From the NCBI GenBank assembly GCA_029977225.1, contig JAPOLH010000002.1, positions 1 through 50,947 on the forward strand: a stretch of DNA of 50,947 bases. The letters are read 5' to 3'. Shown here in pieces: positions 1 to 50,947 of the stretch. The notes under the pieces were generated by a model. The model saw only the letters and a list, made by a program, of their open reading frames with translations, made no database searches and was not told the origin of the DNA. This DNA comes from Verrucomicrobiaceae bacterium (GTDB lineage: Bacteria; Verrucomicrobiota; Verrucomicrobiia; Verrucomicrobiales; Akkermansiaceae). The first letter of the stretch is position 1. Each line of letters begins with the position of its first letter. The position numbers and the translations under genes are program-made.

Positions 1-1
1 T

Positions 2-727
2 GGCATTGTGCGTGACCAACGTCAAAAAGCCTCGGCTATTTTTTACCCAGAGGTTGACGAAGTGCATTTGGGCGATACGCTGACTTATCAATTGCTCACC
101 CATGAATTGGTACATGCCCTCACCGCCTCCGGCCTCCTCAACGCGAAAATCGGCGGCCCAAGCGTCAAAACCTACCAACCCGAAATCTGGAAGGAGAAAT
201 CCATGAACCAGATCGGCAACTATGGCTTCTACACGAGGCATACGGGCGACAAACTTTTCCGTCGCGGGCTCTACACCTTCTGGAAACAATCGGTGCCGCC
301 CGCTCAGATGGAGCTTTTCGACGCGCCAAGCCGCGAAGCCTGCATCACCAAACGCGCCCTCACCAACACTCCGCTCCAAGCCTTTGTGCTGATGAACGAC
401 GAGACTTACCTCGAGTTCTCCCGCAAGCTCGCCGAGCGCCTCTTCACCGACATCAACGGAGCATGGGAGGAAAAACTCTCGGAACGATTGCGCCGCGGTT
501 TCCGCCTTGCCACCGGCCGCAGTCCCAAGGATGAGGAACTCCAAAGCTGGATTTCCTTCAGCAGTGAAAACCTCGAGCGCTTCTCCGCCGACCCCGGCAA
601 TGCCGAGAAATTCCTCTCCTACGGCGAGACCCCAAGGGACAAATCCCTACCGCCCGCCGAACTTGCCGCTATGTCCTTCACGATGTCGACCATCCTGAAC
701 CTGGATGAAACCATTACCCGCGATTAA
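2..727 (+). CDS. DUF1553 protein C-terminus, 5' end outside window, apparently chimeric
   Basis: The reading frame is already open at the window edge and ends at 727. From about position 125 on it matches the C-terminal DUF1553 part of planctomycete-type surface proteins: ASGLL, GGPSVK, a LYTFWK segment, FDAPSRE and NTPLQAFVLMND, closing on LNLDETITRD. The intact paralogue at 33906-36773 has the same blocks (VSGLL, GGPSV, LYTYWKR, NTPLQPLVTLND). The preceding 40 codons do not look like DUF1553. They contain THELVHAL, an HExxH zinc-protease-like motif, where the paralogue has GEMIRDQALAV. I infer that a deletion or recombination joined another gene to the DUF1553 tail. The DUF1501 gene follows after 17 bp, as is usual for this family. 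Function is unknown; the family is generally membrane- or surface-associated. A family member that naturally diverges here cannot be excluded. Confidence 0.7.
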   Translation, partial: GIVRDQRQKASAIFYPEVDEVHLGDTLTYQLLTHELVHALTASGLLNAKIGGPSVKTYQPEIWKEKSMNQIGNYGFYTRHTGDKLFRRGLYTFWKQSVPPAQMELFDAPSREACITKRALTNTPLQAFVLMNDETYLEFSRKLAERLFTDINGAWEEKLSERLRRGFRLATGRSPKDEELQSWISFSSENLERFSADPGNAEKFLSYGETPRDKSLPPAELAAMSFTMSTILNLDETITRD

Positions 728-744
728 CCCCAATCGAATTCATC

Positions 745-2205
745 ATGAACCATCCTCTCGAAGAGTTTCTACTCAACATCAGCCGGCGCCAGTTTTTCGG
801 AAAAATGGCGCAGGGCATCGGCGGCATGGCGCTCGGCTCGATGCTCAACAATAACCTGCATGCGGCCGCACCGAGCCCCTTTGAGCGGGGCTTCCTCGGC
901 TCGCCTCACTTCGCCCCCAAGGCCAAGCGAATCATTTACCTCTTCCAGCACGGCGGCCCATCGCAGATGGACATCTTCGATTACAAGCCGCAGCTCGCAG
1001 ACCAGTTCGACAAGGACCTTCCGAAATCCGTGCGCGGCGACCAGCGCATCACGGGCATGACTTCTGGCCAATCCCGCCTGCCGGTCGCGCCCTCGATTTT
1101 CCAATTCAAAAAATACGACAACAATCAAGACGGGCTCTGGGTTTCCGAGCTCTACCCGCATACCGCAAGCGTCGCGAAGGAACTTTGCGTGGTCCACTCG
1201 GTCTTCACCGAGCAGATCAACCACGAGCCCGGCGTCTCATTCCTACAAAGCGGCCACCAGTTGCCCGGCCGTCCGTCCTTCGGCTCCTGGGTGAGCTACG
1301 GCCTTGGTAGCATGAATGAAAACCTGCCGGCTTTCACTGTGATGATCAGTCAGGGGAGGGGTAACGCGCAGTTCGTCTCCTCGCGTCTGTGGGGTTCCGG
1401 GTTTCTTCCCAGCGAACATCAAGGAATCAACCTCCGCAGTGGAAGCGATCCGGTTCTTTTCTTGAACGATCCCAACGGTATCGATCGCACCGACCGCCGC
1501 CGCATGCTCGATCAGCTCGCACGGCAAAATCACGAGGAGGCCCGCAAAAGCATGGACCCCGAAGTGATCGCCCGCATCGCCCAATACGAAATGGCTTACC
1601 GCATGCAAACCGCTGTGCCGGAGCTCACTGACTTCTCGCAGGAATCTCAAGAGACGCTCGATATGTACGGGCCGAATGTCAAAATCCCGGGGACCTACGC
1701 CTACAACTGCCTCATGGCTCGCCGCCTCGCCGAACGCGGCACCCGCTTCGTGCAACTCTACCACCGCGGTTGGGACCAGCATGGAAACCTGCCTGCCCAA
1801 ATCCGCATGCAGTGTGAAGATACCGACCAGCCGCAGGCAGCTCTGGTCAAGGACCTCAAGCGCCTCGGCATGCTCGACGACACGCTTGTCATTTGGGGCG
1901 GCGAATTCGGCCGCACCACCTACAGCCAAGGTACCCTCACCAAGGACAACTACGGCCGCGACCACCATCCGCGTTGTTTCACGATGTGGTTCGCCGGTGG
2001 TGGCACCAAGCCCGGCATCACCTACGGCAAGACCGACGACTACTGCTACAACATCATCGACAAGCCGATGCATGTACACGACCTCCACGCGACGCTCATG
2101 CACCTCATGGGCATCGATCACCAACGCCTCACCTATCGCTACCAAGGCCGCGACTTCCGTCTCACCGATGTTCACGGGCACGTCGTTCACGACATCCTGG
2201 CGTAA
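745..2205 (+). CDS. DUF1501 family Tat-exported protein
   Basis: A 486-residue protein of the DUF1501 family (sulfatase/alkaline phosphatase fold). The N-terminus carries a twin-arginine signal, ISRRQFFGKMAQG, followed by a hydrophobic stretch, so export by Tat is expected. Family landmarks are AKRIIYLFQHGGPSQMD, a Q-x-NHEPG block, LARRLAERGTRFVQLYHRGWD and the WGGEFGRT / GRDHHP metal-site-like segments. The chosen ATG lies in the context ATCATG with no Shine-Dalgarno and gives a complete Tat signal. It follows the DUF1553 gene by 17 bp and precedes the membrane cytochrome gene by 19 bp, so the three probably form one transcript. A paralogue lies at 36790-38274. DUF1501 proteins pair with DUF1553 proteins throughout Planctomycetes and Verrucomicrobia; their substrate is not established. 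Confidence 0.9.
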   Translation: MNHPLEEFLLNISRRQFFGKMAQGIGGMALGSMLNNNLHAAAPSPFERGFLGSPHFAPKAKRIIYLFQHGGPSQMDIFDYKPQLADQFDKDLPKSVRGDQRITGMTSGQSRLPVAPSIFQFKKYDNNQDGLWVSELYPHTASVAKELCVVHSVFTEQINHEPGVSFLQSGHQLPGRPSFGSWVSYGLGSMNENLPAFTVMISQGRGNAQFVSSRLWGSGFLPSEHQGINLRSGSDPVLFLNDPNGIDRTDRRRMLDQLARQNHEEARKSMDPEVIARIAQYEMAYRMQTAVPELTDFSQESQETLDMYGPNVKIPGTYAYNCLMARRLAERGTRFVQLYHRGWDQHGNLPAQIRMQCEDTDQPQAALVKDLKRLGMLDDTLVIWGGEFGRTTYSQGTLTKDNYGRDHHPRCFTMWFAGGGTKPGITYGKTDDYCYNIIDKPMHVHDLHATLMHLMGIDHQRLTYRYQGRDFRLTDVHGHVVHDILA

Positions 2206-2224
2206 ATCTTCGACCCGCTTTTTT

Positions 2225-4765
2225 ATGACCACCCCCTCCCGCTTTGTGCGGGCAACCCTTGGTTTTGTTTTGGCGGGTTTGGCCACCGCCGCACTGGTGT
2301 TTTTAGGCATTGCGCCGGCACCACCGATCCCCGAGAAATGGATGCTTTTCATCGGGCGTTTCCACCCGCTCATCGTCCACCTTCCCATCGGTTTTCTCGC
2401 TGCGCTGACCGCACTTCAGGTCCTGTATTGGATTGTCCGCTCCGATTTTCGTGAGGCCACGCGCGTGTTACTTTGGCTATGCGCGCTCTCGGCGTTGGCC
2501 GCCACCGCTGTCGGCACCATGCTCACATGGCCGGGTGAGTACAGCGGGGAGCTGCTCTTCAATCACCGCTGGTTTGGCATCGCCACCTCGGCGGTGTGCG
2601 TGTGGATGCTCTTCGCTCATCACTTCTCCGGCCGCTTTGGCAGGGCGCTTTATTCGGGTCTCCTGATGGCATCGCTGGTTCTTGTTTCCATCACCGGTCA
2701 CCACGGTGGATCGCTGACCCACGGCGAAGACTACCTCACCGCCCACCTACCTGTGGTTCTTGGTGGAAAACCCGAGCCGCTTCCCATCGACAAAGGCACC
2801 AAGGAGGATGCTGCGATTTATGCAGCGGCGATCCAGCCGATCATCGAGTCCAAGTGTGTGGAGTGTCACAACCCTGCGAAGAACAATGGAGATCTCCGCA
2901 TGGACACCATGGAGTTGCTCCTTGCCGGTGGCAAACATGGCCCTGCGCTCAAGCCGGGTGACGCCGCTGCGAGCCTCATGATCGAACGAGCCAACCTGCC
3001 GCTCGATCACAAGGAACACATGCCGCCCGCAGGGAAGCCCCAGCTCACCGATTCCGAGCTCGAACTCCTTTCGTGGTGGATCGACCGCGGTGCCAAAGAA
3101 CGCGTACCGCTCGTCGAAGACCTTCCGCCGCCAGCCGCCCTTGCGTTGCTCGAAAAGAACCTCGGCTTTCAAGTCGCCGCCCCCGAAGTGCCGATGCTCA
3201 CATGGGAAGAAGTCGTCAAGGCCGGCGCACCGTTGGCCAAAGTTCCCAATCTTGCGGTGCGCCGTTCTTCGATGGACTCCGCGGCCTTGAATGTCTTCAT
3301 CGCCTCCGATGCCCCAAACCCCGACGCGCTCATCGCCAGCCTCGATCCGATCAAGGCGAATATCGTCCTGCTCGATGCGGGCAAAACCAAAATCTCGGAA
3401 GCCGCGTTCCCTGCCATCGCCGAATTTGCCAACCTTGAGGAACTCCGCCTCCAGGAAACCGACACCGACGACCAGGATGTCGCCAAACTCTCCCCGCTCC
3501 GCAAGCTCCGGAAGATCAACCTCAACAGCACCGAGGTCACCGACCGCTCGGTGGAATTCATTTCCAAATTCCCGAACATCGTCCAACTCGCCGCATGGGA
3601 CACCACCGTCAGCCCCGTGGCCGCCGATACCTTCATCAAGACCCGCTTCCCCGAAAACAAAAAGCGCCGCGTGGAGGAGGAAATCCACGCCCTCGAAAAC
3701 CGCCTCGCCGCGATGAAAGTCGAAGTCCTCGGCATCGACATCCCCGAGCACCCGCTGCCGCCGATGGTCGATGGCACAATCTACTGGGCCCCGCTCGCGG
3801 CCTCCGCCTCGTCGGAATACGACACCAAATGGGCCGTCAAAAACCTCTACGATGGCAGTGTCAAACTCGCCGACATCGGCACGCCCAACAATCAAGGCGC
3901 CGACTACGCGGGCAAGGGGCCTGGACCATTTTATGTGGTCTACGACATGGGCTCTGAAATTGTTTTCTCTAGCCTCCTCTATGCCCAGCGCGGGTTGGCG
4001 GCCGACAAGGCCGGCAAAATCGAAGTCCGCGTCACTAACACCGACCCCGGCCAAGCCTCGAAGAGCATGGCGATCCTCAAACGTCCGGCGGATGCCGTGA
4101 TCGAGCTGAAGCCCAGTGCCCCGAACGACCGCAAACTCGAGCGCTACGGATTACGCAAGGACCTCAAGGGGCGTTTCGTCGTATTCTCCATCAGCGGCCC
4201 GCTAAGCGCCGGCAATATCGGTGGCTATGAGCTCATCCTCGGCCGCTTCCCACTGGCCCGAGAGGAGCTTCTCGCTGCAGTCGCCGCCGACCCGGCCAAA
4301 TACGGCACGCTCATCGGACCGAAGGCCACCGCCTCCGCAAGCAGCAACACACCACACACGCCGCCGGAGGGCCCCGTGAAATTTCTCGACCCCGCCATCA
4401 GCACGATTCCCTTCGCGTTTCATACTGACATCGAAGCGCACCCTTGGGTGAAAATCGCTTTCCCAAACAAAGTCCGCATCGCGGCGATCTCGATCGTCAA
4501 CCGCCGCGAATACATGGAGCGCGCAGAGGGGCTTGAGCTCCAGCGCCTCGCAGACTCGGGCGAATGGGAAACCATTTGGAAATCCGAAAAACCCGAAGAG
4601 TCATGGAATCTCGACCTCACCGGCTTCAAACCCGAAGAGCGCGAAGGCAAGGAGTTTCGCCTGCATGTCGCCGCGGAAAAACCCACCTACCTTCACCTTT
4701 CGAATGCGGCCATCTGGGGCCAGGAACTCCAACCGCCAACACCACCACCTTCGCCCAAAAAATAA
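2225..4765 (+). CDS. Membrane protein: DUF2231-like TM domain, planctomycete cytochrome C domain, leucine-rich repeats, galactose-binding-like C-terminus
   Basis: An 846-residue protein. I chose the ATG at 2225 because it begins a clean membrane segment just after the DUF1501 stop; the frame stays open far upstream only as a shadow of that gene. Residues 1-170 form several transmembrane helices with the FHPLIVHLPIGFLAAL motif of DUF2231-like domains. Around residues 210-290 there is a planctomycete-type cytochrome C domain with heme motif CVECH and the DHKEHMPPAGKPQL block. Residues about 370-470 resemble leucine-rich repeats (LEELRLQETD). The last 300 residues contain two discoidin-like segments with WAVKNLYDG and VKFLDPAIS. 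Similar TM-cytochrome-LRR proteins accompany DUF1553/DUF1501 pairs; 32344-33909 is a shorter paralogue that lacks the C-terminal part. A role in surface electron transfer or glycan binding is inference. Confidence 0.85.
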   Translation: MTTPSRFVRATLGFVLAGLATAALVFLGIAPAPPIPEKWMLFIGRFHPLIVHLPIGFLAALTALQVLYWIVRSDFREATRVLLWLCALSALAATAVGTMLTWPGEYSGELLFNHRWFGIATSAVCVWMLFAHHFSGRFGRALYSGLLMASLVLVSITGHHGGSLTHGEDYLTAHLPVVLGGKPEPLPIDKGTKEDAAIYAAAIQPIIESKCVECHNPAKNNGDLRMDTMELLLAGGKHGPALKPGDAAASLMIERANLPLDHKEHMPPAGKPQLTDSELELLSWWIDRGAKERVPLVEDLPPPAALALLEKNLGFQVAAPEVPMLTWEEVVKAGAPLAKVPNLAVRRSSMDSAALNVFIASDAPNPDALIASLDPIKANIVLLDAGKTKISEAAFPAIAEFANLEELRLQETDTDDQDVAKLSPLRKLRKINLNSTEVTDRSVEFISKFPNIVQLAAWDTTVSPVAADTFIKTRFPENKKRRVEEEIHALENRLAAMKVEVLGIDIPEHPLPPMVDGTIYWAPLAASASSEYDTKWAVKNLYDGSVKLADIGTPNNQGADYAGKGPGPFYVVYDMGSEIVFSSLLYAQRGLAADKAGKIEVRVTNTDPGQASKSMAILKRPADAVIELKPSAPNDRKLERYGLRKDLKGRFVVFSISGPLSAGNIGGYELILGRFPLAREELLAAVAADPAKYGTLIGPKATASASSNTPHTPPEGPVKFLDPAISTIPFAFHTDIEAHPWVKIAFPNKVRIAAISIVNRREYMERAEGLELQRLADSGEWETIWKSEKPEESWNLDLTGFKPEEREGKEFRLHVAAEKPTYLHLSNAAIWGQELQPPTPPPSPKK

Positions 4766-4781
4766 CATGATCTAAGCCACC

Positions 4782-4838
4782 ATGTTACCAGAGGGCACCC
4801 ATGCTGCCATCACGCTCGGAGGGGCTGCCAATCAGTAA
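4782..4838 (+). pseudogene. Relic of a sulfatase 3' end
   Basis: A frame of only 18 codons, ending at the TAA at 4836-4838, reads EGTHAAITLGGAANQ at its end. The intact sulfatase at 43132-45015 ends in NAAITLGGTHVE, so the ITLGG terminus is shared. Immediately upstream, at 4767, ATGATC followed by a stop resembles the ATGAT(C/T)AA start of both intact sulfatases. The simplest reading is a sulfatase gene reduced by internal deletion to a start fragment and its last codons. The match is short, so the call rests mainly on its position next to the two clearer relics that follow. Confidence 0.5.
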
Positions 4839-4852
4839 GCTGCCGCGTCGAC

Positions 4853-4939
4853 CGCAAACTCATCGTCGGGTTCGCGATAGATGCCGCTACCCCAGTGCAC
4901 ATTTTTTTTAGAGATGCCAAACCAACCACCTCATTATGA
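4853..4939 (+). pseudogene. Relic of the 3' end of a LamG-family gene (46450-49116 type)
   Basis: In the frame ending at TGA 4937-4939 the translation contains RKLIVGFAIDAATPVHIFF and then AKPTTSL. The intact protein encoded at 46450-49116 ends RRELVVWLEIDATTPVEISI and then GAKPSNP. Residue order, spacing and distance to the stop codon all agree, so this is the tail of a related gene whose body is gone. The stop overlaps the ATG of the next relic (ATGA), a coupling typical of genes within an operon. Confidence 0.72.
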
Positions 4940-5062
4940 AAACAGCATACTCTCGCTATCGAAAAGGGCAGGGGACCGATCTTGTGGTGTGGGTGAAAAT
5001 CTGAGGCGACAAGAAAACCTCATTCAAAATTCGAAACGCCCCAAGCCAACGACGAGGACTAA
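4936..5062 (+). pseudogene. Relic of a LamG-family gene (29002-31112 type): start plus 3' end
   Basis: An ATG at 4936 begins MKT, as in the intact gene at 29002. After about 12 codons the frame enters GTDLVVWVK, identical to the tail of the 29002-31112 protein, and then hits TGA at 5002. At the DNA level, 4974-5062 aligns with 31028-31112 almost to the stop codon (gtggtgtgggtgaaaa, gcgacaagaaa, tcattcaaaat and ggacta are shared), with small indels and many substitutions. This is therefore a decayed copy that kept its start and 3' end and lost roughly 2 kb between them. The GH29 gene begins 4 bp further on. Confidence 0.8.
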
Positions 5063-5066
5063 AGTC

Positions 5067-6550
5067 ATGATCAAAAATATTCCGCAGATGGCTTTTTCCA
5101 TCGCTGCCACACTGCCCGCACTGCTCGCGCTTTTTTGCCAACCCGCCATTGCCGAGACGGTGCCAAGCGCGGACAACCCCGAGCAGGCCCACGCCGACTC
5201 GTTCAAAAAGCGCTTTGCCGCAGACCTGCGCCATCCACCGGAGTCCGAGGCGCGGCTGAACAAGTGGTTCCGCAATGACAAACTCGGGGTCTTCATCCAC
5301 TTTGGCGCGTATTCCACCTTGGCTGGAAAATACAAGGGCAACTCCGACGGCCCACCCTATGCCGAGTGGGCGATGATGACCCACCGCATTCCATTGAAGG
5401 AATATCGCGAGGAGGTGGTTTCCCAATTCAACCCGCAGGAGTTCAATGCCGATGAGTGGGCTCGGACTTTCAAGGAAACCGGCATGAAGTATGTGGTGAT
5501 AACTTCCAAGCACCACGATGGCTTCGCGCTCTTCAAATCGGGTGTCACGAATTACAATGTTGTCGATGGCTCGCCCTTCAAGCGAGACATCATTAAAGAG
5601 CTCGAGCAGGCCTGCCACCGCCACGGACTGAAGTTCGGCGTGTATTACTCGCAAGCTTTCGATTGGAGTGAGCCGGGCGCGCCATTTCCCAACACGGAAG
5701 CCATCCGGCAAATCCACCCCGAGCTTCCCGCCGACTTCGTGGCGAACAATAAAACCATGGATGAATACCTCGCCAAGAAAGCGTATCCGCAGGTCGAGGA
5801 GTTGATGAAAAACTACAAAATCGACCTAATTTGGTTCGACACTCCGGCATCGATGAAGCCCGAGCAAGGCAGGCGTCTCTTAGAAATCGTGCGCAAAAAC
5901 AACCCCGATTGCCTCGTCAATTCCCGCGACTCCTTTACTGGCCAAAGGAGGAATGGAAGTTCGGGCAACTCGAGTTTTTCGACTATGTCTCGCTCGAGGA
6001 CAAAGAGGTGCCTCCCCACAAACTTTCCCTCACCACCGAATCGCCCGACAGCGTGAGCACCTCTTATGGCTACAAGGCCCACGGCCCGGTGCGCTACCAC
6101 AGCCTGCAGGAAATCATCCACCGCTTCGTCCACACCGTTTGCAGCGGCGGGAACTACCTCTTGAATTTCGGTCCGATGGGCAACGGCCAGGTCGACCCCA
6201 AGGCGCTCGAGCTTTTCCAAGGCGTCGCCGCGTGGATCAAGGACAACGGCGAATCGATCTACGGCACGCAGGCCAACCCGCTTCCAGGTCGCCCGTCGTG
6301 GGGCGATGCGAACCTCTCGAAGGACGGAAAAACCCTCTACCTGCATGTGATGCAGTGGCCCGCCGACGGCAAACTCACCGTCGAAGGCGTGACCCCGAAA
6401 GTCGCTGCGGTTTCCTTCCTCGCGCCCAAAGCGGCCGACCAGAAAATCGCATTCGAGCAGAAAAGCCAGAAGCTGTCGCTCACCCTGCCTGGTGCTGCCT
6501 CCGACACGAACGCGACCGTTGTGAAAATCACATTGGCGAAACCCTTTTGA
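5067..6550 (+). pseudogene. GH29 alpha-L-fucosidase, frameshifted near position 5935
   Basis: Encodes a secreted GH29 alpha-L-fucosidase, which hydrolyses terminal alpha-L-fucose from glycans. The start at 5067 gives a standard signal peptide (MIKNIPQMAFSIAATLPALL, cleavage after AIA). GH29 landmarks include WFRNDKLGVFIHFGAYS, ITSKHHDGF and KFGVYYSQAFDW. The predicted nucleophile is Asp258 in LIWFDTP, which is the usual family position. After CLVNSRDSF the frame breaks. The family sequence resumes in another frame with EEWKFGQLEFFDYV and continues through SGGNYLLNFGPMGNG to the stop at 6550. The shift lies within about 5931-5940 (tcctttactg). Both halves are otherwise well conserved, so this is either a very recent one-base mutation or a sequencing error. 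The gene directly follows the sulfatase and LamG relics. Confidence 0.85.
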
Positions 6551-6604
6551 GACGTCGTCAAAGACTGATCGCCGCCCGGCTTGGTCTTCTCTTCTGAGCC
6601 TTGA

Positions 6605-6778
6605 TGTCTCCTAACGCCAAACGTCGATTATGAAGTAGACAAAGGCTTTTCGGAATTCAAGATCCCACGCGAATTTGCCACCTATCGCTATGGCTCGAGG
6701 CGCAATCATTACCAGGAGCGAGACAACGAAACTCCAAAACATTCCCGCATGCGTTGCCCATTCACATCAACAATTCTC
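6605..6778 (+). other. Possible decayed coding remnant upstream of the GH36-like gene
   Basis: Between the stop of the frameshifted fucosidase and the next signal peptide there is an open stretch after the TGA at 6602 with a protein-like composition (VDYEVDKGFSEFKIPREF, then ATYRYGSRRNHYQERD). It has no obvious start of its own and runs in frame into the GH36-like gene. I cannot assign it to a family. It could be the tail of a deleted gene, as seen at 4782-5062 and 15017-15262, or ordinary leader sequence. Confidence 0.25.
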
Positions 6779-9700
6779 ATGAATAAAACCACACTCACCA
6801 CCCTTGCCGCCTTGGGCTTGACCATCGTCGCGCCGTGCCATGCCGCGCCTGTGGCTTCGGTCTCTAACGCCGCCATCGAAGCGCGTTTTGAAAATGGCGA
6901 ACTCATCATCGAATCGAAACAAGCCGGACCTGCCAAACTCGTCTCGCGCCCCCTCGATGGGCAGGCCACCGCAACAGTGCAAGGCACTGCGTTGCGCTTG
7001 TTCCGCCCCGACAAACGCCCACTTCTCAGCGTCACCATCGCCAAAAACTCGCCCTTCGCCTTGGTGCAATCCATGCATCAGGAACCGAAAGAGGGGACCA
7101 ACCTGAAGAACGACCGCTTTCTTGATGCCAAGCTCGACCTCGGCATTCCCGCCCAAAAACTTGCCACTCTAGGCACCACGGGTCTTACCGGGGTCGACCA
7201 ACATCCCGGCAGTCATGTGTTTCTCGCCATCGCCGACCCTGCCACGCGCCGCGGCATGGTCGCCGGCTTCACCACTTTCAAAAAAGCCGATGGCATTCTG
7301 TTCTCAGGCCGCAACGGCGATGCCGTGACCTTTGCCGCGCAAAACGATTACGGCCGCTACCTGCTGCCTGCCGGTAAAACGGTTTCTGGTGAGACCCTCG
7401 CTATCGGCTTCTTCGCCGATGCCCGCCTCGGCCTCGAGCAATGGGCAGACGCTACCGCCAAAGTTCACAACATCCGCCTCAAGCCTCGTATGGCCGGCTA
7501 CTGCACCTGGTATAGCCAACCGCACGGCGGCGCTGGCGATGAAAAAAACATCCGCGTGGTGACCGACTTCGCTGCCAAGGAACTTGCACCGTTTGGCTTC
7601 AACTATGTCCAGATCGACGACTACTGGCAGGACGGCGAGCGCCGCAAAGGCCCGGCGAAGGTCTTTGAAAGGGTCAACCCGAAAGGCCCCTATCCCTCCG
7701 GCATGAAGCCCTCCGCCGATTACATCCGCTCGAAGGGCCTCACGGCAGGCATTTGGTACATGCCCTTCTCTGGCGATCACGAAGACCCCTGGTTCCAAGA
7801 CAAGCTCGATTGGTTTGCGAAAAATCCTGACGGAACGCCGTATTTCACCAGCTGGGGCGGGGGCTCGCTCGACCTCACCAACCCCAAAGTGCAAGACTAT
7901 GTCGAGCGTATCGCAAAACTCACCACGAAGGATTGGGGATATCGTTTCCTCAAACTCGACGGTCTTTGGACCGGCTTTGCCGCCGCGCAAACCTATATCG
8001 CCAATGGCTATAAACCCGACGATCTCGGCATCGCCACCGTTCACAACCCAAAGCTGACACCCTACGAGGCCTATCAGCAGGCCTTTGCCAGACTCCGCAA
8101 AGGAAGCGCTGATGGCACCTACATCCTCGGCTGTTGTGCGCCGCAAAACATGCGCTCCTTCAGCGGTGCCATCGGCAATGTCGATGCCATGCGCGTCGGA
8201 CCCGACAACGGACCGGATTGGAGCACGCTTCAAGCTGGGCCGATCCACGGCTCGAACCGATACTTCTTCCACAACCGCATCTGGCACAACGATCCCGATC
8301 CGGTCTATATCCGCGCTTCGGTCCCAATCGATCAGGCCCGCACCATCGTTTCCTGGGTCGCCATGAGCGGCATGCTCAATGCCAGCAGCGAATGGTATCC
8401 AAACCTGCCGGCCGAACGAGTGGATTTGCTCCGCCGCTCCCTGCCTGCGCACAACTTCAATGCGCGTCCGCTCGATTTGTTCGAGACCGCCTTGCCGCAG
8501 GTGTGGCATGTGGCCAACCCCGCACAACCCAACCGTCACCTGATCTCACTGTTCCATTGGAATGCCTACGCGCCGGGCAACATCTCGCGCACCATCGACA
8601 AGCTCGACCTCCCGGCAGGCGAGACCTGGGTGGGCTACGAATACTGGTCGAACACCCTCGTGGCACCTTTCAGCGATCGCCTCGAAACCAGCATCGCTCC
8701 GGCTTCTTGTAAGATCATCTCGCTCGTCGCTCTGCGCCCGAATCCACAGATTTTGGGCAGCTCCCGCCACATTACCCAAGGCCTCATGGACCTGCGTGAC
8801 GAGGCATGGTCGGCATCGAAATCAACCCTCTCGGCTTCCAGCGATGTCATCGCCAAGGATCCCTACGAAGTTCGCATTCTCGCATCCGGCGATGCAAGCA
8901 AGGCGGCCATGGTCACGCTCGACAAAGCCTCCACCAAGGCTGGCGTCACCGCCGAAATCCAACAACGCGGTTCACTCGTCCGCCTCACCCTGAAGTCGCC
9001 CGACTCGCGTCGCATTTCCTGGTCCTTGAAATTTGAAAAGACCGCCGATGCCGCGATCGCCAATGTTTCGGTGAAGAACCTCGCCGTCAAATCCGCCGCT
9101 TACGGCCGCGTGGAGCTCGCCTGGGAAAAATCCAATCACCTTTGGATCGTTCGCCGCGACGGCGGTCAGCCGGTACTCGTCGATCAAGCAAGCTATGTCG
9201 ACTCGAGTCCGACGCCGGGCCGCGAGCATGTGTATGAAGTCGCCGTCTGGTCGGGTCAAAAATCCGGCGCCCCCGTGAGCATCAAAGCCACGACTCCGAG
9301 CATCCCCGATCTTGGCCCCTTGCCGCCAGCACCTGAGATCCACCTCTCCGATCTTGAGCCGCAAGAAGCAAGCGCCGGTTCCGGCCAAGTGCAAAAAGAC
9401 AAAACCTCTGTCGGCTCCGTGCTCACCATCGGTGGCGAGCGCTTCGAGCGCGGCATCGGCACCCATGCCAACTCGGTCATCACCTATCCGCTCAAGCCCG
9501 AATACCGCCGCTTTGTCGCGGTGGTAGGACTCGACGACAAGCAACGCAAACAAAAATCCGGCTCAGTTGAGTTCATTGTTTGCATCGTTCGCGAAGACCG
9601 CACGCTTTCTGAAAGCGCCCGCTCGCCAAAGCTCACCTGGGACAAGGCCGGTCGTTGGCATTTCGATATCCCCATCCCCACCGGCGCCCGCGCCATCCAA

Positions 9701-9781
9701 CTCGTGGTCGAGGATGCGGGTGACGGCAATAACGGCGACCTCGCCGATTGGGCTAGGGCCGGATTTTCCACGAAGGAGTAA
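6779..9781 (+). CDS. Secreted clan GH-D (GH36/GH27-like) glycosidase with C-terminal NPCBM domain
   Basis: A 1000-residue secreted glycosidase related to GH36/GH27 alpha-galactosidases. I chose the ATG at 6779, not one further upstream, because it starts a complete signal peptide (MNKTTLTTLAALGLTIV, cleavage near CHA-AP). Residues about 20-235 are the beta-rich N-domain. The TIM barrel begins near 240 with GYCTWYSQPHGG and YVQIDDYWQDG. FLKLDGLW places the likely nucleophile at Asp394, and DAMRVGPDNGPDW is the candidate acid region. A C-terminal beta domain follows, and the last 150 residues are an NPCBM-type carbohydrate-binding module (GGERFERGIGTHANS). Exact specificity cannot be read; alpha-galactosidase is the default for the clan, but the fucose context leaves other alpha-linked sugars open. 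A distant paralogue without NPCBM is at 38413-40809. Confidence 0.82.
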   Translation: MNKTTLTTLAALGLTIVAPCHAAPVASVSNAAIEARFENGELIIESKQAGPAKLVSRPLDGQATATVQGTALRLFRPDKRPLLSVTIAKNSPFALVQSMHQEPKEGTNLKNDRFLDAKLDLGIPAQKLATLGTTGLTGVDQHPGSHVFLAIADPATRRGMVAGFTTFKKADGILFSGRNGDAVTFAAQNDYGRYLLPAGKTVSGETLAIGFFADARLGLEQWADATAKVHNIRLKPRMAGYCTWYSQPHGGAGDEKNIRVVTDFAAKELAPFGFNYVQIDDYWQDGERRKGPAKVFERVNPKGPYPSGMKPSADYIRSKGLTAGIWYMPFSGDHEDPWFQDKLDWFAKNPDGTPYFTSWGGGSLDLTNPKVQDYVERIAKLTTKDWGYRFLKLDGLWTGFAAAQTYIANGYKPDDLGIATVHNPKLTPYEAYQQAFARLRKGSADGTYILGCCAPQNMRSFSGAIGNVDAMRVGPDNGPDWSTLQAGPIHGSNRYFFHNRIWHNDPDPVYIRASVPIDQARTIVSWVAMSGMLNASSEWYPNLPAERVDLLRRSLPAHNFNARPLDLFETALPQVWHVANPAQPNRHLISLFHWNAYAPGNISRTIDKLDLPAGETWVGYEYWSNTLVAPFSDRLETSIAPASCKIISLVALRPNPQILGSSRHITQGLMDLRDEAWSASKSTLSASSDVIAKDPYEVRILASGDASKAAMVTLDKASTKAGVTAEIQQRGSLVRLTLKSPDSRRISWSLKFEKTADAAIANVSVKNLAVKSAAYGRVELAWEKSNHLWIVRRDGGQPVLVDQASYVDSSPTPGREHVYEVAVWSGQKSGAPVSIKATTPSIPDLGPLPPAPEIHLSDLEPQEASAGSGQVQKDKTSVGSVLTIGGERFERGIGTHANSVITYPLKPEYRRFVAVVGLDDKQRKQKSGSVEFIVCIVREDRTLSESARSPKLTWDKAGRWHFDIPIPTGARAIQLVVEDAGDGNNGDLADWARAGFSTKE

Positions 9782-9849
9782 TTCCATCGTCCTCGCTGCT
9801 GAAGTGGTGGGCATGCCCCAGCGCACGCCCACCGCATGAGCGGATGGAA
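9782..9849 (+). terminator. Nested inverted repeat between convergent genes, candidate bidirectional terminator
   Basis: The 72-bp gap between the GH36-like stop and the AraC stop on the other strand contains two nested inverted repeats: an outer 7-bp pair (ttccatc at 9782, gatggaa at 9843) and an inner 7-bp pair (ggtgggc at 9806, gcccacc at 9827). Position and symmetry suit a bidirectional terminator. There is no clear T-run. Confidence 0.4.
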
Positions 9850-9853
9850 CAGT

Positions 9854-10753
9854 TCAGCCGTGTGGTGATCCCTTGATTTTTTTGCGCCAATTGTCCGGGG
9901 ATACGCCGTACGCTTTTTTGAAGGCGGCCGAGAGGTGAAAAGGAGAGCTGAAGCCGGAGGCATCTGCGATGGAGGCCAAGGTCTCGTCGCTCGATGCGAG
10001 GATGCGTTGTGCGCGCGAAAGTCTTGAGCGCAAGAGATACTGCCATGGCGGGATGCCGGTCTGTTCCTTGAAGATTTTTCGGAAATAGGAATACCCCACG
10101 CCGAGTTTGCACGCGAGTGCCTCGAGGTCGACCGCTTCGCCGCGGTGTGCGGCAAGGTATGCTTCGGCGCGGCGCACCACGTCGGAGAATCGCGGGCGAT
10201 TCTTGCTGGCATTGGGAAATTCCGCGCACAGGCCGAGCAGGTGATGAGCGGCGTTGGCGAGTTCGGGCACGGTGTGTGTTTGCTTGCCACTGAGCATGGC
10301 ATGCAATTTGCCAAAAACTTCTTCAATGCCGGTGGCGCCGACCTCATGAAAAACGCATTGCCGCGGATTGAGGATGCCGTCCTGGATCAATCGCCTCACC
10401 ACCCATCCATCCAGCTCCACCCATTGCTCCTTCCATCCGGTTTTGGGATCCGGGCGATAGCGGTGCCACTCGCCGGGCAGCAAAAAAAACGCCGAGCCGG
10501 AGTAAACCCGCTGCCGTCCGCGCGTCGCGGTTTCCAGCCACCCTTGGCCTTCGATCAAATGAATGATCTGAAGGGTTTGCAGGGTGCGCCCTATTTTAGG
10601 GTCAAAATCATGATCCGATGGGTGACCGGGCAGGGGATACTTCTGGCGGGAGTCAACCCGCGCGACGCCACAACCAAGGACTTTGACTCCCCAACGGGCC
10701 CGCTCCGGTGTCGATGGGATATAGATAAAATAGTCGCGCAATTTTTGGGTCAT
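9854..10753 (-). CDS. AraC-family transcriptional regulator, divergent from the rhamnose genes
   Basis: A 299-residue regulator. The N-terminal half (residues about 1-150) is a cupin-like sensor domain with HLIEGQGWLET and FFLLPGEWHRYRPD, as in RhaR/RhaS and other sugar-responsive AraC proteins. The C-terminal 100 residues hold two helix-turn-helix units (LACKLGVGYSYFRKIFKEQ and IADASGFSSPFHLSAAFKK), followed by the closing signature YGVSPDNWRKK. The ATG at 10751-10753 faces the rhamnose isomerase gene across 110 bp. This suggests that it controls rhaA, the aldolase and rhaT, with a rhamnose-type sugar as likely effector. That assignment rests on position; the effector itself cannot be read from the sequence. 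Confidence 0.88.
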   Translation of the reverse strand: MTQKLRDYFIYIPSTPERARWGVKVLGCGVARVDSRQKYPLPGHPSDHDFDPKIGRTLQTLQIIHLIEGQGWLETATRGRQRVYSGSAFFLLPGEWHRYRPDPKTGWKEQWVELDGWVVRRLIQDGILNPRQCVFHEVGATGIEEVFGKLHAMLSGKQTHTVPELANAAHHLLGLCAEFPNASKNRPRFSDVVRRAEAYLAAHRGEAVDLEALACKLGVGYSYFRKIFKEQTGIPPWQYLLRSRLSRAQRILASSDETLASIADASGFSSPFHLSAAFKKAYGVSPDNWRKKIKGSPHG

Positions 10754-10863
10754 ATTTTGTATATTAAAAAAATGTTTCAGATTCCCTCATGCGAGGCAAT
10801 GAAATAGTCTGAGAGCTTACACATCGTCATTTCGTGCATCAGCCAAACCCGCCTTCATACATC
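10754..10863. promoter_or_regulatory. Divergent araC/rhaA intergenic region with inverted-repeat operator candidate
   Basis: This AT-rich 110-bp region separates the AraC regulator from rhamnose isomerase. It contains the inverted repeat cctcatgcgagg at 10785-10796. Read on the minus strand, 10780-10793 is CGCATGAGG followed by GAATC. The same two blocks, separated by one extra base, occur upstream of the sulfatase gene near 50734. It is a reasonable binding site for the adjacent AraC protein. tatatt near 10760 could be a -10 element, but no convincing -35 was seen. Confidence 0.45.
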
Positions 10864-12114
10864 ATGAGCCAATACGAGAACGCCCGCCAGCAATACGCAT
10901 CCCTCGGTGTCGATACTGAGGCAGCTCTTCAAACTCTCGCACAAACGCCGATCTCCTTGCACTGCTGGCAAGGAGATGATGTCGGCGGGTTTGAAAAGGA
11001 TGGCTCGACGCTTTCCGGCGGCGGCATCCAGGCGACGGGCAACTATCCCGGCAAGGCCCGTACGATTGACGAACTCCGCTCCGACCTCGACAAGGCGCTC
11101 TCGCTCATTCCCGGCAAACATCGTTTGAATCTTCACGCCTGCTACGCCGATCTCTCGGGCGGCCGCGTGGATCGCGATGCCTACACGATCGCCCAATTCC
11201 AAAGTTGGGTCGATTGGTGCAAGGCGAGGGGATTGGGCATGGATTTCAACCCCAGCTACTTTTCCCACCCACTCGCATCGGACGGTCTCACGCTCACGCA
11301 TCCGGATGAAAAAATCCGCCAATTTTGGATCAACCACGGCATTGCCTGCCGCAAGATTGGCGCGGAGATCGCCAAACAGCTTGGCTCGCCGGTGGTGACG
11401 AATGTCTGGATTCCCGACGGTTCGAAGGATCTGCCCTACGACCGGAAGTCGCCGCGCGAAAGACTTGCCGCATCGCTCGATGCAATCTTTGCCGTGCCGG
11501 TCGATCGCAAGCTCAACATCGATGCGGTGGAGAGCAAACTCTTCGGCATCGGTTCGGAGAGTTATGTCGTCGGCTCGCACGAATTCTACCTTGGCTACGC
11601 GGTGAAAAACCAACTCCTCTACTGCCTCGATGCCGGGCATTTCCATCCCACCGAAAACCTCTCGGACAAAATTTCCTCCGTGTTGCAATTTGTCCCCGAG
11701 ATCCTGCTTCATGTCAGCCGCGGCGTGCGCTGGGACAGCGACCATGTCGTGTTGATGGACGATCCCACGCGCGCGATCATGGAGGAGCTTGTACGCGGCG
11801 GCTTCCTTGGTCGCACGCACATCGGCCTCGATTTCTTCGATGCCAGCATCAACCGCATCGCCGCATGGGTCATCGGCACCCGCTCGACGATCAAGTCCCT
11901 GCTCGCCGCCTTGCTCGAGCCGGCCGCGCTGCTGCGCGAGGCTGAGAACGCCGGTGATTTCACCACCCGCCTTGCGCTGCTGGAAGAGTCAAAGACCCTG
12001 CCGCTCGGCGCCGTTTGGCAGGAACACTGCCGCCGCCAAAATGTCCCCGGCGATGCTTCGTGGATCGCCGAGGTCAAGAACTACGAAAAGCAGGTGCTGG
12101 CAAAGCGCGCATGA
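10864..12114 (+). CDS. rhaA: L-rhamnose isomerase
   Basis: Cytoplasmic metal-dependent isomerase converting L-rhamnose to L-rhamnulose; some family members also accept other deoxy or rare sugars. The 416 residues match the length of E. coli RhaA (419) and are closely similar throughout: [91 protein letters not shown] and [20 protein letters not shown]. These include the conserved Glu, Asp and His metal ligands. I chose ATG 10864 (context ATCATG) rather than an upstream GTG because it matches the family N-terminus. It is the first gene of the rhamnose set; the aldolase starts 54 bp downstream. Confidence 0.96.
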
Positions 12115-12168
12115 TCAGGCGCAAAATTTTTTAGCGAACCGCAACACCAGAAAATCCGAATTCGTTAC

Positions 12169-13461
12169 ATGAGTTTCTCCCTTCTGCATCCCAGAGACCA
12201 AATCGTCGATACCATGGCGCGGATTTACGCGCACAACATGACGACCACATCCGGCGGCAATGTCTCGGTGCGCGATGAGAATGGCGATATTTGGATCACT
12301 CCCGCACGGGTCGATAAAGGCAAGTTGCTTGCCACCGACATCGTGTGCGTGCGCGCCGATGGCACCTGCGACGGAGCACATCCGCCCTCGTCGGAACTGC
12401 CGTTCCACCTCGGCATCTATCAAGCGCGACCAGACATCCATGCCATCGTCCACGCGCATCCGGGGTCCTTGGTGAGCTTCAGCATTTGCGGGCAAGTGCC
12501 AAACACTCGGCTCTTCCCTGAGGCGTGGAATGTATGTGGCGAGGTGGCCTTCGCTCCCTACGCGTTGCCGGGCAGCAAGGCGCTTGGCGACCACATTGCC
12601 GCGCAGTTTGCCTCCAAGGCACAACCCAACTGCGTGGTGCTGGAAAACCACGGCATCGTCGTTGGTGGTCACGATCTCTCCACGGCATTTCAAAGGTTCG
12701 AGACGCTGGAGTTCACTGCAGACACCGCGATCAATGCCTGCCAACTCGGTGGCATGCGCCATCTCGACGACGCGCAACTCGCGCTGGCGGCCAAGCCGCG
12801 CAATCAACTGCCCGAACGCGCCGCCGTGCCGCTCTGCAGCCGCGGCAAAGAACTTCGCAAAGAGCTGTGCGAATTCATTCACCGGGCCTATGCCCACCGC
12901 TTGGTGACGAGCACCTGGGGGAGTTTCTCCGCGCGCGTGGATGCCGACACCTTTCTCATCACGCCCTCCTGCGTGGATCGCCGCGAGCTGACCCTCGCCG
13001 ACATCGTGATCGTGCGCGAAGGTGAACGCGAGCCGGGCCTGCTGCCGAGTCGCGTGGTGAAATTGCATCGCGCGGTTTATCGCGCCCATCCGGAGGTCAA
13101 CGCCATCGTCAACGCCCTGCCGGTGAATGGCACCGCATTTTGCGTGAGCGATTTCGCGCTCGATACCCGCACGATTCCCGAGAGCTATCTTTTCCTGAAG
13201 GATGTGAAAACGATTCCGTTCGAGCATGCCTTCGGCGACGGCGCAGAGATCGCCTCGCGCATCGGCCCCGCCAATCCGGTGGCGCTGCTCGAACACAACG
13301 GCGTGCTGGTCGCTGGTCGCACGGTGCTCGATGCCTTCGATCGCCTCGAAGTACTCGAAGCCACTGCCGCCGCGATCATCCGCGCAAGGGCGCTTGGAAA
13401 CATCCGCCCCATGTCGGATGCTGTCATTGAAGAGCTGACCACTGCCTTCGCGGGGGTCTGA
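12169..13461 (+). CDS. Tandem-domain class II aldolase (rhamnulose/fuculose-1-phosphate aldolase type)
   Basis: A 430-residue protein made of two class II aldolase/adducin domains. Such aldolases cleave L-rhamnulose- or L-fuculose-1-phosphate to dihydroxyacetone phosphate and L-lactaldehyde using zinc. The first domain (about 1-205) has the complete site: SGGNVS, catalytic-type Glu76 in PPSSELPFH, zinc ligands His95 and His97 in VHAHPGS, and His161 in ENHGIVVGG. The second domain (about 215-430) keeps the fold (TSTWGSFSARVD, VALLEHNGVLVAG) but has NALP in place of HAHP and SR in place of SE, so it has probably lost zinc binding. It sits between rhaA and rhaT, 41 bp before the latter, which points to rhamnulose-1-phosphate as substrate. 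Fuculose-1-phosphate is possible given the fucosidases nearby. Confidence 0.88.
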   Translation: MSFSLLHPRDQIVDTMARIYAHNMTTTSGGNVSVRDENGDIWITPARVDKGKLLATDIVCVRADGTCDGAHPPSSELPFHLGIYQARPDIHAIVHAHPGSLVSFSICGQVPNTRLFPEAWNVCGEVAFAPYALPGSKALGDHIAAQFASKAQPNCVVLENHGIVVGGHDLSTAFQRFETLEFTADTAINACQLGGMRHLDDAQLALAAKPRNQLPERAAVPLCSRGKELRKELCEFIHRAYAHRLVTSTWGSFSARVDADTFLITPSCVDRRELTLADIVIVREGEREPGLLPSRVVKLHRAVYRAHPEVNAIVNALPVNGTAFCVSDFALDTRTIPESYLFLKDVKTIPFEHAFGDGAEIASRIGPANPVALLEHNGVLVAGRTVLDAFDRLEVLEATAAAIIRARALGNIRPMSDAVIEELTTAFAGV

Positions 13462-13502
13462 TCCCAACATAAAACAACCCATAACCCCACCACCCACCCA
13501 CC

Positions 13503-14693
13503 ATGAATCCCATCCTCGGCGTCATTTTTCACTGGCTCGGCGGCCTCGCCTCCGGCTCTTTTTATGTTCCTTACAAGGCGGTCAGAAAATGGTCGTGGGA
13601 AACCTACTGGCTCGTTGGCGGCGTGTTTTCCTGGATCATTTGCCCCTGGCTCCTTGCGTCGATCCTGACCAAGGATGTCACCGGTGCGATCAGCAGCCAG
13701 CCTATCTCCACCTTGGCGTGGACCTATTTCTTCGGAGTGCTTTGGGGCTTCGGTGGTCTGACCTTTGGTTTGGCGATGCGTTACCTTGGAATGTCGCTCG
13801 GCATGGGCGTGGCGCTTGGCTACTGCGCCGCCTTCGGCACGCTGCTGCCGCCGATTCTCAAGACCTTCATGCCCGAGATACCGGTGGGTGAATCCATCGG
13901 CCAGATCGCGGCAACATTCCCGGGCAAAATCACGCTGCTTGGCGTCGTCGTTTGCTTGCTCGGCATCTGGGTGGCCGCGCTCGCGGGTGCCAACAAGGAA
14001 AAGGAAATGCCCGCCGAGGAGAAACAGAAATCCATCAAGGAGTTCGATTTCAAGAAGGGCCTGCTCGTCGCCACCTTCTCGGGCGTGATGAGTGCCTGCT
14101 TCAGCTTTGGTCTCACCGCGGGTGAGCCGATTGGCAAAGCCTCGGTCGCTCTGGGTACCGATGAACTTTGGTCCGGTCTGCCCAGCCTCATTGTGGTGAT
14201 GTTCGGTGGCTTCACCACCAACTTCATCTGGTGCGTGCTGCTCAACCTCAAAAATAAAACCGGCTACCAGTATCTCGCCAGCAAGGCGCGTCCGGAGCAT
14301 GCCGGATTGGTCGCCAGTGGAGGCGATCATGGCGGCGGCGGTGGCACCCCGATGAAGATCGACAAGGACGACCTTCGCATTCCGATGCTCGGAAATTATT
14401 TCTTCTCTGCGCTCGCCGGCAGCATCTGGTACTTTCAGTTTTTCTTCTACTCCATGGGACACATCCGCATGGGCGGCTCGGATCCCGATGGTTTTGGCTT
14501 CTCGTCATGGACCCTGCACATGGCATCGATCATCATTTTCTCGACAGCATGGGGTTGGATTTTCCGCGAGTGGAAGGGCTCTTCGAAAAAAACCTACACC
14601 CTCATCGTGTTGGGGATCCTGACGCTCATTCTCTCCACCATCATCATCGGCTACGGCACCTACCTCAAAGGAGTGCCTGCCGCCGGGCATTGA
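13503..14693 (+). CDS. rhaT: L-rhamnose-proton symporter
   Basis: A 396-residue inner-membrane transporter of the RhaT family, importing L-rhamnose with protons. The N-terminal segment resembles E. coli RhaT (344 residues): KAVRKWSWETYWLVGG, FSWIICPWLL, and LAMRYLGMSLGMGVALGY. About ten hydrophobic helices can be recognised. It is some 50 residues longer than the E. coli protein; the extra length includes a glycine-rich cytoplasmic loop (GGDHGGGGGTP). As the third gene after rhaA and the aldolase it completes an uptake-isomerase-aldolase module. A rhamnulokinase is missing from this set. Confidence 0.94.
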   Translation: MNPILGVIFHWLGGLASGSFYVPYKAVRKWSWETYWLVGGVFSWIICPWLLASILTKDVTGAISSQPISTLAWTYFFGVLWGFGGLTFGLAMRYLGMSLGMGVALGYCAAFGTLLPPILKTFMPEIPVGESIGQIAATFPGKITLLGVVVCLLGIWVAALAGANKEKEMPAEEKQKSIKEFDFKKGLLVATFSGVMSACFSFGLTAGEPIGKASVALGTDELWSGLPSLIVVMFGGFTTNFIWCVLLNLKNKTGYQYLASKARPEHAGLVASGGDHGGGGGTPMKIDKDDLRIPMLGNYFFSALAGSIWYFQFFFYSMGHIRMGGSDPDGFGFSSWTLHMASIIIFSTAWGWIFREWKGSSKKTYTLIVLGILTLILSTIIIGYGTYLKGVPAAGH

Positions 14694-15016
14694 GCGGCCT
14701 CTTTTATTCTAGAAGGTTCAGTCTCAGAACATCGGGCACACTTGGGCGGAGTGATGCTCGCCAAAAGCAGCATGCATTCTGCCTTGGAATGAAACCTAAA
14801 AATTGAACCAGAAGACTGAATTTGGCTTCAAATCGATGAGGGCGAAGTAAGCTCTGCCCATGGACGGCAGACCCTCCACGTGGCGGTGTTTTTTAAGCGC
14901 CAAGCCCCCGCTTTCATCCCATCATCCAAACGGATGATAGCCAAAAGGCCGATTTTATTCATGATTTCTATAGTTCACCGTTGAGTAAACTCAACTTTTG
15001 TTGAATATCCATCCGC
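14694..15016. other. Intergenic region with two hairpins
   Basis: I see no gene in these 323 bp. There is a perfect 7-bp inverted repeat at 14921-14938 (atcatcc, aaac loop, ggatgat) and a 6-bp inverted repeat at 14980-14995 (gttgag, taaa loop, ctcaac) followed by tttt. The second could end transcription from rhaT or serve as an operator for what follows. Neither assignment is firm. Confidence 0.4.
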
Positions 15017-15262
15017 GTGAAACCAATCAAATTTCCTGCCATTCTGCTCGGCCTGCTGATGCCGTTGGCGGCAAGCCGTGCCGCCGAGGTGAGGGGGCTT
15101 CGCGGCGAATTTCGGGTCAATCCGCCTGCCATCGTCCCCCTCAAACCCGCCGCTAAAGCTGTATGCATGAAGTTTATCCGCATGGAAAACAACCCCGCCA
15201 CTTGTGCGGTGGGCTCGGGCGCCCATCGTTTCCAGGCGCCTCTCACGAAAGCTCTCAAATAA
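15017..15262 (+). pseudogene. Internally deleted GH78 alpha-L-rhamnosidase remnant
   Basis: An 81-codon frame beginning with GTG. It encodes a signal peptide (PIKFPAILLGLLMPLAASRA) followed by VRGLRGEFRVNP, which resembles the first strand of GH78 alpha-L-rhamnosidases (typically LRCEYRVNPLGI). After PAIVPLKP it jumps to KFIRMENNPATCAVGSGAHRF, which resembles the extreme C-terminus of the same family (typically KFLRMEN, then AVGSG and YRF). The roughly 900-residue catalytic middle is absent. I infer one large in-frame internal deletion that fused both ends. The product would have no glycosidase activity. Its place between the rhamnose module and a fucosidase agrees with a former rhamnosidase. 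The start codon and family assignment rest on remembered family features. Confidence 0.65.
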
Positions 15263-15280
15263 ACTAGAATAGAAAAAATC

Positions 15281-17107
15281 ATGAAGAAGACCATGTTTTT
15301 GAATATCGCCACGGCCATGCTGGTCGCAGGTCTGCGTGCGGCGGATTTGTCGGCAGTGCCGCAAATCAACGAAACCAAAGAGCAACGCGATGAGCGGATG
15401 CTGTGGTTCCGCGATGCGAAGTTCGGAATGTTCATCCACTGGGGGCCTTGCTCGGTCGCGCAGAAGGAAATCGGTTGGGGGCGCAATGCCAACCGCCCGT
15501 GGGACATCAACGGCATTCAAATCCCGCGCACAGAAGATCCCGAGTACGACAACTTATACAAAAAGTTCAACCCCACCAAATACAACGCCGATAAGTGGGT
15601 GCGCTTCGCGAAGGAATCGGGCATGAAGTACATGGTGCTGATCGCCAAACACCACGACGGATTCTCGATGTTCGATTCGAAGCTGACCGATTACAAAATC
15701 ACCTCGTCCCCTTACCGCAAAGACATCGTCAAGCAGTTTGCCAACGCGTGCCACAAACACGGCATGAAGCTTGGTCTCTATTACTCGACCCGCGATTGGT
15801 ACCACCCGGACTATCTCGTCGGCGACAACGCGAAGTACGACGAATGGTATCGCAAACAAATCGAAGAGTTGCTCACCAACTACGGTGAGGTCGATTTGGT
15901 TTGGTTCGACCATGTCGGCGGATTTGACTGGGGTAAGTGGAAGTTTGATGAGCTCTTCTCGATGATGTACCGCTTGCAACCCAAGCTCATCGTCAACAAC
16001 CGCGCGGCGGCATTTTGCGGACCGAAAACCCCGGAAGACCGTGGCCCGGCCAGGCCGGAAATCGCAAAGGCGGCACGCGGCGATTACGATACGCCCGAAG
16101 GCCGCATCGGCGCCATGAATCTGGCACGCGATTGGGAGTCCTGCATCCACGTCGGCCAAGGTTGGTCATACCGCGGCGAGGACGGCTTCAAGGGGCCGGA
16201 GGATTGCATCAAGATGCTGGTGAGCTGCACAACCGGTGGCGGCAACCTGCTGTTGAATTTCGGTCCGCGTCCCGACGGCACCTTTGCCGAAGGTGAGGCC
16301 AAAGTTGCACACGCGATGGGCGCATGGCTCAAGAAATACGGCACCGCCATCTACGGCACGCGCGGTGGTCCGTATCGCAACGGCGGATGGGGCGGCAGTT
16401 GCCACAAGGGAGACAAGCTATTCCTCCATGTCTTTGAATGGGGAGAAAAAGGGCTGGCCTTCGACCCGCTGCCTTACAAGGTGAAATCCGCGCGAACCCT
16501 CGATGGCAAGCCGGTGGTGTTCAATCAAAACGACGAGGAGCTCAGCATTCAGCTCGAGCAGGCCGCCCGCGACACGCCGGTCACGGTGGTCGAGCTGACG
16601 CTGGAAAAACCGATCGAAGAAGGCACCTTTGTCGGCAATGCTCGCACAAACTCCGATGGCCTCTGGGAGTTTGGCAAGATCCTTAGTGAGAACGCCAAAT
16701 TGCAGCTCAGCAGCAGCTCGCAATATGATGTGGCTGCCGATCACGACAAGCTCTTCAAGGGCGAAAAATCCAAACGCGGTTACGCATTCCACACCGGCGA
16801 CGAAAAAACCCCCTGGGCCAAGGTCGACATCGGAATGGTCAAAAACGTCAAGGCAGTCGTCATTGAGAATCGTCCCGGCGAAAAACGCACCGAAGGCCTG
16901 ATCCTTTCCACTTCGGAAGACGGAGTGAACTGGGAGAAATCGTGGCATGCCATCAAGTGGGAGCCGCGGTGGATTGTGCCGATCACGCGCTTCCATGCAG
17001 GCATCAATGCCCCCGGTCGTCCGGTGCGTTACCTGAAACTTGAAACCACCGGAGATAAACCTCGCGCGCTGATCCTCAACCGCTTGACTGTTTACGGCGA
17101 CGAATGA
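15281..17107 (+). CDS. Secreted GH29 alpha-L-fucosidase with C-terminal discoidin-like domain
   Basis: A 608-residue alpha-L-fucosidase. The signal peptide MKKTMFLNIATAMLVAGLRA directs export. The GH29 barrel spans about 30-380, with FRDAKFGMFIHWGP, IAKHHDGFSMF, KLGLYYSTRDWYHPD and the predicted nucleophile Asp210 in VDLVWFDHVG, ending near GGGNLLLNFGPRPDG. Residues about 460-608 form a galactose-binding-like (discoidin/CBM32-type) domain, recognisable from WAKVDIGMVKNVKAVVIENR and the closing LNRLTVYGDE. It starts 18 bp after the GH78 remnant and lies 89 bp before the esterase gene. Its substrate is probably terminal alpha-fucose on a polysaccharide; whether sulfated fucose is accepted cannot be judged. 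Confidence 0.93.
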   Translation: MKKTMFLNIATAMLVAGLRAADLSAVPQINETKEQRDERMLWFRDAKFGMFIHWGPCSVAQKEIGWGRNANRPWDINGIQIPRTEDPEYDNLYKKFNPTKYNADKWVRFAKESGMKYMVLIAKHHDGFSMFDSKLTDYKITSSPYRKDIVKQFANACHKHGMKLGLYYSTRDWYHPDYLVGDNAKYDEWYRKQIEELLTNYGEVDLVWFDHVGGFDWGKWKFDELFSMMYRLQPKLIVNNRAAAFCGPKTPEDRGPARPEIAKAARGDYDTPEGRIGAMNLARDWESCIHVGQGWSYRGEDGFKGPEDCIKMLVSCTTGGGNLLLNFGPRPDGTFAEGEAKVAHAMGAWLKKYGTAIYGTRGGPYRNGGWGGSCHKGDKLFLHVFEWGEKGLAFDPLPYKVKSARTLDGKPVVFNQNDEELSIQLEQAARDTPVTVVELTLEKPIEEGTFVGNARTNSDGLWEFGKILSENAKLQLSSSSQYDVAADHDKLFKGEKSKRGYAFHTGDEKTPWAKVDIGMVKNVKAVVIENRPGEKRTEGLILSTSEDGVNWEKSWHAIKWEPRWIVPITRFHAGINAPGRPVRYLKLETTGDKPRALILNRLTVYGDE

Positions 17108-17196
17108 TCGTCAAGCCATGGCGCTCGGTAGCATCTGGTTGAAATCAATCACGCATGCTGCCGAGCGATGTTCTGCCACCACCACACCAGATCATC

Positions 17197-18411
17197 ATGA
17201 GACATTCTCTCTCAACTTTGGCGGTGCTTTGCATCGCCAGCCCCGCGCTATTCGCGGCTGCGCCCACTGCACCCAACTTAAACGTCTTGCGCGCAGAAGT
17301 CGAAGCACTTGGCAAATTGACCAAGGCTCCGAAATACGAGGTGGTGGTGAGAGGCGATGCTACTGCTAATCTCAAGCCGATCCTTTTCGAAGGTTTGGAA
17401 TACCAGGGCAAACCGACGAAGGTTTTTGCTTGGCTGGGGGTTCCCGAAAAAAGTGAGGGCAAGGTGCCTGCGGTGGTTCTCGTGCACGGTGGGGGAGGGG
17501 CTGCATCGAAGAGATGGGTCAAAAATTGGAACGACCAGGGCTACGCGGCCATCAGCTTATCATTGGAGGGCCAAATGGATTACGATCCCGCGCTCAAGGG
17601 ATACGGCAAAAACCCGAATGGTGGACCGGCGCGCCCCGGCATCTTTGGTGACTCTGCCGCCCCGATCAAAGACCAGTGGATGTATCATGCCGTCGCCGAT
17701 GCGACGCTCGGTGCCGCTTTGCTGAGAAGCTTGCCAGAAGTAAACCCCGCCAAGGTCGGCATCTGTGGATGTTCGTGGGGCGGCATCATCACCGCCACCG
17801 TCATCGGCATCGACCCCCGCTACGCGTTTGCGATTCCCGTTTATGGCTGCGGCGGGCTGGATGTCATTCCCAACCACTACGGCCGTGCCCTTGGCGGTAA
17901 CGAGCTCTACCAAAAAGTTTGGGATGCCAACCTGCGCATGAACCGCGCACGCATGCCGATCCTCTGGCACTCGTGGCCGCAAGACGCCCACTTCTCGATG
18001 GAGGCGGTCAATAAATCGCGCAAAATGGCGGGCAGCAAAGAGTCCATCTTGTGCCTGATCCCCGGCATGGGCCATGGCAATTTGGAACACCGTCCCGAGT
18101 GGTTCGCGTTTGCCGATAGCGTCATCAAAGACGGCATGTCATGGATTCGCGAAAAATCCTCCAAGCTCGAAGGCGGCAAAGTGCAGGCGACCTTTGATTC
18201 GAAAAAGCCGCTCGAGTCGGCCGTCCTCGTCTCGACCACCGGCACCGGCCACACCGGTACGCGCACTTGGGTGGAAACCCCCGCGACGGTCACCCATAAC
18301 GGTGGCCTGTGGGTGGCGAATGCAACCGTGCCCACGGGAACGACTGCTTGCTTCATCAACGTCAAAAACGGAGTGCTCAACGTTTCGTCTGATTACTTCG
18401 AGATCAAATGA
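17197..18411 (+). CDS. Secreted acetyl xylan esterase / dienelactone hydrolase-like alpha/beta hydrolase
   Basis: A 404-residue exported hydrolase. I chose ATG 17197 (context ATCATG), which starts a signal peptide (MRHSLSTLAVLCIASPALFA). The oxyanion-hole segment VLVHGGGGAASKRW is followed by the nucleophile elbow GCSWGG with Ser193, an Asp in SWPQDAHF and a His in IPGMGHGN, giving a full Ser-Asp-His triad. Related proteins are annotated as acetyl xylan esterases or prolyl-peptidase-type hydrolases. The last 100 residues are a small beta domain (TRTWVETPATV). In this setting it probably removes acyl groups from the glycan before fucosidases act. Precise specificity is unknown. Confidence 0.82.
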   Translation: MRHSLSTLAVLCIASPALFAAAPTAPNLNVLRAEVEALGKLTKAPKYEVVVRGDATANLKPILFEGLEYQGKPTKVFAWLGVPEKSEGKVPAVVLVHGGGGAASKRWVKNWNDQGYAAISLSLEGQMDYDPALKGYGKNPNGGPARPGIFGDSAAPIKDQWMYHAVADATLGAALLRSLPEVNPAKVGICGCSWGGIITATVIGIDPRYAFAIPVYGCGGLDVIPNHYGRALGGNELYQKVWDANLRMNRARMPILWHSWPQDAHFSMEAVNKSRKMAGSKESILCLIPGMGHGNLEHRPEWFAFADSVIKDGMSWIREKSSKLEGGKVQATFDSKKPLESAVLVSTTGTGHTGTRTWVETPATVTHNGGLWVANATVPTGTTACFINVKNGVLNVSSDYFEIK

Positions 18412-18564
18412 TCGCCCGCCCCATGCATCCAAGATCAAAAATGGTATCAAGGAGACTAAGCCGCTTTGAGGATGACAAACGCGATAGGATAGCACAAAAA
18501 CCCATTATGACTCTAACCGCATTTTGAGTCGCCAACGAGCCACTATTTTCATTAGTTAAGAAAA

Positions 18565-19713
18565 ATGCCTGCTACAAGTTCTCTACCAATCGCTCCCGAA
18601 ACCGTTCGCAAAATCAAGCTGCCATCCGGCCGTGAAATGCCCGCGCCGGCCTACGGCACTTTTCATTCGGACTGGGCGCAGGCGCTCATGAAGGACGCCA
18701 CGATCGAGGCCGTCCGCCTCGGTTGGCGGCACCTCGATACCGCCCGCGCTTACGAGAATGAGAATCTCATCGGCGAGTCGATCCGCGAGTCGATCAAGCG
18801 CGGTCACATCAAGTCGCGCGACGAGTTGTTCATCACCGGCAAGTTGTGGAACGGCCACATGAATCCGAAGGATGTCGCGCCCGCGCTCGAAGCAACTCTG
18901 CGCGATCTCGGCATCGACGAGATCGATTTGTATTTGAACCACTGGCCTTGGCCGAATGTGCACGCACCCGGCTGCACGGGAGACCACCGCAACCCCGATG
19001 CCGTGCCTTACATCCACGAGGCTTACCTCGAGACTTGGGCCGAAATTTGCAAACTGAAGAAGGCCGGAAAAATCATCGACATCGGCACCTCCAACCACAC
19101 CCGCGCCACGATGGAACTCCTCCTGCGCGATGTCAGTGCGGATGAACGCCCGGTCTGCAACCAGATGGAGCTCCACCCGCTTTTCCAGCAAACGGATCTC
19201 CGCCGCTACTTTGAATCGGAAGGCATCGTCTGCACCGGCTACATGGCGATGGGTTCGCCGAAGCGCCCGAGCCGCGACAAATTCAAGGAACACCGCTCGG
19301 ACATGCACGACCCGGTCATTCAGGAAATCGCCCGCGAGTGTGGCGTCTCCGCCGGTCAGGTCTGCCTCGCCTGGGCCGCCCAACGCGAGAATCACAGCGG
19401 CGGCTATGTCGTGATGTCCACCAACTCGGAGCGCATTTTGGAAAACCTCATCCCCGCCACGAAAGACATCCTCAGCGCCGATCAAATGCTCCGGATCAGC
19501 GGTGACGGAACCGATGAAAATCCCGGCATCGACGCCAACAACCGCTTGATCTGGGGTCAGGTCTTCCTCTGGCCCGAAGCCGATGGCGATTGGCGCCTCC
19601 TCTGGGACGACTCCCAGGTGTTCCTCACCCGCGAGGGCTACCAGCAATTCAAAAAATCCTGGGACGCTCACCACGCCGTACAAATCAAAAACACCCACCA
19701 AATTGCGAAATGA
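18565..19713 (+). CDS. Aldo/keto reductase (aldose reductase-like), first gene of a sugar operon
   Basis: A 382-residue cytoplasmic NAD(P)H-dependent aldo/keto reductase. The catalytic tetrad is complete: Asp58 and Tyr63 in HLDTARAYENE, Lys93 in FITGKLWN and His126 in YLNHWPWP. The HWP context is typical of aldose and xylose reductases. It is 50-70 residues longer than most AKRs, with an unusual C-terminal extension (LIWGQVFLWPEADGDW onward). Its stop overlaps the ATG of the RbsD-like gene (ATGA), so the two are probably translationally coupled. A mutarotase, a polyol-dehydrogenase-like ADH, a symporter and a PfkB kinase follow. That order suggests it reduces an imported aldose to a polyol. 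The reverse reaction, as an aldose dehydrogenase, is an alternative. Confidence 0.85.
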   Translation: MPATSSLPIAPETVRKIKLPSGREMPAPAYGTFHSDWAQALMKDATIEAVRLGWRHLDTARAYENENLIGESIRESIKRGHIKSRDELFITGKLWNGHMNPKDVAPALEATLRDLGIDEIDLYLNHWPWPNVHAPGCTGDHRNPDAVPYIHEAYLETWAEICKLKKAGKIIDIGTSNHTRATMELLLRDVSADERPVCNQMELHPLFQQTDLRRYFESEGIVCTGYMAMGSPKRPSRDKFKEHRSDMHDPVIQEIARECGVSAGQVCLAWAAQRENHSGGYVVMSTNSERILENLIPATKDILSADQMLRISGDGTDENPGIDANNRLIWGQVFLWPEADGDWRLLWDDSQVFLTREGYQQFKKSWDAHHAVQIKNTHQIAK

Positions 19714-20129
19714 AAGAAGTCGGAATGATCAATGGTCACATCGACTCGGCGCTCACCCGCCAAGGTCATGGTGATTTGATGATGGTGGTGGATGCTGGCT
19801 TTGCCTGCCCGGATCATGTGGAGGTCATCGACATCGCGTTGCGTGAAGGCGTGCCGACCGTGCTCGAAGTGCTCGACGAGCTGCGCAAGGTCCACTCGGT
19901 TGAAAAAATCGTGATGGCCCATGAAACGCGCGAGCACAACCCGACGCATTTCAAAAAGGCCTCCAAGGCCTTCGGCAAGAGCGTCGAAGTGGAAGCCATT
20001 CCCCACAGCGAGTTCAAACAACGGAGCCATCAGGCCAAAACCATCGTTCGCACCGGCGACTTCACCGCGTGGGGAAATGTGATGTTGGTCTCCGGCGCCG
20101 GCAACCGTTGGAAAATGGAAAAAAAGTAA
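19710..20129 (+). CDS. RbsD/FucU family sugar mutarotase
   Basis: A 139-residue protein of the RbsD/FucU family, which interconverts pyranose, furanose or anomeric forms of sugars. The catalytic His20 lies in RQGHGD, equivalent to RLGHTD of RbsD. The C-terminal part EFKQRSHQAKTIVRTGD, then WGNVMLVSG, is closer to RbsD (D-ribose pyranase) than to FucU (L-fucose mutarotase), so the sugar cannot be named. I chose ATG 19710, which overlaps the AKR stop; ATG 19725 is possible. The ADH gene begins 4 bp after the stop. Confidence 0.85.
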   Translation: MKEVGMINGHIDSALTRQGHGDLMMVVDAGFACPDHVEVIDIALREGVPTVLEVLDELRKVHSVEKIVMAHETREHNPTHFKKASKAFGKSVEVEAIPHSEFKQRSHQAKTIVRTGDFTAWGNVMLVSGAGNRWKMEKK

Positions 20130-20133
20130 ACCT

Positions 20134-21156
20134 ATGAGACAAGCCATCATGACCAAACCGGGGCACATCGAGTTCCGGACTGCCGAAGAGCCCGTTGCCG
20201 GACCCGGCGAAATTCTCCTTCGCATCAAAAAAATCGGCGTCTGCGGATCCGACATCCATGTCTGGCACGGCGAACACCCCTACACGCCGTATCCTGTGAT
20301 CCAAGGCCACGAATTTTCCGCCGTGGTCGAAGCCGTCGGCGCGGGCGTGACGAAGGTCAAGCCCGGCATGAAGGCCACTGCCGCCCCGCAGCAAGTCTGC
20401 GGAAATTGCAATCCCTGCAAGCGCGGGGATTATCACATTTGCGACAGCCTCAAGGTACGTGGTTTCCAGGCTCCGGGCTGCGCGCAGGATTTGTTCATCA
20501 CCACCGAGGAACGGATCGTACCGTTTCCCGAAAGCCTCAGCTTCGAGCAGGGCGCACTGATCGAGCCAGCCTCCGTCGCCGCACATGCCACCAACCGCGT
20601 ACCGACGCTCAAAGGAAAAAATGTCCTCGTCACCGGTGCTGGCACGATCGGCAACCTTGTCGCGCAAGCCGCGAAATGCCGGGGCGCGAAAAAGGTGCTC
20701 ATCACCGACCTGAGCGACTTCCGCCTGCAAAAGGCACTCGATGCTGGCATCGACGGTGTATGCAACGTGCGCAACGAAAAGCTCGCCGAGAAGTGCAAGG
20801 CGTTCTTTGGCGATGAGGGATTTGATGTCGCCTTCGAAGCCGTGGGCCACGAGCGCTCGCTCGATGATGCGATCCAGAACATCCAAAAGGGCGGCGACAT
20901 CGTGGTGCTCGGCGTCTTTGGTGGGAAGCCCAGCGTCGACATGTCCACCGTCGGCGACCGAGAAATCAGCCTCATCGGCACGCTCATGTACCGCCAAGAC
21001 GATTACGCGCAAGCGGTCGAATGGATCGCTTCGGGAGCGATGAAAACCTCTCTCCTCGTCACCAAACATTTCCCATTCGAGGACTACGAAAAAGCCTATC
21101 ACTTCATCGAAAAGGAAGCCGACAAGACTCTCAAGGTCGTCATTGATCTCGACTGA
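20134..21156 (+). CDS. Zinc-dependent alcohol dehydrogenase (sorbitol/L-iditol dehydrogenase-like)
   Basis: A 340-residue medium-chain dehydrogenase. The catalytic zinc ligands are Cys37 (GVCGSD) and His59-Glu60 (QGHEF). The structural zinc site is Cys89, Cys92, Cys95 and Cys103 (CGNCNPC and HIC). The Rossmann fold begins near 165 with VTGAGTIGN, and an Asp after the second strand (ITDLSDFR) suggests NAD rather than NADP. Overall it is closest to polyol dehydrogenases such as sorbitol and L-iditol dehydrogenase, which oxidise a polyol to a 2-ketose. Between an aldose-reductase-like gene and a ketose-type PfkB kinase, that role fits. L-fucose or other aldose dehydrogenase activity remains possible. 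Confidence 0.88.
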   Translation: MRQAIMTKPGHIEFRTAEEPVAGPGEILLRIKKIGVCGSDIHVWHGEHPYTPYPVIQGHEFSAVVEAVGAGVTKVKPGMKATAAPQQVCGNCNPCKRGDYHICDSLKVRGFQAPGCAQDLFITTEERIVPFPESLSFEQGALIEPASVAAHATNRVPTLKGKNVLVTGAGTIGNLVAQAAKCRGAKKVLITDLSDFRLQKALDAGIDGVCNVRNEKLAEKCKAFFGDEGFDVAFEAVGHERSLDDAIQNIQKGGDIVVLGVFGGKPSVDMSTVGDREISLIGTLMYRQDDYAQAVEWIASGAMKTSLLVTKHFPFEDYEKAYHFIEKEADKTLKVVIDLD

Positions 21157-21200
21157 TACGCAACCCATACCCAACCCATACCAATTCACCCTACTCCACC

Positions 21201-22895
21201 ATGAACATCTCCCCAATCGATGTGGCGGTCATCGCCATCTATCTCATCGGCATCACCGTCTTCGGCATCTGGGTCGGTTACCGCAAGAACGCCTCCTCCG
21301 ACCAATACTTCCTCGCCAACAAATCACTCGGCTGGTTCACGGTGGGTGCGGCCGTGTTTACCTCCAACATCTCCACGATTCACCTCGTGGGTCTGGCGGC
21401 CGGCGGTGCGAAGGACGGAATGGTGATCGGCAACTTCGAATTGATGGCCTGCACGACGCTCATCCTGCTCGCGCTGATTTTTGCGCCGTTTTACATCAAC
21501 TCGGCGGTGAAAACTCTGCCCGAGTTCCTTGAGCGCCGTTATTGCCCATCGGCGCGCACCTTCATGGCGGTGATCGGTTTGCTGGGCGCGCTGCTCATTC
21601 ACATCGGCATCAGCCTCTTTGCCGCGGCGAAGGTTTTTGAAAGCTTCCTCGGGGTTCCGATGGTTTGGACGATTATCGTCCTGTCACTTTTCACGGTGGT
21701 GTATACGGTACTTGGCGGACTCAAGGCCGTGGTGATGACCGAAAACATCCAGGTGGTTTTGCTCCTCCTTGGTGCAACCTTGGTGACCGTTCTGGGGATC
21801 TACGCGTTGCCTTCCGTGGGCGTCAACGACATGGCAAGCTTCCGCGCTGCACTGCCGGACGATCACATGAAAATGCTTCACCCGCTGGTGAACTCCAAGG
21901 GCCACCTGAGTGAGTTCTCATGGCTTGGCATTCTTCTCGGCTATCCGATTCTCGGCATTTGGTATTGGTGCGCCGACCAGACCCATGTCCAGCGCGTCCT
22001 CGCTGCACGCAGCTTGAAGGACGGTCAAAACGGTGCGCTGTTTGCCGGATTCCTCAAAATCACGCCTGTCTTCCTCATGGTGCTTCCTGGCTTGATCGGC
22101 TATGTGCTCTGGCAAAAAGGTGCCTTTCAGTTGCTCAATGCCCCGGGAACCAACCACCCCGACTTCAACACGATGCTGCCTGCATTGATCAACCACTTGG
22201 TGCCGGTCGGTCTCAAAGGGCTCCTTGCAGCGTGCATGGCTGCGGCGTTGATGAGCTGCATGGCTGCGGCACTCAACAGCTGCGCCACGCTGATCTCGAT
22301 GGACATGGTCAAGCGCATCCGCCCCGAGTCGTCCGACGATAAGGTGGTTTTCATCGGCCGCGTTGCGACAGCGGTCATCATGTTGCTTGCGATGCTTTGG
22401 TCCACGCAGGGCGATCAGTTCGGAACGATCTTTGAAGCGATCAATAAAATCCCGATGACCTTTGCTCCCGCGGTCACGACCGTTTTTGTGCTCGGTGTAC
22501 TTTGGAAACGCGGAACCAAAGAGGCGGCGATGACGACCCTCTACCTCGGGTCGCTGATCGGCGTGATTTATTTCATCATCGATATGCCAGGTGTTGGTCG
22601 GATGTTCCTCGGCGAGTTGGCTCACCCCAATTTCCTCGGGCTGGTTTCCGATCCCGTATCGGGCTTGGGCATTCCCTTCATGCTCGTCGGCCCGATGATC
22701 GCCGTTCTGTGCATTGCGATCTACATCGTCACGAGTCTGCTGACTCCAGCGATGGACGAAGCGGAGGTCGCCAAGGTTTGCTGGGACCACCCGCTTGCCT
22801 TCCTCAAGGGACCGGTGACGGCGCTGAGCGACCCACGAATCGTGACGCTGTTCCTCCTCGGCTCTTTGGTCGTCATTTACCTCTGGCTGCGCTAA
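21201..22895 (+). CDS. Sodium:solute symporter (SSS/SGLT family)
   Basis: A 564-residue membrane transporter with about 13-14 hydrophobic helices, beginning IDVAVIAIYLIGITVFGIWV. SSS features include YFLANKSLGWFTVGAAVFTSNIS in the first sodium-site region and LGGLKAVVMTENIQVVLLLLG. GYPILGIWYWCADQTHVQRV is the typical sugar-transporter motif of the SGLT branch. It probably imports the monosaccharide handled by the operon, using the sodium gradient. It follows the ADH by 44 bp, and the kinase starts 3 bp after its stop. Confidence 0.92.
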   Translation: MNISPIDVAVIAIYLIGITVFGIWVGYRKNASSDQYFLANKSLGWFTVGAAVFTSNISTIHLVGLAAGGAKDGMVIGNFELMACTTLILLALIFAPFYINSAVKTLPEFLERRYCPSARTFMAVIGLLGALLIHIGISLFAAAKVFESFLGVPMVWTIIVLSLFTVVYTVLGGLKAVVMTENIQVVLLLLGATLVTVLGIYALPSVGVNDMASFRAALPDDHMKMLHPLVNSKGHLSEFSWLGILLGYPILGIWYWCADQTHVQRVLAARSLKDGQNGALFAGFLKITPVFLMVLPGLIGYVLWQKGAFQLLNAPGTNHPDFNTMLPALINHLVPVGLKGLLAACMAAALMSCMAAALNSCATLISMDMVKRIRPESSDDKVVFIGRVATAVIMLLAMLWSTQGDQFGTIFEAINKIPMTFAPAVTTVFVLGVLWKRGTKEAAMTTLYLGSLIGVIYFIIDMPGVGRMFLGELAHPNFLGLVSDPVSGLGIPFMLVGPMIAVLCIAIYIVTSLLTPAMDEAEVAKVCWDHPLAFLKGPVTALSDPRIVTLFLLGSLVVIYLWLR

Positions 22896-22898
22896 AAA

Positions 22899-23774
22899 AT
22901 GGCATTGGCTCCACTGGTTGTCGGCATCGGCGAGGTGCTGTGGGATGTGTTTCCGGATGGCAAAAAGCTCGGCGGTGCCCCGCTGAACTTCAGTCATCAC
23001 TGCGGGCAACTCGGTGCTCGCGCGTTTCCCGTCAGCGCCGTCGGGGCGGATGCCGAAGGCGAGGAGATACGCCAAATTTTCGCATCAAAAAAACTTGTGG
23101 GTGATCATGTGCAAACAGATCCCGCGCATCCGACGGGGCGGGTGAATGTGACTTTGAAGGATGGCAAGCCAAGCTACGAGATCCTGCGTGAAGTCGCATG
23201 GGATTTTATCCGCTTCGATTCAAAGCTCCGCGATCTTGCCTCGCGAGCGGATGCGGTCTGTTTTGGATCGCTTGCTCAACGCGGTCCTGTTTCCCGTGCG
23301 AGCATTCATGAGTTTCTCGATGCCATGCGCCCAGACGCGCTGCGAATTTTCGATGTGAACCTGCGCCAAGATTTTTATTCGAAAGAGATCATCAAAGCAT
23401 CGCTTCAACGCGCAAACATCCTCAAGCTCAGCGACGAGGAATTGCCGGTGCTCGCGGAAATGTTTGGCCTCGCCGGTGAGGTTCACGCCCAACTCCAAGG
23501 TCTGCGCGAGATGTTCGGCCTTCGACTCGTCGCCTACACGCGAGGAGGGGAGGGGAGCCTGCTCATTGCAGCCGACGACATTTCCGATCACTCGGGGTTT
23601 CCTACCACGGTCGTCGACACTGTTGGCGCGGGGGATTCTTTCACCGCCACACTTTGCATGGGGTTTTTGCAAAAGCTCCCGCTTGCGGAGGTCAACCGCC
23701 GCGCCAATCAAGTGGCCGCCTTTGTTTGCTCGCAGGCGGGCGCGACGCCACCACTGAATCTACAGTTTGCATAA
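22899..23774 (+). CDS. PfkB-family sugar kinase (fructokinase-like)
   Basis: A 291-residue ribokinase/PfkB kinase. The N-terminal signature region is GIGEVLWDVFPDGKKLGGAP, in the style of fructokinases. The C-terminal PfkB signature VDTVGAGDSFTATL contains the catalytic base Asp246. It phosphorylates a sugar, most plausibly a ketose, with ATP in the cytoplasm. As the last gene of the AKR-RbsD-ADH-SSS string (3-bp gap after the symporter) it would trap the ketose made by the ADH. Fructose, or a deoxyketose such as L-fuculose or L-rhamnulose, are candidates. No FGGY-type rhamnulokinase or fuculokinase is present in the window. Confidence 0.88.
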   Translation: MALAPLVVGIGEVLWDVFPDGKKLGGAPLNFSHHCGQLGARAFPVSAVGADAEGEEIRQIFASKKLVGDHVQTDPAHPTGRVNVTLKDGKPSYEILREVAWDFIRFDSKLRDLASRADAVCFGSLAQRGPVSRASIHEFLDAMRPDALRIFDVNLRQDFYSKEIIKASLQRANILKLSDEELPVLAEMFGLAGEVHAQLQGLREMFGLRLVAYTRGGEGSLLIAADDISDHSGFPTTVVDTVGAGDSFTATLCMGFLQKLPLAEVNRRANQVAAFVCSQAGATPPLNLQFA

Positions 23775-23903
23775 AAATTTTCATACGCCCACCGACCAAG
23801 GTTTTACCGACCTCTGATCAGCGACGCCGTGCTTCCTCAGGGCTACTCAGAACAAATAGACGACATGCCACCCCACGCATCTCCCAACTCCACTTCGGTC
23901 ATC

Positions 23904-25670
23904 ATGAAATCACAGTCCGCCATCCGTCCGAAAACGGTCTGTGGGCGCATGCTCTTAACCACCCTGGTCTTGGCCAGTTCGCTGGTCGCTCATACAGCCT
24001 TGGCCGAGGATAAACCCGTTTACCCCACGCCCCCCGAAGTTTGGAAGGATTATGATCCCGATGCCGGCGACTTCAAAGAAGAGATCATCCTCGAGGAAAC
24101 GAAGGGTGGCATTTATTACAAGGACTCCTACATCAGCGCGTATGTGAACGGCGAAGAGGTTCGCGTATTTTGCAAATATGCCGTCAAAGCCGGCGCTCAA
24201 AAGGCCCCCGGGCTTTTGAACATCCACGGTTGGTATGCAGCCACGCGCTTGGACATGGATCTTGTGAACGACGGCTGGGCAGTACTGGCTCACGACTACT
24301 GCGGCAAAAGGGCAGGACGCCCGCACTACACGAAGTACCCGAAGAGCCTCATCTATGGCAACATGGATCAACCAACCGCCAACCCCGAGGGTTATGCGCC
24401 GTTTGATCTGAAAAAAATATCCAAGCCAAGCCAGTCGCCCGACTACCTGTGGTGCGCCCTCCAACGCCGAGCACTGAGCTATCTGTTGGCCCAAAAGGAA
24501 GTCGACAAAACCCGCATCGGCGCGAAGGGGTTTTCCTACGGCGGCACGATCATTTGGAATCTTGGCATGGATCCGCGCGTGAAGGCCATCATGGCCTATT
24601 TCGGCAGCGGATGGCTCACGTACTACCGCGAAAAGGCGGTTTGGATGTATAAAAACCCCTACGTCGAGCCACCGAAAACGCCAACCGAGGAAATGATCCT
24701 CACCTCGATCGCCCCCGAGGCCCACTCGCCCTACATCACGGCGGCGACGCTGTGGTTGAATGGCACGAACGACCACCACGGCGGCCACGAACGCGGAGAG
24801 CAGAACTTCAAAAAATTCCAACCCGGCGTGCCATGGGATTTCGCCCATCATCCTCGCGGGCATCACGATACCTCCAAGCTCGGAAACATCGCCAAACTCT
24901 GGCTTGAAAAACATGTCCTCGGCAAGCACATCGACTGGCCCGCACGCCCCACTACGGCAATCAAACTCGATGCCGCCGGCCTGCCCGAAATTCATGTGAA
25001 GCCTGCCTCGATCGACAAGATCGAATCTCTGGATGTCTATTATGCCCTCAAGGAGCCAAACAACTGCGCGCGCTACTGGCTCGACGCCAAAGCCGAAAAA
25101 CAAGGCAACGAATGGGTGGCAAAATTGCCGGTCAAAAATGTCGACGACTATGTCTTTTCCTTTGCCAACATCCGCTACAAGGGAGACATCGTGATTTCCA
25201 CGGACTTCACGGCGGCGATTCCCTCCAAGCTTGGCAAGGCCCTTGCCACTCGCGTGGATGCCGAGGATGGCAGTGAGTCGTGGAGCGATGTCGGCCCGGT
25301 CGAGGGAGTTGGCGGCATCAAGGCGCTGCGCCCGCTCAACAACAGATTTGGAACCACTTGCCGGCAATTTGACGAACCCAAACGCAAGGCGCCCAAAGGT
25401 GCCGTGATGAACTTCCGTTTCTACTGCACCCAACCGCAAACGATCATCCTCTCGGCCAACGATCATTTCAGCACGGAGATCGAAATCACCGCATCCAACG
25501 ATTGGCAGGCGATCGAGATTCGCCCCGAACAACTCCGTTTCCAAGGCATTCATGCCCCACTCGGCAGTTGGAGCCAGGTCAAAACCATCGCGCTGAAACC
25601 CAAGCCCGGTTCGGACATCACCAAGATGGTTTTTGCGGATGTGAAGTGGAAGGTCGCCGCGCCAAAATAA
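23904..25670 (+). CDS. Secreted alpha/beta hydrolase (acyl/peptidyl hydrolase-like) with C-terminal beta domains
   Basis: A 588-residue exported serine hydrolase. The start at 23904 (context ATCATG) gives a signal peptide with VCGRMLLTTLVLASSLVAH and cleavage near ALA-ED. The nucleophile is Ser211 in GFSYGG; LLNIHGWYAATRLDMD is the oxyanion-side strand, and HHPRGHHD supplies the catalytic-His region. After about residue 355 there is a beta domain (IESLDVYYALKEPNNCARYW) and then a C-terminal jelly-roll-like segment. The middle beta domain resembles the C-terminal extension of the sulfatase at 43132-45015. Likely a polysaccharide or oligosaccharide deacylase; the substrate is unknown. Confidence 0.75.
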   Translation: MKSQSAIRPKTVCGRMLLTTLVLASSLVAHTALAEDKPVYPTPPEVWKDYDPDAGDFKEEIILEETKGGIYYKDSYISAYVNGEEVRVFCKYAVKAGAQKAPGLLNIHGWYAATRLDMDLVNDGWAVLAHDYCGKRAGRPHYTKYPKSLIYGNMDQPTANPEGYAPFDLKKISKPSQSPDYLWCALQRRALSYLLAQKEVDKTRIGAKGFSYGGTIIWNLGMDPRVKAIMAYFGSGWLTYYREKAVWMYKNPYVEPPKTPTEEMILTSIAPEAHSPYITAATLWLNGTNDHHGGHERGEQNFKKFQPGVPWDFAHHPRGHHDTSKLGNIAKLWLEKHVLGKHIDWPARPTTAIKLDAAGLPEIHVKPASIDKIESLDVYYALKEPNNCARYWLDAKAEKQGNEWVAKLPVKNVDDYVFSFANIRYKGDIVISTDFTAAIPSKLGKALATRVDAEDGSESWSDVGPVEGVGGIKALRPLNNRFGTTCRQFDEPKRKAPKGAVMNFRFYCTQPQTIILSANDHFSTEIEITASNDWQAIEIRPEQLRFQGIHAPLGSWSQVKTIALKPKPGSDITKMVFADVKWKVAAPK

Positions 25671-25757
25671 ATCATCAAATTCAGATCCATCATTCACCAG
25701 CCTAGAGGCCTTCGATCTCACTGAGGCAGCCAGTCATACTCAAAACACACCACCACC

Positions 25758-28700
25758 ATGAAACATTCGTTCTTACTCCTTGCCGCAGGGCTTTTCCTCT
25801 TTTCTTCCTGCAAACAAAAATCGCCGCAGTTGGTGACACTGCCCGAGCCACCACCACCCCCAAAAATCAACGCCACTGCCACCGGTACCAGTGGACCCGG
25901 GCCGCAAACAATCAAGGGCGGCGATGTGACGATGACCCTTGCCGCAGACAGCAAGCCGCTTTCGTTCACACAAGGAAACGGTCCGAATTTGCTCCGTGAG
26001 AAAGATCCCGGCCAAGGGTTTTACCTCACGACGGGCACGGCGCCTGATGACAAAAACATTCCAATCACGAACATTGAGTCCAAGGACGGCAAGTTGATCC
26101 TCACCGCTGCCGACAACACCCGCGTGACCCTCGCGGTGAATGCCGGGAACCGACACATTTCCTTCAACCTCGAAAACATCGAGAATGTCCCACAAGGCAC
26201 CGAGCCGGTTTTGAATTTTGTGTTGAATTTTAAATTCAAGTATTTTCCGGAAATGGTGGCGTTCGATTACATGATCCGCCTGAGGGGAAGGTATGACACT
26301 GCCCGCTCTCTTGCGACGGCCTCGTGGCCGTATTTCTGGAAACGCACCAAGAACGACCCGGCTGGCGGCTTTGCCTTTTTCATTCCGCAAAATGAGGAAG
26401 AGCACAACGAGGCACTGTTTCGCATTTGGACGGAGGAAAATGTCCCACACCCGAAAGTCGAGGGCGAGTGGACCTACGAGCGCGCGAAGCAATGGGCCGA
26501 GGAGTGGAGCAAGAACGCCGAGGACACGACGCACTTGATGATCAGCGCCGAGAAGCCCGAGGATTTGGATCCACTCATCGATTACGCAAAAAAATTGAAA
26601 GTCAGCCGTGTCTACATGCATACCGATACTTGGCGCGGGCAGTATTGGGTCCAGGACCGCGACTCGCTCTCGGCGAACACCAAGGTCTTCCCACGCGGCG
26701 AGGAGGACCTGAAGGCCTTCATCGACAAGCTCAAGGCGAACGGCATGGGAGCGATGATGCACACGCTCTGCTATGGCATCGGGCCGGAGGGATCGAAGTA
26801 TATGGGCAAGGGGAAAAAGACCGACCGCCGCCTTGCCAACTGGGGCAAGGGCAAGCTGGAACAGCCCGTTTCGGCGACCGACAAAACCATTCTCTTCCGC
26901 CCCGACCCAGGCGTGAAGTTTCCTGATCCGGACACCTCCCTGCCATGGCCGAAAAGCCTGCCTTCTTACCAAGCTCGCACCGAAATCCTAATCGGCGACG
27001 AGATTGTCAAATGCACCTTCACGGATACCGATAAGCCGGTGTGGAAACTCATCAACTGCGTGCGTGGGCCAGAGCCTGCCAAGCATCAAGCAGGCACCGA
27101 GATCCTCGGTCTGCTGAAGCCCTACGGCCAGAACTACTATCCGAGTAGTATGTCGGATCTTATCGAGATCACCGCCAAAGATTACGCGGAGTTCTTCAAC
27201 CGCCTTGGCGTCCAACACCACGAATACGATGGTGCGGAATGCCACAATGATGTGCCTTGGGGATTCTCCAAGTGGTCGATGTTCGTTTACCAAAACACCA
27301 AGCTGCCGATGACTTCCAACACCTCGAGTGCCAGCGCCAACCCGTGGGATCTGATGTACCGGCTCAAAAAGAACGGGGAAGAAAAAGCCCGCAACAAAGG
27401 CAGCAACCACGGCGGCCCCAGCGGCATCGCCGTGCTGGCCCTCCAACGGGACAGCCGTCTCGCAACAAGTCCGATCGAGAACCATTTCACCATGGCGCTC
27501 GGCGCGACTGTCAACACGCCGGGATATGTTTTTGGAAAACCTGAGCCGATGTTTGGCCTGTTTCCGAATGTCATCCGTGACCACGGCCTCGCCCCGTTGA
27601 TCGCCGAGCAGTTCACAGTATGGCGGGAGATTGCCCCCAAGCTCACCCCGAAATTGCGGAAGCAAATTTCCGAGACTTACAAAGAGATTCCTGGTTCAAG
27701 CCATCGCAGCGCCAAAATCGTCTATGAGGCCCGGCGCGCTGGGAGCGGCTATGAGCTGCAGCCCTTCACCATCATGACCCGCGGCAAGCAGGATGCGGAT
27801 TGGACGACGGTGCAGGAATTTTCCAACGTCCTGCCCCGCCAGTATGTGGTTCCCGGCATGCGTGTGAAGTTGGACAATCCCTTCGGGCCCCAAGTCCCGC
27901 AATTCATCATTCGCGTGATGAGCGGCTACACCGACACGGCGGTGGACATCCCACACGCTGCGCCTACCGAGGTGCTGAGCAAGGACATGCAAGACTACCT
28001 CGCCGCCTCTGGCGTGCAGACAAGTAGCACCGCTGCGGCATCCGCCGCCACACCTGGGGCGTCCAACGCAGACCCCTACCGCCTGCAGCCCAAGGCCGCG
28101 CAGATAAGCAATCACGGTCGCCATCAGTTCAAGGATGTCGATTCGGCTCTCCAGGTCTCCTTGGATAATTTGAACAAGCCGGAAATTTTCCAGCAGGTGG
28201 TATTTCCAGTCTCCGCATTCAAGGGTAACTCACAAAACTCCCCTGGTCTTGCCCTCACCGTCACTGGCGATGGCAGCGGTGCGCTCCTCGTGATCCAGGT
28301 CGGCCCCCGCAAAGACTATGTTGTGCCGATCGACTTCACCGGGCGTAAGGACATTTTCATACCGACCAGCGAGACCTCGCGCACGGTCGGTGGTTGGGGG
28401 ATGCGCTACACCACGAAGGGGGCGACCTACGGCATCTTCCACGGCGTTTCCATCGGCTTCGGCAGAGTCCCTGCCAACGCTCACCCGAAGATCCTCATCG
28501 AAAACCTTCGCATGGTTGGTGAAAAAGCATCGTCGGTCAAAAACCCGGTCATCCACGCGGGTACCGGCACGCTTGCGATCCAAGGCGAAGTGAAAAGCAA
28601 CCAATACCTCTGGTACCAAGGCGGCGATTCGGTCGGCGTTTACGACAAAAACTGGAACCTCCAAGCCACTCTGCCCGTCGTGGCTAGAAACTACACGATC

Positions 28701-28859
28701 ATGAAAGGTTTTTCCGAATTCTGGATCGAAGGCGAATGCTCCGCTCCGTCGCCGTGGTTTGATGTGCAATTCATCACCAAAGGCGAAACGATCAAACTCG
28801 CCGATGCTTCGCCACCTCCAAGCTCGCAAGTCCAACCGGCTCCATCCAAAAAGCCATAA
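25758..28859 (+). CDS. Large lipoprotein, putative TIM-barrel glycoside hydrolase of unassigned family
   Basis: A 1033-residue predicted lipoprotein: the signal MKHSFLLLAAGLFLF runs into the lipobox FSSC, followed by a proline-rich linker. Residues about 60-250 look like a beta-sandwich N-domain. From about 250 to 640 the pattern is TIM-barrel-like, with KVSRVYMHTDTWRGQYW, DLKAFIDKLKANGMGAMMH and QHHEYDGAECHND near residue 490, where the Asp and Glu could be catalytic. The last 300 residues contain two beta-rich modules, the final one (FTGRKDIFIPTSETSRTVGG) resembling a carbohydrate-binding domain. I do not recognise a CAZy family. It stands between the hydrolase and the LamG gene, so a role in the same glycan pathway is likely. 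Anchoring in a membrane, exposed outside the cytoplasm, is expected. Confidence 0.62.
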   Translation: MKHSFLLLAAGLFLFSSCKQKSPQLVTLPEPPPPPKINATATGTSGPGPQTIKGGDVTMTLAADSKPLSFTQGNGPNLLREKDPGQGFYLTTGTAPDDKNIPITNIESKDGKLILTAADNTRVTLAVNAGNRHISFNLENIENVPQGTEPVLNFVLNFKFKYFPEMVAFDYMIRLRGRYDTARSLATASWPYFWKRTKNDPAGGFAFFIPQNEEEHNEALFRIWTEENVPHPKVEGEWTYERAKQWAEEWSKNAEDTTHLMISAEKPEDLDPLIDYAKKLKVSRVYMHTDTWRGQYWVQDRDSLSANTKVFPRGEEDLKAFIDKLKANGMGAMMHTLCYGIGPEGSKYMGKGKKTDRRLANWGKGKLEQPVSATDKTILFRPDPGVKFPDPDTSLPWPKSLPSYQARTEILIGDEIVKCTFTDTDKPVWKLINCVRGPEPAKHQAGTEILGLLKPYGQNYYPSSMSDLIEITAKDYAEFFNRLGVQHHEYDGAECHNDVPWGFSKWSMFVYQNTKLPMTSNTSSASANPWDLMYRLKKNGEEKARNKGSNHGGPSGIAVLALQRDSRLATSPIENHFTMALGATVNTPGYVFGKPEPMFGLFPNVIRDHGLAPLIAEQFTVWREIAPKLTPKLRKQISETYKEIPGSSHRSAKIVYEARRAGSGYELQPFTIMTRGKQDADWTTVQEFSNVLPRQYVVPGMRVKLDNPFGPQVPQFIIRVMSGYTDTAVDIPHAAPTEVLSKDMQDYLAASGVQTSSTAAASAATPGASNADPYRLQPKAAQISNHGRHQFKDVDSALQVSLDNLNKPEIFQQVVFPVSAFKGNSQNSPGLALTVTGDGSGALLVIQVGPRKDYVVPIDFTGRKDIFIPTSETSRTVGGWGMRYTTKGATYGIFHGVSIGFGRVPANAHPKILIENLRMVGEKASSVKNPVIHAGTGTLAIQGEVKSNQYLWYQGGDSVGVYDKNWNLQATLPVVARNYTIMKGFSEFWIEGECSAPSPWFDVQFITKGETIKLADASPPPSSQVQPAPSKKP

Positions 28860-29001
28860 GGTCACGCCCATTTGTCATCGCCTTGTCATTCGCGTTTATC
28901 ACGTTGCCTCTGTTGATTGAATATCACCATGATCCTCTTCTGAGATACGCAGTGGAAGACGACGGCGACCACAGCACCACCAAAACCTTGAGACCATCTT
29001 C

Positions 29002-31112
29002 ATGAAAACACACACGATATCTCTTGCCGCCCTTTGCACGCTCGGCGCACTGGCGTTTGCCCAAGTGCCGGATCAATCGAAGCCGATGGCCTCGTGGTCA
29101 TTCGAGCAACTCTTGGGCAGTGATCCCGCCAGGAAAATGGTTCATGAGCCGACCGCCAAATTGCAAGATCTGGTCGATGGTTTTCCGACGCTTGCGCAAG
29201 GGGTCGTCGGCAATGCCTTGAAGCTCGATGGGTTGGCTACACGGCTCATCCGTCCCGCCGACAAGGCTCCAGCGCTAGGCCAAGCATTTTCCTTCGAAGC
29301 CTGGATCGATTGCAGGAATACCCCTGGAACTGGGCGGCGATCGCGAATCAGGAGCGCGACCACAAAGAGGGTTGGTTCTTTGGCATCGGTGGTGACGGTC
29401 GCCTTGGCCTTCATGTTGCCAAGGACGGAAAATGGATCGAGTGCAACTCGAGGTCAAAGCTTCCGCTTCTCAAGTGGACGCATGTTGCTGGCAGTTATGA
29501 TCCGGCGCTTGGACTCAAGGTTTTCATCAACGGAAAACTCGAAACTGAAATCAAAACCACCGGCCCGATCACTTTGGCGCAGAGTGTGGATTTGTGGGTG
29601 GGCTTGAGCCATACCAAGACCTTTCCAATTCGCACCGAGCGTGCCTACAGCGCTTCGTTCAAATCGCCGATGCTCCTCGACGGACTTCTCGATGAGGTGA
29701 AGATCCACAGCCGTGCTCTCACCGATGCCGATGCCGCGCAGGCCTTTGCCGCTGTGCAACCAAAGGTCGCGCAGCCGCTGCAATTTCGTCGCATGCCCTC
29801 CGGCCCGGATGGCCCAGGCGAGTTTGGCGCGGTCTACACACGGCTCAACTACGCACCGGAATGGGAGCGGCACTGGAGAGTGGGAGACCACTGCGACATT
29901 CTCGTGCGCTTCGACAACTCGCCCAGTCGCATTGTGTTCTGGCGCGGGACGAATTACGGCGCCTGCTATGTCAGCGAAAACGGCCTGTGGGCTGGTGATC
30001 AGAGCCTCGAGGCAAACAGCAATACCACCGGTTGCTACGAACACATGGCCGACAAGAAGTGCTCATTCTCCACAGCCAAGATCCTTGAAAGCAACGACGC
30101 ACGCGCGGTCATCCACGCCCGCTACGCCTCGGTTGGCATCGACGGAAAATTCCTCGACCCTGATCCGCTCACCGGCTGGGGGCTTTGGTCCGACGAATAT
30201 TTCACGATCTATCCGGACGGTGTGGCTGTGCGCCATGTGGTCGCCAAAAATCATTTCAATGGCGGCGGAGAATGGCAGGAAACCCTGCTGTACAACCAGC
30301 CCGGCATGCGACCGGAGGACACGGTGGATCTGAAGGCTCTCACTCTCGCCAACCAAAAGGGCGAAACCCACACCTACTCGTGGGAGAATGGACCGCCAGT
30401 GAAGTTCAACAACCCCAAAGGTCCGCGCAATTTCCAACACCCCGCGCAGGCAAGCATCCAACTCGTCAACTTCCGTTCAAAATGGAAGCCGTTCATCGTG
30501 TATGAGCCGGATGTCACGCTCATCCCGCTCGGCATCGGACCGAGCTCGGATTATTCGAAGTTCCCCTGCTGGAACCACTGGCCGGTCGCCCAGTTGCCCA
30601 ATGATGGTCGCAAAGCGATCGTCTCCGACAAGCCATCGCACTTTTCACTCTGCACCTCGCGCGGAGTGATTCGCCGCAATCCCGAGGGCAGCGAATCGGT
30701 GTATCTCTACGGCATGACCGATCAGTCGATTGATAGCCTCGTCCCGCTCTCGAGGTCGTGGAACTCCGCCCCAAAGGCAAGCATCGTGAGCAGCGGCATC
30801 GAAGGTGGGTCCTATGACAAAAACCAGCGTGCCTATCTCTTCACCACAAAGGACACCAAAACCGGTACGCTCGAGTTCAGCCTCGATGCCAGCCCCGACT
30901 CACCGATCCACAATCCCGCCTTCGTCGTGAAAAACTGGGGCAAGCGCCCGGCCAAAATCACAATCGACGGCAAGAAAATCCCCCGTGGCAAAGACTTCCG
31001 CTGCGGTCATCAAACAACCGCCGATGGCACCGACCTCGTGGTGTGGGTGAAAACCAAGAGCGACAAGAAATCTTCATTCAAAATCGAAGCATCACCAACC
31101 AAAGCGGACTAG
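29002..31112 (+). pseudogene. LamG-domain protein of uncharacterised family, frameshifted near 29308
   Basis: Encodes about 700 residues with a signal peptide (MKTHTISLAALCTLGALAFA). An N-terminal LamG/concanavalin-like domain (about 25-240) is followed by a long C-terminal region shared with the protein at 46450-49116. The frame breaks inside LamG: FSFEAWI in the first frame is followed in the second frame by QEYPWNWAAIANQ, where the paralogue has VEAWVAIAAYPWNWTP without a break. One missing base at about 29305-29312 (atcgattg) explains it. Downstream the sequence is intact and conserved: FDNSPSRIVFWRG, SWENGPP, FPCWNHWPVAQLPNDGR and TDLVVWVKTKSDKKS to the stop. A recent mutation or a sequencing error are both possible. 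The function of the family is not known to me; see the linked finding. Confidence 0.8.
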
Positions 31113-31312
31113 GGCATTTGGCTCAAATACGTAGCGTGGTGCTTGGGGTAGGGTGTGGAAAATTTGCAGCCTCGCCGTCACGGAAAAAACAGCGGAATCA
31201 TCTCCGGGGCATGCATTGCCCGCGCCACACTATGCGATGGTCAACTGGACCAGCGTGAAACTTGAATCGGCTTTTTTTATCGCCTGCGGAAAAAAGCATG
31301 TAAGTTTTGGGA

Positions 31313-32164
31313 ATGAGCTTCCCAACGCTTGCACGCTGGCGCACATGGCTTTGCCAATTGCCGCGGTTTTCCACGGGGCCGGGAGAGGTCAGCCTGGCAG
31401 GAACAATTGCCAATTCCGATGGAACGGGAGGACATGGAATGCGGGTTTTTGGTCAGTGGGCATTGGTTTATGTGGTGGCGGGAACTTGCGTTTATAGGGA
31501 TGAGCGGGGCACGGTGGAGGAAGTGGGCCCGGGAAGTTGGATCATGGTTTTTCCTGAGATGGCGCATGCCTACCGATCGCGACCTGGCGAGCGCTGGGAC
31601 GAAATTTATGTTTGCTTTCGTGGGCCAGTATTTGAGGCATGGCGGCAGGCGGGGTGTTTTGATCCCTCAAAGCCGACCGGTCGCTGGCTGCCGCCGGCTA
31701 AGGGCGTGAAAGCATTCGAAAATTTTTTCCGGCAGATTCAGCGCAAGGATTGCTCGGCCCTGCAGGCCGCTTGTCTCTGGCAGAACCTGTTGGCGGAGAT
31801 CGTGGGCGAGCCTCGTGAATCGGCGGTGAATCGCGAGGATTGGCTTCGGAAAGCGCTCGATTTTTTGGAGCACTCGGAGCCGGGCGCCGATGCGGATACC
31901 CTCCGCCAGGCTGCGAGCACTTGTGGCATGGGCTACGAGTCTTTTCGCAAAAAATTCGGAAGTGCCGTGGGTATGCCGCCCGGGCGTTATTTGCTTACAC
32001 GCCGCGTCGAGCGCGCCCGCAGGCTGTTGACGCTCGAGTCATTCACCAACGAGGAAATCGCCCAGATGCTCGGCTTCCACGACGAGTTCCATTTTTCGAA
32101 AACATTTTCCCGCCTCACCGGCGCTTCTCCCCGCGAGTTTCGCAAGCAGGTGAGGGTGGGGTGA
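31313..32164 (+). CDS. AraC-family transcriptional regulator
   Basis: A 283-residue regulator with an N-terminal cupin-like sensing domain (WALVYVVAGTCVYRDERG, GSWIMVFPEMAHAYRSR) and a C-terminal double helix-turn-helix (LRQAASTCGMGYESFRKKF; NEEIAQMLGFHDEFHFSKTF), ending in the AraC signature region LTGASPREFRK. I chose ATG 31313 over the TTG two codons earlier. It lies between the LamG gene and the second cytochrome/DUF1553/DUF1501 set, all on the same strand. It could control either or both. It is only distantly similar to the regulator at 9854-10753. Confidence 0.86.
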   Translation: MSFPTLARWRTWLCQLPRFSTGPGEVSLAGTIANSDGTGGHGMRVFGQWALVYVVAGTCVYRDERGTVEEVGPGSWIMVFPEMAHAYRSRPGERWDEIYVCFRGPVFEAWRQAGCFDPSKPTGRWLPPAKGVKAFENFFRQIQRKDCSALQAACLWQNLLAEIVGEPRESAVNREDWLRKALDFLEHSEPGADADTLRQAASTCGMGYESFRKKFGSAVGMPPGRYLLTRRVERARRLLTLESFTNEEIAQMLGFHDEFHFSKTFSRLTGASPREFRKQVRVG

Positions 32165-32343
32165 GTAGATTGATGGTTGATGGAGAAGCAAATTGAGAGG
32201 CCGCTTCTTCATTTCCCCCCTAGTAAAAACAAGCCATAACTTACCCTCTTCCTCCAATCATACCAAATATTACATGTTTTTTCCCAAACCTTCCATTGCA
32301 TGAATCGAAAATTCTTAGATATTGGTGAATCATTTTCAAACCG

Positions 32344-33909
32344 ATGAGATTCCCCCTGCGTACTTTCCTGATTCTGGCGTTTTTGGCCTCGGCCGTGGGC
32401 TTGGGCGTTTTGCCGTTTTTGGGGGAGCCCGGATTGGCGAATCCGAAGACGGCTGGCGTGTGGGGCTTGTGGATCAATTTCGTCGGGGCACTTCATCCGG
32501 TATTTTTGCACCTGCCGATCGGAGCCCTGCTTCTATTGGTGACCCTGGAGGGATTGGGTCTGGTGACGCGAGGCAAGGTGCGTACGGATGCGACATGGCC
32601 CCTCCTGTTTGCCTTTGGTACCTCGGTGCTGGCCTTGCTCACCGGCTACAGCCTTTACCTCACTGGGAATTACTCGGGCGAGCTGGTGCAGATGCACAAG
32701 CGGGATGCGTTTTTGTTTTGCGGCGTCCTTCTCGCGACCACGGCTTGGTATCTTTGGGCTACCATGGCGCGTAAAAACTCGCCCTTGGTGCGTGGGGGCT
32801 ATCTCGCGGGTCTGGGCTTGAGTGTGCTGTTGATGACGAAGGCCGGCCACCACGGCGGCGAGATCACCCACGGTGACCCGCTTGAACAACTGCCGCCGAA
32901 GGTTCTCAACGAACGCAAGGCCGCCGCCGAGGCGCTGGCGAAGGATCCAGTGGTGTTCACCCAAATCGTCCAACCGATCCTCGAGGTGAACTGCGTCTAC
33001 TGCCACGGCGCCGACAAGCAGGAGGGAGAGTTTCGCATGGACAGCCTTGCGGCCCTGCTTAAGGGCGGTGAATTAGGCCCTGGGCTGGTCGTCGGAGATG
33101 CTGAGAAAAGTGCCATCTTGAAGCGCGTGCACCTGCCGCTGCAGGACAAGCTTCACATGCCGCCTTCCGACAAACCCCAACTCTCGCCAGGTGACATCGT
33201 GTTCATCGAATGGTGGATTGCTCAAGGTGCGTCCGAGACGGCACGCGTCAGCGAACTCAAGACCACTCCCGAGGTGCAGGCAGCCTTGGCCAACCTCGTT
33301 TCGCCCGAACAACGCAAGGCGCTTGAGGAGGAGAAAAAACGCCTCGCTCTCGAGCAGGAGCAACGCATCCTCGCGAGCAAGGCGAAACTCGAACCGAAAA
33401 TCTCCGCCTTCATTGCCGATTTCCCCGGATCGCTCAAATACGACAGCATGGGCAGCGATGCGCTGCGATTTGTGGTTTACAGCCAAGCGGGAAGCTTCGG
33501 CGCGGATGGCATGAAGAGGCTGCAGACGTTTGGTGAGCATGTGATCGAGGCTGATTTCACCCTAGCGACGATGGATGCAGCAGCGGTGTCCGGCATTGCG
33601 AGTCTCAAGTCGCTGCGGCACCTGAATGTCAGCCAGACCTTGGCCGATGACGCATTTGTTCAATCGATTGCGGATCTGCCATCGCTCGAAATTCTGAACC
33701 TCTTCGGCACCAAGGTGAGTGCCGCATGCGGCAACTCGCTTGCGAGAATGAAATCCCTTCGCACCGTTTATGTCGCGGGCACCGGAATCGATGGCGCCGC
33801 AGCCAAAACCCTCGAAGATCAACTCACGGCCGTCCACGGTCGTGAGGTCCGCGTCGTCGGTCCGCCCGTCAGCACCTCCGCAACCCCACCAGCACCCCAA
33901 GCCAAATGA
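32344..33909 (+). CDS. Membrane protein: DUF2231-like TM domain, planctomycete cytochrome C domain and LRR-like tail
   Basis: A 521-residue paralogue of 2225-4765. Residues 1-170 are hydrophobic helices with VGALHPVFLHLPIGALLLLV. The cytochrome C domain follows with heme motif CVYCH near residue 218 and DKLHMPPSDKPQL. After a charged coiled-coil-like stretch (EEEKKRLALEQEQRI), the C-terminus has weak leucine-rich repeats (LKSLRHLNVSQTLADD). The discoidin-like C-terminal half of the paralogue is absent. The stop overlaps the start of the DUF1549/DUF1553 gene (ATGA), which indicates tight coupling. It begins after an AT-rich, gene-free stretch of about 180 bp that is likely to hold the promoter. 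Confidence 0.85.
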   Translation: MRFPLRTFLILAFLASAVGLGVLPFLGEPGLANPKTAGVWGLWINFVGALHPVFLHLPIGALLLLVTLEGLGLVTRGKVRTDATWPLLFAFGTSVLALLTGYSLYLTGNYSGELVQMHKRDAFLFCGVLLATTAWYLWATMARKNSPLVRGGYLAGLGLSVLLMTKAGHHGGEITHGDPLEQLPPKVLNERKAAAEALAKDPVVFTQIVQPILEVNCVYCHGADKQEGEFRMDSLAALLKGGELGPGLVVGDAEKSAILKRVHLPLQDKLHMPPSDKPQLSPGDIVFIEWWIAQGASETARVSELKTTPEVQAALANLVSPEQRKALEEEKKRLALEQEQRILASKAKLEPKISAFIADFPGSLKYDSMGSDALRFVVYSQAGSFGADGMKRLQTFGEHVIEADFTLATMDAAAVSGIASLKSLRHLNVSQTLADDAFVQSIADLPSLEILNLFGTKVSAACGNSLARMKSLRTVYVAGTGIDGAAAKTLEDQLTAVHGREVRVVGPPVSTSATPPAPQAK

Positions 33910-36773
33910 AAATGACGCATTGGAATACCCTTCTGATTTTACTCACCGCTTCAGCGGCATCACTGCCCGCCGCCGAACGCGAGGTTTTGTTCAATCGCGA
34001 CATTCGCCCGATCTTGAACACATCGTGCACCGGTTGCCACGGTGGTGTCAAAAAAAGCGCAGGCGTCTCTTTCATCTATCGCGAAGAAGCTCTCGGCATC
34101 TCTTCCAACGGAAAAAAAATCATCATCCCCGGGGATCCTGACAACTCTGAGGTCGTCAAACGCATCACCTCGACCGACTCGCGCATCGTCATGCCACCCG
34201 CTCACGGTGAACACCATCGTGAGCCACTCAAGCCGGTGGAGATCAACCTGATCAAAGAATGGATCCGCCAAGGCGCAAAGTATGAGGAGCATTGGGCTTA
34301 CATTCCTCCGAAAAAGGAAGCGGTTGAAACCAAGCGCAAAGACTGGGTACGCCAGCCGATGGATTCGTATGTGTTGGCAAACCTCGAGAAAAACAAACTT
34401 TCACCCACCGCCGAGGCCCCCAAGGCCCAGTGGCTCCGCCGCGCCAGCCTCGACATCACCGGGCTTCCTCCATCCAAAGAGGAACTCGACGCCTTCCTCG
34501 CCGACCAATCTCCGGACAGCTACGCAAAAACCGTCGATCGCCTGTTGGCTTCGCCTCGCTTTGGCGAGCGTTGGGCGTCGATGTGGATGGACCTCGCCCG
34601 CTATTCCGACACCTATGGTCTGGAAAAAGATCCCTACCGCGAGGCCTGGCCTTACCGCGATTGGCTGATCTCCGCCTTCAACCGCGACATGCCCTACACC
34701 GAGTTTGTGCGGGATCAATTGGCGGGCGACTTGGCCGAAAAGCCGACGACCGATCAACTTAAAGCGACCATTTTCCAACGCCTCACCAAAACCAACACCG
34801 AAGGAGGGACCGATGACGAGCAGTTCCGGGTCGAGGCGGTGATGGATCGGGTCAGCACCAACTGGCTAAGCCTCCAAGGGATCACGATGGGCTGTGTGCA
34901 GTGCCACTCCCACCCGTACGAGCCGATTCCACACGAGGATTATTTCCGCTTCATGGACTTCTTCAACAGCAGCGAGGATTGCGATCTCGACGATGATTTC
35001 CCCACGCATGTTCTTGCGAGCAATCCTGCCGAGCAGCAAAAAGCAACTGATGCCCAGTTGGAACGGGTTTCCCTCCTCAACCAACGCAATCGACGCGGCT
35101 CGCTGTTGATCAACAAAGATCAAAACTGGGTGCTGCCGACATTCGTTGACCTCAAGATCAGCGCCGGAGAACTCAAGCAGAAAGAAGGCATCCTCTTCAC
35201 CGAGGGCACGCAAACTTCCAGGACTACTTACGGCGTGACCTTCCAAGCTCCAGCGGGCATGGCTCCCGTCACCGCGCTCAAGTTCACCATCCTTCCCGAC
35301 TCGGATGATCTGGCAAAAGCCCCATTCCGAGGATCGGTGCTATCGAACATCACTCTCCACAAGATCGCGCCCAACGGCAGCCGCACGCCTGTGCCGCTTT
35401 CCTTCGTCTATGCCGATGGCTTGGCCGGCCCTTTCTTGCCGGAAGAAAGCCTCGATGCCTCGGGCGGCGGATTTGGCGGGTACCCGAAGCTCTTCAAAAA
35501 ACGCGAGGCCGTCATCGTGCTTAAGAACCCGCTGACGCTGGTGGATGGCGAAAAACTGGTGGCCGATCTCAAGTCGAGCATGCCCACCACCGGCAACCAA
35601 GCCACTCCTTTGCGGAAATTCCAAATCCACCTCATCGCCAACACCGAATGGCAACGCCTCTTGACGGATCCCGAGCACGTGGCGCTTAGCAAACGCATCG
35701 ACAAACTCAATCAATACATCGCTGGTGTCCAAGGAACGAAATTCCCCGTCATGTTAGATCGACCGACGGAAAGCGCCCGTGAGACCCGCTTTTGGATCGG
35801 CGGCAACGCCCGTAACAAAGGCGATGTCATGGGTCCGGGAGTTCCGAAAATCCTGAACCCCTACAATGCACCCGCCAACAATCGCCGCGAAATGGCTGAG
35901 TGGATGACTCACCCGCAAAACAGCCTCTTCTCGCGAGTGTTCGTGAACCGCGTTTTCTCTGAATTCTTTGGCAACGGCATTGTCCAAACTCTCGGTGACT
36001 TCGGCACGACCGGTTTGGCTCCGACCAACCAACCATTGCTCGATTACTTGGCGGTGGCCTTCCGCGACGATTATCATTGGAAACTCAAGGCACTCATCAA
36101 GGAAATGGTGCTCTCCGCCACTTATCGTCAGGATCACAAAGCCTCTGCCGAACTCGCCGCACAGGATCCAAAAAACATCCTGCTGGCCCGCGGTCCACGC
36201 ACCCGCTTGACCGGCGAGATGATCCGCGACCAAGCTCTCGCCGTTTCGGGTCTGCTCGCCAACCGCGATGGCGGCCCCTCCGTCATGCCGCCACAACCTG
36301 ATGGTGTGAAGGGCTGGCACGGTTGGAAATGGACGGCAGCCGAGGGGCCGGATCGGTTCCGCCGCGCCCTCTACACCTATTGGAAGCGCACCTCGCCGTA
36401 CCCAGGGATGCTGACCTTTGACGTGCCTATGCGCGATGTTTGCGCCACCCAGCGCATCGCCACCAACACCCCACTTCAGCCGCTCGTCACGCTCAACGAC
36501 CCCGCTTACATCGAGATCGCGCGAAGCCTTGCGCAAAAAATGGAGCAGGCACCCGGTGCGGGACTTCGCGAGAAAATCGCCCACGGTTACCTGCTTGCCA
36601 CCCAACGCCCAGCAAGTGACCAGACCCTCACCGTGCTGACCAAGCTCCGCGAGGATCTCATCACCCAATACACGGCCACAGGCCCCAAGCCCTTGGCCGA
36701 TACTCCCGACCAAGCGGCCATGATCAATCTCGCCAGTGTCCTGCTCAACCTCGACACGGCCATCACCAAATAA
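33906..36773 (+). CDS. DUF1549/DUF1553 protein with N-terminal planctomycete cytochrome C domain (PSD1 type)
   Basis: A 955-residue exported protein. A signal peptide (THWNTLLILLTASAASLPA) precedes a cytochrome C domain with CTGCHGG near residues 41-45. DUF1549 occupies about 130-350 (RRASLDITGLPPSKEELDAF, RFGERWASMWMDLARYSDTYG) and carries a second heme-like motif, CVQCHSHPYEPI. DUF1553 covers about 640-930 (NPYNAPANNRREMAEWM, VFVNRVFSEFFGNGIV, GPRTRLTGEMIRDQALAVSG, NTPLQPLVTLND). This is the standard architecture in Planctomycetes and Verrucomicrobia, where it pairs with DUF1501. It is complete, unlike the partial copy at 2-727. The biochemical role is not established; electron transfer or a link to polysaccharide use has been suggested from context in such genomes. 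Confidence 0.92.
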   Translation: MKMTHWNTLLILLTASAASLPAAEREVLFNRDIRPILNTSCTGCHGGVKKSAGVSFIYREEALGISSNGKKIIIPGDPDNSEVVKRITSTDSRIVMPPAHGEHHREPLKPVEINLIKEWIRQGAKYEEHWAYIPPKKEAVETKRKDWVRQPMDSYVLANLEKNKLSPTAEAPKAQWLRRASLDITGLPPSKEELDAFLADQSPDSYAKTVDRLLASPRFGERWASMWMDLARYSDTYGLEKDPYREAWPYRDWLISAFNRDMPYTEFVRDQLAGDLAEKPTTDQLKATIFQRLTKTNTEGGTDDEQFRVEAVMDRVSTNWLSLQGITMGCVQCHSHPYEPIPHEDYFRFMDFFNSSEDCDLDDDFPTHVLASNPAEQQKATDAQLERVSLLNQRNRRGSLLINKDQNWVLPTFVDLKISAGELKQKEGILFTEGTQTSRTTYGVTFQAPAGMAPVTALKFTILPDSDDLAKAPFRGSVLSNITLHKIAPNGSRTPVPLSFVYADGLAGPFLPEESLDASGGGFGGYPKLFKKREAVIVLKNPLTLVDGEKLVADLKSSMPTTGNQATPLRKFQIHLIANTEWQRLLTDPEHVALSKRIDKLNQYIAGVQGTKFPVMLDRPTESARETRFWIGGNARNKGDVMGPGVPKILNPYNAPANNRREMAEWMTHPQNSLFSRVFVNRVFSEFFGNGIVQTLGDFGTTGLAPTNQPLLDYLAVAFRDDYHWKLKALIKEMVLSATYRQDHKASAELAAQDPKNILLARGPRTRLTGEMIRDQALAVSGLLANRDGGPSVMPPQPDGVKGWHGWKWTAAEGPDRFRRALYTYWKRTSPYPGMLTFDVPMRDVCATQRIATNTPLQPLVTLNDPAYIEIARSLAQKMEQAPGAGLREKIAHGYLLATQRPASDQTLTVLTKLREDLITQYTATGPKPLADTPDQAAMINLASVLLNLDTAITK

Positions 36774-36789
36774 ACCAAGAACAAAAGCT

Positions 36790-38274
36790 ATGAACGTCAT
36801 CGAACAGCTCAGACACGACAACGGCCTACTCAACTCCCGTCGTCAGTTTTTGAAATCTTGCATCGCGGGTCTCGGCACCGCGTGGCTCTCGAGCCAAAAA
36901 ATGGATTTGTTGGCAGGTGGGACAGGGGCCGTCGGCCATGCTGCCAACCAAGCCTCGCTCGATGCCCATCTGGCGCACTTTGCCCCTAAGGCCAAGCGCG
37001 TCATCTTCCTGCACATGGCAGGCGCTCCCAGCCAGCTCGAGCTTTTTGACTACAAGCCCGATCTCGCCAAGCTCAACGGGCAGGACTGCCCGAAAGAATT
37101 TCTCGAAGGCCAAAGCTTCGCCTTCATCCAAGGCGTTCCGAAAATGCTCGGCAGCCAGTATCCCTTCCATCAGGCAGGTGACCACAAGCAATGGATCAGC
37201 GATCGACTGCCTCACACCGAAAAGATCATCGACGATCTCCGCATCATTCGCTCGATGTACACGGATCAGTTCAACCACGCTCCGGCCCAGCTCCTTATGC
37301 ACACCGGGCACACCGTCCTTGGTCATCCCGCGATGGGATCGTGGGTCACCTACGGCCTCGGCAGCGACAACCAAAATCTCCCAGGATATATCGTTCTCGC
37401 ATCCGGAGGCAACAATCCGGACGCGGGGAAATCCGTTTGGGGAAGCGGCTTCCTGCCCTCCGTCTATCAAGGTGTGCAGTGCCGCTCGGAGGGCGATCCG
37501 GTCCTTTACCTCGGCTCACCCGGGGGCATTCCCCGCGATGTGCGGCGCAAAGCCATCGATGCCATTTCGCGCATCAACGAGGAAACCCATGAGGAAATGC
37601 AGGACCCCGAGACGATCGCCCGCGTCCACCAGTACGAGACGGCATTCCGCATGCAGATCCACGCAAGCGATGCTTTCGACATCAGAAAAGAGCCCGACTA
37701 CATTCACGCGCTTTACGGCTCGCAGCCTGGTGAATCGAGTTTTGCCAACAACTGCTTGCTGGCCCGCCGCCTCGCCGAGCGTGGCACCCGCTTCATCCAG
37801 CTTTTCGACTGGGGCTGGGACTCCCACGGCTCCGGCGAAAGCGAGGCGCTGAATGGTGGCTTCGTTCGCAAGTGCCAAAGCATCGATCAAGCGACCTATG
37901 GCCTCATCACCGACTTGAAACAACGCGGCATGCTCGAAGATACGCTCGTCGTCTGGGGTGGCGAGTTCGGTCGCACGCCGATGCGCGAGAACCGCGGCGG
38001 CACCGAAATGCAATTCATCGGCCGCGACCACAACCCGGGTGCCTTCACCATCTGGATGGCCGGTGCAGGCATCAAACCCGGCAGCTTGGGCGAAACCGAC
38101 CCAATCGGCTATCGCGCGATCAAGGACAAGGTCAGCGTCTACGACTTGCAGGCGACCATTCTCCACTCGATGGGTCTCAACCACAAAAAGCTCAACTACA
38201 TGTTCCAAGGACTTCACCAGACCCTCACGCCGGTCACCAAACCTGCGCGCGTCGTGACGGAGTTGTTCTCCTGA
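36790..38274 (+). CDS. DUF1501 family Tat-exported protein
   Basis: A 494-residue paralogue of 745-2205. I chose ATG 36790 because it gives the Tat signal NSRRQFLKSCIAGLGTAWL close to the N-terminus. Landmarks include AKRVIFLHMAGAPSQLELFD, QFNHAPAQLLMHTGH, GSWVTYGLGSDNQNLPGY, LARRLAERGTRFIQLFDWGWD, VVWGGEFGRTP and IGRDHNPGAFT, which match the alkaline-phosphatase-like metal-site pattern of the family. It follows the DUF1553 gene by 16 bp. Gene order here is cytochrome, DUF1553, DUF1501, while the first set has DUF1553, DUF1501, cytochrome. Confidence 0.92.
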   Translation: MNVIEQLRHDNGLLNSRRQFLKSCIAGLGTAWLSSQKMDLLAGGTGAVGHAANQASLDAHLAHFAPKAKRVIFLHMAGAPSQLELFDYKPDLAKLNGQDCPKEFLEGQSFAFIQGVPKMLGSQYPFHQAGDHKQWISDRLPHTEKIIDDLRIIRSMYTDQFNHAPAQLLMHTGHTVLGHPAMGSWVTYGLGSDNQNLPGYIVLASGGNNPDAGKSVWGSGFLPSVYQGVQCRSEGDPVLYLGSPGGIPRDVRRKAIDAISRINEETHEEMQDPETIARVHQYETAFRMQIHASDAFDIRKEPDYIHALYGSQPGESSFANNCLLARRLAERGTRFIQLFDWGWDSHGSGESEALNGGFVRKCQSIDQATYGLITDLKQRGMLEDTLVVWGGEFGRTPMRENRGGTEMQFIGRDHNPGAFTIWMAGAGIKPGSLGETDPIGYRAIKDKVSVYDLQATILHSMGLNHKKLNYMFQGLHQTLTPVTKPARVVTELFS

Positions 38275-38412
38275 CCTGCAGTCAATTTTTAGATAGGTGA
38301 AAATTTTTTCAGGCTTTCATCAGAGGAGCACTGATCACGTCGCTTGCGGCCAAAGCGCGGCGCATTTCACCACCAAAGCCACGAGCACGTATCCTCATTT
38401 AGTTTCCGTTTC

Positions 38413-40809
38413 ATGACGAAACTCCAATCAGTACTCGCGGTTTGTCTTGCGGCCGTTACAGCAGCATACCCCTGGCAGGCCTCGGCGGAAACCGTGGTGC
38501 TGAAGGATGCGCTTGGCAAAGTGGAGTTCGACCTCGAGCGCGGCGTCTTCAGTTTGTCGATGCCATCCGAAGTCTTGGTCGTTCGCGACGCGCATGCCGT
38601 GGTGGAAAAGTGGAGTTCGATGGATGCGGGATATCAACGCCGGGTGACAGACAAAAGCGCAGACCGCATGCGCATCGAATGCGTGAGTGATGCGGCACCA
38701 AAGCTGTTGCTGGACATAGCCCTGCGTGACGGATTTTTGGAATTTCGCACAGGCGTGCAAAACACCACGACAAAACCGATCCGCGTCAAAAAAATCATGC
38801 CGCTCACCGGTGGTATCGTTTTTCCTGGCGACGCATGGACCGATGTCCGCACACTCGATGCACCATCGGGCGCGGGGGACACTCGAATCGCCCGCAACGC
38901 AATTCGCAGCAGTCCTAACAACCTGCTCCTCACGCTCAAACAAAACGGCAAGCGCCGCTCTCTGGTGTTGGGCGGATTGAAGACGGCAGACTTCACCAAA
39001 TGGGCGCACATTCAGACTGGCAACACGGCGACATTGGAGGCTTATGACCCGGTGGGCCGCTTGATCGCGCCTGGCGAGCTGTACCTGCCTGAGGACAATT
39101 TTTATCTCGATGCCGCCACGGAGAACCCGTTCGAGTCCTTGGAAAAATACGGCCTTGCGCTGCGCGAGGCGACCCAAGCAAAACCGAATCCCTACGATTT
39201 TCCGACCGTTTGCGCCTGGTATGTCGGCGTCTGGAAAACTCCTGGCGCACAAAACTCCCCCAGCAAATCTGCTTACAAAATCAACACCAGCTCCGGCATG
39301 GTCGAGGAAGCGGAAAAGATCAAGGCGAGCGGATTCCTCAACTATTCTCGCGCGGCCGGGCGGCTTGTGCCGGATAACTACACTGTGCAGAACCCCCAAG
39401 GTTGGTGGGACGATGCCCGCTGGCAGCAACATGGATTCTACACCGCGCCGTATGAAACTTCTGCCAAGTACGCAGCCGGCATGAAAGAGCGGGGAGCATT
39501 GACCTTCACTTACATCCAACCGGTCATCCAGCCGCCGCAATATCGCAACTTCATTAGCCTCGATTTCCGCGAGGCGCATCGCGACTGGCTGCTGAACAAA
39601 AGTGTGGCGATCGGCGGGCTCGATTACTCTCTGCCGGTCGTCCAAGATTATGTGCGCTCGCGTTTCAGCGCCCTGCGCGGTCACATCGACGGACTGATGG
39701 TCGACTACTGCGATGACCTCTGGATGATGACGATGCGTGGGCATTCGCCCGAGGCTCGCTTGGGCACAACCGATTGGGAAACGATTAGGGAAAATGGCGA
39801 GCGCGTGGAGTTTGCCGATCCGCGCATGACGGCCACAGCATTCTATCGAAGTTTTTTCCGTTGTGTGAAGGACGGCCTCGGCCCGAACTCTTGGCTGCAC
39901 GAACGGGCTCTATGCCAACCAAACAACGACCTGCTTCTCGGCATCGCCGACTCCCAGCGCACAGAACATGATTCCGACGAAATTTCTCCCAAGCTCGTGA
40001 GCCGCAGCGGACTGCGCTGGTACAAGAATCGGGTGGTCATTGGATATGACATGGATTCCAAAGAACTCACCAGCGCATGGAAGTCCAACGGCTGGACGGG
40101 AAGCGATCGCGATGGTCGGCGCATGGTGCTGACCATGGCCCATGTCGCGTCGAGCAGGTTGCTGCTGGCCAATTCCTTCCGCGACATGTCGGCCGATACC
40201 TTGCATGATCTTTCGCGCACCTTTCCATACCCGACCGAGCCACGCAGCGCTCGACCCTTGGATGCGTTCGTCCACGATGGTTGGCCTCGTGTTTACGATT
40301 TTGCCATCACGCCCGATTGGCATCAGGTCACGCTCTTCAACAACACCTTGCCGACACGCGAGGAAAAAATCACCGTTCCCTTGGCGGGCGATACGGCGGA
40401 CGGTGCGCTCGGTCTCGACCCTGCGGCGGAGTTCCATGTTTACGATTTTTGGAACGACTCCTTGGTGGGTACCTTCAAAGGTTCCGACATGCTGACGCAA
40501 AAATTGAGACCGGGTGAAGCACGCATGCTTTCAGTTCGAAAGGTTCAGAAAAACCCGCAGGTTGTTTCCACCGACCGTCACATCATGCAGGGCTACCACG
40601 AACTGGCCGATGTGAAATGGAGCGACAAGCAATTGTCGGGCATAGCCAAGCTCGTTGCTGGCGAGCCGATGAAGATTGTGATCGCTCTCAACGGTCGCCA
40701 GCCGGTCGCCGCATCAGGCCTGGTCGTCTCCGCCGACCGTAAACTCGCCACCCTCACATTGGAGTCCATGAAGAACGACACCGTTAAATGGCGCGTGGAT
40801 TTCGATTAG
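38413..40809 (+). CDS. Secreted clan GH-D (GH36-like) glycosidase
   Basis: A 798-residue protein. I chose ATG 38413 (context TTCATG), which starts a signal peptide (MTKLQSVLAVCLAAVTAAYP, cleavage near ASA). A beta N-domain (about 25-270) precedes a TIM-barrel-like region with TVCAWYVGVW. GLMVDYCDDLW has the likely nucleophile at Asp431, and DSQRTEHDSDE is the candidate acid region. The C-terminal beta domain has STDRHIMQGYHELADVKW, recognisably similar to GSSRHITQGLMDLRDEAW in the GH36-like enzyme at 6779-9781, so the two are distant paralogues. No NPCBM module is present. Specificity is unknown; alpha-galactosidase-type activity is the family default. Confidence 0.7.
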   Translation: MTKLQSVLAVCLAAVTAAYPWQASAETVVLKDALGKVEFDLERGVFSLSMPSEVLVVRDAHAVVEKWSSMDAGYQRRVTDKSADRMRIECVSDAAPKLLLDIALRDGFLEFRTGVQNTTTKPIRVKKIMPLTGGIVFPGDAWTDVRTLDAPSGAGDTRIARNAIRSSPNNLLLTLKQNGKRRSLVLGGLKTADFTKWAHIQTGNTATLEAYDPVGRLIAPGELYLPEDNFYLDAATENPFESLEKYGLALREATQAKPNPYDFPTVCAWYVGVWKTPGAQNSPSKSAYKINTSSGMVEEAEKIKASGFLNYSRAAGRLVPDNYTVQNPQGWWDDARWQQHGFYTAPYETSAKYAAGMKERGALTFTYIQPVIQPPQYRNFISLDFREAHRDWLLNKSVAIGGLDYSLPVVQDYVRSRFSALRGHIDGLMVDYCDDLWMMTMRGHSPEARLGTTDWETIRENGERVEFADPRMTATAFYRSFFRCVKDGLGPNSWLHERALCQPNNDLLLGIADSQRTEHDSDEISPKLVSRSGLRWYKNRVVIGYDMDSKELTSAWKSNGWTGSDRDGRRMVLTMAHVASSRLLLANSFRDMSADTLHDLSRTFPYPTEPRSARPLDAFVHDGWPRVYDFAITPDWHQVTLFNNTLPTREEKITVPLAGDTADGALGLDPAAEFHVYDFWNDSLVGTFKGSDMLTQKLRPGEARMLSVRKVQKNPQVVSTDRHIMQGYHELADVKWSDKQLSGIAKLVAGEPMKIVIALNGRQPVAASGLVVSADRKLATLTLESMKNDTVKWRVDFD

Positions 40810-40990
40810 AACTTTTGTCGCGCAGACCGCCAAATAGTAACAAGCCGCCCGACAAATCGCCTGCCAAAGCCCCCACCGACAAAAAGAAAATCCCAGCCGA
40901 AAAAACTTCCGCTTCAAGCTCCACCTATTTATCAATTACCCCGAATTTGAATTCTCCGTTTACCAACAAGCCCCAGCACCCCCAACAACC

Positions 40991-42034
40991 ATGATGACCA
41001 CCAAAACCATCCTTGCCGGTCTCGCGATCGGTCTCGCCATTACGCATTCCGTCACTGCCCATCCAGAAGGGCATAAGAAATCAGAGAAAGCCGTCGTTCC
41101 TGCCCCATCCCTTAAAGATGGCGCGCTCACCGGCCAAGGGGACTGGGCTTATCGCACCGTGCTCAACTGGGGCCGCATTCCAGGGCAGGAGTACATCGGC
41201 TCAACTCATGGCGGCGTGGCGGTCGACAAATCTGGCAAAATTTATGTCTCCACCGATGGACCGAATGGTGTGATCGTTTACGAAGCCGATGGTACCTTTG
41301 TCCGCAGTTGGGGTGAGCCCTCACGCCTTTTCCACAGCCTTGCGATGCGCGAAGAGAACGGAAAGGAATACCTTTACGCCGCTGGTAAAAACCGCGTTTG
41401 CAAACTCGATCTCGACGGCAAGATCGTCCTCCAACTCGACAGCAAACCCGGCAGCGACGACTTCGGTTGGACCAATGCCACCGCGGTCGATGCAGCTCCG
41501 GATGGTACCTTCTTCGTCGCCGACGGCTACGGCACCAATCTCATCTTCAAGTACTCGAAGGACGGAAAATACCTCGGCAAGTTCGGTGCCCCGGGCGCGC
41601 AACCAGGCCAGTTCAGATCCTGCCACGGCCTCACTGTCGATGCCCGCAATCCCGAGCAACCGCTGCTCATCGTCTGCGACCGTGAGAACCTCCGCATCCA
41701 ACTCCTGGACTTCAACGGCAAGGTCATCAACATCCCGATCACCGGTCTGCGTCGCCCTTGCGCCACCGCCATCCGTGGCAATCTCGTGCTCGTCGCCGAA
41801 CTCGCCGGCCGCGCCGTGCTTCTCGACAAGGATTACAAAATGCTCAGTGTGCTCGGCGACAACCCCGTCGAGTCCCAGCGCGCGAACTTCGGCGTGCCAC
41901 CGCAAGACTGGAAAGAAGGCGTCTTCACCGCTCCTCACGGCTGCGCGATCGATCATAAGGGCGACCTCTACATCCAGGATTGGAACCAGTGGGGCCGAAT
42001 CACCAAACTGGTCAAAGAAAGCAAATCCAAGTGA
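40991..42034 (+). CDS. Exported NHL-repeat beta-propeller protein
   Basis: A 347-residue protein with a signal peptide (MTTKTILAGLAIGLAITHSV, cleavage near TAHP). It is followed by repeated NHL-type blades: GGVAVDKSGKIYVSTDG, NATAVDAAPDGTFFVADGY, FRSCHGLTVDARNPEQP, and the closing GCAIDHKGDLYIQDWNQWG. Such propellers act as binding scaffolds or as lactonase-like enzymes; no specific reaction can be read. It has its own 180-bp upstream region without a gene and is followed by a strong GC-rich hairpin, so it is probably a separate unit. Confidence 0.82.
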   Translation: MMTTKTILAGLAIGLAITHSVTAHPEGHKKSEKAVVPAPSLKDGALTGQGDWAYRTVLNWGRIPGQEYIGSTHGGVAVDKSGKIYVSTDGPNGVIVYEADGTFVRSWGEPSRLFHSLAMREENGKEYLYAAGKNRVCKLDLDGKIVLQLDSKPGSDDFGWTNATAVDAAPDGTFFVADGYGTNLIFKYSKDGKYLGKFGAPGAQPGQFRSCHGLTVDARNPEQPLLIVCDRENLRIQLLDFNGKVINIPITGLRRPCATAIRGNLVLVAELAGRAVLLDKDYKMLSVLGDNPVESQRANFGVPPQDWKEGVFTAPHGCAIDHKGDLYIQDWNQWGRITKLVKESKSK

Positions 42035-42043
42035 TCAGCGCTC

Positions 42044-42070
42044 GCTGCGCGCGTGAAACCCGCGCGCAGC
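42044..42070 (+). terminator. GC-rich hairpin after the NHL gene
   Basis: A perfect 10-bp inverted repeat (gctgcgcgcg, 7-nt loop, cgcgcgcagc) begins 10 bp after the NHL stop codon. The position fits a transcription terminator or an mRNA-protecting structure. There is no T-run, so intrinsic termination is not certain. Confidence 0.5.
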
Positions 42071-42194
42071 AACTCGGCTTGTTGGAAAAATGCGCGTCTC
42101 TCAGTTGGGGCGCGCCCTATGCTCGGGATGTTTGTCCATGGGTTTGCCAGGAGTTTCCTTTTAGGCACCCGCGGGAATAAAAATCAGCCCATTG

Positions 42195-42237
42195 AAAACG
42201 ACATAACAAATCACTTCACGGATTGTTATGTCGTTTT
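42195..42237. repeat. Perfect 15-bp inverted repeat
   Basis: The arms aaaacgacataacaa (42195-42209) and ttgttatgtcgtttt (42223-42237) are exact complements around a 13-nt loop. The transcript would form a long, AT-rich hairpin ending in uuuu, so it may be a terminator. It stands at the edge of the IS-remnant zone and could equally mark the end of a mobile element. From 42238 to 42382 I see no gene. Confidence 0.55.
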
Positions 42238-42382
42238 ACGCAACTGAGGCTCGCCGCAGCCATGTGGCAAGAACATCGGGGCAAGGATCTTTGGCTGCAT
42301 CGAGTGCGAACGCTCTCGCATACGAAGCGTGCCTTCAGTTTGTCCCGTGATTGATCCATTCGATCTCGCTGACCTCGTTTGG

Positions 42383-42598
42383 AGCGTGCCCCGCAAAAGT
42401 TGGACAATCAACAAGCACGAAAGCCACGCGACAGCGTTGATTCCAGAGTGGCCAAACAGCAGCGGGCGCGGTCAAGCTGGCGACAGCTTGCCGGGGTCTG
42501 GGGCGGGTAGCCCCAGGCTGAGTTGCAGCCAGAAAGGAGCGCTTCTATGAACCAACCACCCGAAGACATCAAACGCTGGACCGCCCGCCGCAAGGCCG
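42383..42598 (+). mobile_element. 5' fragment of an IS3-family-like insertion sequence
   Basis: The left part (gtgccccgcaaaagttggac, near 42386-42405) resembles the terminal inverted repeats of IS3/IS150-group elements, which carry a CAAAAGTTGGACA-type end. Two hairpins follow (42474-42490, 7-bp arms caagctg/cagcttg; 42498-42516, 7-bp arms ctggggc/gccccag). Then comes a strong Shine-Dalgarno (aaaggag) and an ATG at 42547 that starts MNQPPEDIKRWTARRKA, the typical N-terminus of an IS orfA helix-turn-helix protein. The orfA reading breaks off after 17 codons at about 42598, where unrelated sequence from a minus-strand gene begins. The rest of the element is gone. Confidence 0.6.
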
Positions 42599-43067
42599 AC
42601 CCACCAATCCCACACTTGTCTGTTGCTCAGGTCGTAGGCGCGTAGAGTATTGCGAATCATTTTGGTTTTTTCATTGCTGCCGGTGAGAAAGGCTCCGGGC
42701 ATCTTCTCGATCTCGCTGTTGGCCATGTAGGTGCCGTAGTGCACGATGACATTGCGATAGTATAAAATCTTGGCCGAGGGATTGACCTTCTTCACGGCCT
42801 TCGCCGCCGCGAGGGTGCCCTCCTCGGTGGATTGGAAGGCTTTGAATCCGGTCGTTTTTTCAAACGTCACCAAGGGAAACGACGCCAAGTAGTTGATTTC
42901 GGCATCTGTAAACTTTTTGGCTTTGCGGATATGCATGTACTGCGGCACGCGGTCCCACGAGAATGCAGGCAAGCGGTCGGATGCCCGGTCCGGTGATTGC
43001 TCTACAGCATGGGATGTAAAAGCGAGCGCCGAATAAACGGCAAGATAACAGACGGAAATCTGATCAT
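42599..43067 (-). pseudogene. Truncated and frameshifted hypothetical glycosyl-hydrolase-like protein
   Basis: On the minus strand an ATG at 43067 starts MIRFPSVIL. After a frame change near 43040-43050 a signal-peptide-like SALAFTSHAVEQ leads into SDRLPAFSWDRVPQYMHI, FTDAEINYLASFPLVTFEKT and SAKILYYRNVIVHYGTYMA. This looks like the N-terminal third of a TIM-barrel hypothetical glycosyl hydrolase of the GHL15 kind; the family call is tentative. At QVWDWWVG the gene meets the IS remnant, and the frame runs on into unrelated sequence to a stop at 42472. Truncation by the IS-associated deletion and the frameshift make it non-functional. It lies 64 bp downstream of the sulfatase gene and was probably the last gene of that operon. 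Confidence 0.65.
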
Positions 43068-43131
43068 TGATTTCTTGAAAGGTTTGAAATCGCCAGCTGC
43101 CGGATTGATTCGGGGTTCCGCAAGCGAACGA

Positions 43132-45015
43132 TTATTCGACATGGGTTCCTCCCAGAGTGATGGCGGCGTTGGCGTAAGTGTTGCCCTTATCGGGTGCCTG
43201 AACCGGCTTGGGATGGCTCACGAGGAAATTGTTTTCATCAATCAAATTGATGTAAGCGTGGGTGGCCTCCGGGGGAAGCGTGGCTTTGACCACGCCGTTC
43301 TCGATCTCGCCAAATGCACGGAACCACTCCTCGGTCTTTTCGCCGGGGTGAATCGCGTAGATCACATCCGCGCGGACCACGCGTGCGCCGTTTTCCTGAA
43401 AGCTTGCCGTGACCGTCTGGCCGTCCACCTTATGCCCGGTGACTGTCGGAACATGCTTCTGATTGGGAAGTGGAAATTTGCAGTCAGGATTCCAGTAGGG
43501 AAGGCTGGCTTTCATTTCGGTGAGGATTTCGCTAAGGCGGGCATTCATCGCGGCGGTTTTTTCCGGCATTTCGCCGGCAAGGTTTTTTGCCTCCTCGATG
43601 TCCACGCGCGCGGTCTTGCCGTTCTTGGTTTCGGCCAGCCTGTAGAGTTCAAGTGGCGGCATATTTCTACTATGAATATCGTAGTTTCGGATCAGCTTGA
43701 AATCCGCCGTGCGAATTGTGCTTTGGAAGGATGTGGAGCCACCATGCGGGTAATGCCAAACCATCTCCGTGCGGGGCTTGCCGTGTTGATCGCGCACGAG
43801 CGAGGGATCACTCACCGCTCCGGTAAGCAGCGGAAGGAGATCGGCGCCGTCGAGGTTTTTTCCCTTCGGCTTCGCGATGCCGGACATCGATAGAATGGTG
43901 GGGTAAAAATCGAGGCCGTTGACCATCACATCGCTCTCTTTGCCGGCGGATATCCCTGGGCCGGCGATGAGGAACGGCACGCGCACGCCGCCTTCCTTCG
44001 CCGACATTTTCCCTTTGTCGAGCGGAGCGTTGTCGGTGATCACCTCCTTGCCCGCCCCCTCCATGCCCCCATTGTCGGAGGTGAAGAAAATGTAGGTGTT
44101 GTCGATGAGCTTGTGGCCGGGATTGCGCGGGTCGTCGGTGATTTCGAGGAATTCAACGAGTTGGCCGACATAGTGGTCGAGCGTTTCCACCATGGCGCAG
44201 TAGTAGGGATTTTTCTGGCCCTCGAGCGTCCACTCGCCGGGGTCGGTCGGGAAATCCACGCCGAACTTCTTGCAGTATTTTTCCAGGAGCGGCTTGCTGC
44301 GAGAATAGATCGGGGTGTGGACGAGCCAGGTCGCGTAGTAGAGGAAGAATGGCTTGGCCTTGTGGGTCTCCATGAACTCCAGCGCGGCGGTGGTGACTGG
44401 GTCGGTGGGGAAGCCATCGGCATCGAGGCGGTAGCGATCGCCCGGCTGATCGGTCGCAAAATCTTGGATGCGGTTTTTCATGCCGGACTGCACCCCGCGG
44501 GCATCGAAGCCACTGCGGTGCGAGGTGAAGTCGAACCCTTGATCCAAGGGGCCGGGAAACGAGTGGTGATCCTTGGCCATGTGCCATTTTCCGGTGTGAC
44601 CGGTGGCGTAGCCGTGCTGACGGAGAATCTTGGCGAGCGTGAGTTCGTTTTCCGGCATGCGGCCGCTGTACCACGGGGTGATCAGCCTATCATTTTTGTG
44701 TGCAGCAGGCGGATCGCCACCCACAACATGAGTTTTTTGGGCCCGGGCGGGGTGGTTCCCGCTCATGATCGCGCAACGGCTCGGAGCGCAGGTCGGCGCG
44801 GGCGAGTAGCCGCTGCGGAAGAGGACGCCGCGCTTGGCCAGCGCGTCGAGGTTCGGCGTTTCCATCGGGCTCGGCGCGTCGATGTCATAGCATTTTACGT
44901 CCTGCCAACCCAGGTCGTCCACAAGCATGACAACGATGTTTGGAGCGGGTGCGGCGTGGGCAGGAGTGGCCAGCGCGATGCCGAGAGAGAGAAGAGCGAG
45001 TATGTTTTTAATCAT
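43132..45015 (-). CDS. Secreted type I sulfatase with C-terminal beta extension
   Basis: A 627-residue S1-family sulfatase. The signal peptide MIKNILALLSLGIALATPAHA precedes NIVVMLVDDLGWQD, which supplies metal-binding Asp residues. The formylglycine motif is Cys76-Ala-Pro-Ser-Arg80, so an anaerobic or FGE-type maturase is needed. TGHTGKWHMAKD and FTSDNGGMEG are the remaining signature segments. After about residue 530 a small beta domain (ADVIYAIHPGEKTEEWFRAF) ends in NAAITLGGTHVE. A similar ITLGG tail occurs as a relic at 4782-4838, and a related beta domain occurs in the hydrolase at 23904-25670. It removes sulfate from a carbohydrate, probably a fucose-rich glycan given its GH29 neighbour. 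Its promoter region contains an element shared with the second sulfatase. Confidence 0.93.
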   Translation of the reverse strand: MIKNILALLSLGIALATPAHAAPAPNIVVMLVDDLGWQDVKCYDIDAPSPMETPNLDALAKRGVLFRSGYSPAPTCAPSRCAIMSGNHPARAQKTHVVGGDPPAAHKNDRLITPWYSGRMPENELTLAKILRQHGYATGHTGKWHMAKDHHSFPGPLDQGFDFTSHRSGFDARGVQSGMKNRIQDFATDQPGDRYRLDADGFPTDPVTTAALEFMETHKAKPFFLYYATWLVHTPIYSRSKPLLEKYCKKFGVDFPTDPGEWTLEGQKNPYYCAMVETLDHYVGQLVEFLEITDDPRNPGHKLIDNTYIFFTSDNGGMEGAGKEVITDNAPLDKGKMSAKEGGVRVPFLIAGPGISAGKESDVMVNGLDFYPTILSMSGIAKPKGKNLDGADLLPLLTGAVSDPSLVRDQHGKPRTEMVWHYPHGGSTSFQSTIRTADFKLIRNYDIHSRNMPPLELYRLAETKNGKTARVDIEEAKNLAGEMPEKTAAMNARLSEILTEMKASLPYWNPDCKFPLPNQKHVPTVTGHKVDGQTVTASFQENGARVVRADVIYAIHPGEKTEEWFRAFGEIENGVVKATLPPEATHAYINLIDENNFLVSHPKPVQAPDKGNTYANAAITLGGTHVE

Positions 45016-45071
45016 ATCTTATCTAGGTAAACGATGGGTGCAGAGGAGCTTGGATTTCCAAATGATGCGGG

Positions 45072-45131
45072 TTTTTTTCATTCAATACTGCATGGGTCGA
45101 ATCGTTGCGCGGAATAGAAAAGTATTGCCGC
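45072..45131 (-). promoter_or_regulatory. Upstream element shared by the two sulfatase genes (copy 1)
   Basis: This stretch between GH29 and the sulfatase at 43132-45015 aligns with 50718-50777, at a similar distance upstream of the other sulfatase. The core at 45098-45112, cgaatcgttgcgcgg, is identical in both, and the flanks (ttttttc, gcatg, ttaccgc/attgccgc) are similar. Conservation outside genes that differ from each other suggests a common regulator binding site or promoter. Confidence 0.55.
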
Positions 45132-45161
45132 TCTTTAAGAATAAGTTGGCAAATCACGAGG

Positions 45162-46343
45162 TCATTGCCCGGCTCCGTCGATCGCGGGTTCGCTCTGTGG
45201 CTTAGCTTGCTTTTTGATGACTCCGGGAACAGCCGTGACCTTTGGTGTTTTTTTGTGAATGGGTGTCGCTTTCAACAACTCGGCCGTTTGCTTCAGGATG
45301 GCATACGCTTCGGGCTGAACCCGGCCATTTCCATCCGGCCCGACATTCAAGAGGAGGTTGCCACCCTTTTCGTTGATGTCCTTGAGCTTGTTATAAATCG
45401 TTTGGGCGTCCTTCCAGTTGTTGTCGTTCTTCTTGTAACCCCAGGACTTGTTCATCGTGTAACACCCTTCCCAATGCTTGGGAAAAGCGTTCATGAAGTG
45501 TTCTTGTTCTTGGGTCACAAAATCCAATTCATAGCCATCACGCTTGGCCACCCGGTTGTTGACGATGATATGGGGGCTTGCCTCCCGAATGGCGTTGTAG
45601 AGCTCGATGCCATCCTGCATCGTCCACCAGTTTGCCCAGTCTCCATCAAACCAGAGCACGGCTGGATCGTATTTACGGATCAATTCCAAGACTTGGTTCT
45701 TTTGGTAATCGACATATTCCTGCTTTCGGTTGTCCACGATGATGGTTAACCCCGACCATTCCTTTTGGCCAAGTTCCGAAGGACGCTTCTGGGTCGGGTG
45801 GTTCCAGTCGATGATGCTGTAATAAATCCCGAATTTGATCCCGTGCTTGTTGCAGGCTTGGCGGAGTTCCTCAAGAATATCGCGCCCTTGGAATGGCGTA
45901 CTGGCGACATCGAAATCGGTGTACTGGCTGTCCCAAAGGCAGAATCCTTCGTGGTGCTTGGAGGTGATCACCAGATAGTTCATCCCGGCCTCTTTTGCGG
46001 ATCGGACGATCAAATCGGCGTCGAAATCGGCTGGATTGAACGACTTGGTGAGTTGCGCGTATTTTTTACGGTCGACATTGGCATTGCCTTGGATCCATTC
46101 GGCATATCCGTCAAAGGGTTTGCCCTCCCAAACGCCACCAACCATAGAATAAAGGCCGAAGTGGATAAACATTCCATACGGTGAGTCCACAAACCATTGC
46201 ATGCGAGAGTTGTAGGCTTCAAGGGACTCCTCCTTTGGCACCACTTTGGCCACCTCTTCCTTGGCAAAAGCAACCGGAAGAACTGCCAAGAGACTGGCTG
46301 CGATGATGTTGTGAAAAGTTATCTGTGTTCTATGTATTTTCAT
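45162..46343 (-). CDS. Secreted GH29 alpha-L-fucosidase
   Basis: A 393-residue alpha-L-fucosidase without accessory domains. The signal peptide runs to AFA-KEE. GH29 landmarks are WFVDSPYGMFIHFGLYSMVG, ITSKHHEGFCLWDS, KFGIYYSIIDWNHPTQ and the predicted nucleophile Asp233 in AVLWFDGDW. NKSWGYKKNDNNW and GGNLLLNVGPDGNG follow. It ends with a lysine- and proline-containing tail (KKTPKVTAVPGVIKKQ). It is the third fucosidase in the window and differs clearly from the other two in this tail and in its WNHPTQKRP loop. It has a probable own promoter with a very short leader, 106 bp beyond the LamG gene. Confidence 0.94.
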   Translation of the reverse strand: MKIHRTQITFHNIIAASLLAVLPVAFAKEEVAKVVPKEESLEAYNSRMQWFVDSPYGMFIHFGLYSMVGGVWEGKPFDGYAEWIQGNANVDRKKYAQLTKSFNPADFDADLIVRSAKEAGMNYLVITSKHHEGFCLWDSQYTDFDVASTPFQGRDILEELRQACNKHGIKFGIYYSIIDWNHPTQKRPSELGQKEWSGLTIIVDNRKQEYVDYQKNQVLELIRKYDPAVLWFDGDWANWWTMQDGIELYNAIREASPHIIVNNRVAKRDGYELDFVTQEQEHFMNAFPKHWEGCYTMNKSWGYKKNDNNWKDAQTIYNKLKDINEKGGNLLLNVGPDGNGRVQPEAYAILKQTAELLKATPIHKKTPKVTAVPGVIKKQAKPQSEPAIDGAGQ

Positions 46344-46356
46344 ATAAGTATTTTAT

Positions 46357-46385
46357 ATGTTATTTTGTGAGATATCTTTTCTCAA
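46357..46385 (-). promoter_or_regulatory. Candidate sigma-70 promoter of the GH29 gene
   Basis: On the minus strand TTGAGA (46385-46380) and TAACAT (46362-46357) are spaced by 17 bp and lie 13 bp before the start codon, so the transcript would have only a few untranslated bases. The palindrome agatatct overlaps the spacer. The match is moderate and unproven. Confidence 0.4.
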
Positions 46386-46449
46386 AGAATCCTTGATGAT
46401 CCGTTCGGATCGATGGCTTGGGCTGTGATGGTGATGCGGATTAGTTTTT

Positions 46450-49116
46450 TCATGGATTGCTTGGTTTGGCGCCTTTGATGGAAATTTCCACTGGTGTGGT
46501 GGCATCGATCTCGAGCCAGACGACGAGCTCGCGGCGTCCGTTTGTGTCTAGGACTGTTCCCTGCCGGAGATCACGCGCCTTGGTGCCCTTGACGGAAACC
46601 TTCGCGTTTCCGGAGTGGCCCCAGTTTTTTACGGTGAGGCTAAGGTTAGCGACTGGGTGCTCGGGGGAGGCGTCGATAGAAACGGCCATCGTGTCCTTCT
46701 CGGCGATCAGCGGATATTCGCGGCTGGCGGGTTCGTAGGGGAGGGCCTTGCAGCCACTCTTTGCGGTGATCGGCGGGGCTTTCAACCACGACTTCGCGAG
46801 CGGCACCAACTCGGCGGGCTTGAGCTTCGTCATGCCTTCCATGAGGAGCCTTTCCTGATAGGGCCGATCACCGTCTTGCTGCTTGTGGTTTGGCAGAAAG
46901 ACATGGGTGAGTGAGCAGTGCGAGGTGCGATCGGGGTGCTTGGCATTTCGTCCATCGGAGGGAAGTTGGCCGATGGGCCAATGGTTCCACCATGGGAAGA
47001 CGGATACTTCGGTGACTTCGCCAGAATAGACATTTCCATTGGTAAATTCCCCGATCGTGAATGGGCTGTAGTCGCCCTTGAAGTGGACGACATGGATTTT
47101 TGTGTCGCGGTAATTGACGCCTTTGGGTGGGCCGCTTTCCCAAGAGTAATCGCGGGTTTCGCCGCTGAGCGTGGCCAGCGAGAGCGCGGGGTTGGTTTCA
47201 ATCACCTGCTCGGGATGCTGGTCGGGACCAAAGATGACCATGCCTTCCTGCCATTCGTGGTTGTAGGGGCCGGTGCTCCAGAGGCGCATGCGCTTCGTGG
47301 CCACGCCGTCGGGATAGATCGTGTAGGTCCAGTCGCTCCAATCGCTCCAACCGGTCTGCTCGTCGTAGTTGGCCTTCACGCGAAACACATCAATGAGCGG
47401 GAAGCGCCACTGGACGACGACACGGGCTGGGGTGTTTTCGAGGATCTTCACATGGTTTGAGAAGGCTTCCTTGTCGGACATCGGCTCCATGCAGCCCCGT
47501 CCGCCGGAGCGGTTCCATGTCTCGTTGAATTCGTTGCTATACCAATGGCCTTTTTCGTTCACGAGCATGGGGATGAATCCCATGCCCCGCCAAAACACAA
47601 AACGGCTCGGGTTTTTATCGAACTCCACGACCACATCGGGGTGCGGACCAAAGCGGAAGAGACCATCCCAGGTGTCATAGAATTCCAGGTTGGTGAAATG
47701 GGCGCCGAACTTGCCGGTGCTTGGGCCGGTGGGCAGAACGCGGGACGGGATGTCGGGCGAAGCGGGTGCGCCATCCGCGAGTTGGAGGATTCTGCAGGAG
47801 GACGCCACCTGAGTGGTTGTCAGCGGTGAATCGTAAATCCGAACCTCGTCGATAAGGCCATCGAACGAATACTGCGAGGCGAATCGTTGCCTGACATTAT
47901 ACATCTGCGGCAGGGGTTTCCCTTGGCCGATTTGCAGATACCCCGTGGGTTGATCGATGCCCTCTTTGGGGGCGGGTTGATCGGCGGCCAGCCGCCCGTC
48001 GATGTAAAGACGGAGCCGTCCCGCAACTTTGTCATAGACGCCGGAGAGGTGATACCAGCGGCGGCGTTCGAGGAACTGACCTGATTGGACCCGGACGGGT
48101 TTGCCACCGGATTGGATGCCGAATGCCACATGGCCGTCCGCATCGATGCCGAGATAGCAGTTTTCGTTTTCGCCGAGTTGGACGACGGGCGTCCAATTCC
48201 AAGGATAGGCAGCGATGGCCACCCATGCTTCGACGGTGAGTCCATTGGCGCCGAGCGGAACATTCTCAACCGGCACGCGCAGCGCGGTGTTGTACCCATC
48301 AAAAGCGAGTGCCGTGCCCGACATGCCCTTTCTCCAGTAAGCCATTGGGCCCTTGATGGTGCTCGATGCACCCGTAAGCGATTCGGCGGTCGTGTCTCCC
48401 ACACCTTCGTCGAATTTCCACCACCTGATTGGTGCAACAACGGTGCGCTTCACAAGCGGAGACCCAGCAACGGGTGGTTTGGGGGCGGAGCGAACGGGCG
48501 GTTTTTCGCCGAGGGCCTTAATGCCGTTCGAGGAGAGTTGGAGCGTGAAGGTGTTAAGATTTTGAGGATCGGTCCAGTCCTCCCGCTTGGGGCTTGCTGC
48601 GCGAAAAGTGCGCTCCACTCGACCGTTCGGAGTGACGATGAAATACTCGTCGACAAACTTGTCCGAAGCCACGAGGTCGAGTTGGGTTCCCGGCTCAGGC
48701 GTCCTCGGGTAATAAGGCAAGTTGGTTTTCGTGGGATTGGGATTCCCGGGTGAGAATTTCGGAAGGTAGCGCCAGTGGATGACCACGCGCTGCGGCGAAC
48801 TTTCGATGATCCTCGCCACCGAGTAGGTGTTGACCTTGTCGGGGCGTGTTGCGGGACCATCGCCGCTGCGGGGGGTGAGTTCCTGGAACGGATGGCGGTT
48901 TTTACCCGCCTCCCAGACTGGCAGATAACTGGTGGCGCGGGAGAAAACGATGCGCCCTGATTCTCCCGTGATTCCTCGCACAACGATGTCCGCCTCGTCG
49001 CTGGTGCGGGAGAATTTTTCGAACTCTTCGCCGGAATCAACCTTGGTGTAATAAGCGCCGAATTCTGCGCCGTGCGCGGTGACACAGAAGGCGAGAAATA
49101 GAAGAAATGGTTTCAT
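46450..49116 (-). CDS. Secreted LamG-containing protein of an uncharacterised family, with internal duplication
   Basis: An 888-residue protein with a signal peptide (MKPFLLFLAFCVTAHG). Residues about 18-190 form a beta-rich module starting FGAYYTKVD. A LamG/concanavalin-like domain follows at about 230-445 (WWKFDEGVGDTT, VEAWVAIAAYPWNW, FDGLIDEVRIYDSPLT). From about 469 the first module recurs (FGAHFTNLEFYD, DVVVEFDKNPSRFVFWRG) and extends into a long C-terminal region with conserved SWESGPP, FPWWNHWPIGQLPSDGR near residue 710 and ELVVWLEIDATTPVE. The LamG and C-terminal parts match 29002-31112. It lies 24 bp after a sulfatase gene and 106 bp before a fucosidase. The function is unknown; a binding protein or a new type of glycan-active enzyme are both possible. 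Confidence 0.75.
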   Translation of the reverse strand: MKPFLLFLAFCVTAHGAEFGAYYTKVDSGEEFEKFSRTSDEADIVVRGITGESGRIVFSRATSYLPVWEAGKNRHPFQELTPRSGDGPATRPDKVNTYSVARIIESSPQRVVIHWRYLPKFSPGNPNPTKTNLPYYPRTPEPGTQLDLVASDKFVDEYFIVTPNGRVERTFRAASPKREDWTDPQNLNTFTLQLSSNGIKALGEKPPVRSAPKPPVAGSPLVKRTVVAPIRWWKFDEGVGDTTAESLTGASSTIKGPMAYWRKGMSGTALAFDGYNTALRVPVENVPLGANGLTVEAWVAIAAYPWNWTPVVQLGENENCYLGIDADGHVAFGIQSGGKPVRVQSGQFLERRRWYHLSGVYDKVAGRLRLYIDGRLAADQPAPKEGIDQPTGYLQIGQGKPLPQMYNVRQRFASQYSFDGLIDEVRIYDSPLTTTQVASSCRILQLADGAPASPDIPSRVLPTGPSTGKFGAHFTNLEFYDTWDGLFRFGPHPDVVVEFDKNPSRFVFWRGMGFIPMLVNEKGHWYSNEFNETWNRSGGRGCMEPMSDKEAFSNHVKILENTPARVVVQWRFPLIDVFRVKANYDEQTGWSDWSDWTYTIYPDGVATKRMRLWSTGPYNHEWQEGMVIFGPDQHPEQVIETNPALSLATLSGETRDYSWESGPPKGVNYRDTKIHVVHFKGDYSPFTIGEFTNGNVYSGEVTEVSVFPWWNHWPIGQLPSDGRNAKHPDRTSHCSLTHVFLPNHKQQDGDRPYQERLLMEGMTKLKPAELVPLAKSWLKAPPITAKSGCKALPYEPASREYPLIAEKDTMAVSIDASPEHPVANLSLTVKNWGHSGNAKVSVKGTKARDLRQGTVLDTNGRRELVVWLEIDATTPVEISIKGAKPSNP

Positions 49117-49140
49117 GGATGGTGATGTGAATGTTTTGGA

Positions 49141-50643
49141 TCAAGGTTCCTTTCTCCAGTCGTGGTCTGGGTTGTAGTCGGGATTGACGGTCGCCATTTT
49201 TGATCCGCTGTCTTTACGCCACTGCTCGAGCATGCGGGAGAGTTTGGCGACGAGTTCGGGTTTTTCGGTGGCGAGGTCGCGGGATTCCCCGATGTCTTCG
49301 CGCAGCTTGTAGAGTTCCTTTTTTCCGGTTTCGAAAACTTCAATGAGTTTGTAATCCCCGGCGCGGATGGCTCCGGCGGGCCCCATGGTGTTGATGTGGT
49401 GGTAGTGGGGCATGTGGAAGTAGAGGGCTTCGCGGGCCAACTTGGATGTCTTGCCCTCGAGGAGCGGGGCGAGATCGACGCCGTCCACATGTTGGCTGGG
49501 CATCAAGGGCAAGCCGGCGAGCCCGAGAATGGTGGGGAAGAGGTCCGTGCTCACGACGGGCTCGGCAAGACGCTGGCCGGTTTTGATTTTGGAAGGATAG
49601 CTAATGATTAGCGGCACGCGGATGCCGCCCTCGTAGAGCCAGGCCTTGCCGGCGCGGAGGGGGAGATTGCAGGCCGGGTAGTTCGTGCCGCTGCCTGTGG
49701 AGAGGCCGCCATTGTCGGAGGAGAAGACAACGATCGTGTTATCCTTCAGCTCGAGGCGGTCGAGTTCCGCCATGAGACGGCCGACATTCTCATCGAGGCT
49801 TTCGACCATGGCCGCATAGGCGGGATTGTCCTGGCGGGAATGGGTGAGGCTTTGATGCTCGGGAATCAAGGGGGGCTTGGATTTGTCGAGGCCGAGGGAT
49901 TTGGCTTTGGCGGTGTATTTTTCCAGCTTGTCCTTACGGGGTTCGATCGGGGTGTGGACGGTGTAGTACCAGAAATTCAAAAAAAACGGCTTGTCGGCGT
50001 GGTCCTTGATGAAGCCGATGGCTTTGGTGGTGAGGGCATCCGTGAGGTAGTCGCCGGGTTTGCCGTCCTCCATGTTTGGGACATCGGTGACGGGGTTTTG
50101 TTCGCTTTTGTAGGGGAAATGGTAGGAACCGGGCTGCCCGGCATTCTGCCCGCCGATGTTGATGTCGAAGCCGTGCTTTTGCGGAAAGTGGTTGGTTCCT
50201 TTCTCGCCGTTGCCTTGCAAGTGCCACTTGCCGACATGGGCGGTGGCGTATCCGGTCGAGCGCAGCGCCTCGGCGAGGGTAGTGTCCTCGGGCGCGATGT
50301 TTCCGACCACTGGGGGCGGATCAAGCTTGTAGGCTTTGCCGTAGGGGCCCTTGACGCCGGCAAGGTAGCTCATGCCGATGCGGCTGGGGTATTTTCCCGA
50401 CAGGATGCTCGCCCGGGTCGGGGAGCAGCTCGGGTTGGCCGCGTAGGCGTCGGTGAACAACGCTCCGCTCTTGGCGAGGGCATCGATATTCGGCGTCTCG
50501 TGAAAGGTGGCGCCGTTGCACCCGAGATCAGCCCAGCCGAGGTCGTCCACCAGGATCAGCACGACATTCGGCGGTGCTGCGGCTTGGACGGTAATGGCCA
50601 AGGCGATGTGGAGAGCGAGAAGGGCCAGAGTGCGTTTGATCAT
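49141..50643 (-). CDS. Secreted type I sulfatase
   Basis: A 500-residue S1-family sulfatase, first gene of the minus-strand cluster. The signal peptide MIKRTLALLALHIALAITVQ is followed by NVVLILVDDLGWADLGCNG. The formylglycine motif is Cys73-Ser-Pro-Thr-Arg77, with Thr at the position that is Ser in the other sulfatase; both fit the C-x-P/A-x-R rule. TAHVGKWHLQGNG and VFSSDNGGLSTG complete the active site. It resembles N-acetylgalactosamine-6-sulfatase-like bacterial enzymes in length and ends HDWRKEP without a beta extension. The start has the context AAGATATG, as in the other sulfatase. It removes sulfate esters from a carbohydrate; position specificity is not readable. Confidence 0.94.
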   Translation of the reverse strand: MIKRTLALLALHIALAITVQAAAPPNVVLILVDDLGWADLGCNGATFHETPNIDALAKSGALFTDAYAANPSCSPTRASILSGKYPSRIGMSYLAGVKGPYGKAYKLDPPPVVGNIAPEDTTLAEALRSTGYATAHVGKWHLQGNGEKGTNHFPQKHGFDINIGGQNAGQPGSYHFPYKSEQNPVTDVPNMEDGKPGDYLTDALTTKAIGFIKDHADKPFFLNFWYYTVHTPIEPRKDKLEKYTAKAKSLGLDKSKPPLIPEHQSLTHSRQDNPAYAAMVESLDENVGRLMAELDRLELKDNTIVVFSSDNGGLSTGSGTNYPACNLPLRAGKAWLYEGGIRVPLIISYPSKIKTGQRLAEPVVSTDLFPTILGLAGLPLMPSQHVDGVDLAPLLEGKTSKLAREALYFHMPHYHHINTMGPAGAIRAGDYKLIEVFETGKKELYKLREDIGESRDLATEKPELVAKLSRMLEQWRKDSGSKMATVNPDYNPDHDWRKEP

Positions 50644-50717
50644 ATCTTTTTTTTAGATGAACGATGAACTCGGCTAGGTTCGGATTTCATTTCCAAGTAG
50701 CGAGGGGCGAGGGGTTG

Positions 50718-50777
50718 TTTTTTCGTTAAACACCGCATGAGGCGAATCGTTGCGCGGCATGGAAAAAATTACCGCCC
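50718..50777 (-). promoter_or_regulatory. Upstream element shared by the two sulfatase genes (copy 2)
   Basis: Matches 45072-45131, with the identical core cgaatcgttgcgcgg at 50743-50757. It also contains CGCATGAGG followed by GAATC (50734-50747), which occurs on the minus strand in the araC/rhaA intergenic region (10793-10780) with one base less between the blocks. It is likely an operator or promoter of the minus-strand sulfatase operon. Confidence 0.55.
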
Positions 50778-50841
50778 CCATGCGGTTTCGCTGCCGCCCC
50801 TAGGATCTGTATAACCAAGAGAAATCTCGCGTAACTCGCGG

Positions 50842-50947
50842 ATGCCAAAAATGCAGAAGAGGGAGCTTATCGGTCGCCCAGACCCCAATCCGCAATACAC
50901 TCGCTACTTCAACCCAGCTCGTAACCGGTGGGGAACGGATGTCGATG
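50842..50947 (+). CDS. Possible start of a gene running off the window
   Basis: An open frame from ATG 50842 to the window edge begins MPKMQKRELIGRPDP and continues with YTRYFNPARNRWGTD. The composition is protein-like and the opposite strand is closed. The product cannot be recognised from 35 residues, and the start is uncertain (ATG 50851 is an alternative). Confidence 0.3.
   Translation, partial: MPKMQKRELIGRPDPNPQYTRYFNPARNRWGTDVD

Follow-up and report, generated by a model that had tools for sequence, protein, structure and literature searches.

A short spacer before an alpha-L-fucosidase gene of a Verrucomicrobiaceae bacterium as the probable deletion scar of a polysaccharide-degradation operon

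Spacers in the variable segments of decaying Rickettsia genomes carry short fragments of neighbouring genes, identified by synteny with relatives; deletions of whole blocks, as well as small ones that struck neighbouring genes independently, have been described there (PMC2374718). In Haloquadratum walsbyi, deletions are found at short direct repeats (PMC3119063). Sulfated-polysaccharide gene sets directed at fucose and rhamnose are known from Verrucomicrobiota (PMC8857213). The locus described here resembles the Rickettsia remnants (PMC2374718) in that fragments of several adjacent genes lie in a spacer and are recognised by synteny, but the survivors are mostly gene junctions, the genes concerned degrade polysaccharides, and there is no sign of an intracellular lifestyle. 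It shares with H. walsbyi (PMC3119063) large internal deletions, short gene ends left behind and possibly short repeats at breakpoints, although the role of repeats is here suggested by a single 10-mer common to genes of relatives. Like the Verrucomicrobiota sets (PMC8857213), it brings together GH29, sulfatase and rhamnose catabolism genes; unlike them, the scar would stand for a portion of such a cluster that has been lost, and for no new pathway. The process is of a known kind, and what is unusual is the bias towards keeping gene junctions.

The stretch of DNA analysed (50,947 nt, hereafter the window) is contig 90 in a draft assembly of 1.75 Mb and 167 contigs. Its genes for the degradation of fucose/rhamnose polysaccharides encode GH29, sulfatases, RhaA, RhaT, a class II aldolase, LamG-domain proteins and PSD1/DUF1501/PSCyt proteins. 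An intact minus-strand cluster has the order SulfA-LamGc-GH29c-SulfB. At the other end of the window, between PSCytA, whose orthologues in three genomes (G401, G403 and G407) are 82-83% identical, and the alpha-L-fucosidase gene GH29a, we observed a row of gene remnants on one strand: an NHL start, a SulfB tail, a LamG-c tail with a LamG-b start, a LamG-b tail and an SGNH1 start, followed by GH29a lacking its own start and then by a hyp25758 tail (Table 1). The apparent spacer of ~350 bases is made up of what remains of the starts and ends of at least five enzyme genes that were lost. Each lost gene has left only 17-120 nt, and each remnant either beats shuffled sequence or has a fixed-register probability of ~1e-7 or lower. 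Positions 4767-5120 and 6626-6745 are in our view very probably the scar left by deletions in an operon for the breakdown of a sulfated methyl-pentose polysaccharide, whose genes would have been lost stepwise while neighbouring ones were in use.

Table 1. Gene remnants and genes of the window discussed in the text.
Feature	Position	Strand	Description and evidence
PSCytA	about 2200-4765	+	Intact, upstream of row; planctomycete cytochrome c / DUF2231 / F5/8C protein; start approximate; Pfam
Remnant 1, NHL-repeat gene start	4767-4790	+	17/20 identical from ATG in fixed register to NHL start of L165
Remnant 2, SulfB-type sulfatase 3' end, two pieces	4788-4804, 4803-4845	+	Stop TAA 4836-4838
Remnant 3, LamG-c tail	4852-4939	+	Ends PTTSL*; stop TGA 4937-4939 overlaps next start (ATGA, 4936-4939)
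Remnant 4a, LamG-b start codon and first signal-peptide codons	4936-4960 (end approximate)	+	ATGA overlap placed as in L096
Remnant 4b, LamG-b tail	4970-5062	+	53/61 identical, then continuing, to L099; natural stop 5060-5062
Remnant 5, SGNH1 (SGNH/GDSL hydrolase) start	5067-~5110	+	Match to L099; SGNH1 by Pfam
GH29a, alpha-L-fucosidase gene	5067-6550	+	
GH29a, body	5121-6550	+	Pfam; alignment blocks with relatives
Remnant 6, hyp25758-type gene tail	6626-6745	+	71% over 119 nt to L102; 73% over 88 nt to L070
LamGb, LamG-domain protein gene	29002-31112		
NHL, NHL-repeat gene	40991-42034		
SulfB, sulfatase	43132-45015	-	
GH29c, GH29	45162-46343	-	
LamGc, LamG-domain protein	46450-49116	-	
SulfA, sulfatase	49141-50643	-	

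An initial annotation of this DNA had noticed three gene tails before GH29a, and all three are present where it placed them: they are the 3' ends of sulfatase, LamG-c and LamG-b genes and lie beyond dinucleotide shuffles, none of 1000 reaching their scores except in the comparison with the window's own SulfB. The row is longer than these three, with the NHL start inside the span annotated and the SGNH start and hyp25758 tail outside it. Positions 4803-4838 align, with the stop codon, to the final 36 nt of SulfB-type sulfatase genes (84% over 38 nt to G060 and 82% over 39 nt to L059; E 2e-5; 0/1000 dinucleotide-preserving shuffles), whereas the match to the window's SulfB is weak (11/1000 shuffles reach the score). 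The two sulfatase pieces are identical to G060 at 15/17 and 35/44 positions, with ~90 bp gone between them in frame; for the first piece, 0/2000 shuffles reach the score. We had favoured an origin of the whole of 4767-4806 from internal SulfB sequence, but 4767-4786 was reassigned to the NHL start given that PSCytA and an NHL gene are adjacent in L165. The NHL piece and the first of the SulfB pieces measure 17-24 nt and compete in part for the same bases, and the third codon of the NHL remnant is now TAA.

The sulfatase tail and its stop were correctly recognised in the initial annotation, but the matching gene is SulfB and not SulfA, whose tail matches the row no better than shuffled sequence (178/500). 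The same holds for the GH29c tail (247/500), and GH29a is only ~38% identical to GH29c, which argues against the proposal that the row is a second copy of the minus-strand cluster. Since SulfB is the last gene of that cluster, the position of the sulfatase differs and the order of the cluster is not repeated.

Both LamG tails have counterparts within the window. Positions 4852-4928 match the end of LamGc (46534-46458; 74% over 77 nt, E 1e-8) and 4972-5035 that of LamGb (31026-31088; 83% over 64 nt, E 2e-12) when the window is compared with itself by BLASTN, with 0/1000 dinucleotide-preserving shuffles reaching either score. In L096 the LamG-c remnant is matched at 68% over 92 nt with an identical ATGA overlap. 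An almost gapless match of 139 nt to L099 (82%) runs continuously from the LamG-b tail across a spacer of 4 nt into the SGNH1 start (4970-5108), a segment that is also 82% identical to G400 (E 1e-32). Two changes disable the LamG-b remnant: a premature TGA at 5002-5004 and the insertion of 1 nt near 5030. The LamGb gene of the window is itself one base short at 29308-29309 relative to L059, giving a frameshift near its N terminus. Two further candidates were discarded: a match of L174 to 4923-4961 is the start of an unrelated gene with a similar signal peptide, and matches of L005 and L006 to 4739-4770 are unrelated sequences that have a CACCACC-rich run in common.

Intact pairs of neighbours were found on contigs of Terrimicrobiaceae/Spartobacteria metagenome genomes. 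An NHL-repeat gene lies directly 3' of PSCytA in L165 and L168. In L096, LamGc ends in PTTNL with a TGA overlapping the LamGb ATG, as PTTSL does at the same ATGA in the window. L099 has LamGb followed by SGNH1 and a second SGNH gene (SGNH2), a gene of the latter type lies directly upstream of GH29a in L060, and a hyp25758-type gene lies downstream of GH29a in L061 and L070. These five neighbour pairs are on different contigs; the whole intact row was not found in one genome among those examined, and the adjacencies NHL-SulfB and SulfB-LamGc, intact in none of the genomes looked at, are seen only in the relic. The same scar gave only partial matches elsewhere, both in the 98 genomes nearest to the window's genome and in 388 around G397, and a search of plasmids gave no match. 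The intact pairs support the view of the initial annotation that the row is what deletions left of a larger gene cluster, most starts and stops having been spared. The former operon would have read about [NHL]-[sulfatase]-LamGc-LamGb-SGNH-(SGNH)-GH29-hyp.

It is very unlikely that the row is instead a patchwork of short 3'-end copies of the window's own genes, pasted into the spacer by gene conversion or template switching. Two of the tails do match genes in the same window, but the first relic and the LamGb/SGNH1 junction match best in other genomes, the window has no gene of the SGNH1 type, and whole junctions (stop, spacer and next start) are retained in the order seen in relatives.

GH29a appears to have taken over part of a lost neighbour. 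It resembles its relatives only from 5121-5141 onwards, and its present start, together with the first half of the signal peptide, was therefore most likely supplied by SGNH1. This would make the GH29a signal peptide a hybrid in which the SGNH1 start is fused in frame to GH29, and this capture of a start, with half of a signal peptide taken from a deleted neighbour, would be a small example of gene 5'-end swapping. At 5928-5929, GH29a has two extra bases compared with three relatives, which break the frame. Downstream of this point, differences in GH29a are still mostly in third codon positions; judged by this codon-position bias, the two-base change is recent or an assembly error. Behind GH29a, the hyp25758 remnant is also supported by the peptide match DYEVDKGFSEF / NYEVDKGFSEF.

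How the genes were lost is suggested by what was left. Of the fusions, four are readable (NHL-SulfB, one within SulfB, LamGb start-tail and SGNH1-GH29a), and all four are in frame, for which the chance is 1/81. At least three of four islands lie on gene junctions, with p about 1e-4 when islands as large as those observed are placed at random; both calculations are post hoc. Together, the sparing of junctions and the in-frame fusions suggest stepwise loss with neighbours in use. At least six separate deletions, roughly gene by gene, would have been needed, and ~10 kb would have been lost, as estimated from the sizes of intact genes. While the neighbours, at least GH29a, were still used, deletions that damaged the start or stop of an adjacent gene, or that broke the coupling of translation, would have been selected against, and breakpoints would thereby have been held within gene bodies and in frame. 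Short repeats may have aided the deletions: the 10-mer CAAAGCCACC is common to the NHL start of L165 and the SulfB 3' region of L059/G403. The constraint would since have lapsed, as suggested by the later stops and frameshift of the mini-ORFs and the two-base insertion in GH29a.

The same scar could have arisen by purely neutral decay with unconstrained breakpoints, the sparing of junctions being luck. Deletion of pseudogenes without selection is common in bacteria, for example in Rickettsia (PMC2374718), and a further point against constraint is the frameshift in GH29a, the very gene presumed to have been selected; the frameshift may, however, be of recent date or due to misassembly. The retention of junctions and the in-frame fusions, post hoc as they are, argue the other way, and we regard neutral decay as rather unlikely. 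The loss of single genes stepwise while neighbours were used is suggested as the simplest account, with luck as a less likely one. Shrinkage of an operon under translational constraint, in which genes are lost singly through in-frame deletions, the junctions (start, stop and overlap) are kept and spacers come to index the lost genes, is a tentative proposal that we hold to be possible but doubtful; if true, it may be a general signature, so far unrecognised, in bacterial spacers. If the junction-sparing, in-frame pattern proved general, it would offer a means of separating plain neutral decay from loss that proceeds stepwise under selection. At this locus, a 350-base spacer can be read as a list of lost genes, and the content of a former polysaccharide-degradation operon can be inferred from it.

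GH29a is 88-92% identical to the GH29 of Terrimicrobiaceae/Spartobacteria metagenome genomes. No close GH29a was found in the window's own genus (best 56%) or, at E 1e-110, among 387 genomes sampled from its order. In the ribosomal protein S3 region, the genome is ~68% identical to the GH29a relatives, versus 88-96% within the genus. Since the kin of GH29a are in another lineage, from which the S3 region separates the genome, the cluster appears either to have been transferred horizontally between lineages or to lie on a misbinned contig. Tetranucleotide correlation is 0.965 with the genome's own contigs and 0.953 with G397, and does not discriminate between the two. An assembly or binning artefact that joined unrelated pieces in a metagenome contig could draw on this position of the contig's nearest relatives outside the lineage of the genus, on the 167 contigs of the draft and on the single frameshifts in GH29a and LamG-b. 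As a source of the row itself, however, it is very improbable: the pieces are 15-30% off every source seen and have their own stop and frameshift, and so are not chimeric copies of assembled genes, and the flanking genes, PSCytA and GH29a, are normal and spaced as in an operon. A present role of the row in regulating GH29a, whether as a leader or through short coupled frames, could explain the kept ATGA overlap and in-frame mini-ORFs but is highly unlikely, as the mini-ORFs now have early stops, the stretch has no Rfam match at gathering thresholds and no terminator-like site, and its sole promoter-like match is weak and on the other strand.

A few other regions of the window also showed similarities. 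At 40883-40915, a short match (88%) to the LamG-b gene of L062 may be a further remnant or chance. Between NHL and SulfB, 42590-42980 is 85% identical to G399 (L131 7152-7542), where it is also close to SulfB; this segment has a weak GHL15 match on the minus strand and is possibly a gene fragment. The 5' regions of both sulfatase genes, including upstream sequence, are 69% alike (44905-45131 versus 50533-50775).

Follow-up and report, generated by a model that had tools for sequence, protein, structure and literature searches.

A widespread bacterial family of LamG-bearing proteins with a conserved core of about 420 residues and an association with fucosidase genes

Two family genes and their surroundings in the window

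The window analyzed here is one contig of 50,947 bases, taken from a genome assembly of 1.75 Mb (89% complete, 167 contigs). It contains two genes, gene A (29002..31112, + strand) and gene B (46450..49116, − strand), which both encode a signal-peptide-like start, a LamG domain and a core of about 420 residues. The first-pass annotation had recognized LamG in both proteins, and the profile PF13385 indeed detected it with E-values of 1.1e-15 in gene A and 2.2e-25 in gene B; the scores of 58.5 and 90 bits both lie above the gathering score of 27.6. Likewise, the region outside LamG, described as common to the two proteins and carrying motifs such as WNHWP and DGR, was recovered by BLASTP with 33% identity over 618 aa (5e-92). 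The cores alone are 35% identical.

Gene A was initially taken for a single protein. It consists of two frames instead, 29002-29607 and 29310-31112. The alignment with L032 (the ortholog from another genome, 79% identical to the gene A core), L036 (a further homologue) and L002 (an intact paralogue) showed that exactly one base is missing after position 29308, inside the LamG domain, where all three references have a C. Otherwise gene A is colinear with them, with gaps of three only. The sequence fits a sequencing or assembly error as well as a recent pseudogene. The part of the LamG domain located 3′ of the frameshift (29322..29732, +) covers PF13385 profile positions 31-149, and the core extends over 29811..31109 (+). 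All core residues are numbered according to gene A, with residue 1 starting at window base 29811.

Gene B encodes 888 aa in one intact frame. Its signal-peptide-like start is followed by a degenerate half-core (48598..49071, −), the LamG domain with the PF13385 match (47803..48297, −) and the core common to gene A (46453..47721, −). HHalign aligned the half-core to core columns 2-146 with a probability of 99.9 and an E-value of 3.5e-32, and the same stretch appears as a second BLASTP segment against gene A. The equivalents of E67 and E77 are missing from the half-core in the HHalign alignment. A third intact family copy, L002, is located on another contig of the same genome (G000:C3) and codes for 675 aa (67% identity); by eye, the gene 3′ of it encodes an alpha-L-rhamnosidase-like sequence. 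Neither this copy nor the half-core of gene B had been noted before.

A decayed copy had also been proposed at 4853-5062. A family remnant is present there, but it comprises merely the 3′ end of about 28 codons (4966..5049, +), detected by tblastn (61% identity across 28 codons that include one stop, E=2.4e-4) and by blastn (4972-5035, 83%, E=2e-13). Directly after this remnant, a GH29 gene (4881-6253, +) is broken into two frames that cover profile positions 23-249 and then 251-345, which suggests either local decay or sequence errors.

Both genes had been described as lying among sulfatase, GH29 or esterase genes. For gene B this holds: it is adjoined by a GH29 alpha-L-fucosidase (45162..46343, −; PF01120, 4.1e-79) and flanked by two sulfatases, one nearby (43132..45015, −; CAPSR) and one directly upstream (49141..50643, −; CSPTR), both with the C-x-P-S/T-R signature. 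For gene A the claim comes down to a 613-aa alpha/beta-hydrolase-like protein (23829..25670, +), whose gene lies two genes upstream. Between them is a gene for a protein of 1033 aa without Pfam or NCBIfam match (25758..28859, +). Relatives of both upstream proteins are also found near the ortholog L032. The 1033-aa protein has matches near family members at L038 (68% over 1019 aa) and L032 (72% over 372 aa) and, judged from these alignments, is a second unannotated protein of the family loci. Further upstream are genes for an aldo/keto reductase, a Zn-dehydrogenase, an SSF sugar symporter and a PfkB kinase (18565..23774, +); relatives of the latter three are found repeatedly next to family genes of other phyla. 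The window also encodes L-rhamnose isomerase, class II aldolase, RhaT and three GH29 genes, including the broken one. In addition, a set of PSD1, DUF1501 and PSCyt1/DUF2231 genes occurs twice, in differing orders (8-4765 and 32344-38274, +), and an 821-aa open frame without Pfam match (38344-40809, +) follows PSCyt1/PSD1/DUF1501 genes.

A family unnamed in the libraries searched

Searches with the core, run with individual sequences and with a profile, returned no credible match in Pfam (21 members and ten distant members) or NCBIfam (63 members). When the two window proteins were compared with PHROGs, the LamG part alone was matched and the core was not. A sequence-profile search of PDB chains gave best E-values of 0.16 and 0.5, over short unrelated stretches. 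The proposal of an undescribed family was thus borne out across Pfam, NCBIfam, PHROGs and PDB sequences, and no profile of a characterized lyase, hydrolase or binding family matched the core. Plasmid records contained no family match, and 41 pattern matches on viral contigs included no relatives. A literature search, with subscription papers mostly outside its reach, found no published description of the family. DUF4861 (PF16153), DUF6807 (PF14100) and MdoG (PF04349), which were chosen as mainly-beta candidates and are all encoded in genomes related to that of the window, were rejected as relatives of the core, with HHalign probabilities of 0.1 to 5.5%.

In one scan of GTDB species genomes, relatives were encoded in 316 stretches. 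The record names of the best 80 of these 316 include Verrucomicrobia, Planctomycetota, Bacteroidetes, Acidobacteria, Aminicenantes, TA06, Armatimonadetes and Caldisericaceae, which places the family in at least eight phyla. The closest homologues are in records named Spartobacteria, Terrimicrobiaceae and Puniceicoccaceae, and the same-genus genomes include Akkermansiaceae records. Many record names indicate lake, soil or sediment origins, so the substrate is not necessarily brown-algal fucoidan. The spread is patchy. At E 1e-5, matches were present in 12 of the 59 near relatives (two of these via LamG alone). Among 387 genomes sampled from the phylum, 8 had the family, and among 294 from one other phylum, 7. 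Single genomes contain up to 19, 13 and 10 matches, although a few of these are pieces of one gene.

The domain order was determined for 96 open frames. LamG followed by the core is the most frequent arrangement (79 frames); half-core-LamG-core, the class of gene B, was found in nine, extra LamG matches in three and the core alone in five, some of the last being cut by contig ends. Among individual members, L012 (G015:C19) is, by eye, fused behind an N-terminal isochorismatase-type hydrolase-like stretch, L010 and L024 have additional repeat regions around the core, and the distant core L171 (G444:C1:126000-130000) has a long charged coiled-coil-like insertion in its C-terminal block. Taken together, and as far as sequence comparison tells, this is a widespread family of secreted bacterial proteins with a LamG-type module and a conserved core of about 420 residues, unnamed in the libraries searched.

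Four charged residues are constant across divergent members

In the alignment of 63 members (A3), E67, E77, D81, R98, Y134, H256, W257 and P258 are invariant, and in the DGR motif D265 varies in four members and R267 in five. A second alignment of 19 rows (A5) included ten distant members from a profile search of other genomes, which are 20-33% identical and have no LamG match. Here E67, E77, D81 and R98 remained unchanged in all 19 rows, down to about 20% identity; their codons in gene A start at 30009, 30039, 30051 and 30102 (30009..30104, +). E129, Y134, D136, R141, E157 and W257 are each changed in one row. E129 and R141 are not essential, because gene B has W in place of E129 and K in place of R141. 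H256 was kept in 14 rows and lost in five distant ones, and D265, G266 and R267 are mostly lost in the distant members.

These patterns do not agree with the earlier suggestion that WNHWP and DGR define the active site. The strip from W254 to D273 (WNHWP ... DGR ... D; 30570..30629, +) is mostly specific to the LamG-bearing clade, and we infer from its conservation that the two motifs are largely a clade-specific loop. Judged in the same way, the functional set is most likely E67, E77, D81 and R98. An alignment of six showed that the N-terminal half-cores of the 900-aa class lose both glutamates, E67 and E77, which would fit a role of these residues in the active core.

The core is predicted to be almost entirely beta

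The structure prediction that the first-pass annotation had called for was obtained for the intact ortholog L032. An AlphaFold2 model based on an alignment of 56 sequences reached a mean pLDDT of 93.3 and a pTM of 0.91. In this model, the LamG domain occupies about residues 25-251. The core that follows (273-698) consists almost exclusively of beta strands; it has a single long helix (576-587) and a last strand block from 592 on. From the strand order in this model we would guess a beta-supersandwich fold for the core. Comparison of the whole L032 model by VIA-align gave matches to LamG only. The best was domain 4 of the arabinanase AbnA (5hon and full-length entries; Z about 23, rmsd 2.4-2.6, 194-195 residues). 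The receptor-binding domains of clostridial neurotoxins were also among the matches; they share the common concanavalin-like sandwich and are uninformative on function.

Fucosidase genes are enriched near family members

We analyzed gene neighborhoods in 14 genomes, 13 picked for holding the family plus the window's own, with 59 places in 35 clusters. GH29 genes were present within 10 kb of 13 of the 35 clusters, compared with 1.8 expected by random placement (Poisson P about 6e-8). Without the window's cluster, GH29 was near 12 clusters versus 1.7 expected. GH3, the single control family, was near two of the 35 clusters versus 0.64 expected. The claimed association with fucosidases therefore survives both the random-placement test and the control, with 22 of the 35 clusters having no GH29 within 10 kb.

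Neighboring proteins were also clustered for 76 GTDB loci, leaving out the window and counting the near-identical L102 and L103 apart. Recurring neighbors were relatives of the window's SSF symporter (17 loci) and of its Zn-dehydrogenase (Zn-ADH, 13), sulfatases (16), GH29 (11) and further family copies (23). Wide recurrence was limited to these groups. An amidohydrolase found at seven loci resembles L-fucono-1,5-lactonase, which acts in the oxidative pathway of L-fucose; the scanned member matched NF052480 at 3.2e-87, below the curated cut-off. The Pfam scan of the neighbors returned many families, each a few times, including GH106, GH20, GH31 and URO-D. The homologues are thus not devoid of glycan-related context. 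Fucose and rhamnose consumption with clusters of GH29 and sulfatases has been described for Verrucomicrobiota in a study whose main text does not mention LamG (PMC8857213).

A possible enzyme for fucose-containing glycans

Of the original proposal of an undescribed carbohydrate-active family, the missing annotation and the glycan context stand, and an enzymatic role is what conservation and context may point to. We give an even chance to the reading that these proteins are secreted, undescribed carbohydrate-active enzymes of hydrolase type for fucose-containing glycans. In such an enzyme, the N-terminal LamG would hold on to the polymer as a carbohydrate-binding module. The all-beta core would be the working part, most likely a glycosidase and less likely a lyase, and its substrate would be a fucose-containing, often sulfated glycan. 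Catalysis or the holding of the substrate would likely fall to E67, E77 and D81 together with R98, and in the LamG-bearing clade the WNHWP...DGR loop would probably line the substrate site and tune specificity. The products may then be trimmed by the neighboring sulfatases and GH29 enzymes, and the freed sugar may be taken up by the SSF transporter and used by the L-fucose oxidation-type enzymes.

Several observations argue for such an enzyme: the invariance of E67, E77, D81 and R98 across very divergent members, the high copy numbers in some genomes, which are usual for polymer-degrading enzymes, the high-confidence prediction of an almost all-beta core, and the likeness of the LamG to AbnA domain 4 together with the occurrence of LamG on the fucoidanases Fda1 and Fda2. 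The excess of GH29 and the recurrent SSF, sulfatase, Zn-ADH and lactonase-like genes point to fucose-containing glycans in particular. The varied context, with many clusters lacking GH29 and with GH106, GH20, GH31 and URO-D nearby, speaks against this interpretation. In addition, genes for polysaccharide use generally occur in clusters, which means that proximity does not establish the substrate, and the conserved acids could alternatively be structural or metal-binding. A more specific proposal, which we put forward with somewhat less confidence, is that the core represents a new carbohydrate-active family with its own all-beta fold variant and an acid-rich active site of E67, E77, D81 and R98. 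In Verrucomicrobiota, Planctomycetota, Acidobacteriota, Bacteroidota and other groups, it would then provide a missing step, depolymerizing or debranching, in the use of fucose-containing glycans.

Alternatively, the protein could be non-catalytic, with LamG and the all-beta core both binding the polymer and offering it to sulfatases and GH29. We consider this rather unlikely. LamG modules are usually binding domains, the core contains many invariant Trp, Tyr and Arg residues, the sequence searches revealed no known family's catalytic motif, and the 900-aa class retains its degenerate extra half-cores, all of which would suit a binding protein. However, four charged residues constant at about 20% identity are more than a binding surface usually keeps, and many divergent copies per genome better fit enzymes of differing specificity.

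That the core is a polysaccharide lyase rather than a hydrolase, acting through the conserved Tyr, His and Arg residues (Y134, H256, R98 and R141), seems improbable. All-beta lyases exist, the substrates of the family loci may carry uronic acids, and Y134 and H256 are kept throughout the main family; yet H256 is dispensed with in distant rows and R141 is replaced in gene B, and it is the acids that stay constant. Least probable is membership in an existing CAZy family outside Pfam, NCBIfam and PDB, such as the endo-fucanases GH174 or GH187: the libraries searched include no profile for either, Fun187A has 101 kDa (PMC11943901), binding modules occur in fucanases (PMC11943901, PMC6267234) and the GH174 candidate residues D119, E120 and E218 are likewise acidic (PMC11943901), yet GH107 and GH168 structures are solved (PMC11943901) and no PDB sequence matches the core.

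Relation to known systems

With more than 300 loci and up to 19 matches in one genome, a family unnamed in the annotation libraries searched is a blind spot in predicting bacterial diets. If the proteins are enzymes, the invariant residues, the intact homologues and the predicted substrate class make a ready candidate set. Verrucomicrobiota are known to devote many genes to hard-to-degrade fucose-containing polysaccharides (PMC8857213). The endo-fucanases of GH168, GH174 and GH187 share with the family the context of fucose-containing sulfated polymers, but GH168 is a TIM barrel (PMC11943901), in contrast to the predicted all-beta core.

Laminin_G_3/LamG (PF13385) corresponds to the N-terminal ~200 residues of both window proteins, before the core; it covers the binding module only and is uninformative on the core. 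The best solved match to this LamG is domain 4 of the GH43 arabinanase AbnA (5hon, Z 22.8), which the authors who described it consider a new carbohydrate-binding module (PMC9110388). The known fucoidanases Fda1 and Fda2 carry LamG domains as well (PMC6267234). They are similarly secreted and directed at fucose polymers, but their LamG is C-terminal, whereas here it is N-terminal of a core that has no sequence match among PDB chains. In kind, the family resembles the secreted modular enzymes of polysaccharide loci.
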